DNA from: Actinomycetota bacterium
GTDB lineage: Bacteria > Actinomycetota > Acidimicrobiia > Acidimicrobiales > CADCSY01
Assembly: GCA_019348555.1 (NCBI GenBank)
Contig: JAHWJH010000005.1
Coordinates: 1 to 42,548 of the forward strand
Reading direction: 5' to 3'
Length of the DNA stretch: 42,548 nt
Part shown: one piece after another, positions 1 to 42,548 of the stretch
Position numbering within the stretch: position 1 is the stretch's first letter
Layout: every line of letters starts with the position of its first letter
Translations under genes and position numbers: made by a program
The notes under the pieces: model-generated
Databases searched by the model: none
Told to the model about the DNA's origin: nothing
What the model saw: only the letters and a program-made list of their open reading frames with translations

Positions 1-1144
1 AGACCGCGGCCTCCACGGTGACCGGCACGAGGTCGGTCTCGGAGCGGCCGGTGCCGCCGAACTTGGTGGGTTCGTCGGTGAACCTGACCACCACGGTGAC
101 GGTGCAACTCCCCACCGGCTGGTTCGCCGGGATGGCGAGGATGACCTCGTCGGGCTTGGCAGCCGTCGAGTTCACCGCGGGCGAGCCGCAACCGCTGGCG
201 GTGATCGACTTGATGGTTCCCCGCTCCACGGGGGTGGACGTCACGGTGAGGGTTCCACCGGCCTTGACCGGGTTGGGCTCCACGTCCTGCCCGGCGACGG
301 GAGGCCGCCCGTCGGGGTTCGACTCCACCAACCGGTCGAGCGAGCGGGCGATGAACGAGCCCATCTGGTCGCGCCGGACATCGCCGTTGGGGCCGTAGAG
401 ATTGCCGGTGGCGGCCTTGCTCACGCCCTGGGCCAGGCCCGCCTTGGCCACGGCGTTGATGCTCCCCTGGTGGGGGCTCGTGCCGTCGTCGACGAAGTAG
501 TCCTCGGTGGAGGCGGCGGCGGGGATGGGTAGTCCCGCTACCCGGTTGGCCTCCAGCAGGAAGGTGGCCATCTGGGCGCGGGACACCGTCTCCCGCGGGT
601 CGTAGCAGGCGGCGCCCGCGGCATTGGTGCCCGAGCCCTTGACCACTCCCGCGGCGGCCAGGCGCTGGATGTTGGCGTAGTGCACGTTGCTGGAGGTCAG
701 GTCGCACGGGAAGGGGTTGGTGGTGCCAGCCGGCTTCAGACCGTCGGTGGTCGATGCGGTCCTGTCGGCGACGTAGTCGATCATCTGGGCGATGAAGGTG
801 GCCATCTGGTCGCGCTGGACCGAGCCGATGGGGTCGTAGCTCGTCGCCGTCTTCCCTGAGGTGACCTTGTACCAGGCGACGCAGTCGATGGCGAACTCGT
901 GCGGGTTGTTGATGGGGACGTCGGTGAAGCCGTCCTCGGGCACCTGGGTGGTGGCGGAAGCGCCCCCCGTGCCGGGGAACACCGGGCAGGCGCTCTTGTC
1001 CGGCGGCTCACCGATGTTGCGTGCCGGCGGCGGGTCGAGCGCCCAGGCGGGGCTGGCCAGCGGGATGACGCCAAGGGCGAGCGCCCCGGCGAGGACGCTC
1101 CCCAGACGGCGAGCCCGCGTTCGGGAGGGAGGCGTGTGGGTCAT
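1..1144 (-). CDS. Secreted SLH-repeat protein, C-terminus truncated by window edge
   Basis: Read on the minus strand from ATG at 1144 (AAAGGGA SD-like sequence upstream): MTHTPPSRTRARRLGSVLAGALALGVIPLASPAWA signal peptide, then SLH-like repeats (VQRDQMATFIAQMIDYV, VSRAQMATFLLEANRV, VRRDQMGSFIARSLDRL) and a beta-rich C-terminal part. Open to position 1, so absent from the ORF track. Confidence 0.85.
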   Translation of the reverse strand, partial: MTHTPPSRTRARRLGSVLAGALALGVIPLASPAWALDPPPARNIGEPPDKSACPVFPGTGGASATTQVPEDGFTDVPINNPHEFAIDCVAWYKVTSGKTATSYDPIGSVQRDQMATFIAQMIDYVADRTASTTDGLKPAGTTNPFPCDLTSSNVHYANIQRLAAAGVVKGSGTNAAGAACYDPRETVSRAQMATFLLEANRVAGLPIPAAASTEDYFVDDGTSPHQGSINAVAKAGLAQGVSKAATGNLYGPNGDVRRDQMGSFIARSLDRLVESNPDGRPPVAGQDVEPNPVKAGGTLTVTSTPVERGTIKSITASGCGSPAVNSTAAKPDEVILAIPANQPVGSCTVTVVVRFTDEPTKFGGTGRSETDLVPVTVEAAV

Positions 1145-1250
1145 GGGGTCGTCCCTTTCATGGCGTGGGAGGACCGAGCGGAGGCAGGGTCCAGTGCCGA
1201 GTCTGGCATCGCTGCCCCCGGCAGGGCAATCACCGGCAGCCGCGCCGGCG

Positions 1251-2444
1251 TCAGGTGACGTTGACCGTCCTGATGTCGGTGGCGGTGCGCAGGCCCCCGG
1301 TGACATCGGCCCTCATGGTGGTCTTGACCCTGAGCTCGCAAGGCCCGGGCGGCTGGCCGGGGACCGTGGCCTTGAACTCCAACACGTTGACCCCGGGAGG
1401 CGGCTCTGGCGGGGGCGCGGCAGGGTCGGTGGGAGCAGGGGGAGGTGGGGGGACCGGAGCGCTGGTGACCTGGGGAGGTGCGATGCCGCATCCCGACACG
1501 GCGACCGACTCGATGGTGCCGTTGGCGCTGCGGACCGTGCCGGTGAACTCGACGCCCGCCTTGACGTCGGCGGGCACAGAGACGTCGGCGTCTGGCGGAG
1601 GCTTGACCTGGGTGAAGGCCATCATCCGCTCGAGGGCACGGGCCAGGAAGGCGGCCATCTGGTCGCGGCGCACGTCGCCCCGGGGGTTGTAGGTGGTGGC
1701 GGTGGAGCCGCCGGCGATGCCGGCGCCGGCGACGGCGTTGATGTTGTCGTGGTGGCTGCTGGCCCCGTCGTCGGTGAAGAAGTCGACGGTGGCGGCGGGG
1801 ATGGCCTCGCCCACCACCGAGGAGGCGTTCTTCAGGAAGGTGGCCATCTGGTCGCGCTTGACCGGGCCGTTGGGGTCGAAGCAGTTCCCGCTGGCGTTCG
1901 AGCCCGAGCCGGTGACGATCATCCTGTCGGCCAGACGCTGGATGCTGGCGTAGTGGGTGTCGGTGGGCGCCACGTCGCACGGGAAGGCGTTGACGGTGAA
2001 GGTGGCAGGGTCACGGAGGCCGTCGGGCATACCTGCCGTCGGCGTCGGCGTGCGCTTGGCCACGTAGTCGATCAGGTTGGCGATGAACGTGGCCATCTGG
2101 GCCCGGGTGACGTTGCGATCGGGGCCGAACTGCTTGCCGCCGGTGCCGGCGGCGATCTTGTACCAGGCCACGCAGTCGATGGCGAACTCGTGGATGTTGG
2201 CCGGGTTGGTCGGCGTCCCGAAGCCGTTCACGTCGGTGAAGCCGTCCTCGGGCACCACCGTGGTGTCGTCGGAGACCTCCGGGGTGCCCTGGGTGGCGAC
2301 CGGGCAGGCGGTCTTCTTGAAGTCCTGCAGCACCACGGCCGCCGACGCCGGCGCCGACAGCGGGAGCAGGCCGAGGGCAAGGACGGCAGCCAGGGCACCC
2401 CCGAGGCGCCGGACGCGCGCCCCGGGCGAGAACAGCTGGGTCAT
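1251..2444 (-). CDS. Secreted SLH-repeat protein, paralogue of the 1..1144 protein
   Basis: ORF 1251..2507, start placed at internal ATG 2444 (MTQLFSPGARVRRLGGALAAVLALGLLPLSAPASA signal peptide). SLH-like repeats VTRAQMATFIANLIDYV, VKRDQMATFLKNASSVV, VRRDQMAAFLARALERM; Pro-rich linker; same architecture as its neighbour. Confidence 0.88.
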   Translation of the reverse strand: MTQLFSPGARVRRLGGALAAVLALGLLPLSAPASAAVVLQDFKKTACPVATQGTPEVSDDTTVVPEDGFTDVNGFGTPTNPANIHEFAIDCVAWYKIAAGTGGKQFGPDRNVTRAQMATFIANLIDYVAKRTPTPTAGMPDGLRDPATFTVNAFPCDVAPTDTHYASIQRLADRMIVTGSGSNASGNCFDPNGPVKRDQMATFLKNASSVVGEAIPAATVDFFTDDGASSHHDNINAVAGAGIAGGSTATTYNPRGDVRRDQMAAFLARALERMMAFTQVKPPPDADVSVPADVKAGVEFTGTVRSANGTIESVAVSGCGIAPPQVTSAPVPPPPPAPTDPAAPPPEPPPGVNVLEFKATVPGQPPGPCELRVKTTMRADVTGGLRTATDIRTVNVT

Positions 2445-2540
2445 GGAAGCGGTCCCTTCGAGGAGCGGAGACATGGGCCCTGGACGAGCGTCCGGGGATT
2501 CAAGCACCGTTGCAACGATGGGGCAAGGAAACGAGCGCCC

Positions 2541-3040
2541 TTATGCGCCGAAACCGAGAGCGCGTGCCAGGAACGTGGCCATCTGCGCCCGGAGCACAGG
2601 CTCGGCCGGACAGTAGCGGTCGGCCGCGCAGCCGGTGGTGATGCCGGCCTTGGCCACGGAGCCGATGCCGGCGGCGTGCACGGAGGAGCCGGCGTCGGTG
2701 AAGCCGCCGGCGTCGCCGGGTGGGAGGGTGAACGCCTTGGCCAGGAAGGTGGCCATCTGGCCCCGGGTCACGGGGTCTTCGGGGCAGAACCGGCGCTCGC
2801 CGCATCCGGTGGTGATGCCCTTGTCGGCGATGGCGGCGATGGCGCCGCGGTGCACCGACCCGCCGGTGTCGTCGAAGCTGCCGCTGCCACCGACGGGGAG
2901 CCCGAGGGCCTTGGCCAGGAAGGTGGCCATCTGCCCCCGCGTCACCGTGTCGTTGGGGCAGTACCGCTCGGCAGCCCCGCCGCAGCCCGAGGTGACGCCC
3001 TTGCCGGCGATGGCCCAGATGTTGTACTCGTGCAGCGAGC
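2541..3040 (-). repeat. Three tandem SLH-type repeats at the C-terminus of the SpoIID-like protein
   Basis: Recurring protein unit ITTGC...RYCP..PVTRGQMATFLAKAL...F.D.GSSVH; DNA core like aaggtggccatctg recurs across 550-2960. Confidence 0.8.
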
Positions 3041-4457
3041 CGTCGTCGTCGGCGAAGGGCGGGAAGCCGATGGAGCGGATCTGCTGCGAGCGCAGCTCTC
3101 CGAGCAGCGCCAGCTTGAGGTTGGCGCCGGCACTGGGCTTGGGCCCACCGGTGTAGCGGCGCCTCACGGGGTTGCCGGCGCCGTCGACCCCGGAGATCTC
3201 CAGCTCGCGGGGGGTGCCCCCGGCGGTGCGGTCACCGACGATCCGCACGCCGGTGAGCGTGGCCAGCTCGGGCGCCACCACGTCGGCGAAGCGCCGGTTG
3301 TCGAGGGTGGCGCTCCAGGAGGCGAACGGGTTCTTCACCGCCGGGTCGAGCGACCACGGGTCGTCCACGCTGGCCAGATACGAGAACGGGGTGGAGAACG
3401 CCCAGCTGTCCTGGCTGTTCTCGGTGCGCCCCCCGTGCGACGAGGAGTAGACGGTCTGGGCCAGCGCTCCCCTGGAGGTCACGACCACGCCGGCGGTGCC
3501 GTCGACGGCCCCCACCCACGCCCGGCCGAAGGTGGGCTCACCCTCCTTGGACCACCCCGAGTAGAGCTGGTCGAGCGGCGTCGCTCCCAGGTGGCAGCCA
3601 CAGGGCTGAGCCCCGGCGTCGACGGTGGCCACCCGCCGGGTGGCGTAGGTGCGCCCGGCGACGGCCTGGGCCCGGAGCGCCTCGCCGTGCCAGCCCGACG
3701 GCATCTCGGCCAGCCCCCGCAGGTAGCGCTCGAGGGGCACCACCAGCACCGCCCGCAGGCGGTTGCCTCCCATGTCGGAGACCTCGAGGCGGCCCCACTG
3801 GTACGTGGCCGCCCGCTTGCCGGCCGTGGCGAGCGCCGCCTCGGAGGCGCCCCGGTCGGCGGCGGCGAGCAACTGGGGCAGGCGCAACAGGGTGGGGTTG
3901 GCCTCGACGTGCTCGAAGTGGACCGTCACCGGCCCGGGGCCCTCGCCCTTGGTGGCGCCGTTCTCGTCGACCAGCACGAAGCCGGGCCCGCCCCGGCGCA
4001 CGGCGTAGTCGAACGGGCCACCGGAGCCGCCCCAGGGGACGTCGACGGCGCCGGCGCCGAGGTCGACCGACACCGGCCGGGAAGGGGCGGCGCCGTTGCG
4101 GCTGGAGGTGCGCACCAGGATCGCCTCCTGGTCGACCAGCATGCCCACCCTGATCTCGCCCGGGACCCGGGCATCGGCGCCCACGTCGACCCCGGGGTAG
4201 TAGCTCCGCAGGATGTCGTGGTGCCCGCGCCCGGCCAGGGCCTGGGCGAAGGCGCCGTACTGGCTCATCCCGACGCTGTGGCCCCATCCCCCGCCCCGCA
4301 CCACCACCGGCGGGCCGGGCCCGGCGGGAACGGCGCCGGCGGCGGGGACGGCCGCCAAGCCCGTCGCTGCCTGGACCAGAGCCGCCACCACGGCAAGGGT
4401 GACGAGCCGCATCCGCCGGCGCGGCCGTGCGGGTCGACGTGGGGACGCAACGGGCAC
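2541..4457 (-). CDS. SpoIID/LytB-domain protein with C-terminal SLH repeats
   Basis: Within ORF 2541..7127. GGGWGHSVGMSQYGAFAQALAGRGHHDILRSYYPG, LERYLRGLAEMPSGWHGEALRAQAVAGRTYA and VYSSSHGGRTENS are SpoIID-type motifs. Three C-terminal repeats contain VTRGQMATFLAKAL / VTRGQMATFLAKAF / VLRAQMATFLARAL. Start set to GTG 4457, just downstream of a TACCCT box; ATG 4412 is an alternative. Confidence 0.88.
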   Translation of the reverse strand: MPVASPRRPARPRRRMRLVTLAVVAALVQAATGLAAVPAAGAVPAGPGPPVVVRGGGWGHSVGMSQYGAFAQALAGRGHHDILRSYYPGVDVGADARVPGEIRVGMLVDQEAILVRTSSRNGAAPSRPVSVDLGAGAVDVPWGGSGGPFDYAVRRGGPGFVLVDENGATKGEGPGPVTVHFEHVEANPTLLRLPQLLAAADRGASEAALATAGKRAATYQWGRLEVSDMGGNRLRAVLVVPLERYLRGLAEMPSGWHGEALRAQAVAGRTYATRRVATVDAGAQPCGCHLGATPLDQLYSGWSKEGEPTFGRAWVGAVDGTAGVVVTSRGALAQTVYSSSHGGRTENSQDSWAFSTPFSYLASVDDPWSLDPAVKNPFASWSATLDNRRFADVVAPELATLTGVRIVGDRTAGGTPRELEISGVDGAGNPVRRRYTGGPKPSAGANLKLALLGELRSQQIRSIGFPPFADDDGSLHEYNIWAIAGKGVTSGCGGAAERYCPNDTVTRGQMATFLAKALGLPVGGSGSFDDTGGSVHRGAIAAIADKGITTGCGERRFCPEDPVTRGQMATFLAKAFTLPPGDAGGFTDAGSSVHAAGIGSVAKAGITTGCAADRYCPAEPVLRAQMATFLARALGFGA

Positions 4458-4467
4458 CAAGGTCGAC

Positions 4468-4473
4468 AGGGTA
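4468..4473 (-). promoter_or_regulatory. TACCCT -10-like box, 10 nt before GTG 4457
   Basis: Minus strand TACCCTgtcgaccttgGTG. Confidence 0.45.
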
Positions 4474-4505
4474 GATGCGACCACGGCGCCGGGGGTGGAC
4501 GCCGG

Positions 4506-4511
4506 TAACCT
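4506..4511 (+). promoter_or_regulatory. TAACCT -10-like box, 9 nt before GTG 4521
   Basis: ggTAACCTcgccgcctcGTG; matches actinobacterial TAnnnT. Confidence 0.5.
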
Positions 4512-4520
4512 CGCCGCCTC

Positions 4521-6266
4521 GTGGAGCGCCGCCCGGTCGTGATCGCCGGGGTGCTCGCCGGCCTCGTCTTCTCCGCCACCTTCATCGCCCGCAGCGCCTT
4601 CGATCTGCTCGGCCGGCGGGCCTTCTCGCTGTTCGACGACGCCATGATCGGCATGATCTACGGCCGCAACCTGGCCCGGGGCGACGGCCTGGTGTGGAAC
4701 GCCGGCCAGCCGGCGGTGGAGGGGATCACCAACCCGCTGTGGACGGTGGTGATGGCGGGGGTGCACCTGGTGGTGCCCGACGACCGCTCGACCTCGCTGG
4801 CGGTGATGGCCATCGGGGCGGTGCTCCTCGCCCTCGGGGCGCTGCTGGCCGGGCGCATCGCCGCCGAGCTGGTGCCCGCCGGACCGGTGGCCCCCGCCGT
4901 GGCCACGTGGACGGCGGCGCTGCTGTACCCACTGGCGTTCTGGACGCTGCGGGGCATGGAGACCGGCCTCGCCGCCGTGCTGGTGCTGGCCGCCGCCCTG
5001 CTGACCCTCCGCCTCGCCGACGCCGACCCGGCCCGCCGGGCCCGGCTCTCGGGGTTGCTCGCCGTGGTGGTCGTGGCCGGGGTGTGGACCCGCCTCGACG
5101 TGGCCGTGGCCACGGTGGTGTGCGGACTGTGGCTGGCCGCCGCCGGTGGGGAGCACCGCCGCCACGCCGTCGTCGTCGTGGTCGCCGCCCTGGCGGTGGC
5201 CGTGGTCAGCCAGGAGCTGTTCCGACTCGCCTACTACGGCGAGCTGGTGCCCAACACCTTCACCCAGAAGATCGGCGGGGTGGCGCTGGGCACCCGCCTG
5301 GAGCGTGGCGTCGCCGGGCTGGGCCTCCAGGTCTCGACCAGCCTGGCGCCGCTCGTGCTGCTGGCCGTCGCCGGCCTGCGGCGGCCGATGCTGCGCAAGG
5401 CGAGCCTGCTCGGGGGACTGTTCGTCGCCTACGCCGCCTATAGCGTCTCCACCGGAGGCGACGCCTGGGAGTGGATGGGCTACACCAACCGGTTCCTGGT
5501 GCTGGGCGCCGTGGCCCTCGTACCCGTCGCCGGCGCCGGAGTGGCCACCGTCGCCCGGCTCGGGGCCCGCAGCGCCGGGGCCCTGGTGGCGGCCGCCGTC
5601 GTCCTCGGCGCCGTGGCCGTGGCCGACCCCTTCCCCGAAGCGCTGCTCCAGCGCGACGTCGCCACCGCCGTGCGGGCGGTGGCTCCGTTCACCGTCGCCG
5701 GTTTGCTGCTGGTGGCGGCTGTGCTGCTGGGCCGGCGCCGGCTGGGCCCGGCGGTCGCCGGCGCCTTCGGGACCGTCGCCCTGCTGGCCGCCGCCTCGGG
5801 GCCGGGGCTGGCCTACTGGGCCACGCACAACGCCGCCAGCGTCAACACCGACGCCGCCATGTCGCGCTACGGCGTGCTGCTCGGCGAGCTCACCGAACCG
5901 GGAACGTCGCTGGCCGTGGTGTGGGCCGGCGCCCCCATCTACTTCGCCGACCGCCCCGGCGTCGACGTCCTCGGCAAGAGCGACCGCCGCATCGCCGAGC
6001 TCGAGCCCCGCCCCGTCACCTTCCACCCGGGCCACATGAAGTGGGACTACGCCATCAGCGTCCTCGCGGACCGCCCCGACGTGATCGCCCGGCTGTGGCG
6101 CGACGTCGAGCCGGTGCTGCCGGCCCTGCGCGACGCCGGCTACGTGAGCGCCACCCCCACCGGCGAGTTGCGCCGGCTGTGGCTCGACGCCCGCAGCCCC
6201 CGCATCCTGGTGCGCACCGGGGCCGCCGGCGTGCGCTGGGACCGCCTGGCGGTGGAGGGCCTGTGA
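4521..6266 (+). CDS. Polytopic membrane protein, GT-C-like glycosyltransferase
   Basis: ORF 581 aa, many hydrophobic segments, N-terminal FSLFDDAMIGMIYGRNLARGDGLVWNAGQPAVEGITNPLW typical of GT-C-type arabinosyl/mannosyltransferase-like proteins. GTG start. Confidence 0.72.
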   Translation: MERRPVVIAGVLAGLVFSATFIARSAFDLLGRRAFSLFDDAMIGMIYGRNLARGDGLVWNAGQPAVEGITNPLWTVVMAGVHLVVPDDRSTSLAVMAIGAVLLALGALLAGRIAAELVPAGPVAPAVATWTAALLYPLAFWTLRGMETGLAAVLVLAAALLTLRLADADPARRARLSGLLAVVVVAGVWTRLDVAVATVVCGLWLAAAGGEHRRHAVVVVVAALAVAVVSQELFRLAYYGELVPNTFTQKIGGVALGTRLERGVAGLGLQVSTSLAPLVLLAVAGLRRPMLRKASLLGGLFVAYAAYSVSTGGDAWEWMGYTNRFLVLGAVALVPVAGAGVATVARLGARSAGALVAAAVVLGAVAVADPFPEALLQRDVATAVRAVAPFTVAGLLLVAAVLLGRRRLGPAVAGAFGTVALLAAASGPGLAYWATHNAASVNTDAAMSRYGVLLGELTEPGTSLAVVWAGAPIYFADRPGVDVLGKSDRRIAELEPRPVTFHPGHMKWDYAISVLADRPDVIARLWRDVEPVLPALRDAGYVSATPTGELRRLWLDARSPRILVRTGAAGVRWDRLAVEGL

Positions 6267-6299
6267 CGACGCGGGGCCGGCCACGCCCCGCTCGACGCC

Positions 6300-7397
6300 G
6301 TGGGTGAGCCGCGGGTGCTCGTGGCCGCGTGGGTGGGCTCGACCAACCTCGGCGACGAGCTGGTGTTCCGGGGCCTGCGCCGGCAGCTGCAGGAGCTGGG
6401 GGCGGTGGTGACGGCGGTGTCGGTCGACCCGGCGGCCACCAGGGCGACCCACGGCGTGGCCACCGTCGCTGCCGGCGACGTGGCCGGCCTGGTGCGCGCC
6501 GCCCGCCGGGCCGACCTGGTCGTGTTCGGGGGCGGCGGCCTGGTGCAGGACCAGACCAGCCCCTGGAACACCCCCTACCACCTGTCCCGGGTGTGGGCGG
6601 CGAGGGCCGGGCGTACGCCGGTGGCGGCCATCGGCCTCGGTGCCGGTCCCCTCGACACCCGCCTGGCCACGGCGCTGACCCGGATCACGCTTGCCCCCCT
6701 GCGAGGCATCACCACCCGGGACGCGACGTCGGCGGAGGTGCTGGAGGGCCTGGGGATCAACGGCGTCACGGTGGCGGCCGACCTGGCCCTGTCGCTGCCC
6801 GTCCCCGACGTGGTGGTCGACGACCACCTCGTCGTGGCCCTGCGGCCGTGGCGGCGACGCCGGCGGCGCCTGCCCGTCGCCGTGGCGCGCGGCGGCCCCG
6901 CTGCCCCGGCGTGGTTCGTGGCCGGGGCGGCATCGGCCCTCGACGCCGCATCGGTGGCCACCGGGCTCGAGGTGCGCTTCGTGGCGCTCCAGGGCGACCG
7001 TGACGGACCGCTGCACGACCAGGTGGCCGGCCGCATGCGCACGCCGGTCACGACGTGCCGGCCCGACGTCGACGGCGTGGTCGACGAGGTGGCCCGGGGC
7101 CGGGTGGTCGTGGCCATGCGCTACCACGCCCTGGTGGCCGCCGTGCTCGGCGCCCGACCGGGCGTGGCCATCGGCTACTCCCCCAAGGTGGCGTCGCTGG
7201 TCGCCGACGTGGGCACGGGTGCCGTCGCCCTCGACTGGAGCCCGGATGGGCTGTCCCGCCTGGCCGGCGCCGTGGAGCGGGCAGCGGCGGGCGGGGACTG
7301 CGCCACCGAGGCGGTGGCCGAGACCCGCGCCCGGCTGCGGCGGCGGGAGCGGGCCAACCGCGCGGCCCTGGCCCGGGCTCTCTCCGTCCCGGCGTAG
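6300..7397 (+). CDS. csaB: Polysaccharide pyruvyl transferase, CsaB-like
   Basis: VAAWVGSTNLGDELVFRGLRRQL, VVFGGGGLVQDQTSPWNTPYHLSRVW, GITTRDATSAEVLEGLGI, MRYHALVAAVLGARPGVAIGYSPKVASLVADVG match the polysaccharide pyruvyl transferase/CsaB family. Confidence 0.87.
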   Translation: MGEPRVLVAAWVGSTNLGDELVFRGLRRQLQELGAVVTAVSVDPAATRATHGVATVAAGDVAGLVRAARRADLVVFGGGGLVQDQTSPWNTPYHLSRVWAARAGRTPVAAIGLGAGPLDTRLATALTRITLAPLRGITTRDATSAEVLEGLGINGVTVAADLALSLPVPDVVVDDHLVVALRPWRRRRRRLPVAVARGGPAAPAWFVAGAASALDAASVATGLEVRFVALQGDRDGPLHDQVAGRMRTPVTTCRPDVDGVVDEVARGRVVVAMRYHALVAAVLGARPGVAIGYSPKVASLVADVGTGAVALDWSPDGLSRLAGAVERAAAGGDCATEAVAETRARLRRRERANRAALARALSVPA

Positions 7398-7409
7398 CCC
7401 GGCGCCGCG

Positions 7410-8480
7410 TCAGGCCGGGTCGGGGCCCCGGGCTGTCAGCAGCCGCCAGCCGGCCGGAGACGTGGTGCGGTAGTCGTACATCGAGAACCCGAGGGCGCCG
7501 GTCTCCTCGACGGCGCGGACGAAGCCTTCGTAGTCGTCGACGGTGGACGTGTCGGCGACACCGCCGACAGGGTGGACGAGTGCCGACGGATCACCCAGGC
7601 TGTCGAGCAGGTGGCGGATGCCCGCCTCGGTGTAGCGGTAGCCATCGCCGTAGCTCGACTCCGCCGCGATCTCGGTCCAGTAGGCCATCGGCAGCCACAC
7701 GTCGAAGCTCGGTGCCAGCTCCTTCCAGGGGAAGTCCGGCCAGAAGTCGGGCCGGATCTCCTCGAACAGCACGGGGGGGTAGACGATGGCGCCGAGGGGG
7801 CGCCCGCGCGCCTCCTCACGGAAGCGCCTGGACAGCTCCAGCATGCGCCGGTTCCGCTCGGCATGGTCGGGCACGTCGCGGCGGTACTCGATGTCGACGG
7901 CGATGCCGTCGAAGCGGTGGCCGTCGACGTCGAGATCGCGGATCCTCCGCAGGTTGGCCAGGTCGGCCTCCACGTCGGCGAACTTGGGCAGGTACCACCC
8001 CACCACGTGCATCCCCCGCTCGTGGGCCCGCTTCAGGAACGTGGCGACGAGCGCCGGGTCGACGATGCCCTCGGGCGATCGGTCGTCGAGCCGGGCGGCC
8101 TGGAGGAACAGGGTGCCCACCCCTCGCGCCGCCATGGCGTCGATGTCGTCGGGCACCAACAGCGGCCCTTCCCGCGGGCGGTGGTACGCGGGGGCGTAGT
8201 CGAAGGCGTCCATCCAGGCGCCCAGGCCGCGGTAGGCCGACACGTCAGGGCCCGCCGGCGGCGGCGTGCTCGTCGTGGTGGACGACGACGGCACGGGCGC
8301 GACCGCTTCGAAGCCGCGGTCGAGGAACCATCGGGATGGTGAGGGAACAGCGGAGGCCGGAGCGATCGTCGGCTCCGGACCGGCGGCGCTGCCGTGCCGG
8401 TTCACCGCGCTGGTCACGCCGGCGCACAGCACGACGGCGACGAGGCCGAAGAGCATCGCGGTGCCCCGCCGGTGGTCCAT
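7410..8480 (-). CDS. Secreted TIM-barrel glycosidase-like protein (GH18-like signature)
   Basis: N-terminal hydrophobic signal, Ser/Thr/Pro linker, then FDGIAVDIEY resembling the GH18 DGxDxDxE signature, with D-to-A at one position; YWTE and GFSMYDYRTT near the C-terminus. Confidence 0.65.
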   Translation of the reverse strand: MDHRRGTAMLFGLVAVVLCAGVTSAVNRHGSAAGPEPTIAPASAVPSPSRWFLDRGFEAVAPVPSSSTTTSTPPPAGPDVSAYRGLGAWMDAFDYAPAYHRPREGPLLVPDDIDAMAARGVGTLFLQAARLDDRSPEGIVDPALVATFLKRAHERGMHVVGWYLPKFADVEADLANLRRIRDLDVDGHRFDGIAVDIEYRRDVPDHAERNRRMLELSRRFREEARGRPLGAIVYPPVLFEEIRPDFWPDFPWKELAPSFDVWLPMAYWTEIAAESSYGDGYRYTEAGIRHLLDSLGDPSALVHPVGGVADTSTVDDYEGFVRAVEETGALGFSMYDYRTTSPAGWRLLTARGPDPA

Positions 8481-8486
8481 CGCCTC

Positions 8487-8492
8487 ACGGTA
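8487..8492 (-). promoter_or_regulatory. TACCGT -10-like box, 6 nt before ATG 8480
   Basis: Minus strand TACCGTgaggcgATG. Confidence 0.45.
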
Positions 8493-8525
8493 ACGGGGGC
8501 GGTCCGGCGCAGCAGGGCGCGGTGC

Positions 8526-9638
8526 CTAGCCGAGCTCGGCCACCAGCACGTCGAGGATGTCGGCGGAGGGGCTGCAGGCCGGAAGCGAAGGGCTCCGGCG
8601 GTAGGGCCCGGGATCGGCGAGGAAGGCCCGCTCCACGGCGGGGTCGTGGCCGGAGACCACCACGTTGGCCCCCACGCCGTCGGAGCGCTCGCTGCGCCGG
8701 CGCCACACCAGGGTCGGCACGCCGAGCAGGGCGCACTCCTCCTGGATGCTGCCGCCGTCGGTGACCACCAACGGTGCGGCGCGCAGCATGGCCACGAAGT
8801 CGTGGTGGGGCACCAGCGACGACAGCTCGACGCCGGCCGAGCGCAGCCGTTGCTCGTGGCCCCCCCGGCGGAGCGCCTCCCACGTGGGCCCGTGCACCAC
8901 GAAGCGCACCGGCACTCGGGCGACGAGCTCGACCACGGCGTCGACCAGGCGCTGCACCACCGGACGCTGGTACAGGTTCTCCACCCGGTGCATGGTGACC
9001 ACCGCCGGTCCCGTGCCGGGGAGGCCGTCGTCGCCGTTTCCGTCGCCTCCCGGGGCCGAGCGCACGGCGTCGACCGACGTGTTGGCCGAGCCCGCCACCA
9101 CCCGGCCCCGCACCCCCATGGCGGCCAGGTTGGCCACGGCCTGGGCGTCGGGGGCGAAGAGCAGGTCGGCCCGGCGCATGACGGCCAGACGGATCAGCTC
9201 CTCGGGGAAGGGGTGCAGCAGGTGGTGCGACCGCAGCCCCGCCTCCAGGTGGGCCACCCGCAGTCCGGCCCGGGAGGCCATGAGGGTGGCCAGCGCCGTG
9301 GTGGGGGTGTCGCCGTGCACCACGCAGATGCCGCCGGAGCCCCCGAACACCTCCCGGCGCAGGCGCGCCGGCGAGCCCAGGCGCAGGGCCAGTCGTGCCG
9401 CCCAGGCCAGCGCCTGAGGGAGCGACTCCACATCGGCGTCGCCGCCGAGCACGTGGTCGGGCGTGCGCACGCCGAGCTCCGCCCGCAAGCCGGCGGTGAG
9501 GCGGGCGTGCTGGCCCGAGTCGATCAACCGGTAGTCGACGCCACGACCGTCCATCAGCCGCAGCAGCGGGGCGGTCTTGATGTACTGGGCCTTGGTGCCG
9601 AGGAACACCTGCAGGCGCTCGTCGGTGGCGGACGTCAC
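8526..9638 (-). CDS. wecB: UDP-N-acetylglucosamine 2-epimerase (non-hydrolysing)
   Basis: LQVFLGTKAQYIKTAPLLRLM, VVHGDTPTTALATLMASRAGLRVAHLEAGLRS, FPEELIRLAVMRRADLLFAPDAQAVANL, VTDGGSIQEECALLGVPTLVWRRRSERSDG. Confidence 0.9.
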   Translation of the reverse strand: MTSATDERLQVFLGTKAQYIKTAPLLRLMDGRGVDYRLIDSGQHARLTAGLRAELGVRTPDHVLGGDADVESLPQALAWAARLALRLGSPARLRREVFGGSGGICVVHGDTPTTALATLMASRAGLRVAHLEAGLRSHHLLHPFPEELIRLAVMRRADLLFAPDAQAVANLAAMGVRGRVVAGSANTSVDAVRSAPGGDGNGDDGLPGTGPAVVTMHRVENLYQRPVVQRLVDAVVELVARVPVRFVVHGPTWEALRRGGHEQRLRSAGVELSSLVPHHDFVAMLRAAPLVVTDGGSIQEECALLGVPTLVWRRRSERSDGVGANVVVSGHDPAVERAFLADPGPYRRSPSLPACSPSADILDVLVAELG

Positions 9639-9647
9639 GGTCGCCGG

Positions 9648-9653
9648 AGTCTA
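9648..9653 (-). promoter_or_regulatory. TAGACT -10-like box, 9 nt before GTG 9638
   Basis: Minus strand TAGACTccggcgaccGTG. Confidence 0.45.
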
Positions 9654-9732
9654 CGGGTGCCCACCCGGGCCACCCGCCCGGAGCGGTGGCCCGATGAGGC
9701 CCGGTGCGGTTGTAACCTTTCGCCCGATCGCC

Positions 9733-10650
9733 ATGCCCACCAGTGACCCCACCGCGGCCGAGCTCGACGTCAGCGTCGTCCTGCCGGTCTACAACGAGCA
9801 GGGACACCTCTGCGACGAGATCGACCGCATCCGAGCCGGTCTCGACGCCTCGCCCTACAGCTACGAGATCGTGGTGGTCGACGACGGGTCGTCCGACGGG
9901 TCGTCGGAGTTGCTCGGCCAGATCGATGGGATCCGCCTGCTGCGCTTCGCCCAGAACCGGGGGACGGGGTCGGCCCGCAAGGCGGGGACCCGGGCGGCCC
10001 GGGGCCGGGTGGTCGTGTGGACCGACGCGGACATGACCTATCCCAACGGCGACATCGCCCTGCTGGTCAAAGAGCTCGACGGCGCCGACCAGGTGGTGGG
10101 GGCCCGCACCTCCGAGCAGGGCACCGCCAAGGCCCTGCGGGTGCCGGCCAAGTGGCTCATCCGGGCCCTGGCCAGCTACCTGACCAAGACGCCCATCCCC
10201 GACCTGAACTCGGGCTTCCGGGCCTTCCGGCGCAACGTGGCCCTGCAGTACCTGCACCTCCTGCCACCGGGGTTCTCGTGCGTCACGACCATCACCATGG
10301 CCTTCCTGGCCAACGGCTACTCGGTGCGCTACGTGCCGATCGACTACCGGGCTCGGGCCGGCACCTCGAAGTTCCACTGGTGGCTCGACACCAAGCGCTA
10401 CCTGGCCCAGATCGTGCGCCTGGTGCTCTCGTACAACCCGCTGCGGGTGTTCCTGCCCCTGGCCGGGGCGCTCTTCGGCCTCGGCCTGCTCAAGCTGGGC
10501 TACGACGCCGTCGACAAGGACTTCAGGCTGGCCACCAACACCCTGCTGATCTTCTTCGCTGCCTTCCAGCTCTTCGTGCTCGGTCTCCTGGCCGATCTGG
10601 TGGTGCGGGTGAGCAAGCCCGCCCACGAAGTGGAGCCCGCTTCACTCTGA
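9733..10650 (+). CDS. Family 2 glycosyltransferase (DPM-synthase-like, C-terminal TM segments)
   Basis: Start at internal ATG 9733 of ORF 9577..10650: DVSVVLPVYNEQGHLCDEIDRI, VVVDDGSSDGS, WTDADMTYPNGDI, DLNSGFRAFRR, FHWWLDTKRYLAQIVRL. Confidence 0.9.
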   Translation: MPTSDPTAAELDVSVVLPVYNEQGHLCDEIDRIRAGLDASPYSYEIVVVDDGSSDGSSELLGQIDGIRLLRFAQNRGTGSARKAGTRAARGRVVVWTDADMTYPNGDIALLVKELDGADQVVGARTSEQGTAKALRVPAKWLIRALASYLTKTPIPDLNSGFRAFRRNVALQYLHLLPPGFSCVTTITMAFLANGYSVRYVPIDYRARAGTSKFHWWLDTKRYLAQIVRLVLSYNPLRVFLPLAGALFGLGLLKLGYDAVDKDFRLATNTLLIFFAAFQLFVLGLLADLVVRVSKPAHEVEPASL

Positions 10651-10687
10651 ACCCCCCGAACCCCCCGAACCCCCCGGACCCCCCCGA
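10651..10687 (-). other. Predicted G-quadruplex motif made of a 9-nt tandem repeat
   Basis: Plus strand accccccga accccccga accccccgg acccccccga; minus strand has four G-tracts of 7,6,6,6 separated by 3-nt loops. Confidence 0.8.
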
Positions 10688-10701
10688 CCGGAGCGTCGCC
10701 G

Positions 10702-12504
10702 ATGCCCTCCTCCCGACCCGACAGCCGCCCGCGCCGGCGCCCCTGCTGGGGCTCGCCGGTGCTGGCCGTGGTCGTCGTCGCCGTGGTCGCCGCCCTGGTG
10801 GAGGCTCCCACCCCACCGACGCCCCTGACGCCGTCCACGGTGGCCTCCTCCGGCTCGGCGGCCACCGAGAGCCAACCGCTGGATGCCGACATCGGGCGCC
10901 AGGTGGCCGAGGGCATCGACGTCGCCGCCCAGAGGGTCGACGTGGCCCCCTTCGACGTGGTGGGGGTGAGCTGGGCCCCGGGGACGAGAGCGCCGGCACG
11001 GGTGCGGGTGCGCAAGGCCGGGACGTGGAGCGACTGGCACGAGCTCGAGACCGAAGGCGGCGACGCTCCCGACCCTGGTTCCCCCGAGGGCACCGTCGCC
11101 CGGGTGGTGAGCGCACCGGTGTGGGTCGACGGCGCCGACGGCTACGAGGTCGACGTGCCCGAGGGGGTGGGCGACGTGGCCGTGCACCTGGTGCGTGACC
11201 GGCCCGCCGCGGCGCCCGGCGAGGTGACGCTGGCGGCGTCGCCCCGCACCGCCTCGAAGGCGCCCGCCATCACGTCGCGGGCGTCGTGGTCAGCGCGCAC
11301 GCCCACGTCGGCCCCGACCGTCGCTCCGACGCTGAAGATGGCCTTCGTGCACCACACCGTCAGCACCAACGACTACACCGCCGCCGACGTGCCCGGCATG
11401 CTGCGCGGCATCCAGGCGTACCACATGGACGTCAACGGCTGGGACGACATGGGCTACAACTTCCTCGTCGACCGCTTCGGCGGCATCTGGGAGGGCCGGG
11501 CGGGCGGCACGACCCGCAACGTGGTGGGCGCCCACGCCGTCGGGTTCAACACCTCGTCGGTGGGCGTGGCCGTGCTCGGAGAGTTCACCACGGCCACGCC
11601 CACGTCGGCCTCGATCGGCGCCGTGGGCCGGCTGCTGGGGTGGCGGCTGAAGCTGGCCGGCGTCAACCCCGAGGGCCGCGCCTCCATGCCCGTCGCCGGC
11701 GGGACGAGGAGCTTCGCCGCCGTCTCCGGCCACCGCGACGCCGACGCCACCGCCTGCCCCGGCACCGAGCTCTACGCGCGGCTGTCCACGATCCGCGACC
11801 TGGCCGCCGGGGAGTCTGGCCCCGCTGCCAACCGGCCCATCGACACCGCCGTGGCGTGCCCGTCGGGACGGGTGCCCGAAGGGGGCTTCGTCGATGTGGG
11901 CTCGTCCAACGTCCACCACCGGGCCGTCGACTGCCTGGCGTGGTACGGGGTCACCGCCGGCGGGCCCGACGGCATGCCGCCCGATCGCTACGGGCCCGAG
12001 CTGCGGGTGCGGCGGGGGCAGATGGCGACGTTCATCGTCCGGACGCTCGAGCGCGTCGACCCCGCGCTGGTCGGCGTGGCCGAGGGCGAGTTCGCCTGCC
12101 CGTCCGATCCGGCGCTGGCGCTGCCTGTCGACCATCCCCACGCCGATGCCGTGCGTCGCCTCGCCCGGGCCGGGGTCGTCTCGGGCGGCGTGGGCGGGGC
12201 GCCGGCCGACTGCTTCGGACCCGAGGTCGAGGTGCGCCGCGACCAGATGGCGTCGTTCCTGCACGCCGCCCTGGAGCTGGCCACCGGCCAGCGCATCAGC
12301 TCCGACACCGACGCCTTCGACGACGACAAGGGGAGCCCGCACGAGCCCGCCATCGACGCCCTGTCGGGCCGGCGGGTGGTGGCCGGCACCGGGTTCCGCA
12401 CCTACGCCCCGTCGTCGCCGGTCAGGCGTGACCAGATGGCCTCCTTCCTGGCCCGCCAGCTCGGTGCCCTGGTCGACGCCGGCCTGGCCTCACCTCCACC
12501 CTGA
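10702..12504 (+). CDS. N-acetylmuramoyl-L-alanine amidase (PGRP/amidase_2-like) with C-terminal SLH repeats
   Basis: MAFVHHTVSTNDYTAADVPGMLRGIQAYHMDVNGWDDMGYNFLVDRFGGIWEGRAGG...VGAHAVGFNTSSVGVAVLGEF...GHRDADATACPG; then SLH-like VRRGQMATFIVRTLERV, VRRDQMASFLHAALELA, VRRDQMASFLARQLGAL. Confidence 0.93.
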   Translation: MPSSRPDSRPRRRPCWGSPVLAVVVVAVVAALVEAPTPPTPLTPSTVASSGSAATESQPLDADIGRQVAEGIDVAAQRVDVAPFDVVGVSWAPGTRAPARVRVRKAGTWSDWHELETEGGDAPDPGSPEGTVARVVSAPVWVDGADGYEVDVPEGVGDVAVHLVRDRPAAAPGEVTLAASPRTASKAPAITSRASWSARTPTSAPTVAPTLKMAFVHHTVSTNDYTAADVPGMLRGIQAYHMDVNGWDDMGYNFLVDRFGGIWEGRAGGTTRNVVGAHAVGFNTSSVGVAVLGEFTTATPTSASIGAVGRLLGWRLKLAGVNPEGRASMPVAGGTRSFAAVSGHRDADATACPGTELYARLSTIRDLAAGESGPAANRPIDTAVACPSGRVPEGGFVDVGSSNVHHRAVDCLAWYGVTAGGPDGMPPDRYGPELRVRRGQMATFIVRTLERVDPALVGVAEGEFACPSDPALALPVDHPHADAVRRLARAGVVSGGVGGAPADCFGPEVEVRRDQMASFLHAALELATGQRISSDTDAFDDDKGSPHEPAIDALSGRRVVAGTGFRTYAPSSPVRRDQMASFLARQLGALVDAGLASPPP

Positions 12505-12528
12505 GCCGCCCCTGCCCCAGCGGGCGGC
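12505..12528. terminator. Candidate bidirectional hairpin between convergent genes
   Basis: GCCGCCC-CTGCCCCAGC-GGGCGGC: 7-bp perfect arms, extendable by CTG/CAG, between stop codons at 12504 (+) and 12533 (-). No U-tract. Confidence 0.5.
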
Positions 12529-12532
12529 GGCG

Positions 12533-13486
12533 TCAGCGGCGGCGGGCCTCGGCCACGGCCACGGCCAGCCCGTCACGCACGAGGATGAGCAGCCGGAAGC
12601 CGGCGACGACCACCACCAGCTCGGCCACGCCGGCTCCGACTTCCTGGGTGGCGGCTCCGGCGCCGAGGAGGGCGGCCAGGGCCACTTCGAACACGCCGAG
12701 GCCCTGAGGGGCGAACACGGCGAGCATGCCGAGCACCCTGGTCACCAGGAACGCCCCGGCCACGCCCAGCACCCCGGGCAGGACGGCGGTCACGGCCGGG
12801 AACGCTCGGACGTAGGCCACGAACATCGCCGCCGAGCTGATCCAGAACAGGGCCAACCACCCCACGAGCCCGGCGAAGGCAGCCCAGCCGAGGCGGGGCC
12901 CGCCTCCCCCCCACCGCCGGCCCACGGCGTCGAGGGCCCGGTTGACCACCGGTGGCGAGCACGTCACCGCAGCCGCTCCCAGCCCGACCAGAGCCAACCA
13001 CCCCACCCCCGGCGGGAGGCCGCTGCTGACCAGCAGCAGCGCCGAGCCGAGCAGAAAGCCCACGACCACGCTGAGGCCGATCTCCAGCACCGACACCGCC
13101 GCCAGCGCCCGAGTGGACACCCCGTGGCGGCGCAGCAGGGCGCCACGGCCGACGGCGTACCACACGCTGCCGGGCAGGTAGCGGGCCAGCAGCGACCGGG
13201 CGGTGGCATCGAGCACCACTGGGAACGGCGCAGGGTCACCCAACGAGCGCAGCGCCAGGACCCATAGCCCCGAGCCGAGGCCCAGCTGCACGAAGCCGAG
13301 GGCGAGGGCGAGGGCCAGCGGGGCGAACCGGGCGCCGTCGAGGAGCGGGGCGACGCTGTGGCGCTGGTCCCACGCCAGCCAGCCGAGGGCGACGGCCACG
13401 CCTCCCAGGTAGGCGACGCGCACCACGGTGCGGAGGGTGCCGGACGTGTCGGGAAGGAGATGCCGGCGCCGGCCGGCGCCGGTCAC
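12533..13486 (-). CDS. Flippase-like membrane protein (lysylphosphatidylglycerol synthase TM / UPF0104-like)
   Basis: GTG start at 13486 overlapping upstream TGA (GTGA). ARSLLARYLPGSVWYAVGRGALLRRHGVSTRALAAVSVLEIGLSVVVGFLLG; FAPQGLGVFEVALAALL. Confidence 0.72.
   Translation of the reverse strand: MTGAGRRRHLLPDTSGTLRTVVRVAYLGGVAVALGWLAWDQRHSVAPLLDGARFAPLALALALGFVQLGLGSGLWVLALRSLGDPAPFPVVLDATARSLLARYLPGSVWYAVGRGALLRRHGVSTRALAAVSVLEIGLSVVVGFLLGSALLLVSSGLPPGVGWLALVGLGAAAVTCSPPVVNRALDAVGRRWGGGGPRLGWAAFAGLVGWLALFWISSAAMFVAYVRAFPAVTAVLPGVLGVAGAFLVTRVLGMLAVFAPQGLGVFEVALAALLGAGAATQEVGAGVAELVVVVAGFRLLILVRDGLAVAVAEARRR
13463..13482. repeat. 20-bp perfect palindrome
   Basis: CCGGCGCCGGCCGGCGCCGG is its own reverse complement; lies just after the GTG start of the 12533..13486 gene. 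Confidence 0.9.
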
Positions 13487-15135
13487 CGCAGCGAGGCGGT
13501 GGCGCCTCGCCGCTCTTCGCCCCAGCACCGGAGGAGCTCGCGCGCCACCCAACCGGCGACGCCGATGGTGACCACGCCGACGACGAAGACGGCGACCGGG
13601 GGCCAGGGCGAGAACGCCAGCATCGAGCGCAGACCTTCGAGCGACGCCCCTCCGATCCAGTACCGGCCCATGATCGCCCCGATGGCGAGCACCTGCATGG
13701 CCACCGCGCCGGCGAACGCCAGCAGTGGCAGCGCCGGCGTGCGCCGGCTGGTGACCTGGTCGAAGCCCACCGCCGCCACCATCACCAGCCCGACCAGGGC
13801 GGGGAACAGGTAGCGGCCCTGCGACACGAACGGGGTGCCCGTCTTGAGGTAGGCCCGGTAGGAGTTGACCGCCACCACCACCAGCAGGGCGGCGGCCGGG
13901 AACAGGAAGTAGGCGAGCCTGGCCCGCACGGCGCCGACCCGGCCGCGCACGAACGCCACCGTCACCCCGCCTGCCACCACCAGGGTGGCGACGGCGACGG
14001 CGACACCCGACAGCGCCACCTCGAACCACCCGAAGTTGCCCCAGAAGCTGCCGAAGAGCCGGTCGGCGAAGCTGGAGAGGAAGAACCCGGCGTCGGGCGT
14101 CACGGTCTCGGTGGCGGCGTCGCGCAGGCGCAGGCCGGGCTGCAGGCTGCCGTGCACGACCACGTTGCGGACCCACCACCAGCCTCCGATGACCGTGCCG
14201 AGTCCCGCCACCCACGCCAGCCTCCCCGCCCGTACGTCGCGCCGGTCCCGGGCCCCCGGCGACAGCAGATAGGCCCCCAGGATCCACGGGGCCAGGACCA
14301 GGGCGAAGGCCTTGGTGAGCAGGGCCAGGCCGATGACGATCCCGGTCAGGATCGCCGTCCGCCGGGAGAGATCGCCGGTCACGATCCGGGCGGCGAGGAG
14401 GAACAGCACCGCCGAGAGCACCACCAGCAGGGCGTCGTTGGTGACGACCGAGCCGATGTGGGTGAGCTGGGGAATGGCCACCATCAGCACGGCGGCGGTG
14501 AGCGACGTGCGGATCGGGCACCCGAGGCGCCGGGCGGTGGCCCACGCCAGCGCCGGCAGGCCTGCCACCAGAGCGACGTCGAGGAGGCGGAGGAGTCCGA
14601 CGGTGCGGTCGAACGACCACGGCCAGCCGGGGAAGGCAGCGTCGGCGAGGCTGAGCAGCGCCGCGCTCACGCCGTAGTACAGCGGCGGGTGCTGGGGCAT
14701 CTGGTTGGCCGCCTCGCTGGGCCGGTCGGGACCGGTCTCCTCGAAGCTGGGCCGGGCGTCGGGGGGAACGGCGTCGGCGGTGCCCACCGGGCGGCCACCG
14801 GCGTCGTAGGCGGGGGAGGTGTCGCGGGCGGCGAAGATGGGCGCCGACACGAACAGCTCGTCGTAGTCGGGGTAGGCGCCGGTGCGGGCCAGGTGACGGG
14901 CGAGGTCGACGTGAGCGTACTCGTCGGGTGCCCGGAAGATCGGGACGATCACGCTGTAGCAGAGCAACAGCAGCACGTGCAGGGCGGTGATCGCCCACAT
15001 CGCCCGGGGCACCGGCGGGCGCCGCTGCGACCGCGTCGGGGCGGCGGGGGCGAGAGGCCGGGTGGGTGCCGGCGCCAGCTCGGCGGCGGTCTCCTCGGGC
15101 CCAGACGGAGCGGGGGCGACGGCAACCTGCTCCAC
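13483..15135 (-). CDS. DUF2142-like polytopic membrane protein (probable GT-C-type)
   Basis: C-terminal part of ORF 13483..16239: MWAITALHVLLLLCYSVIVPIFRAPDEYAHVDLARHLARTGAYP...MPQHPPLYYGVSAALLSL...QLTHIGSVVTNDALLVVLSAVLFLLA. Start GTG 15135 chosen because a TAAGGT box lies 7 nt upstream. Confidence 0.75.
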   Translation of the reverse strand: MEQVAVAPAPSGPEETAAELAPAPTRPLAPAAPTRSQRRPPVPRAMWAITALHVLLLLCYSVIVPIFRAPDEYAHVDLARHLARTGAYPDYDELFVSAPIFAARDTSPAYDAGGRPVGTADAVPPDARPSFEETGPDRPSEAANQMPQHPPLYYGVSAALLSLADAAFPGWPWSFDRTVGLLRLLDVALVAGLPALAWATARRLGCPIRTSLTAAVLMVAIPQLTHIGSVVTNDALLVVLSAVLFLLAARIVTGDLSRRTAILTGIVIGLALLTKAFALVLAPWILGAYLLSPGARDRRDVRAGRLAWVAGLGTVIGGWWWVRNVVVHGSLQPGLRLRDAATETVTPDAGFFLSSFADRLFGSFWGNFGWFEVALSGVAVAVATLVVAGGVTVAFVRGRVGAVRARLAYFLFPAAALLVVVAVNSYRAYLKTGTPFVSQGRYLFPALVGLVMVAAVGFDQVTSRRTPALPLLAFAGAVAMQVLAIGAIMGRYWIGGASLEGLRSMLAFSPWPPVAVFVVGVVTIGVAGWVARELLRCWGEERRGATASLR

Positions 15136-15142
15136 CGGCGGC

Positions 15143-15148
15143 ACCTTA
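15143..15148 (-). promoter_or_regulatory. TAAGGT -10-like box, 7 nt before GTG 15135
   Basis: Minus strand ggTAAGGTgccgccgGTG. Confidence 0.45.
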
Positions 15149-15197
15149 CCGCCACCCCTCCGGCCCGACGCCCTCGCGGCGGGGGCGGGGCGGGGGC

Positions 15198-16118
15198 CTA
15201 CTCGACCAGCACCTCGCTGCTGCGGGGCCTGCGGTAGTGGACGACCAGCTCGGCGAGCAGGCCGAGCGACATGAGCTGCACGCCGACCACCACCAGCAAC
15301 ACGCCGATGAGCAGGGCGGGGCGCTGACCCACGGCGTTGCCGGCCAGCTTGGACACGCCCATCCACGCCAGCAGCACGGCGCCGAGCGTCCCGCTGAGCA
15401 GCCCGATCCCGCCGAAGAGGTGGAAGGGCCGGGCGGTGTAGGTGGTGAGGAACTTGACCGTCAACAGGTCGAGGAACCCCCGCCAGAACCGGGACCGGTC
15501 GAACTTCGAGGTGCCGTGGAGCCGGGCGTGATGGGCGACGTCGACCTCGGCGACGGTGAAGCCGGCCCAGGCGGCCAGCACCGGCACGTAGCGGTGCAGC
15601 TCGCCGTAGAGCTCGACGGCGTCGGCGACGCTCCGGGTCATGGCCTTGAGCCCGCTGTTGAAGTCGCGCCCGGCCACGCCCGTCACCCCGGCGGTGACCC
15701 GGTTGTAGAGCTTGGAGGTGTTGCGCTTGACCATCCGGTCGTGGCGTACCACCCGGCGCCCGGTCACCAGGTCGGCCCCCGCCGCCAAGGCGTCGAGCAG
15801 GGCGGGGATCTCTGCGGGATCGTCCTGGCCGTCGGCGTCCATGAGCACGACCACCTCGCCGTCGGTGTGGTCGAATCCGGCCTGGAGCGCGGTCGACTTG
15901 CCACAGTTGCGCCGGAGCCGCAGCGAGCGCACGCCGGGGTGTGCGTCGGACAGACGGCGCAGGAGCGAGCGGGTCTCGTCGGTGCTGCCGTCGTCGACCA
16001 CCACCACCTCGAAGGTGGTGCCCACGCCTTCCAGCACGGCCACGGTCCGGGGGACGATCTCCGCCAGGTTGGGGGCCTCGTCGTAGGCAGGCATGATCAC
16101 CGAGATGTGGGTGCCCAT
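15198..16118 (-). CDS. Family 2 glycosyltransferase with C-terminal TM segments (GtrB/DPM-like)
   Basis: MGTHISVIMPAYDEAPNLAEIVPRTVAVLEG, VVVDDGSTDETRSLL, LMDADGQDDPAEIPALL, DFNSGLKAMTRSV, FDRSRFWRGFLDLLTVKFL. AGAGG SD-like sequence before ATG 16118. Confidence 0.9.
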   Translation of the reverse strand: MGTHISVIMPAYDEAPNLAEIVPRTVAVLEGVGTTFEVVVVDDGSTDETRSLLRRLSDAHPGVRSLRLRRNCGKSTALQAGFDHTDGEVVVLMDADGQDDPAEIPALLDALAAGADLVTGRRVVRHDRMVKRNTSKLYNRVTAGVTGVAGRDFNSGLKAMTRSVADAVELYGELHRYVPVLAAWAGFTVAEVDVAHHARLHGTSKFDRSRFWRGFLDLLTVKFLTTYTARPFHLFGGIGLLSGTLGAVLLAWMGVSKLAGNAVGQRPALLIGVLLVVVGVQLMSLGLLAELVVHYRRPRSSEVLVE

Positions 16119-16198
16119 TGCCACCTCTGTCGTCGCTGCCCCGCCCGGGGGCCGAGGTTAGTGCGCTGAGCTCCGAAGCGACCGGCCGCACCGTCGCC

Positions 16199-17266
16199 GT
16201 GCACGTGGGCCAGTTGCTCCAGCCGGTGCCCGGCGGCATCGGCCGCTACGTCGTCCAGCTGGTGGCGGCCCTGCCCGGAGCCGGCGTGACGCCGGTGAGC
16301 TTCGCCACCGGTGCCCGTCCCCCCGGCGTCGACGGCGTCTACGTCGATCTCGGGCGACCGGCGGGGCCGGCGCGCTACGAGGCCTGGCACCGGCTGCGCC
16401 GCCCGGTGGTGCGGGTGCCCGGCCAGGTCCTCCACGCCCCCAGCCTGGCGGTGCCCCCACCGGGGCGCCGGCCGCTGGTGGTGACCGTGCACGACCTGGT
16501 GTTCCTCCACCACCCCGAGCTGCTGACCCCCCGAGGGGCGTCGTTCCACCGTCGCGGCCTCGACGTGGCGCGGCGGGAGGCGGCCGCGGTGGTGGTGCCG
16601 AGCGACTTCGGCCGCCATGAGCTGGTCCACGCCGGGTTCGACGCCGAGCGCGTGCACGTGGCCCCCCACGGTGTGACCCACTTCGGCCCGGCCATCGATC
16701 CCGCGGCCGGGGCGGCGCTGCTGGCTCGGCGTGGCGTGCGGCCGCCGTTCGTGCTGTTCGTCGGCACCATCGAGCCCCGCAAGGGCGTGCCCGAGCTGTT
16801 GGCGGCCCACGCCGCCCTTCGCGTCGCCCACCCCGACCTCGGCCTGGTGCTGGCCGGCCCCCGGGGATGGGGCCCGGCGCCTCCGCTGGCCGCCCCCGGG
16901 GTGGTGGCACTCGGCGGCGTCGATGACGTCACCCTCGAGGCGCTGTACGGTGCCGCGGTGGTCCTCGCCCTACCCAGTCACTACGAGGGCTTCGGGCTTC
17001 CCGTGGTGGAGGCCATGGCCAGGGGATGCCCGGTGGTGGTGTCCGACGCTGCCTGCCTGCCGGAGCTCGTCGGCGACGCCGGCGTGGTGGTCCCTTCAGG
17101 CGACGCCGACGCTCTCGCCGGCGCCCTGGAGCGCCTCGTCGGCGACGACGACCTGCGCTCGACGCACGCCGCCGCCGGCCGGACCCGGGCGGTGGCGTTC
17201 ACCTGGCCTGCCAGCGCCGCCGCCCACGCCGGCGCCTACGCCGCCGCCGTCGAGGCCTATCGATGA
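16199..17266 (+). CDS. GT4-type (GT-B fold) glycosyltransferase
   Basis: ORF 16118..17266. VHVGQLLQPVPGGIGRYVVQLVAAL, FVLFVGTIEPRKGVPELLAAHAAL, ALPSHYEGFGLPVVEAMARGCPVVVSDAACLPELVGDAGVVV. Start uncertain; the TTG at 16118 collides with the divergent gene start, GTG 16199 is plausible. Confidence 0.87.
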   Translation: MHVGQLLQPVPGGIGRYVVQLVAALPGAGVTPVSFATGARPPGVDGVYVDLGRPAGPARYEAWHRLRRPVVRVPGQVLHAPSLAVPPPGRRPLVVTVHDLVFLHHPELLTPRGASFHRRGLDVARREAAAVVVPSDFGRHELVHAGFDAERVHVAPHGVTHFGPAIDPAAGAALLARRGVRPPFVLFVGTIEPRKGVPELLAAHAALRVAHPDLGLVLAGPRGWGPAPPLAAPGVVALGGVDDVTLEALYGAAVVLALPSHYEGFGLPVVEAMARGCPVVVSDAACLPELVGDAGVVVPSGDADALAGALERLVGDDDLRSTHAAAGRTRAVAFTWPASAAAHAGAYAAAVEAYR

Positions 17267-18390
17267 CCGAGCGGACCCACGCCACCGTCGACGTGTCGTC
17301 GGTCCCGGCGCAGCCGGCCGGGGCAGGGATCTACGTGCTGCGCCTGGTCGAGGCCATGGCCGCCGGGGGCGAGGTCGACCTCGACCTGGTGGCGGCGGTG
17401 GGCGACGCTCGACGCTGGGAGGCCGTCGCTCCCGCAGCGGCGGTCCATGCCGTCGCCCCCGGCCGCCGGCCGGCCCGGCTGGTGTGGGAGCAGACCCAGG
17501 CCCCCGCGCTGGCCGAGCGACTCGGCGGGCTGTGGCACGGCCCTCACTACACGATGCCCCTGCGGGCCGACGGGCCGGTGGTGGTGACGTTCCACGACCT
17601 CACCTTCTTCGACCATCCCGAGTGGCACGAGCGGGCCAAGGTCGGGTACTTCCGGCGGATGATGCGGGCCAGCGCCCAGCGGGCCGACGTGTTGGTGTGC
17701 GTCAGCGAGTACACCGCCGCCCGCCTCCACGTCGTCCTCGAACCACGGGCTCCGGTCGTGGTCATCCCCCACGGTGTCGACCACCGTCACTTCGGGACCG
17801 AGGACGACCACGACGAGCAACGCCTCACCGCCCTCGGCGTGCGCATGCCCTTCGCCGTGTTCGCCGGGACGCTCGAGCCCCGCAAGAACGTGCCGGCGCT
17901 GATCCGCGCCGTGGCCCGGCTCGCGCCGGACTTCCCCGACCTCCAGCTGGTGCTGGCCGGGCATCGCGGATGGGGCGGGCGAGAGGTCGACGCCGCCGTG
18001 GCCTCCAGCGGGCTCGGCGCACGGGTGGTCCAGCTCGGCTACGTCGACGACGCCACCCTTCCCGCCCTCTACCGCAGGGCGGCGGCGGTGGCCTACCCCT
18101 CGCTCGAGGAGGGCTTCGGCCTCCCGGCGCTGGAGGCGATGGCCTGCGGTGCGGCGGTGGTGACCACCAGCGGGTCGGCCATGGAGGAGATCGTCGACGA
18201 CGCCGCCGTGCTCGTACCCCCCAACGACGAGGAGAAGCTCACCGAGGCGCTGGAGTCGTTGCTCGCCGGTGGGCCCGAGGTGACCAGGCGCCGGGAAGCC
18301 GGGCCGGTGGTGGCCGCCCCCCACACGTGGGCGCGCTGCGCCGAGCGCCAGGTGGCGGTGTACCGCCAGGCCATCGCCGGCGCGGGGTGA
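17263..18390 (+). CDS. GT4-type glycosyltransferase, paralogue of the preceding gene
   Basis: ATG 17263 in ATGA overlap with previous stop. MTERTHATVDVSSVPAQPAGAGIYVLRLVEAM, VVVTFHDLTFFDHPEWHERAKVGYFRRMM, FAVFAGTLEPRKNVPALIRAV, AYPSLEEGFGLPALEAMACGAAVVTT. Confidence 0.9.
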   Translation: MTERTHATVDVSSVPAQPAGAGIYVLRLVEAMAAGGEVDLDLVAAVGDARRWEAVAPAAAVHAVAPGRRPARLVWEQTQAPALAERLGGLWHGPHYTMPLRADGPVVVTFHDLTFFDHPEWHERAKVGYFRRMMRASAQRADVLVCVSEYTAARLHVVLEPRAPVVVIPHGVDHRHFGTEDDHDEQRLTALGVRMPFAVFAGTLEPRKNVPALIRAVARLAPDFPDLQLVLAGHRGWGGREVDAAVASSGLGARVVQLGYVDDATLPALYRRAAAVAYPSLEEGFGLPALEAMACGAAVVTTSGSAMEEIVDDAAVLVPPNDEEKLTEALESLLAGGPEVTRRREAGPVVAAPHTWARCAERQVAVYRQAIAGAG

Positions 18391-18400
18391 GCCGACGCAG

Positions 18401-19354
18401 GTGATCACCGTGCTCGCCGGGGGCGTGGGCGCCGCCCGCTACCTGGCCGGGCTGGTGCAGGTCGTCGACCCGGCGGCGGTCACGGCCGTGGTGAACACCG
18501 CCGACGACGTGTGGCTCCACGGCCTGCGGGTCTGCCCCGACCTCGACACCGTGACCTACACGCTGGCTGGCGCGGTGGACCCCGACCAGGGCTGGGGTCT
18601 GGCCGGTGAGACGTGGTCGGCGATGACTGCCCTGGCCCGCTACGAGCGCCGGGCTCCCGAGGGTTCGCCGGCGGGGTCGACCTGGTTCCGCCTGGGTGAC
18701 CACGACCTCGCCACCCACCTCTACCGCACCGCCCGTCTCGCCGAAGGTGCCGACCTGGCCGAGGTCACCGCCGAGGTGAGCGCGGCGTGGGACGTGCGCT
18801 GCCGGCTGGTGCCCATGACCACCGACGTGGTGTCGACCCGGCTCACGCCTGCCGACGGGAGCCCCGAGCTCGGCTTCCAGGAGTACTTCGTGCGGTACCG
18901 CCACGCCGTGGCGGTGTCGGCCGTGCGTTTCGCCGGTGTCGAGCACGCCCGCCCCGCCGCCGGCGTCCTCGACGCCATCGCCACGGCCGACCGGGTGGTG
19001 GTGGCGCCGTCGAACCCGATCCTGTCGATCGCGCCGATCGTGGCCGTGCCCGGGATCGGCGAGGCGCTGGCCGAGCGACGGGCCGACGTGGTGGCCGTCT
19101 CGCCCATCGTGGCCGGCGCCGCGCTGCGGGGACCGGCCGACCGGCTCCTGGCCGAGCTGGGCCACGAGCCGTCGGTGGTGGGGGTGGCGCGCCTCTACGC
19201 CCCCTGGGTGGCCACGCTGGTGATCGACGACGCCGACGCCGGGCGGGCGGGCGAGGTGGAGGCCGCAGGCGTGCGCTGCGTGGTCGGTCCCACGGTGATG
19301 CACGGCCCGGCCGAGGCGGCGGCGCTGGCCGCGCTCACGCTCGCCGGGTCGTGA
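18401..19354 (+). CDS. cofD: 2-phospho-L-lactate transferase (F420 biosynthesis)
   Basis: MITVLAGGVGAARYLAGLVQVVDP, VVNTADDVWLHGLRVCPDLDTVTYTLAG, QGWGLAGETWSAM, VAPSNPILSIAPIVAVPGI are CofD/FbiA motifs. Confidence 0.93.
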   Translation: MITVLAGGVGAARYLAGLVQVVDPAAVTAVVNTADDVWLHGLRVCPDLDTVTYTLAGAVDPDQGWGLAGETWSAMTALARYERRAPEGSPAGSTWFRLGDHDLATHLYRTARLAEGADLAEVTAEVSAAWDVRCRLVPMTTDVVSTRLTPADGSPELGFQEYFVRYRHAVAVSAVRFAGVEHARPAAGVLDAIATADRVVVAPSNPILSIAPIVAVPGIGEALAERRADVVAVSPIVAGAALRGPADRLLAELGHEPSVVGVARLYAPWVATLVIDDADAGRAGEVEAAGVRCVVGPTVMHGPAEAAALAALTLAGS

Positions 19355-20064
19355 GGCGCCTCGAGGTCCTCGCTGTCGAGGGCATGGGCGAGGTGGCGCC
19401 GGGCGACGTGCTGGCGGCGTCGATCGTCGACGCCGTCGGCCGGGAGGGGCCGGCGCTGGCCGACGGCGACGTGGTCGTGGTCACCCAGAAGGTGGTGTCG
19501 AAGGCGGAGGGGCGCCTGGTCGAGCTCGACCCCCACGATGCCCACGCCCGGCGGCACCTGGTGGAGGAGCAGTCGCTCCGGGTGCTGCGCGTGCGCGACG
19601 AGCTGCTCATCACCGAGACCCCGCACGGCTTCGTGTGCGCCAACGCCGGGATCGACCTGTCGAACGTGGCCTCCGGCCGGGCGGCCCTGCTGCCGCTCGA
19701 CGCCGACCGCTCGGCCCGGCGCATCCGCGACGGCCTGCGGGCCCGCCTCGGCATCGAGGTGGGGGTGGTGGTGTCGGACACCTTCGGGCGCCCGTGGCGA
19801 CGTGGGTCGACCGACGTGGCCATCGGCTGCGCCGGGGTGGCGGCGGTGGTCGACCTGCGGGGCACCCCCGACGGCCTCGGCCGACCGCTGCAGGTGACGG
19901 AGGTCGCCGTCGCCGACGAGCTGGCCTCGGCCGCCGAGCTGGTCATGGGCAAGGCGTCGGGCGTGCCGGTGGCGGTGGTGCGAGGCGTCGACCCCGCCTG
20001 GCTGCGCCCTTCCTCTGTGGCCGCCGAGGTCGTCCGGCCTCCGGGCGAGAACCTGTTCTGGTGA
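19351..20064 (+). CDS. cofE: Coenzyme F420-0:L-glutamate ligase
   Basis: GTG 19351 in GTGA overlap with cofD stop. DGDVVVVTQKVVSKAEGRLVEL, GFVCANAGIDLSNV, GVVVSDTFGRPWRRGSTDVAIGCAGVAAVVDLRG. Single domain; the C-terminal extension of mycobacterial FbiB is absent. Confidence 0.92.
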   Translation: MRRLEVLAVEGMGEVAPGDVLAASIVDAVGREGPALADGDVVVVTQKVVSKAEGRLVELDPHDAHARRHLVEEQSLRVLRVRDELLITETPHGFVCANAGIDLSNVASGRAALLPLDADRSARRIRDGLRARLGIEVGVVVSDTFGRPWRRGSTDVAIGCAGVAAVVDLRGTPDGLGRPLQVTEVAVADELASAAELVMGKASGVPVAVVRGVDPAWLRPSSVAAEVVRPPGENLFW

Positions 20065-20067
20065 GTT

Positions 20068-20096
20068 TCGTCGCCGAACCGGAGGTTCGGCGACGA
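20068..20096. terminator. Strong hairpin directly after cofE
   Basis: TCGTCGCCGAACC-GGA-GGTTCGGCGACGA: 13-bp perfect arms, 3-nt loop, 3 nt after the cofE TGA. No U-tract follows on the plus strand. Confidence 0.7.
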
Positions 20097-20113
20097 GTGG
20101 TTCGTGCTCCGGC

Positions 20114-20132
20114 CGGCCGGCAGAGCCGGCCG
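20114..20132. repeat. Second hairpin in the same intergenic region
   Basis: CGGCCGGC-AGA-GCCGGCCG: 8-bp perfect arms, 3-nt loop. Confidence 0.7.
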
Positions 20133-20205
20133 ACCTGCGCGCTGAACACCCCTTCGGGCTCGCTTCGCTCGCCCGGACCGCCAGCCAGGGCGGCGCCTCC
20201 GGCGC

Positions 20206-20265
20206 CGGGGTTGGCCGGCGGAAAGAACAAAACCTCGGGGTTGGCCGGTGGCGAAGGAAAAACGG
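20206..20265. repeat. Two imperfect ~30-bp tandem units
   Basis: cggggttggccggcggaaagaacaaaacct followed by cggggttggccggtggcgaaggaaaaacgg. Confidence 0.7.
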
Positions 20266-21213
20266 CTACGTGTCGGCGAAGTAGCGGAGGACGGCCGCCG
20301 TGCCCTCTTCGAGAGTGGTCCAGGGAGCCCAGCCGAGGTGGATGCGGGCCCGGGCGGGATCGAGGGCCGAGCGGGCCAGCTCACCGGGGCGGGCGGGGGC
20401 ATGGACGGGGGCGGCGTCGGGGCGTCCGGCGGCGGCGGCCATCACCTCGTAGAGGTGCAGGACCGAGGTCTCGACGGCGGTGCCGATGTTGCACAGCACC
20501 CCGCTGCCGCGGTCGGCGGCGCGCACGAAGGCGTCGACCACATCGTCGACGTAGACGAAGTCGCGGGTCTGCAGGCCGTCGCCGAAGACCGTGCACGGCT
20601 CCCCGGCGAGGAGGCGGCCGGCGAAGATGGCCACCACGCCGGCCTCGCCGTGGGGGTCCTGGCGGGGGCCGTAGACGTTGGCCAGGGCCAGGGCGGTGAA
20701 CTCGAGGCCGTGCAGGGACCGGTAGGCCACCAGGTAGTCGCCCACCGCCTTCTTGGCCACGCCGTAGGGCGACAGTGGCTGCTGGGGGTGCGCCTCGGTG
20801 ACGGGCAGGTCGGTGGGATCGGGATCGCCGTAGATGGTGCCGCCGCTCGACGCGAACACGACCTTGCGCGCTCCCGCGGCCCGGGCGCCCTCCAACACGT
20901 TGAGGCTGCCGACCACGTTGACCTGGGCGTCGAACGCCGGGCGGGCCACCGATACCCGCACGTCGGCCTGAGCGGCGAGGTGGAACACCACCTCGGGCTT
21001 GCTGCGCTCGATGACCTTGACCACCTCGGGCGAGACGATGTCGAGCTGGTGCACCCGCAGCTCGTGGGCGCGCTCGGAGCGGGCGTCGGCCAGATTGGCC
21101 AGCGACCCACTCGAGAGGTCGTCGACCACGTCGACGGCGTGGCCCTCGGCGAGCAGCCGATCCACCAGGGTGGAGCCGATGAAACCGGCCCCGCCGGTGA
21201 CGAGGGTCCTCAC
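20266..21213 (-). CDS. NAD-dependent nucleotide-sugar epimerase (GalE-like extended SDR)
   Basis: VRTLVTGGAGFIGSTLVDRLLAEGHAVDVVDDLSSG, VFASSGGTIYGDP, SPYGVAKKAVGDYL, ALANVYGPRQDPHGEAGVVAIF, RDFVYVDDVVDAFVRA. Start GTG 21213. Confidence 0.9.
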   Translation of the reverse strand: MRTLVTGGAGFIGSTLVDRLLAEGHAVDVVDDLSSGSLANLADARSERAHELRVHQLDIVSPEVVKVIERSKPEVVFHLAAQADVRVSVARPAFDAQVNVVGSLNVLEGARAAGARKVVFASSGGTIYGDPDPTDLPVTEAHPQQPLSPYGVAKKAVGDYLVAYRSLHGLEFTALALANVYGPRQDPHGEAGVVAIFAGRLLAGEPCTVFGDGLQTRDFVYVDDVVDAFVRAADRGSGVLCNIGTAVETSVLHLYEVMAAAAGRPDAAPVHAPARPGELARSALDPARARIHLGWAPWTTLEEGTAAVLRYFADT

Positions 21214-21217
21214 GCCT

Positions 21218-22246
21218 CTAGGTCGCCCACGTATCGGGCGTGGGCAGGACCGCCCCGTCGAGCGAGGTGCCACCCGCCACCTCGGTGTCGTTGCCGATCA
21301 CCGAGAGCCCGGTGACGGTGGCGGCATCGCCGACGACCGCCGAGGCACCGATCACCGATCGCCGGACGGTGGCGCCGTTGCCGATCACCGCTCGCGAGAA
21401 CACGATCGAGTCCTCGACGCGGGCGTTGCGCCCGATGCGACATCCGGGGCCCAGGGCCGAGCGCGTCACGGTGGCCGAGGTCGCCACCATGGCGCTCGGA
21501 GCGACGGCAACGGTGGGATCGCCGACGGCGCGGTCGAGCAGGTCGAGGGTGGCCTGGACGTAGCGCTCCGGCGTGCCGACGTCGATCCACCATCCCTTGG
21601 CCACCGTGGCGTGGAGCACACCGTCGGCCACCATGGAGGGGAAGGTCTCCCGTTCGATGTTGACCCGCCGGCCGTCGGGGATGCGCTCGAGGACCTCGGG
21701 TTCGAGGACGTAGTAGCCGGCGTTGATGGCCGAGCCGGGAGCGTGGCCCGCGGGCGGCTTCTCGACGAACGCCGAGACCCGGCCCTCGGCATCGGTGCTG
21801 ACCACGCCGTAGGCGGAAGGGTCCTCGACGCCGACGAGCTGGATGCTGGCCTGGGCGGCCGACCGTTGGGCGGCGGCGTCGTGGAACGTGACCAGGTCCG
21901 ACAGGTCGATGTCGCTGAGCACGTCGCCGTTGACCACCACGAAGCGCTCGTCGATGCCGGCGTTGGTGGCAGCGAAGCGTATGGCCCCGGCGGTGTCGAG
22001 CGGCTCCGGTTCCACGGCGTAGACCAGGCGCACGCCGGCGCAGGTGGCATCGGGGTAGGCCCTCGAGAAGGCATCCGGCCGGTAGCCCAGCGACAGCACG
22101 ACCTCCTCGACGCCGTGCTCGGCGAGATGCGCCAACACGTGCTCGATCATCGGCTTGCCGGCCACCGGCAGCATCTGCTTGGGGGTCCGCAGGGTGAGCG
22201 GACGCAGGCGCGTGCCGAGCCCACCGACCAGGACGACGGCTCTCAT
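21218..22246 (-). CDS. Sugar-1-phosphate nucleotidyltransferase, mannose-1-phosphate guanylyltransferase-like, with C-terminal left-handed beta-helix repeats
   Basis: MRAVVLVGGLGTRLRPLTLRTPKQMLPVAGKPMIEHVL; FVVVNGDVLSDIDLSDLV; C-terminal hexapeptide-like repeats SALGPGCRIGRNARVEDSIVFSRAVIGNGATVRRSVIG. Confidence 0.9.
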   Translation of the reverse strand: MRAVVLVGGLGTRLRPLTLRTPKQMLPVAGKPMIEHVLAHLAEHGVEEVVLSLGYRPDAFSRAYPDATCAGVRLVYAVEPEPLDTAGAIRFAATNAGIDERFVVVNGDVLSDIDLSDLVTFHDAAAQRSAAQASIQLVGVEDPSAYGVVSTDAEGRVSAFVEKPPAGHAPGSAINAGYYVLEPEVLERIPDGRRVNIERETFPSMVADGVLHATVAKGWWIDVGTPERYVQATLDLLDRAVGDPTVAVAPSAMVATSATVTRSALGPGCRIGRNARVEDSIVFSRAVIGNGATVRRSVIGASAVVGDAATVTGLSVIGNDTEVAGGTSLDGAVLPTPDTWAT

Positions 22247-22863
22247 ACGTCGGCGGGCGTGGTGCCGGCGGAGGGCGGCTTGGGGATGTCGGCGCCCTCG
22301 GGAGCGAAGGCGATGGTGACCAGGCTGCCGTCGCTCGGGGCGTAGTCGCCGAAGTCGCCGTCCAGCAGGAAACCCGTCTGCTCGGCGTTGGAGCCCCACA
22401 CCTTGACCTGGACCACGCCCGGCTCGCCACCGCAGTCGTCGCCGTTGGCCAGGGCCTGGCCGCCGGGCAGCACCAGCCGCTCGTCGGTGATCTCCATGCC
22501 GACGGTGTCGGCGAACGCGGCGAGGTTGGCCCCGTCGCCGGTGTAGCGGGTGCCGAAGGGATGGATGTGCATCAGGCCGTCGCCGTGGGAGTGGATGCCG
22601 CTGACGTCCTGCTTGGCGTCGTTGGGGTTGGGCTGGAAATCCCCGCACACGTAGATGCCCACCGCTGCGTGCCAGTGGTCGCCCAGCACCGGAGGGTCGG
22701 CCGCTGCCCTCTCGCCCCCGCGGGAGACGAAGATCAACACCGCCCCCAGCGCGACGACCGCCGCCATGGCCAGCGGCCACGCCAAGCTGGAGCGCGACGA
22801 GCTCTGCCGCCCGGCGGCACGCGCCGCCCGTGCGACCTTCTTGTTGGATGAGGCCCGTCCCAT
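22243..22863 (-). CDS. Conserved-looking secreted/membrane-anchored His-rich protein of unknown function
   Basis: MGRASSNKKVARAARAAGRQSSSRSSLAWPLAMAAVVALGAVLIFVS single TM, then DHWHAAVGIYVCGDFQPN...GIHSHGDGLMHIHPFGTRYTGDGANL. ATGA overlap with the downstream nucleotidyltransferase gene. Confidence 0.75.
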   Translation of the reverse strand: MGRASSNKKVARAARAAGRQSSSRSSLAWPLAMAAVVALGAVLIFVSRGGERAAADPPVLGDHWHAAVGIYVCGDFQPNPNDAKQDVSGIHSHGDGLMHIHPFGTRYTGDGANLAAFADTVGMEITDERLVLPGGQALANGDDCGGEPGVVQVKVWGSNAEQTGFLLDGDFGDYAPSDGSLVTIAFAPEGADIPKPPSAGTTPADV

Positions 22864-22873
22864 AGCGCGGGTC

Positions 22874-22879
22874 ACCCTA
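22874..22879 (-). promoter_or_regulatory. TAGGGT -10-like box, 10 nt before ATG 22863
   Basis: Minus strand ggTAGGGTgacccgcgctATG. Confidence 0.5.
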
Positions 22880-22916
22880 CCGGTCCGGCGTGGAGCGGCG
22901 GAGGTCGACCGCTTTG

Positions 22917-23810
22917 CTACGGGGCGGCGTGAGGGCGTCCCCGAGCGGCCCGCTGGGCCCAGGCCAGCCCCGTGCGCAGCACGAGGGCGACGGCCATCAC
23001 CGGCAACAAGAGGCGCTGCCGTCCGGCGCTGGTCTTGGCCGCGTAGCGCAGCAGCGAGCGATGGTGGGCGGCGATCATGCGGTAGGGGGTCTGGTCGGTC
23101 GAGCGACCGATGGCGTGCACCACCACCGCCGCCGGCTGGTAGCCCGTCCTCCATCCTGCCCCGCGCAGGCGCCAGCACAGATCGACGTCCTCCAGGTACA
23201 TGAAGAAGCGCTCGTCGAAGCCGCCGACGGCGTCCCACGCCTGGCGCCGGACGAGGAAGTGGGTGCCTGCGACCCAGTCGACGTCGGCGGCCACGGCGTG
23301 ATCCCAGTCGAGCATGCGGTAGCGGCGGCTGAACGGGTTCGCCGGCCACACGAAGTGCAAGAAGGCGTGCCCGGCGGCGTCGGCCAGGTCGGGGAAGGTG
23401 CGCACCGAGGGGTAGAGGGCGCCGTCGGGAGTCTGCACCCGGGGTCCCACGACAGCCAGGCCGGGGTCGTTCTCCAGGGCGTCGACCAGCGCGGCGGTCG
23501 CACCCGGCTCCACCACGACGTCGGGGTTCATCACCGCCACGTAGGGGGTGGAGGTGCGGGCCACGCCCACGTTGGCGGCGCTGCCAAAGCCGAGGTTGCG
23601 GGACAGGGCGACCACCTCCACGCCCGGCCGTCCCCGTGCGGCGTCGGCGGAACCGTCGACCGAGGCGTTGTCGACGACGACGATGTGGTCGATGCCCTCC
23701 CGGCGCAGGCTCTCGACGCAGGTCAGAAGCAGGTCGCGGACGTTGTAGCTGACGACCACCGCGGCCACCGGGCAGCCGCTGGCGGGAACGTGGTGGTCGG
23801 CTCCGCTCAC
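22917..23810 (-). CDS. Family 2 glycosyltransferase, WbbL/rhamnosyltransferase-like
   Basis: [116 protein letters not shown] start in GTGA overlap. Confidence 0.88.
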
Positions 23811-24751
23811 GCTCCGCCCGAGGCGGCCAACCACGCTGCCGTGCGGGCGAGGCCTTCGACCAGGTCGACCTTCGGCTCCCAGCCCAGGAGGTTGCGGGCG
23901 AGGGTGATGTCGGGGCGGCGCTGGGTGGGGTCGTCCTCCGGCAGTGGCTCGAACACCACCGGCGACGACGATCCGGTGACCTCGCACACGAGCTCGGCGA
24001 GCTGGGCCACGGTGTGCTCGACCGGGTTGCCGATGTTGATGGGCCCGACGTGGTCGCCGTCGAGCAGCGTCAGCAGCCCGGCCACCTGGTCGTCGACGTA
24101 GCAGAAGCTGCGGGTCTGGCTGCCGTCGCCGTAGCAGGTGAGTGGCGTGCCCCGGAGCGCCTGGACCAGCAGCGTCGACACCACCCGCCCGTCGTCGGCC
24201 CTCAGGCGGGGGCCGTAGGTGTTGAAGATGCGGGCGATGCGGACCTGGACCCCGTGGGCCCGGTGGTACGCCATGGTCATGGCCTCGGCGAAGCGCTTGG
24301 CCTCGTCGTAGACGCCCCTCGGGCCGACGGGGTTGACGTGGCCCCAGTAGGTCTCGGGCTGGGGGTGCACCTGGGGGTCGCCGTAGACCTCGCTGGTCGA
24401 CGCCAGGAGGTACCGGGCGCCCTTGTCCTTGGCCAGACCGAGGGTGTTGTGGGTGCCGAGGCTTCCCACCTTGAGGGTCTGGATGGGCAGGTCGAGATAG
24501 TCCTTCGGCGACGCCGGGCTGGCGAAGTGCAACACGGCGTGCACCGGGCCCGGCACCCACACGTAGGTGCTCACGTCGTGGCGCACGAACGTGAAGCCGT
24601 CGGTGCCGAAGAGCTGCTCGATGTTGCCGAGGCGACCGGTCGAGAGGTTGTCGATGGCGACCACCTCCTCGCCCCGCTCCAACAGGGCCTCGCACAGATG
24701 GGATCCGAGGAACCCGGCGCCTCCGGTGACCACCACCCGCCGACCCGCCAT
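23807..24751 (-). CDS. UDP-glucuronate decarboxylase (UDP-xylose synthase-like SDR)
   Basis: [153 protein letters not shown]. Confidence 0.92.
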
Positions 24752-26046
24752 CAGTCGCGGCCCACGCCCACGTAGGTGAAGCCCTGCCGGCGGAGGAGGG
24801 CAGCGTCGAGGAGGTTGCGGGTGTCGACGATGCGGGCACCGGCCATGAGGCCGGCGACCTTGTCGAAGTCGAGCCAGCGGAACTCGTCCCACTCGGTGAG
24901 CACGATCAGCACGTCGGCGCCTTCGCACACGGCGTAGGGGTCGGTGGAGGTGGCAATGCCGTCGAGGTGGGCGCCGCGCGGGGTCACCGCCTCGGCCACC
25001 GCCGGGTCGTAGGCACGCACGTCGGCGCCTCGTGCCTGCAGGCGGCGGATGACCTGGATGGCCGGCGAGTCGCGCAGATCGTCGGTGCGGGCCTTGAACG
25101 TGAGGCCCCACGCCGCCACCCGGCAGCCGTCGAAGAGATCGCCCAGCACCCGCTCGACCTTGTCGGCCATGCGCTCGTACTGCTCGTCGTTGACGGTGAT
25201 GACGCCCTTGAGGAGGCCGAAGTCGTAACCGGCGTCCTCGGCGATGCGCACCATGGCCCGCGTGTCCTTGGGGAAGCAGCTCCCACCCCAACCTGGTCCC
25301 GGCTTGAGGAACTCGAAGCCGATGCGCCGGTCGTGGCCCATGCCGAGCACGACCTCGCGCACGTCGGCTCCCACCGCCTCGCACACGTTGGCGAGGGCGT
25401 TCACGAAGCTCACCTTGGTGGCGAGGAAGGCGTTCGAGGCGTACTTGATGGTCTCGGCCGAAGCCGGGTCGGTGATCACCAGAGGCGCCCGGAGCCGCTC
25501 GAACAGCTCGGCCACCCGCATGGCGACTGCCTGGTCGTCGCTGCCGATCACGATGCGGTCGGGGTGGAGGCAGTCGTGCACCGCCGAGCCCTCGCGCAGG
25601 AACTCGGGGTTGGACACGACGAACACGTCGTCGCGCCCCAGGGCCTCCTCCACCACCCGGGTGGAGCCCACCGGAACCGTCGACTTGTTGATCACGATGC
25701 ACTCGGGGTGCAGGAGTGGGCCGATCTCCGTTGCGGCGTCGCGCACGTAGGTCAGATCCGCCGAGCCGTCGTCGCCCTGGGGAGTGGGAACGCACAGGAA
25801 CACGAACTCCGCCTCCTCCACCGCCGAGCGAGCTCCGAGCACGAACGACAGCCGGCCGCCGTCGAGGCCCTCGCGGACCAACTCCTCGAGCCCGGCCTCG
25901 AGGATGGGCAGCTCGCCCCGGTTGAGACGTTCCACCTTGTCGGGCACCACGTCGGCGCAGGTCACGACGTGGCCGAGGTGGGCGAGATAGGCACCGGTGG
26001 TCAGGCCGACGTAACCGGTGCCGACGACGGCGATGGTCGAGTTCAC
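24751..26046 (-). CDS. ugd: UDP-glucose 6-dehydrogenase
   Basis: [124 protein letters not shown]. Confidence 0.95.
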
Positions 26047-26053
26047 GCCGTGA

Positions 26054-26059
26054 AGCCTA
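26054..26059 (-). promoter_or_regulatory. TAGGCT -10-like box, 7 nt before GTG 26046 (ugd operon)
   Basis: Minus strand TAGGCTtcacggcGTG. Confidence 0.5.
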
Positions 26060-26256
26060 GGAGGCCGGTGCGCAACGGCCGAACCCGGCCGGCCGCCCTG
26101 AGGCGCGGCGCAGCGCCCAGCGCGCATCGCGCCGCCACCGGCGCTGTGTGCCCTCGCTCGATAGGCGCATACCACCGGCACGGACCCGACCCGAGCGGTA
26201 GCATCCTGGCCCTGTTGGCGCCGAGGCTAGGCGCCCCACGAACGGAAGGTGCCGGG

Positions 26257-27912
26257 ATGAAACCGCGTTCGATCGTGGCCATGGTCGCGCTGTCACTGGT
26301 GGCGGGAGCCTGTGCGGGGGGTGGCGACGGTACCGACGCCGGCGCCCCCGGCGGCACCACCGACCAGACGGTCGACACGGCGCAGCCGGTCCAGGGCGGC
26401 ACGTTGGTGGCGGCGATCGACGCCGACCCCGGCCAGCTCAACCCGGCCATCACGACCAGCGGCGCCGTGCACACCGCGTCGGAGCTCATGTTCAACGGCC
26501 TCGTCGACCTGGGCCCGAACCTCGAGCCCCTTCCGGCGCTGGCGGAGTCGTGGCAGATCGAGGACGGCGGTGCCGTCTACCGCTTCACCCTGCGCGACGG
26601 TGTGACCTGGCACGACGGGGAACCGTTCACCTCGGCCGACGTCAAGTACTCCTTCGAGGAGGTGCTGGTCAAGTTCCACTCCCGCACCAAGGCGTCGGTG
26701 GGCGCGGCCCTGGCATCCATCGAGGTGCCGGACGACCGAACCGTGGTGTTCCGCTTCGACCAGCCCTACGCCCCGTTCCTCCAACAGCTCGACGTCACCG
26801 AGGCCCCCATGCTCCCCGAGCACCTCTACGCCGGCACCGACCCTCAACAGAACCCGGCCAACGCCGCCCCGGTGGGGACCGGACCGTTCCGGTTCGTCTC
26901 CTACGCACCAGGCCAGGAGGTCGTCCTCGCCGCCAACGACGACTACTTCCGCCCCGAACTGCCCTATCTCGACGAGGTCATCCTCCGGGTCATCCCCGAG
27001 CGCGCCAACCAGATCATCGCCCTGGAGGAAGGAGAGGTCGACTGGATCTTCAATGTCCCCGGACCCGACCTGCCACGCCTGGAGGCGAGCGGGAACGTCG
27101 AGTTCCTGGAGACCGCCGTCAACCCTGGCGGCTCCAACTGCATCATGACGTCCAGCTTCAACCTCGACCGGCCCATCTTCCAGGTCCCCGAGGTCCGCCA
27201 GGCCGTCGCCTCTGCGCTCGACCGCCAGCAGTTCCTCGAGCGCGTCGAGTTCGGCCAGGGTGCGGTGGCCGGGGCGCCCATCCACCGAGGCATCCCCGTC
27301 GCCCGGGCGGAGGGGATCCGGCTGCCCGACCACGACCCCGAGCTCGCCGCATCCCTGCTCGACCGGGCCGGGTGGGTCCGGGAGGGCAGTGCGACCAGGA
27401 CGGCGCAGGGTGTTCCCGGCGTCGCCGACGGGACTCCCCTGGCCTTCGACTTCCTCAGCTTCCCCACCTTCGCGCAGTACGGCGAGCTCTTCCGCTCGCA
27501 GCTCGCCGAGGTCGGCATCGACGTCACCCTCGAGACGCTGGAGCCTCCGGTGTTCGCCGAGACGGTCTTCACCCGCCGTGACTTCGACACCAACGTGATC
27601 TCCTACTGCAACGGCACCGACCCGGCCGTGGGGGTCCGGCGCATGTTCACCTCCGCCAACATCGGACCGGTCCCGTTCTCCAACTCGTCGGCCTACCGCA
27701 ACCCCGAGGTCGACCGCCTCTTCGACCAGGCCATCACCACCATCGACCCCGAGGAGCGGCGGGCGGTCTACCAGCGCATCCAGGAGATCGTCGTCGAGGA
27801 CCTGCCCTACGTCTGGCTGGTGGAGACCGTCTCCACCCGCGCCTACCGGAGTGACTGCCAGGGCTTCGGCGTGTCCGGCCACTTCGCCGAGACGGCGTTC
27901 TGTGACCGGTGA
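26257..27912 (+). CDS. ABC transporter substrate-binding protein, family 5 (dipeptide/oligopeptide), lipoprotein
   Basis: ATG 26257 with GGAAGG SD; MKPRSIVAMVALSLVAGACAGGG lipobox; DLGPNLEPLPALAESWQIEDGGAVYRFTLRDGVTWHDGEPFTSADVKYSFE; VGTGPFRFVSY. Confidence 0.93.
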   Translation: MKPRSIVAMVALSLVAGACAGGGDGTDAGAPGGTTDQTVDTAQPVQGGTLVAAIDADPGQLNPAITTSGAVHTASELMFNGLVDLGPNLEPLPALAESWQIEDGGAVYRFTLRDGVTWHDGEPFTSADVKYSFEEVLVKFHSRTKASVGAALASIEVPDDRTVVFRFDQPYAPFLQQLDVTEAPMLPEHLYAGTDPQQNPANAAPVGTGPFRFVSYAPGQEVVLAANDDYFRPELPYLDEVILRVIPERANQIIALEEGEVDWIFNVPGPDLPRLEASGNVEFLETAVNPGGSNCIMTSSFNLDRPIFQVPEVRQAVASALDRQQFLERVEFGQGAVAGAPIHRGIPVARAEGIRLPDHDPELAASLLDRAGWVREGSATRTAQGVPGVADGTPLAFDFLSFPTFAQYGELFRSQLAEVGIDVTLETLEPPVFAETVFTRRDFDTNVISYCNGTDPAVGVRRMFTSANIGPVPFSNSSAYRNPEVDRLFDQAITTIDPEERRAVYQRIQEIVVEDLPYVWLVETVSTRAYRSDCQGFGVSGHFAETAFCDR

Positions 27913-28874
27913 CCCCGGGCTACGTCGGCCGGCGCCTCCTGCAGGTGGTGCCGACGGCGGGGGCGATCCTCGTCATCGGGTTCCTGCTCATCCACCTCGC
28001 TCCCGGCGATCCCGTGGTGGCCCTCGCCGGACAGAACGGCGACGCTGAGTACTACGCCTTCATGCGGGAGAAGTTCGGGCTCGACGAGCCCCTTCCCCAG
28101 CAGCTCGCCACCTACGTCTCCCGGGTGGTGCGAGCCGACCTGGGGGTCTCCTACCTGCAGGGTCGTCCCGTGGCGGCGATCATCGCCGAGCGGGTCCCGG
28201 CGACGCTGCTGCTGAGCGTCTCGGCGCTGGTCCTGTCGAGCCTGGGGGGGATCGCGCTCGGAGCGCTGGCGGCGTCGAGGCCCCACGGGGTACGCGACGG
28301 GGTCGCCACCGCCGCCACCCTGGCGGTGTACGCGGCACCGGTGTTCTGGGTCGGCCAGCTCGCCATCCTCACCCTCGCCGCCGGGTTGGGGTGGTTCCCG
28401 GTCCAGGGAATGACCAGTGCCCGTAGCGATGCCACCGGGATGGCCGCCGCCCTCGACGTCGCCCACCACCTCGTGCTCCCCGCGCTGGTGCTGGCGTCCC
28501 AGGAGGTGGCGGCGGTGTTCCGCCTGACGCGTGTCGGCCTCCTCGACGAGCTGGCCAGCGACCACGTCCGCACTGCCCGCGGCAAGGGGCTCACCGAGCG
28601 ACGGGTGCTGGTCAAACACGCCCTGCGCCGTCCACTCGTCCCGGTGGTCACCGTCATCGGTGGCCGAGCCGGGCATCTGCTGTCGGGCGCGATCGTGACC
28701 GAGATCGTCTTCGGCTGGCCCGGCCTCGGCCGGTTGCTGCTGGGCTCGCTGCAGGCCCGCGACACCCCCGTCGTGCTCGGGATCTTCCTGCTCGTCGCCC
28801 TGCTGGTCGTGGTGGCCAACGTGGGCACCGACCTCGTCTACCGGTGGCTCGACCCACGCGTCCGCTTCGCGTGA
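27909..28874 (+). CDS. ABC transporter permease, DppB-like
   Basis: GTGA overlap. GYVGRRLLQVVPTAGAILVIGFLLIHLAPGDP...FWVGQLAIL...RLTRVGLLDELASDHVRTARGKGLTERRVLVKHALRRPLVPVVTVIG. Confidence 0.92.
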   Translation: MTPGYVGRRLLQVVPTAGAILVIGFLLIHLAPGDPVVALAGQNGDAEYYAFMREKFGLDEPLPQQLATYVSRVVRADLGVSYLQGRPVAAIIAERVPATLLLSVSALVLSSLGGIALGALAASRPHGVRDGVATAATLAVYAAPVFWVGQLAILTLAAGLGWFPVQGMTSARSDATGMAAALDVAHHLVLPALVLASQEVAAVFRLTRVGLLDELASDHVRTARGKGLTERRVLVKHALRRPLVPVVTVIGGRAGHLLSGAIVTEIVFGWPGLGRLLLGSLQARDTPVVLGIFLLVALLVVVANVGTDLVYRWLDPRVRFA

Positions 28875-29803
28875 CCGTCGACGGGCCGCTCGCCCCTCCC
28901 CATCGGTCTCCGCCGCCGTCCGACCTGGTCCCGGCCGCCCGCGACGTCGTCTCCACCGGCCTGGAGGGCTCGCTCGGCGTGGCCCACCAGCGGGTCCTGC
29001 GCCGGCTCGTGCGGCGGCCCGTCGGCGTCGTGGGCCTGGTGCTGACCGGCGTCTTCGTGGTCACGGGAGTGGTGGGGCCGGCCATGGTCCCTCATGACCC
29101 CTTCGCCGTGGTGGGCCCGTCGCTCTCCGCCCCCTCGCTGGCCCATCCCATGGGAACCGACGCCCTGGGTCGAGACCTGCTCAGCGGTGTCGTCGTCGGC
29201 GCCCGGACCTCCTTGGTGGTCGCCGTGGTGGTCGGCGCGGTGGTGATGGCCATCGGGTTGGTCGTCGGCACCCTGTCGAGCTGGTGGGGCGGCTGGGCCG
29301 ACGACGTGCTCATGCGCCTGACCGAGCTGTTCCAGGTACTGCCCCGGTTCTTCCTCGCCGTGGTGGTCGTCGCCATCTTCGGATCCAGCGTTCCGCTGCT
29401 CATCGTCGTGCTCGGGCTCACGTCGTGGCCCCTGTTGGCGCGCGTGCTGCGCGCCGAGGTGCTGGTTCTCAAGCACCGGGAGTTCGTCGACGCCGCCAGG
29501 GTGGCCGGTGCCTCGCCGGCGCGGCTCGTCCTCCGGGAGATCCTGCCCAACGCCCTGCCGGCGGTGTCGGCCTTCCTCGGGTTGGTCCTCGCCCAGGTGC
29601 TGCTCATCGAGGCGAGCCTGGGCTTCATCGGGCTGGGCGATCCCAACGTGGTCAGCTGGGGCTACCTGGCCAGCCAGTCGCAGCGCTTCCTGCGGGTGGC
29701 CTGGTGGATGTCGCTGTTCCCCGGCCTGGCCATCGCCACCGCCGTGCTCGGCCTCAACCTGGTCAGCGACGCTCTGAGCGATCTGCTGGGAACGTCGAGA
29801 TGA
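28871..29803 (+). CDS. ABC transporter permease, DppC-like
   Basis: GTG 28871 in GTGA overlap. HPMGTDALGRDLLSGVVVGARTSLVVAV...LTSWPLLARVLRAEVLVLKHREFVDAARVAGASPARLVLREILPNALPAV. Confidence 0.92.
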   Translation: MTVDGPLAPPHRSPPPSDLVPAARDVVSTGLEGSLGVAHQRVLRRLVRRPVGVVGLVLTGVFVVTGVVGPAMVPHDPFAVVGPSLSAPSLAHPMGTDALGRDLLSGVVVGARTSLVVAVVVGAVVMAIGLVVGTLSSWWGGWADDVLMRLTELFQVLPRFFLAVVVVAIFGSSVPLLIVVLGLTSWPLLARVLRAEVLVLKHREFVDAARVAGASPARLVLREILPNALPAVSAFLGLVLAQVLLIEASLGFIGLGDPNVVSWGYLASQSQRFLRVAWWMSLFPGLAIATAVLGLNLVSDALSDLLGTSR

Positions 29804-30837
29804 CCACCGCAGCGGGGGCCGCCCTGTCGATCCGCCACCTCTCTGTTCGCTTCCCTGCCCCCGGTGGAGCGGTGGTGGCCGTCGACGACGTGAGCTTCGA
29901 CGTGGGGCCGGGCGAGACCGTCGGCGTGGTGGGCGAGTCGGGCTGCGGCAAGACCGTCACGGCGCTGGCGGTGCTGGGGCTGCTGCCCACGCCGCCGGGT
30001 GAGGTGACGGGCGGACAGGTGCTGGTCGGCGGGCGGGACCTGCTGACCATCGGTGCCCGGGAGCTGCGCCGGCTCCGGGGCAAGGAGGTCGCCATGGTCT
30101 TCCAGGACCCCATGACGGCGCTGCACCCGGCCTATCCGGTGCTCGACCAGGTGGTCGAGGCCGTGTGGGCACACGAGCCCGAGCTCGGCCCCGTCGCCGC
30201 CCGGGCACGGGCCGTGGAAGCGCTCGACCTGGTCGGTGTGCCCGACGCCTCCCGGCGCGCACGGGCGTACCCCCACGAGTGGTCGGGGGGTATGCGCCAG
30301 CGGGCCATGATCGCCATGGCCGTGCTCCACCGGCCACGGGTGTTGATCGCCGACGAGCCGACCACGGCCCTCGACGTCACCGTCCAGGCCCAGGTGCTCG
30401 AGCTGCTCCGGGGAATCCAACGAGAGCACCACATCGCCATCGTGGTGATCAGTCACGACCTCGGCGTCATCGCCGAGATGGCCGACCGCGTCGTCGTGAT
30501 GTACGCCGGCAGGATCGTCGAGGCGGCCGAGGTGTCGGAGCTCTTCGCCCAGCCACGCCACCCCTACACCGCCGGGCTGCTGGCCAGCCTGCCCCGCCTC
30601 GACGTGGCGCGGGAGCGACTCGTGCCCATCGTCGGCTCCCCGCCGAACCTGGCGGCCAAGCCGCCGGGCTGCGCCTTCCATCCCCGATGCCCACTGCGCG
30701 CCGGGCGCCATCGCTGCGTGGACGATGTTCCGGAGCTGCGCCCGGTCGACGGGGCCGAGCGGGTCACCGCCTGCCACTACGCCGGCGAGCTGGCCGGCAG
30801 CACTCGCCTCGAGGCCGAGGTCGACGTCCCGTCGTGA
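29800..30837 (+). CDS. ABC transporter ATP-binding protein, DppD-like
   Basis: ATGA overlap. GVVGESGCGKTVTALAVLGLL, FQDPMTALHPAYPVLDQ, WSGGMRQRAMIAMAVLHRPRVLIADEPTTALDV. Confidence 0.94.
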   Translation: MTTAAGAALSIRHLSVRFPAPGGAVVAVDDVSFDVGPGETVGVVGESGCGKTVTALAVLGLLPTPPGEVTGGQVLVGGRDLLTIGARELRRLRGKEVAMVFQDPMTALHPAYPVLDQVVEAVWAHEPELGPVAARARAVEALDLVGVPDASRRARAYPHEWSGGMRQRAMIAMAVLHRPRVLIADEPTTALDVTVQAQVLELLRGIQREHHIAIVVISHDLGVIAEMADRVVVMYAGRIVEAAEVSELFAQPRHPYTAGLLASLPRLDVARERLVPIVGSPPNLAAKPPGCAFHPRCPLRAGRHRCVDDVPELRPVDGAERVTACHYAGELAGSTRLEAEVDVPS

Positions 30838-31862
30838 CCGCCGCGGAGCCTCTTCTGAGGCTCGTGGACGTGGTGACCTGGTACCCGGGCGGCACCGGCG
30901 GCCCCCCCGTGCGCGCCGTCGACGGGGTGAGCCTCTCCGTGCACGCCGGAGAGGCGCTCGGCCTGGTCGGCGAGTCGGGGTGCGGGAAGACCACCCTGGC
31001 TCGCACCGCCGTGCGCCTCATCGACCCCACCTCCGGCCGGATCTTCTTCAAGGGCGAGGACATCACCGACCTGCGGGGCCGCCGGCTGGTGCACGTGCGC
31101 CGCAACCTGCAGATGGTGTTCCAGGACCCCTTCGCCTCGCTCAACCCCCGGATGACCGCCGGCGAGATCGTGGCCCAGCCCCTGCGTGCCCATCGCCGCT
31201 ACCGGACGTCCGGCGGGCCCCGCAGGATCGCCGAGCTGTTCGAGCTGGTGGGCCTCGACCCCGACCATGCTCGACGCTTTCCCCACGAGTTCTCGGGAGG
31301 TCAACGCCAGCGCATCGGCATAGCGCGTGCGTTGGCGTTGGCGCCCCAGGTGATCGTGCTCGACGAACCGGTGTCGTCGCTCGACGTGTCGATCCGAGCG
31401 CAGATCCTCAACCTCCTGGCCGACCTGCGCGACGAGCTCGGCGTGGCCTACCTCTTCATCGCCCACGACCTGTCGATCGTGCGCCACCTGTGCAACCGGG
31501 TGGCGGTGATGTACCTGGGCAAGATCGTGGAGACCGGGGATCGCGACGCCATCTACGGTCGAGCCACCCACCCCTACACCCAGTCGCTGCTGTCGGCGGT
31601 GCCGGTGCCCGACCCCGCGCGCCAGCGGCGTCGGCCCCGCATCGTGCTGAGCGGGGAGGCACCCGACGCCGCCCATCCGCCCTCGGGCTGCCGCTTCCGT
31701 ACCCGGTGCTGGAAGGCCCGGGATGTCTGCGCCGAGCAGGAGCCGGCCCTCGTCGACCGCTTCGGCCACGGCCATCCCAGCGCCTGCCACTTCGCCGCCG
31801 TGGCCCCTGCCCTCTCGTCCGTTGTCGACGAAGGAAACGGCGGTCGGGAAGCCGACGGCTAG
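30834..31862 (+). CDS. ABC transporter ATP-binding protein, DppF-like
   Basis: GTGA overlap. GLVGESGCGKTTLARTAVRLIDPTSG, MVFQDPFASLNPRMTAGEIVAQPL, FSGGQRQRIGIARALALAPQVIVLDEPVSSLDVSIRAQ. Confidence 0.94.
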   Translation: MTAAEPLLRLVDVVTWYPGGTGGPPVRAVDGVSLSVHAGEALGLVGESGCGKTTLARTAVRLIDPTSGRIFFKGEDITDLRGRRLVHVRRNLQMVFQDPFASLNPRMTAGEIVAQPLRAHRRYRTSGGPRRIAELFELVGLDPDHARRFPHEFSGGQRQRIGIARALALAPQVIVLDEPVSSLDVSIRAQILNLLADLRDELGVAYLFIAHDLSIVRHLCNRVAVMYLGKIVETGDRDAIYGRATHPYTQSLLSAVPVPDPARQRRRPRIVLSGEAPDAAHPPSGCRFRTRCWKARDVCAEQEPALVDRFGHGHPSACHFAAVAPALSSVVDEGNGGREADG

Positions 31863-31895
31863 GGTCGCGTGCTACCCGACAACCAGGAGGCGGTC

Positions 31896-32882
31896 ATGTA
31901 CGACGATGTCACGGTGGTCACCGGTGGCGGAGGGTTCATCGGTGGACACCTCGTCGCGCATCTGCTCGACCAGGGGCGGCGGGTCAGGGCAGTCGACCGC
32001 AAGCCGCTGTCCGAGTGGTACCAGGTCCATGCCGACGTCGACAACCGATCGCTCGATCTGCGCGAGCGGGAGGCGTGCGAGACGACCGTCGAAGGCGCCA
32101 GCACCATCTACAACCTTGCCGCCGACATGGGGGGCATGGGGTTCATCGAGAACAACAAGGCGCTCTGCATGCTCTCGGTGTTGATCAACACCAATCTCTT
32201 GATCGCCGCGCAGCAGGCGGGGGTCGGCCGCTACTTCTTCTCTTCCTCTGCCTGTGTCTACGCCGCCGACAAGCAGGTCTCCATCGACCTGACGGCGCTG
32301 AAGGAGGAGGACGCCTACCCGGCGATGGCCGAGGACGGCTACGGGTGGGAAAAGCTCTTCAGCGAACGGATGTGTCGCCACTTCCTCGAGGACTTCGGGC
32401 TGACCACCCGCGTCGCCCGCTACCACAACGTCTACGGGGAGCACGGAACCTTCGAAGGCGGACGGGAGAAGGCGCCGGCGGCGATCTGCCGCAAGATCAT
32501 CGAGGCCCAGTTGGCCGGCCATCGCCAGATCGACGTCTGGGGCGACGGTGAGCAGACCCGGAGCTTCATGTACATCTCCGACTGCATCGAAGGCACCTCC
32601 AAGATCATGGAGAGCGACATCACCGAGCCGATCAATCTCGGCAGCTCGGAGCTGGTCTCCATCAATCAGCTGGTCGACATCGTCGAGGAGATCGCCGGCG
32701 TCCGGGTGAAGCGCAACTACCTCCTCGACGCTCCCGTCGGCGTTCGAGGACGCAACAGCGACAACACCCTGATCCGGAAGTACCTCGACTGGGAGCCGTC
32801 GGTGTCCCTCAAGGACGGCCTCGAGCGGACGTATCGCTGGATCTACGACGAGATGCAGAGCAAGATGAGCACCGCCCACTAG
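31896..32882 (+). CDS. GDP-mannose 3,5-epimerase-like extended SDR
   Basis: ATG 31896 with AGGAGG SD 5 nt upstream. NLAADMGGMGFIENNKALCMLSVLINTNLLIAAQQAGVGRYFFSSSACVYAADKQ, LKEEDAYPAMAEDGYGWEKLFSERMCRHF, RYHNVYGEHGTFEGGREKAPAAICRK, WGDGEQTRSFMYISDCIEG, PVGVRGRNSDNTLIRKYLDWEPS closely resemble plant-type GME motifs. Confidence 0.88.
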   Translation: MYDDVTVVTGGGGFIGGHLVAHLLDQGRRVRAVDRKPLSEWYQVHADVDNRSLDLREREACETTVEGASTIYNLAADMGGMGFIENNKALCMLSVLINTNLLIAAQQAGVGRYFFSSSACVYAADKQVSIDLTALKEEDAYPAMAEDGYGWEKLFSERMCRHFLEDFGLTTRVARYHNVYGEHGTFEGGREKAPAAICRKIIEAQLAGHRQIDVWGDGEQTRSFMYISDCIEGTSKIMESDITEPINLGSSELVSINQLVDIVEEIAGVRVKRNYLLDAPVGVRGRNSDNTLIRKYLDWEPSVSLKDGLERTYRWIYDEMQSKMSTAH

Positions 32883-32887
32883 ACGAG

Positions 32888-34765
32888 GTGAAGGCCCCCC
32901 TCCTCAGGGCGCCGGAATCGGCGCCGTCGACCTCGGTCGAGTCGTCTGAGCCAGCGCCACTCGAGCACCACGCCGAGCCGTCGCGCACCGAGGCTCTGAT
33001 GGTGCTCGCTCGTCGACATTGGGGCGCGCTGGCGGTCGTCACCTCGTTCGTGGTGTCGCGCCTGGCCCTGGCCAACATCGCCCGGCTCCGGTTCGACAAT
33101 CGGCCACTCAACGACGCAGCGCAGCTGCTCGACCGGGGACAGCTGCGCGACAACCTCGTCGAGAGTCTCCTCAACCTCCATGCCCAGCCTCCGCTGTTCA
33201 ACCTGTTCGTGGGGTTGGGCCTGCGAGCGCCCAGTGAGCTGGAGACGCCGCTCTTCCATGCGTTCTATCTCGCCGTGGGCCTCGGGATCGCACTGTGTCT
33301 GTACGCCGTCCTGCGACGAGCGGGCGTGGCGACCTCGTGGGCCGTGGTGTGCACCGTGCTGTTCTCCTGGAGCCCGGGCGTGTTCCTGTACGAGAGCTGG
33401 CTCCACTACGACCATCTCGTCGTACTTCTGCTCGTGCTCAGCGTGGTGGCACTGCAGCGATACGCAGCCGAGCGCCGTCCCTCCCACGCAGCGCTCTTCG
33501 CGTGCGCCCTGGGGGCGGTCGTGCTCACTCGCAGCCTGTTCCATCTGGCGTGGTTGCTCGCCGCCGTGGCGCTCCTGGTCGTCATGGCAACGGGCGACCG
33601 GCGCCGGGTCCTGGCCGCCGTCAGCATCCCGGTCCTCATCGTGGTCGGGTTCCACTTCCAGCGGCTGGCGGCGTTCGGCACGTTCGCCCTGAGCAGCAGC
33701 CTGGGTGGGAGCCTGGCCAGGATCACCGTCTTCCAGCTTCCTGAAGCGCTCCGGGAGACGATGGTCGACGAGGGTCGTCTCTCGGCGGTCTCGCTGGTAG
33801 AGCCGTTCAGCCCGTTGGCCAGCTACGACGGCCTCGTGCCGGTACCGCCGAGGACGGGCGTGCCGGTGCTCGATGAGCCAGAGAAGGCCACCTACGAGAA
33901 CCCGCCGACGAACGAAGTGTTCGACATGAACCACAACAGCCTGGCGTACCTGGCGATCTCACAGAGCTACCTCCACGACGCCGTGCAGGTCATTCGAACT
34001 CACCCGGGTGTGTACGTCGGCGGAGTCAAGACCGCCATCGAGCTGTTCTTCCGACCGACCAGCGACTTCTTCACGCTGGCCGAGAACCGCGCCCGGGTCG
34101 CCCCGATCGAACAGCTCTACAACAAGGCTCTCCTCGGGGTGGTGGCCGGAGGTCGCGGCGAGGCGGTCATCCCCGGCAGCGAGGACAACTATCGCCTCGG
34201 GCCGGCGCGCACGGCATGGACGGTGGTGGCCTCGTACGTCCTGGCCGTCGCCGGCGGCGCCGTCTTCTTGCTGCGATCGCTGATCCGTCGACCCTCCGCA
34301 GCGCAGCGGGGCGTGGTCGTCGTCGTCGGCTTCCTCTGGTTCACGACCGTCTACGTCTTCCTCGTGAGCAACCTCATCGAGGTCGGCGAGAACAATCGTT
34401 TCCGGCTCTACTCAGACCCCTTGGTGCTGATGTTGCTGGCCACGTTGATCATGGAGTGGCGCCGAGGGAGAGCTCGGCGGCTCGCTCTGCACGATGACGG
34501 TCCGGAAGCAGGTGACGGCGCGACGAGCGCCAACGGCGCTGAGGTCGGCGCCGCCCGGGTCAGTTCCGAAGGAAGGACGTCGCCGGCGCCAGGCGGTTCG
34601 TCACCAGAGTCCGGATGTAGCGAGCCTGTGTCGACAGAGAGTTCTGCGACTCCCCGTCCGGCCGAGGGGTCCAGAACGTCGGGATCTCCACCACCTCCAC
34701 ACCAAGGCGCAGCGGCTTCAGCACCGTCTCGAGCAGGAACTCGTGACGGGTCCCCTCCCACTTGA
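32888..34765 (+). CDS. Polytopic membrane protein, GT-C-like glycosyltransferase (paralogue of 35387..37000), with low-complexity C-terminal tail
   Basis: RFDNRPLNDAAQLLDRGQLRDNLVESLLNLHAQPPLFNLFVGLGLRAP; FLYESWLHYDHLVVLLLVLSVVALQRY; EVGENNRFRLYSDPLVLMLL; last ~70 codons overlap the antisense GT2 gene. Confidence 0.75.
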   Translation: MKAPLLRAPESAPSTSVESSEPAPLEHHAEPSRTEALMVLARRHWGALAVVTSFVVSRLALANIARLRFDNRPLNDAAQLLDRGQLRDNLVESLLNLHAQPPLFNLFVGLGLRAPSELETPLFHAFYLAVGLGIALCLYAVLRRAGVATSWAVVCTVLFSWSPGVFLYESWLHYDHLVVLLLVLSVVALQRYAAERRPSHAALFACALGAVVLTRSLFHLAWLLAAVALLVVMATGDRRRVLAAVSIPVLIVVGFHFQRLAAFGTFALSSSLGGSLARITVFQLPEALRETMVDEGRLSAVSLVEPFSPLASYDGLVPVPPRTGVPVLDEPEKATYENPPTNEVFDMNHNSLAYLAISQSYLHDAVQVIRTHPGVYVGGVKTAIELFFRPTSDFFTLAENRARVAPIEQLYNKALLGVVAGGRGEAVIPGSEDNYRLGPARTAWTVVASYVLAVAGGAVFLLRSLIRRPSAAQRGVVVVVGFLWFTTVYVFLVSNLIEVGENNRFRLYSDPLVLMLLATLIMEWRRGRARRLALHDDGPEAGDGATSANGAEVGAARVSSEGRTSPAPGGSSPESGCSEPVSTESSATPRPAEGSRTSGSPPPPHQGAAASAPSRAGTRDGSPPT

Positions 34766-35318
34766 TCGATCGGACGAGCGAGGTCGGGAACAAGCGGAAC
34801 CCGAACGTGGCGTCGGTCAGCGGGGTCCGGTACAACAGCGAGGTCAGGCGCTGGAAGACCCAGTTTGCGACGACGCGCACGCGGCCGTAGCCGGAGAACC
34901 CCCCGCCCCGGGCCCAGCGGGAAGCCGTGACCACCACGCCAGGGCGCTCTTTGGCGATCTCGAGAAATGCAGGGACCAGGTTCGGGTCGGTCTCGAGGTC
35001 CGTGGCCATCATGATCACATGGCTGGCCGTCGCCAGATCGAAGGCCTCCCGCATCGCACCGCCGAGGAAGGGCAGGCGTTGATGGTGGATCTGCACCCGA
35101 TCGCCGAACCAGGAGCGGAGGTCCTCGCATCGCTCCATGCTCTCCGGGGTGGTCTTGTCGCAGACAACCACGAGCACCTGCTCGATGTCGGCGTCGCTGG
35201 TCTTCTTGAGGATGTCGGCGGTCTCGGCGATCGAGTCGGTCTCGGTGACCGCCGGCAGGATCACCGTCACACCGGAAAACGTCGACGTCTCGGGCACCGG
35301 CATGGTTGGAGCTCCCAT
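34560..35318 (-). CDS. Family 2 glycosyltransferase
   Basis: VTVILPAVTETDSIAETADILKKTSDADIEQVLVVVCDKT, AMREAFDLATASHVIMMATDLETDPNLVPAFLEIAK, YRTPLTDATFGFRLFPTSLVRSIKWEG. Start ATG 35318 or 35303. Confidence 0.85.
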   Translation of the reverse strand: MGAPTMPVPETSTFSGVTVILPAVTETDSIAETADILKKTSDADIEQVLVVVCDKTTPESMERCEDLRSWFGDRVQIHHQRLPFLGGAMREAFDLATASHVIMMATDLETDPNLVPAFLEIAKERPGVVVTASRWARGGGFSGYGRVRVVANWVFQRLTSLLYRTPLTDATFGFRLFPTSLVRSIKWEGTRHEFLLETVLKPLRLGVEVVEIPTFWTPRPDGESQNSLSTQARYIRTLVTNRLAPATSFLRN

Positions 35319-35386
35319 CTGGGACGTCGGTAAGGCACCCAGCGGCACCGGGCGACAGCGTAGCCCGCATTCGCCTCGGGGCTCGG

Positions 35387-37000
35387 ATGTGTCAGACGGG
35401 CGAGCCACCGACCGAGCGGTCCCCAGACGCTACCGTCGGCCTCCTGGAACAGTCGGAACGAGCCCCCGAGGTGGCCTCCGAACCCGAGCAGGCGCATGCT
35501 CGGGAGCGCCCACGAGGCCCCATGGGCGGGGCGTACCGCCGGGGAGCCCTCGTCGTGGGTGCCGCCTTCGCGCTGTCGAGGCTGGCTGCGATCAGGGCCG
35601 GTGTGAGGTTCGACGCCGGCCCTCTCCAGGCCGGCTTTCAGGTCCTGGAGCTGAGCGAGCTACGGGACGACCTGGTGCGGAGCCTCGCCAATCTCCATGC
35701 GCAACCGCCCCTCTTCAACCTGTTCATCGGGCTGGTGTTGCGCGCGCCTCAGGGCTGGGAGGAGCCGTTGCTGCGGGTCGTCTACCTGGCCATGGGCCTG
35801 GCGCTGGCCCTGGCCGCCTACTCGATCCTGGTACGCCTCGGCGTAGCGGTTCCCGTGGCCGTCGCCGGCACCCTCGTCATCGCCCTGAGCCCGGCCAGCA
35901 TCCTGTTCGAGAACTGGGCGCACTACGACTACCCCGTCACGCTGTTGTTGTGCCTGTCGGTGCTGGCGCTCCTTCGCTACGAGGACGGTCATCGTCGGCG
36001 AGATGTCGTCGTGGTGCTCGGCCTGCTGGGGGTCCTCGTGCTGACGAGGAGCACCTTCCAGCTCATCTGGTACCTGGCGTGGGCGGGGGTGCTCCTTCTC
36101 CATCGCCGGCACGCCGATTGGAAGCCCATCGCAGTGGTCGCGGCCGTTCCCTTGGTTGCGATCGTCGCCGTCTACGCCAACACGCTGCGAGTGGCCGGCA
36201 CCTTCACGTCGAGCACCTCGCTCGGCGCCAGCTTGGCCAAGATCACGACGTTCCAGCTGCCCGAGCACGAGCGACAGGCGATGGTGGCGAGCGGCGAGCT
36301 GTCACCGCTGGCCCTGGTTCCCCCGTACTCACCGGTTGCCGCCTACGCCGAGGTCGTCCCAGCGGCTCCGGTGACAGGGGTTCCCGTGCTCGACGACGAG
36401 TTGAAGACGTTCCCCGACGGGGCGTACTGGATCAACTTCAACAACCTCAAGTACGCGGCGGTGTCGAACGCCTACCTCGACGATGCCCTGCACACGCTTC
36501 GAAGTCGACCGGACGCCTACGTCCAGGGCCTGTCGACCGCCTTCGAGATCTTCTTCCGTCCTCCGAGCGACTTCTTCACCCTGGAGCACAACCGCAAGCA
36601 GATCGCCGGATACAACTCCTTCTACAACCGCGTCTTCCAGGGAGTGGTGGCCAGCGGCGAGCCGGTCTCCGGCTTCCCCGACGTCGCCCAGCAGTATCGT
36701 CAGGGACCGGCACGCACGGCGTGGGCCTGGGTGGCCCTCTACGCGATCGCCGTGCTCGGTGGAGCTGCGGAGCTGTGGTTCGGACGGCGGGCGCCGCGCT
36801 TTCGGCCGTCCCAAGTGGTCCTCGGTTTCCTGTGGTCGAGCGTCGCCTACACGATGGCGGTGAGCAACCTCGTCGAGGTGGGGGAGAACGATCGCTTCCG
36901 GCTCTACTCCGATCCCCTCGTGGTCTTTCTCGTGGCCGGTCTCGCCGTCACCTGGCTGCAGAGGCGCAGGGAGGCGACAGGCAGGCCGGCACCGCCCTGA
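35387..37000 (+). CDS. Polytopic membrane protein, GT-C-like glycosyltransferase (paralogue of 32888..34765)
   Basis: RFDAGPLQAGFQVLELSELRDDLVRSLANLHAQPPLFNLFIGLVLRAPQ; FENWAHYDYPVTLLLCLSVLALLRY; EVGENDRFRLYSDPLVVFLV. Start uncertain (35387, 35471 or 35522). Confidence 0.78.
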   Translation: MCQTGEPPTERSPDATVGLLEQSERAPEVASEPEQAHARERPRGPMGGAYRRGALVVGAAFALSRLAAIRAGVRFDAGPLQAGFQVLELSELRDDLVRSLANLHAQPPLFNLFIGLVLRAPQGWEEPLLRVVYLAMGLALALAAYSILVRLGVAVPVAVAGTLVIALSPASILFENWAHYDYPVTLLLCLSVLALLRYEDGHRRRDVVVVLGLLGVLVLTRSTFQLIWYLAWAGVLLLHRRHADWKPIAVVAAVPLVAIVAVYANTLRVAGTFTSSTSLGASLAKITTFQLPEHERQAMVASGELSPLALVPPYSPVAAYAEVVPAAPVTGVPVLDDELKTFPDGAYWINFNNLKYAAVSNAYLDDALHTLRSRPDAYVQGLSTAFEIFFRPPSDFFTLEHNRKQIAGYNSFYNRVFQGVVASGEPVSGFPDVAQQYRQGPARTAWAWVALYAIAVLGGAAELWFGRRAPRFRPSQVVLGFLWSSVAYTMAVSNLVEVGENDRFRLYSDPLVVFLVAGLAVTWLQRRREATGRPAPP

Positions 37001-37046
37001 GACCGCAGCATCCACGGCGAGGACCCGGCCGGTCCCCGAGGAGCCG

Positions 37047-38633
37047 TCATCCCGTCGTGGCGCCCGTCTTCCTGAGCACGTGCGCTCCGACCGGACCGGC
37101 GTCGACCGGGTGCTCGAGCAGCTCGACGACCTCCAGCTGGGGATGCTCCAACAGCAACCGTTGGCCCTCGAGGCAGCGGGTGATCTCCAGTCGGATGTAC
37201 TCGGGGAGCCCGCCCAGGCTCGACTCGTCGACCAGCGGGCACGACACCATGACGTGGGCGCCGGCGGCGAGCTGGTCGAGCATGGGCTCGAGGGTGCTGG
37301 CGGGCTGGCTGGCGCGAAGGCGCTCCACCGCGTCACGCCAGTCGGCCGCCAGTGGGTCGGCGACAGGCCCGGTGGTCGTGGCATAGCGCAGGCCCGCCGG
37401 CAGGTAGTGGGCCAAAAGCGGCACGGCGCCGATGGGGGCGAACACCAGGTCACCGCCGTCGAGCATCGGCGTCGCCTGCTCGGCCAGGGCCTTGGCGTCG
37501 CTCTTGACGTCGGGGCGCACGACGTTGATCGGCCCCGAGAGCAGGGCGACGACTCCCAGCGTGGCCACGGCGACGTGTCCGGCGCGGGCCAGGCCGACTC
37601 CGAGGACCACCAGCGTCGGCGCCAGGACCACGCCGAGGTAGCGGAGATGCCACTGGGAGCTGGATCGGGACGTGGCGAAGCCGGCGCCAAGGGTGACCGC
37701 AGCGATGACCACCGCCACCGCCACGAGCGAGGCGGGCCGGCTCCACGGTGGTCGCAGCACCGCGACCAGGGCGGTTCCTGCCCCGAGGGCCAGAGCCACA
37801 GCGGCGAACGGACCGCCGATCAGCCCCACCAGGTCGTCACGCACCAGTTGCACCGACGGCGGCAGCGCCCATCCGATGGCGCTGTGTGCCCGCTGGAACA
37901 GCAGCGTCGGAACCCAGGGAGCGAAGAGCAGGCCGACGGCACCGAAGGCGAGTGCGGCGTCGACGAGCACCTGGCGTCGGTCAGGGCGCAGCGCCAGACA
38001 GACCAGGACCCCGGCACCGGCTCCGAGCGCCAGCAGCAGGCCCCAGTAGTGCGTGTACACGGCAAGGGTCAGCAGGACGGCGAAGGCCGGCAGGAACCGG
38101 CGGTGGCGGAGCACGAAGGCGTGGAGGAAGGTGGCGGTGACGAGCACGGACAGCAGCGCCACCAGGGAGTACATGCGGGTCTCGTTGGCGTAGGTGGCGA
38201 GGAACGGGTTGACCGCGGCCAACAGCGCGCACATCCACCCCGTTCGCCGGTCGAAGAGGCTCCATCCCGCCCACAGGGCGGCGGGGACCACGGCCAGGGC
38301 GAACAGCAGCGACAAGGTGTGGGTGGACGCCTCTGAGGTCCCGAAGGCCAGGATCCAGCCACGGAGCAGGACGTGGTAGAGCGGCGGTGATGTGTCCTGA
38401 GCCAACAGCTCCGGCATCGCCGTCAGCGGGTGTGAGGAGATGCCCAGGGACAGTGCCTCGTCGATCCAGTACCACGTGTCCCGGGCACGACCCCACAACA
38501 GCGTGAGGACGACCAAAAGGCCGGCGAGCGAAGCTCCGTCTTCCCGCCATCGCCAGGGCTGGCGACCGTCCTCGGCGCCGGGAGGGACCGCTCGACGCTG
38601 GTCGTCGGATCCGGGCCCCTCCTCCGGGCGCAC
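37047..38633 (-). CDS. GT39-like polytopic membrane glycosyltransferase, paralogue 1
   Basis: ARDTWYWIDEALSLGISSHPLTAMPELLAQDTSPPLYHVLLRGWILAFGTSEASTHTLSLLFALAVVPAALWAGWSLFDRRTGWMCALLAAVNPFLATYANETRMYSLVALL. Confidence 0.83.
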   Translation of the reverse strand: MRPEEGPGSDDQRRAVPPGAEDGRQPWRWREDGASLAGLLVVLTLLWGRARDTWYWIDEALSLGISSHPLTAMPELLAQDTSPPLYHVLLRGWILAFGTSEASTHTLSLLFALAVVPAALWAGWSLFDRRTGWMCALLAAVNPFLATYANETRMYSLVALLSVLVTATFLHAFVLRHRRFLPAFAVLLTLAVYTHYWGLLLALGAGAGVLVCLALRPDRRQVLVDAALAFGAVGLLFAPWVPTLLFQRAHSAIGWALPPSVQLVRDDLVGLIGGPFAAVALALGAGTALVAVLRPPWSRPASLVAVAVVIAAVTLGAGFATSRSSSQWHLRYLGVVLAPTLVVLGVGLARAGHVAVATLGVVALLSGPINVVRPDVKSDAKALAEQATPMLDGGDLVFAPIGAVPLLAHYLPAGLRYATTTGPVADPLAADWRDAVERLRASQPASTLEPMLDQLAAGAHVMVSCPLVDESSLGGLPEYIRLEITRCLEGQRLLLEHPQLEVVELLEHPVDAGPVGAHVLRKTGATTG

Positions 38634-38640
38634 AGGAGCG

Positions 38641-40296
38641 TCAGCCCGCCGAGCTTCCGGGTCCGTCGGACTCCTTCACGTAGAGGTCGCCGTCGAACGG
38701 CGTGTGGGTGATGCCTTCGGGCGCCTCGACGGAGAGCTGCAGGGCGAGCCTGGCGTCGTTGCGGAGGACGGCCTGGGTCTCCTTGCAGTACTGGCGGACG
38801 AGGTCGTGGAACTCCACCAGCTCCGGGCCGGACTCGAGCTGAGGGCACATCAGCAGCACGTTGGCACCGACCTCGAGCTGGTCGATGATCGGAGGCAGGG
38901 AAGCGGAGGGGTCGCTCTGGCGCATCCTCTCGAGGCTGTTGCGCCAGTCGGTCACCCGCACATCGTCGACCGTGCCGTGCGCCCCCGCGTAGGTCGGCCC
39001 GGACGGCAGGTAGTACGACAGGAGTGGTATCTGGCTGTAGTCGGGAGAGACCACGAGGTCACCCTGGCCGAGCTCGGGCGCCGCCGCCTCCGCGACCTCG
39101 CGGGCGTTGCTCTTCTGGTAGGGCGGGACCTTCACCCCGATGGGAGCGGTGAGCACGGCGGTGAGGACCAGCATGCCCGTGGCCAGGCTGCCCCCTCGGG
39201 CAAGGCCGAGCCCGAAGACCAACAGGAGGAGAGCGACGACGACACCGAGGTAGCGGTAGGCCCACACCTTGCTCAGCCACCCCCCGGCGAGGACCACGGC
39301 CGGAATGGCCAGCATGCAAGCCACGGCCAGGGCGGTGCGACTCGAGGGGCGCTTGAGGATGGCGACCAGCGCGGCGAACGCCCCCACACCCACCGCCACC
39401 ATCGCCTCGAACCCTCCGAAGCTGAACACGACGTCGTCGCGTATCTGGATCAGCGTCGGCCGTCGCGCCCAGGGGTTCGGGTCGTGGGCGAGCTGGTAGA
39501 GCAGCGTCGGCACCCATGGCAGATACAGCACGGCCACCGCCCCGAACGCCAGCACGGCATCGATCACCGACCGTCGGCGGTCCGGACCGGCCAGAGCGCA
39601 GACCGCCGCGGCCACCCCTGCGCCCATCCCGAACAGCAACCCCCAGCTGTGGGTGTAGGCCAGCAGGGTCAGCGCCACGACGAAGGCGGGCAGGTAACGC
39701 CGGCGGCCGTACACGAAGGCGTGGATGAACGTGGCCGTGCTGAGCACGACCAGGAGCACGACCAGGCTGTACATCCGGGTCTCGTTGGCGTAGTAGGCGA
39801 GGTAGGGGTTCAAGGCGGCGAGAGCCGCGCAGAACCATCCCGCTCGTCGCCCGAAGAGGCTCCATCCCGCCCACAGGGCGGCCGGCAGCACCAGAACGGC
39901 GAAGAGCAACGACAGCGTGTGTGTCGCCGCCTCGCTGGTACCGAAGGCCGACATCCACACGTTGAGCAGCACGTAGTACAGCGGTGGTGCACCGTCGAGG
40001 CGCAGGCTGGCCGGGATGTCGGCCAGCGGCAGTGAGGCGATACCGACGGCGATGCCCTCGTCGATCCAGAACCACACGCCCCGGCCGCGGCCCCACAGGA
40101 AGCCCGCCAGGACCATGAGACCGCCGAGGGCGACGATGTCGCGGGCCGCCTCACGTGGCAGGCGTGGCGCCCGTCGGGTGAGGGAGGTCTCATGGCCGGC
40201 GGTGGTGTCACCGTCGTGTCCGTTGGAAGCGGGGCCATTGACGGTGGCCGGTTCGGCCGCCACCTGGAGATCGGTCTGCTCGGTCACCTCTGCCAC
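38641..40296 (-). CDS. GT39-like polytopic membrane glycosyltransferase, paralogue 2
   Basis: GRGVWFWIDEGIAVGIASLPLADIPASLRLDGAPPLYYVLLNVWMSAFGTSEAATHTLSLLFAVLVLPAALWAGWSLFGRRAGWFCAALAALNPYLAYYANETRMYSLVVLL. Confidence 0.83.
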   Translation of the reverse strand: MAEVTEQTDLQVAAEPATVNGPASNGHDGDTTAGHETSLTRRAPRLPREAARDIVALGGLMVLAGFLWGRGRGVWFWIDEGIAVGIASLPLADIPASLRLDGAPPLYYVLLNVWMSAFGTSEAATHTLSLLFAVLVLPAALWAGWSLFGRRAGWFCAALAALNPYLAYYANETRMYSLVVLLVVLSTATFIHAFVYGRRRYLPAFVVALTLLAYTHSWGLLFGMGAGVAAAVCALAGPDRRRSVIDAVLAFGAVAVLYLPWVPTLLYQLAHDPNPWARRPTLIQIRDDVVFSFGGFEAMVAVGVGAFAALVAILKRPSSRTALAVACMLAIPAVVLAGGWLSKVWAYRYLGVVVALLLLVFGLGLARGGSLATGMLVLTAVLTAPIGVKVPPYQKSNAREVAEAAAPELGQGDLVVSPDYSQIPLLSYYLPSGPTYAGAHGTVDDVRVTDWRNSLERMRQSDPSASLPPIIDQLEVGANVLLMCPQLESGPELVEFHDLVRQYCKETQAVLRNDARLALQLSVEAPEGITHTPFDGDLYVKESDGPGSSAG

Positions 40297-40511
40297 GTTC
40301 GCTCTTCGCTCCTTGTGGTGCCGCCTCGTCGGTGCCGCTCAAGCATCGCCGCCACACCACCTCAGGCGGCGTGGCACGCCGCTCAGGTGCGTGGCCGTTG
40401 CACACCAGGCTGCGGGCGCCGTTGTCGGTGTGCGTTCGACGCCGCCGCAGGACCTGTCTGCTTGCCCGAGGCTAGCGCCGTGCCCCGGCTCCGGCGCCTA
40501 CCACGCTGAGG

Positions 40512-40517
40512 TAGCGT
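40512..40517 (+). promoter_or_regulatory. TAGCGT -10-like box, 8 nt before ATG 40526
   Basis: gTAGCGTcggggcccATG. Confidence 0.5.
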
Positions 40518-40525
40518 CGGGGCCC

Positions 40526-41563
40526 ATGCCCACAGCCCTGGTCACTGGCGGCTCCGGCTTCTTCGGCGACATCCTCAAGCGGAGGTTGTTGGCCGACGGG
40601 TTCGACTGCGTGAACATCGATCTCCAGCCCGACCTGTTGACCCATCCCCAGCTCACCTCCGTCCATGGCGACATACGCGACACCGCTCTGGTCGAGAAGC
40701 TGTTCGCCGAGCATGACTTCCAAACCGTGTTCCACTGCGCCGCCATGCTGGCCCATGCCGTGGACGACGACGACTTCCTGTGGAAGTCGAACGTCGACGG
40801 AACCGAGGTGCTCGTCGAGCAGGCCGTGGCCTCGGGCGTGGCCAAGTTCGTGTTCATCTCGTCGAACTGCCTCTGGGGGCACAGCCTCGGTCGTCCGGTC
40901 ACCGAGGACGACGTCCCTGCGCCGATCGAGATCTATGGGCGCTCGAAGTGGGAGGGCGAGAAGGTGCTGGCCCGCTACACCGGCCAGATCGACGTCGTGG
41001 TGCTGCGCACGCCCACCATCGTCGACGCCGGACGGCTGGGACTGCTCGCCATCCTCTTCGACTTCATCCGGGAGGGGCGCAAGGTCTGGGTGGTGGGCAA
41101 GGGCGACAACCGCTACCAGTTCGTCTACGCCCCCGATCTGGCCGACGCCTGCGTGCGAGCCCTCGACGCCCCGGGATCGCGCCTGTACAACGTGGGCTCC
41201 GACCAGGTGAAGACCCTGGCCGAGGTCTACCAGTACGTGATCGACCAGGCCGGCACCGGCGCCCGGGTGGCGTCGCTGCCGAAGGCGCCGACGCTGGCGG
41301 CGATGCGCCTGGCGGGTGCGCTGAAGATCTCCCCACTGGGCCCCTACCACTGGCGCATGATCGCCGAGAACTTCACCTTCGACACCTCGAGGATCACCGA
41401 AGAGCTCGGATGGCGGCCCACCCTCACCAACGAGGAGATGTTGGCCGAGGCGTACAAGAGCTACGAGCGCGACTACGACGAGATCCATCAGCGCCAGAAC
41501 GTCTCGGCCCACCGCCAGCCGGCCAAGATGGGCGCCATCCGCGTCTTGAAGTGGCTCTCATGA
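40526..41563 (+). CDS. NAD-dependent epimerase/dehydratase (extended SDR)
   Basis: MPTALVTGGSGFFGDILKRRLLADGFDCVNIDLQPD, VFISSNCLWGHSLGRPVTEDDVPAPIEIYGRSKWEGEKVL, YQFVYAPDLADACVRAL, DTSRITEELGWRPTLTNEEML. Confidence 0.88.
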   Translation: MPTALVTGGSGFFGDILKRRLLADGFDCVNIDLQPDLLTHPQLTSVHGDIRDTALVEKLFAEHDFQTVFHCAAMLAHAVDDDDFLWKSNVDGTEVLVEQAVASGVAKFVFISSNCLWGHSLGRPVTEDDVPAPIEIYGRSKWEGEKVLARYTGQIDVVVLRTPTIVDAGRLGLLAILFDFIREGRKVWVVGKGDNRYQFVYAPDLADACVRALDAPGSRLYNVGSDQVKTLAEVYQYVIDQAGTGARVASLPKAPTLAAMRLAGALKISPLGPYHWRMIAENFTFDTSRITEELGWRPTLTNEEMLAEAYKSYERDYDEIHQRQNVSAHRQPAKMGAIRVLKWLS

Positions 41564-41570
41564 AAAGCCG

Positions 41571-42548
41571 TCAGACCCGCTTCTCGTAGACCGTCACCGA
41601 CACGCCTGATCCCAGCTCGTCCTCGTCGAGCGGCGGGAACGGCTCCAGCCGCAGCGCCATGGTCGGGTCGGCATCGAGGGTGCTCCGCCACGACCGGCAA
41701 TGCAGGTCCATGGTCCGGAACCACGGGATGGCGTCCGGCGCGGTGGTCAGGAGGGGGCACACGAGGAACACCTGGTCGCCGCGGTCGAGGTCGGCGAGGA
41801 GGGGATCCAGACCGGTTTCGGGTGTGGCCGCCTGGAGCCGTGCCAGGGCGTTGCGCCAATCGACGACCTCGGGGTCGGGCACCAGGCCGAGAGGCGTGGC
41901 GTAGCGCAGATCGTCACCGAAGTAGTAGTGCAGCAGCGGCACGTGCTCGAGCTGGGTGGAGACGACGAGGTCGCCGGGCTGTGCCAACTCGGTGACCCGC
42001 TCGGCGACGCCGGCGACGTTGCTCTTCTCGTTCAACGGCGGCACTGGGCGAAGCCCGCTGATGCGACCCAGCGGCTGGGTCCAGAACGCCACGATGAGGG
42101 CGAAGGCCACCAGGCCGGTGGCACCGCCGCGGGCGAGACCGAGGGCGGTGACCAACAGCAGCGGAGCGAGGAAGATCCCGAAGTAGCGAGGCGACCAGCC
42201 GGGGGCGAACTGGGCGACGGTCCATGCCGAGGCGACGACGCCGCCACAGAGGATGGCCAGCGCCCCAGCCGCGCGGCCCTCACCGGTGTGCCAGCGCAGC
42301 GCCAGGCGTACCAGCGGAGCGCTGGCGGCCACCAGCAACGCCACCAGCACGCGCTCGTCGCCGAGCACCGAACCGACCGCCGACACCGCCTCTCGGGGCA
42401 CCGGGGTGATCGACCACGGCGCGCCGGTCAAGCGCATCTGGCGCAGCAGCGTCGGCACCCATGGCGCATACAGCACTGCGGTGCCGCCGAAGGCGATGAC
42501 GGCGTCCATCACCACCCGATGCCGGTCGCGGCGCACCACCCAGCAACC
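41571..42548 (-). CDS. GT39-like polytopic membrane glycosyltransferase, paralogue 3 (N-terminus beyond window)
   Basis: VVMDAVIAFGGTAVLYAPWVPTLLRQM, NEKSNVAGVAERVTELAQPGDLVVSTQLEHVPLLHYYFGDDLRYATPLG, VVDWRNALARLQAATPETGLDPLLADLDRGDQVFLVCPLL align with paralogues 1 and 2. Confidence 0.8.
   Translation of the reverse strand, partial: GCWVVRRDRHRVVMDAVIAFGGTAVLYAPWVPTLLRQMRLTGAPWSITPVPREAVSAVGSVLGDERVLVALLVAASAPLVRLALRWHTGEGRAAGALAILCGGVVASAWTVAQFAPGWSPRYFGIFLAPLLLVTALGLARGGATGLVAFALIVAFWTQPLGRISGLRPVPPLNEKSNVAGVAERVTELAQPGDLVVSTQLEHVPLLHYYFGDDLRYATPLGLVPDPEVVDWRNALARLQAATPETGLDPLLADLDRGDQVFLVCPLLTTAPDAIPWFRTMDLHCRSWRSTLDADPTMALRLEPFPPLDEDELGSGVSVTVYEKRV

What the first reader, a model, noticed from the sequence alone, without database searches (positions are those of the whole stretch)
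1..12504. Compact SLH-protein / pyruvylated-polymer anchoring locus in a high-GC organism
Four SLH-repeat proteins sit within 12.5 kb of a CsaB-type pyruvyl transferase (6300-7397) and a non-hydrolysing UDP-GlcNAc 2-epimerase (8526-9638). Established knowledge: in Bacillus/Paenibacillus, SLH domains bind secondary cell-wall polymer carrying 4,6-pyruvylated ManNAc, made using CsaB, and the 2-epimerase supplies UDP-ManNAc. Here donor synthesis, the capping enzyme, glycosyltransferases and the anchored clients are interleaved. Inference: a self-contained S-layer-like anchoring system that may not be described in this lineage.
Basis: partly seen in the sequence, partly recalled or inferred. Interest (0 to 1): 0.75.

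Follow-up and report, generated by a model that had tools for sequence, protein, structure and literature searches.

The report
Acidimicrobial wall-anchoring locus with CsaB-like enzyme
An uncultured acidimicrobial bacterium carries, side by side, secreted wall enzymes with S-layer-homology anchors and the genes that probably make and pyruvate-tag the sugar those anchors hold; the principle is known from Bacillus and Paenibacillus, but the gene set here differs and suggests another way of making the tag.

Summary
The contig (class Acidimicrobiia) has four three-repeat SLH genes within 12.5 kb of the genome's only polysaccharide pyruvyltransferase and a UDP-GlcNAc-2-epimerase-like gene. Across 296 genomes of the class, all 31 with a strong CsaB-like protein also have SLH proteins (about 6 expected), against 1 of 13 with other pyruvyltransferases; in 25 of 31 the SLH genes lie within about 10 kb of csaB. 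The modelled SLH triad matches B. anthracis Sap bound to pyruvylated ManNAc; pyruvate-coordinating Arg43/Gly29 and the CsaB PEP-site residues are kept. So SLH anchoring to a pyruvylated wall polymer is very likely. It is not a copy of the Firmicutes pathway: TagA is absent from 26 of 31 CsaB genomes; csaB travels with an ArnC/GtrB-like polyprenyl-phosphate sugar transferase, a PF03706 flippase-like protein, a GT-C protein and a private epimerase subfamily; the CsaB acceptor loop and SLH ring-stacking residue are changed. Best reading: a Gtr-type capping route that pyruvylates a polyprenyl-phosphate-linked ManNAc-type sugar (inferred). The sure clients are wall hydrolases, so 'S-layer' is unproven, and 'self-contained' is wrong: LCP and initiator genes lie elsewhere. 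New variant of a known kind.

The parts
2..1144 (-). SLH protein A: signal peptide, three SLH repeats, C-terminal region cut off by the contig end
   Evidence: PF00395 over cut-off; three repeats; 52% identical over 269 aa to the neighbouring SLH protein B
1251..2444 (-). SLH protein B: signal peptide, three SLH repeats, about 110-aa C-terminal domain of unknown type
   Evidence: PF00395 59.5 bits; three repeats
2541..4412 (-). SpoIID/LytB-type wall hydrolase with C-terminal SLH triad
   Evidence: PF08486, TIGR02669 144 bits over cut-off, PF00395 45 bits; model matches Sap/SpaA SLH trimers 3pyw, 6bt4, 7sv3
4521..6266 (+). polytopic membrane protein (about 10 TM), 33 bp upstream of the csaB-like ORF; possible GT-C glycosyltransferase (inference, no family match)
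   Evidence: no Pfam, NCBIfam or PDB match; TM estimate; not found near csaB in relatives
6300..7397 (+). CsaB-like polysaccharide pyruvyltransferase
   Evidence: PF04230 101 bits, TIGR03609 180 bits; PEP residues Arg140, Arg181, Arg274, His276, Lys296 conserved; model pLDDT 91.5, GT-B fold, Pvg1p 5ax7 among matches
7410..8480 (-). secreted or membrane-anchored protein of unknown family, resembling a glycoside hydrolase by eye only
   Evidence: no Pfam, NCBIfam or PDB match
8526..9638 (-). non-hydrolysing UDP-GlcNAc 2-epimerase-like protein (donor synthesis), lineage-specific subfamily
   Evidence: PF02350 152 bits; PDB epimerases; Asp110, Glu132, Glu146, His217 invariant in 32 homologues; subfamily in 18 genomes, 14 of them with CsaB
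9733..10650 (+). GT2 polyprenyl-phosphate sugar transferase of ArnC/GtrB/DPMS type, two C-terminal TM helices
   Evidence: PF00535; best PDB matches ArnC, GtrB sll0501, dolichyl-P-mannose synthase; about 60-76% identical orthologues, several next to csaB or wecB in relatives
10702..12504 (+). peptidoglycan amidase (Amidase_2) with C-terminal SLH triad
   Evidence: PF01510 52 bits, PF00395 47 bits
12533..13486 (-). flippase-like membrane protein (LPG_synthase_TM, PF03706); its homologue lies directly downstream of csaB in 38 related loci
   Evidence: found in 12 of 296 genomes, all CsaB-positive
13483..15144 (-). PMT-type GT-C glycosyltransferase overlapping the flippase-like gene by 4 bp; candidate outer-face transferase
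   Evidence: PF02366 39.6 bits and PF13231 36.8 bits, both over cut-off; 9 TM
15198..16118 (-). second ArnC/GtrB-like GT2, possible alternative partner of the GT-C and flippase-like genes
   Evidence: PRK10714/ArnC model 162 bits, under its cut-off; PF00535

Best explanation
The locus is a protein-anchoring module of the cell wall. Secreted proteins, chiefly wall hydrolases (a SpoIID-type lytic enzyme and an amidase) and two small SLH proteins, carry a triad of SLH repeats that binds a pyruvylated amino sugar on a wall polymer. The locus also encodes the tag: the epimerase makes the donor (probably UDP-ManNAc), a GT2 loads the sugar onto a polyprenyl lipid, and the CsaB-like enzyme adds pyruvate from PEP. 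Shown here: gene content, linkage, class-wide co-occurrence, SLH fold, and conserved pyruvate-handling residues on both sides. Inferred: that the sugar is ManNAc; that in this lineage the tag is built on a polyprenyl-monophosphate carrier (GT2, then CsaB, then the PF03706 flippase-like protein, then a GT-C) and placed as a cap on a polymer made elsewhere, rather than built into a TagO/TagA Und-PP disaccharide repeat as in Paenibacillus alvei.
For: SLH in four proteins and triad model matching Sap and SpaA SLH, including complexes with pyruvylated ManNAc. Arg43 in 191/192 and Gly29 in 189/192 SLH domains across the class, 21/21 in this genome; their role is from PMC6081394. CsaB PEP residues R148/R207/R306/H308/K328 of P. 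alvei (PMC10435577) all aligned and kept in the window protein. Co-occurrence 31/31 against 1/13 for other pyruvyltransferases. Physical linkage in 25/31 and in named Acidimicrobiia, Nitriliruptoraceae and Egibacteraceae. Epimerase subfamily linked to CsaB (14/18 genomes, p 2e-12) with catalytic residues invariant. GT2 gene and epimerase gene adjacent on the same strand in G094, G105 and G276, fitting a shared sugar. PF03706 homologue only in CsaB genomes (12/12) and directly downstream of csaB in 38 loci, 11 overlapping by 4 bp. TagA absent from 26/31 CsaB genomes.
Against: No chemistry or binding data exist. The CsaB-like and WecB-like proteins score below their NCBIfam equivalog cut-offs. 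CsaB acceptor residues Tyr14/Phe16 of P. alvei are Val/Ser here, and the SLH Trp13 is replaced by an adjacent His, so the bound sugar may not be ManNAc. The GT2 orthologue also occurs in 38 genomes without strong CsaB, so it is not dedicated to this pathway. In the window the flippase-like gene is 5 kb from csaB and the GT-C partner is not identified. This genome itself does have a TagA. 13 SLH genomes have no detected CsaB-type enzyme or fusion, some perhaps through assembly gaps.
Confidence: 0.7

Rival explanations
1. Canonical route: TagO and TagA make Und-PP-GlcNAc-ManNAc, CsaB pyruvylates that disaccharide, and LCP proteins attach the polymer, exactly as in Paenibacillus alvei; only the gene order differs.
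For: This genome has one TagA-family protein, one TagO/WecA-type protein and one LCP protein. P. alvei CsaB acts on the lipid-PP-linked disaccharide (PMC6030368).
Against: TagA is missing from 26 of 31 CsaB genomes of the class; 5/31 have it against 62/265 of the rest, so no association. Here TagA sits with Wzx/Wzy-, WcaJ- and Wzz/kinase-like genes by sequence inspection, i.e. an exopolysaccharide cluster. In Pontibacillus csaB-tagA-tagO-DUF5693 are contiguous; nothing like that is seen in the csaB neighbourhoods here.
Confidence: 0.2
2. The pyruvylated sugar is not ManNAc (another hexose or HexNAc), and SLH has co-adapted to it.
For: CsaB acceptor loop WVGSTNLGDE instead of YYGFGNAGDE; SLH Trp13 found in only 6 of 192 domains, with His/Phe/Tyr at position 14 in 170; epimerase Arg13 replaced by Lys/Gln.
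Against: An epimerase with all catalytic residues is linked to csaB in several families. No clean covariation between CsaB loop and SLH residue was seen across genomes.
Confidence: 0.25
3. The pyruvyltransferase decorates an exopolysaccharide and its closeness to SLH genes merely reflects a large envelope-glycan cluster.
For: The rest of the 42.5-kb contig is rich in glycosyltransferase and nucleotide-sugar genes.
Against: Perfect co-occurrence with SLH (31/31), against 1/13 for other pyruvyltransferases; in family f9 only the CsaB genome (G258) has SLH, while G087, G095, G229 and G291 have neither strong CsaB nor SLH.
Confidence: 0.05
4. A true two-dimensional S-layer is anchored here.
For: Two tandem, 52% identical secreted SLH proteins of about 400 aa with a non-SLH C-terminal domain could be abundant surface proteins.
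Against: They are small; the other clients are hydrolases. No lattice protein was identified, and SLH proteins need not be S-layer proteins (PMC5817068).
Confidence: 0.1

Closest known systems
CsaB / pyruvylated secondary cell wall polymer / SLH anchoring of Bacillus anthracis and Paenibacillus alvei
   Same: SLH triads, CsaB-type pyruvyltransferase with intact PEP site, UDP-GlcNAc 2-epimerase, SLH genes next to csaB
   Different: No TagA in most genomes and no csaB-tagA-tagO operon; csaB linked instead to an ArnC/GtrB-like GT2, a PF03706 flippase-like protein and a private epimerase subfamily; altered CsaB acceptor loop and SLH stacking residue; 25% identity to Pontibacillus CsaB
Multi-component transmembrane glycosylation systems (CsbB-GtcA-YfhO, GtsABC), PMC8035078
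   Same: A GT2 polyprenyl-phosphate transferase with TM helices, a putative flippase and GT-C proteins occur together
   Different: Flippase-like protein is PF03706, not the GtrA type; a pyruvyltransferase is built into the set; GT-C partner not settled in the window
CsaB-glycosyltransferase fusion proteins of other Acidimicrobiia (found here)
   Same: Same CsaB-type domain, usually next to SLH genes
   Different: CsaB domain N-terminal to a GT4, or C-terminal to a GT2; stand-alone in the window

Membership tests
SLH domain (PF00395) anchored proteins | Profile match over curated cut-off, three tandem copies | tested here: met
   Four proteins over 20.8 bits; three repeats each
SLH domain (PF00395) anchored proteins | Three-pronged SLH trimer fold | tested here: met
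   All 15 significant PDB matches of the SpoIID-SLH model are SLH trimers, TM to target 0.75-0.82; overall model confidence moderate
SLH domain (PF00395) anchored proteins | Arg43 and Gly29 that coordinate pyruvate | tested here: met
   21/21 domains in this genome
SLH domain (PF00395) anchored proteins | Trp13 stacking on the sugar ring | tested here: not met
   Never Trp in the 12 repeats of the window; His at 14 in all 12. An aromatic or His at 13 or 14 in 174/192 domains of the class. Trp13 is not universal in accepted SLH proteins, so this is a variant feature, not an exclusion
CsaB equivalog (TIGR03609) | Score over curated cut-off of 213.1 bits | tested here: not met
   180.3 bits over nearly the whole model; 1 of 296 genomes in the class exceeds it in the six-frame search
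CsaB equivalog (TIGR03609) | PEP-site residues R148, R207, R306, H308, K328 | tested here: met
   All five aligned and conserved in the window protein (numbering from PMC10435577)
CsaB equivalog (TIGR03609) | Acceptor-site Tyr14 and Phe16 | tested here: not met
   Val and Ser in the window protein
CsaB equivalog (TIGR03609) | Pyruvylation of lipid-linked ManNAc | not testable with these tools
   needs enzyme assay
Non-hydrolysing UDP-GlcNAc 2-epimerase (PF02350/TIGR00236) | Family match and catalytic Asp/Glu/Glu/His | tested here: met
   PF02350 152 bits; residues invariant in 32 homologues
Non-hydrolysing UDP-GlcNAc 2-epimerase (PF02350/TIGR00236) | TIGR00236 cut-off of 210 bits and the substrate-binding Arg of the GTRPE motif | tested here: not met
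   130.7 bits; GTKAQ here, Lys or Gln in most of the subfamily
Firmicutes SCWP pathway (TagO-TagA-CsaB) | TagA encoded with or alongside CsaB | tested here: not met
   Absent from 26/31 CsaB genomes; present in this genome but on another contig
Multi-component transmembrane glycosylation system | Membrane GT-A making polyprenyl-P-sugar | tested here: met
   ArnC/GtrB/DPMS matches and two C-terminal TM segments; by sequence only
Multi-component transmembrane glycosylation system | Flippase, usually GtrA-type | tested here: inconclusive
   A PF03706 protein travels with csaB; no GtrA-type match among the proteins scanned
Multi-component transmembrane glycosylation system | GT-C transferase | tested here: inconclusive
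   PMT protein at 13483-15144, unassigned membrane protein at 4521-6266; neither is the GT-C seen next to csaB in relatives
S-layer | Abundant self-assembling lattice protein | not testable with these tools
   needs microscopy or proteomics

The most novel reading that the evidence does not exclude
In Acidimicrobiia the SLH ligand is made by a Gtr-type capping system: an epimerase-fed GT2 makes polyprenyl-phosphate-HexNAc, CsaB pyruvylates this monosaccharide-lipid, a PF03706 protein flips it, and a GT-C places it as a terminal cap on a wall polymer, with no TagA and no pyruvylated repeat unit. This would be a second, independent assembly logic for the same anchoring principle.
Probability: 0.35. 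Interest if true: 0.65.

Novelty: new variant of a known kind. Interest (0 to 1): 0.5.

Why it matters
SLH anchoring by a pyruvylated polymer is studied almost only in Firmicutes and cyanobacteria. A class-wide, tightly linked version in Actinomycetota without TagA suggests that the anchoring epitope is kept while the route that makes it changes. It offers a concrete test of how pyruvate caps are made, names candidate flippase and transferase genes, and suggests that a main use of SLH display in this lineage is to hold wall-remodelling enzymes. The GT-CsaB fusions give natural pairs for finding the enzyme that supplies the CsaB acceptor.

Tried and rejected
Clean covariation of CsaB acceptor-loop type with SLH position 13/14 across genomes: tested, not seen. 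The 4521-6266 membrane protein as the GT-C that accompanies csaB elsewhere: no homologue in related loci and no profile match. TagA as a general partner of CsaB in the class: not associated. The GT2 orthologue as strictly CsaB-linked: no, 38 of 52 genomes with it lack strong CsaB. Foldseek with the CsaB model does not separate pyruvyltransferases from other GT-B proteins, so it is weak support. phmmer of the SLH triad against PDB found nothing; the fold search did. One Pfam call failed on a mistyped reference.
Full report
WHAT IS THERE. The window is a complete 42,548-bp contig (C239) of a 2.76-Mb, 283-contig genome, 85.75% complete and 5.6% contaminated, 72% GC. Contigs of genomes given as 'same class' have the same lengths as records titled Acidimicrobiia (for example G272:C1 and OY282370.1, both 3,007,243 bp), so the class is Acidimicrobiia. 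GC-by-codon-position and codon-usage gene calling gives this order: SLH protein A (2-1144, -), SLH protein B (1251-2444, -), SpoIID-SLH (2541-4412, -), membrane protein (4521-6266, +), CsaB-like (6300-7397, +), unknown secreted protein (7410-8480, -), epimerase (8526-9638, -), GT2 (9733-10650, +), amidase-SLH (10702/10759-12504, +), PF03706 protein (12533-13486, -), PMT-type GT-C (13483-15144, -), second GT2 (15198-16118, -). Pfam and NCBIfam scans confirm the named families. The CsaB-like protein and the epimerase both score below the curated equivalog cut-offs of TIGR03609 and TIGR00236, so they are called CsaB-like and WecB-like here.

MORE THAN CHANCE. The genome's SLH hits fall on C239 (four genes) and on C205, C208, C220 and C248; C239 also holds the only pyruvyltransferase. 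In 296 genomes of the class, TIGR03609 matches split by score. Thirty-one genomes have a strong match (120 bits or more) and all 31 have SLH; 56 of 296 have SLH overall (Fisher p 6e-27; relatedness not corrected, 10 families). Among 13 genomes whose only match is a weak, non-fusion pyruvyltransferase, one has SLH. A third group has a GT2-pyruvyltransferase fusion (about 850 aa; recognised by its partial model match, architecture shown by Pfam for L065); 13 of 16 of these have SLH, and in 7 of the 10 loci read SLH genes lie nearby. In family f9 only G258 has strong CsaB and SLH; G087, G095, G229 and G291 have neither. SLH genes lie within about 10 kb of csaB in 25 of 31 genomes (several of the six exceptions are on short contigs). 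A scan of named genomes finds the same neighbourhood in Acidimicrobiia, and SLH next to csaB also in Nitriliruptoraceae (L079, L082, L099) and Egibacteraceae (L081).

RESIDUE-LEVEL TESTS. In Paenibacillus SpaA the pyruvate is held by SLH-Arg43 and the Gly29 backbone flip, and Trp13 stacks on the sugar (PMC6081394). In 192 domains from the class, Arg43 is kept in 191 and Gly29 in 189; Trp13 is found in 6, but His, Phe, Tyr or Trp stands at position 14 in 170 (an aromatic or His at 13 or 14 in 174; only 25 and 14 at positions 12 and 15). In this genome 20 of 21 domains have His14 and 20 of 21 have Gln in place of the TRAE glutamate. The AlphaFold model of SpoIID-SLH is moderate overall (mean pLDDT 66.7), but its 15 significant PDB matches are all SLH trimers of Sap or SpaA, including complexes with pyruvylated ManNAc. 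For CsaB, the P. alvei PEP-site residues R148, R207, R306, H308 and K328 (PMC10435577) are all kept, whereas the acceptor residues Tyr14 and Phe16 are Val and Ser. P. alvei numbering was tied to sequence through the primer printed in PMC6030368 and a Pontibacillus CsaB. The epimerase keeps Asp, Glu, Glu and His in 32 homologues but has Lys or Gln for the GTRPE arginine (roles from PMC11464976).

A DIFFERENT ASSEMBLY ROUTE? In P. alvei, TagA adds ManNAc to lipid-PP-GlcNAc and CsaB acts on the disaccharide (PMC6030368); in Pontibacillus csaB-tagA-tagO-DUF5693 are contiguous. In Acidimicrobiia TagA (PF03808) is absent from 26 of 31 CsaB genomes and not associated with CsaB (5/31 against 62/265). 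The TagA of this genome is in a Wzx/Wzy/WcaJ-like cluster, judged by inspection. What does travel with csaB is: (a) a PF03706 flippase-like protein directly downstream in 38 loci, 11 with 4-bp overlaps; homologues of the window's copy are found in 12 genomes, all CsaB-positive; (b) the epimerase subfamily, in 18 genomes of which 14 have CsaB; (c) a GT2 whose best solved relatives are ArnC, GtrB and dolichyl-phosphate-mannose synthase, directly upstream of csaB on the same strand in 12 loci; (d) a GT-C-like membrane protein of about 490 aa in 25 loci. The GT2 and epimerase genes are neighbours on one strand in G094, G105 and G276, three genera in two families. A GT-A, a flippase and a GT-C define the transmembrane glycosylation systems that decorate wall polymers from outside (PMC8035078). 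The proposal is that CsaB acts on the polyprenyl-phosphate monosaccharide of such a system. It fits the reported requirement of P. alvei CsaB for a lipid-linked acceptor and the preference of SLH for a terminal sugar, but it is inference. Points against: the GT2 also occurs without CsaB, the flippase-like gene in the window is 5 kb away, and the GT-C partner in the window is not settled.

ANCHORED CLIENTS. Two of the four are wall hydrolases (SpoIID/LytB and Amidase_2). Elsewhere in the genome SLH is joined, by inspection, to a parallel-beta-helix-like protein and to proteins with Asp-rich repeats. Nothing shows a lattice, so 'S-layer' is not claimed.

NOVELTY. The held library has no paper joining Acidimicrobi* with SLH or S-layer homology. 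Papers report SLH in Actinobacteria in general and CsaB-like enzymes mainly in Firmicutes and Cyanobacteria (PMC6801904). Subscription papers are not held, so this is weak evidence of absence. The anchoring principle is known; the gene set, the missing TagA, the acceptor-side changes and the GT-CsaB fusions make it a new variant.

Noticed in passing
L031:3343-5889; L032:1210-3762; L035:7819-10491; L042:9410-12919: CsaB domains fused N-terminally to GT4-type glycosyltransferase domains (850-1170 aa; the longest carries two GT4 parts), in genomes with SLH proteins. L031 exceeds the TIGR03609 cut-off.
   Followed up: partly
L061:2853-5399; L065:7795-10392; also L066-L070: GT2-pyruvyltransferase fusions of about 850-880 aa next to SLH genes, in genomes mostly without stand-alone CsaB; a probable replacement for CsaB.
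   Followed up: partly
L047:5990-8842 and relatives: A 950-aa protein with two GT2 matches sits directly upstream of csaB in nine loci.
   Followed up: partly
window 18401-20064: Two genes resembling F420 biosynthesis genes cofD and cofE (recognised by eye, not tested) inside the glycan cluster.
   Followed up: no
window 26275-31862: Oligopeptide-type ABC transporter operon (binding protein, two permeases, two ATPases, by eye) in the middle of the envelope cluster.
   Followed up: no
window 32999-42539: Two sets of paralogous polytopic membrane proteins, probably GT-C; one (38641-40296) weakly resembles the GT-C found near csaB in relatives (hhalign probability 43%).
   Followed up: partly
L076:3246-5384, L073:1090-2499, L074:1229-2083 (same genome): Further SLH clients: a parallel-beta-helix-like protein with an SLH triad and proteins with Asp-rich repeats.
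   Followed up: no
L050 (G258:C1:327400-347300): Several SLH genes clustered around csaB, mostly with Tyr-Tyr at SLH positions 13-14, unlike the His14 of this genome.
   Followed up: no
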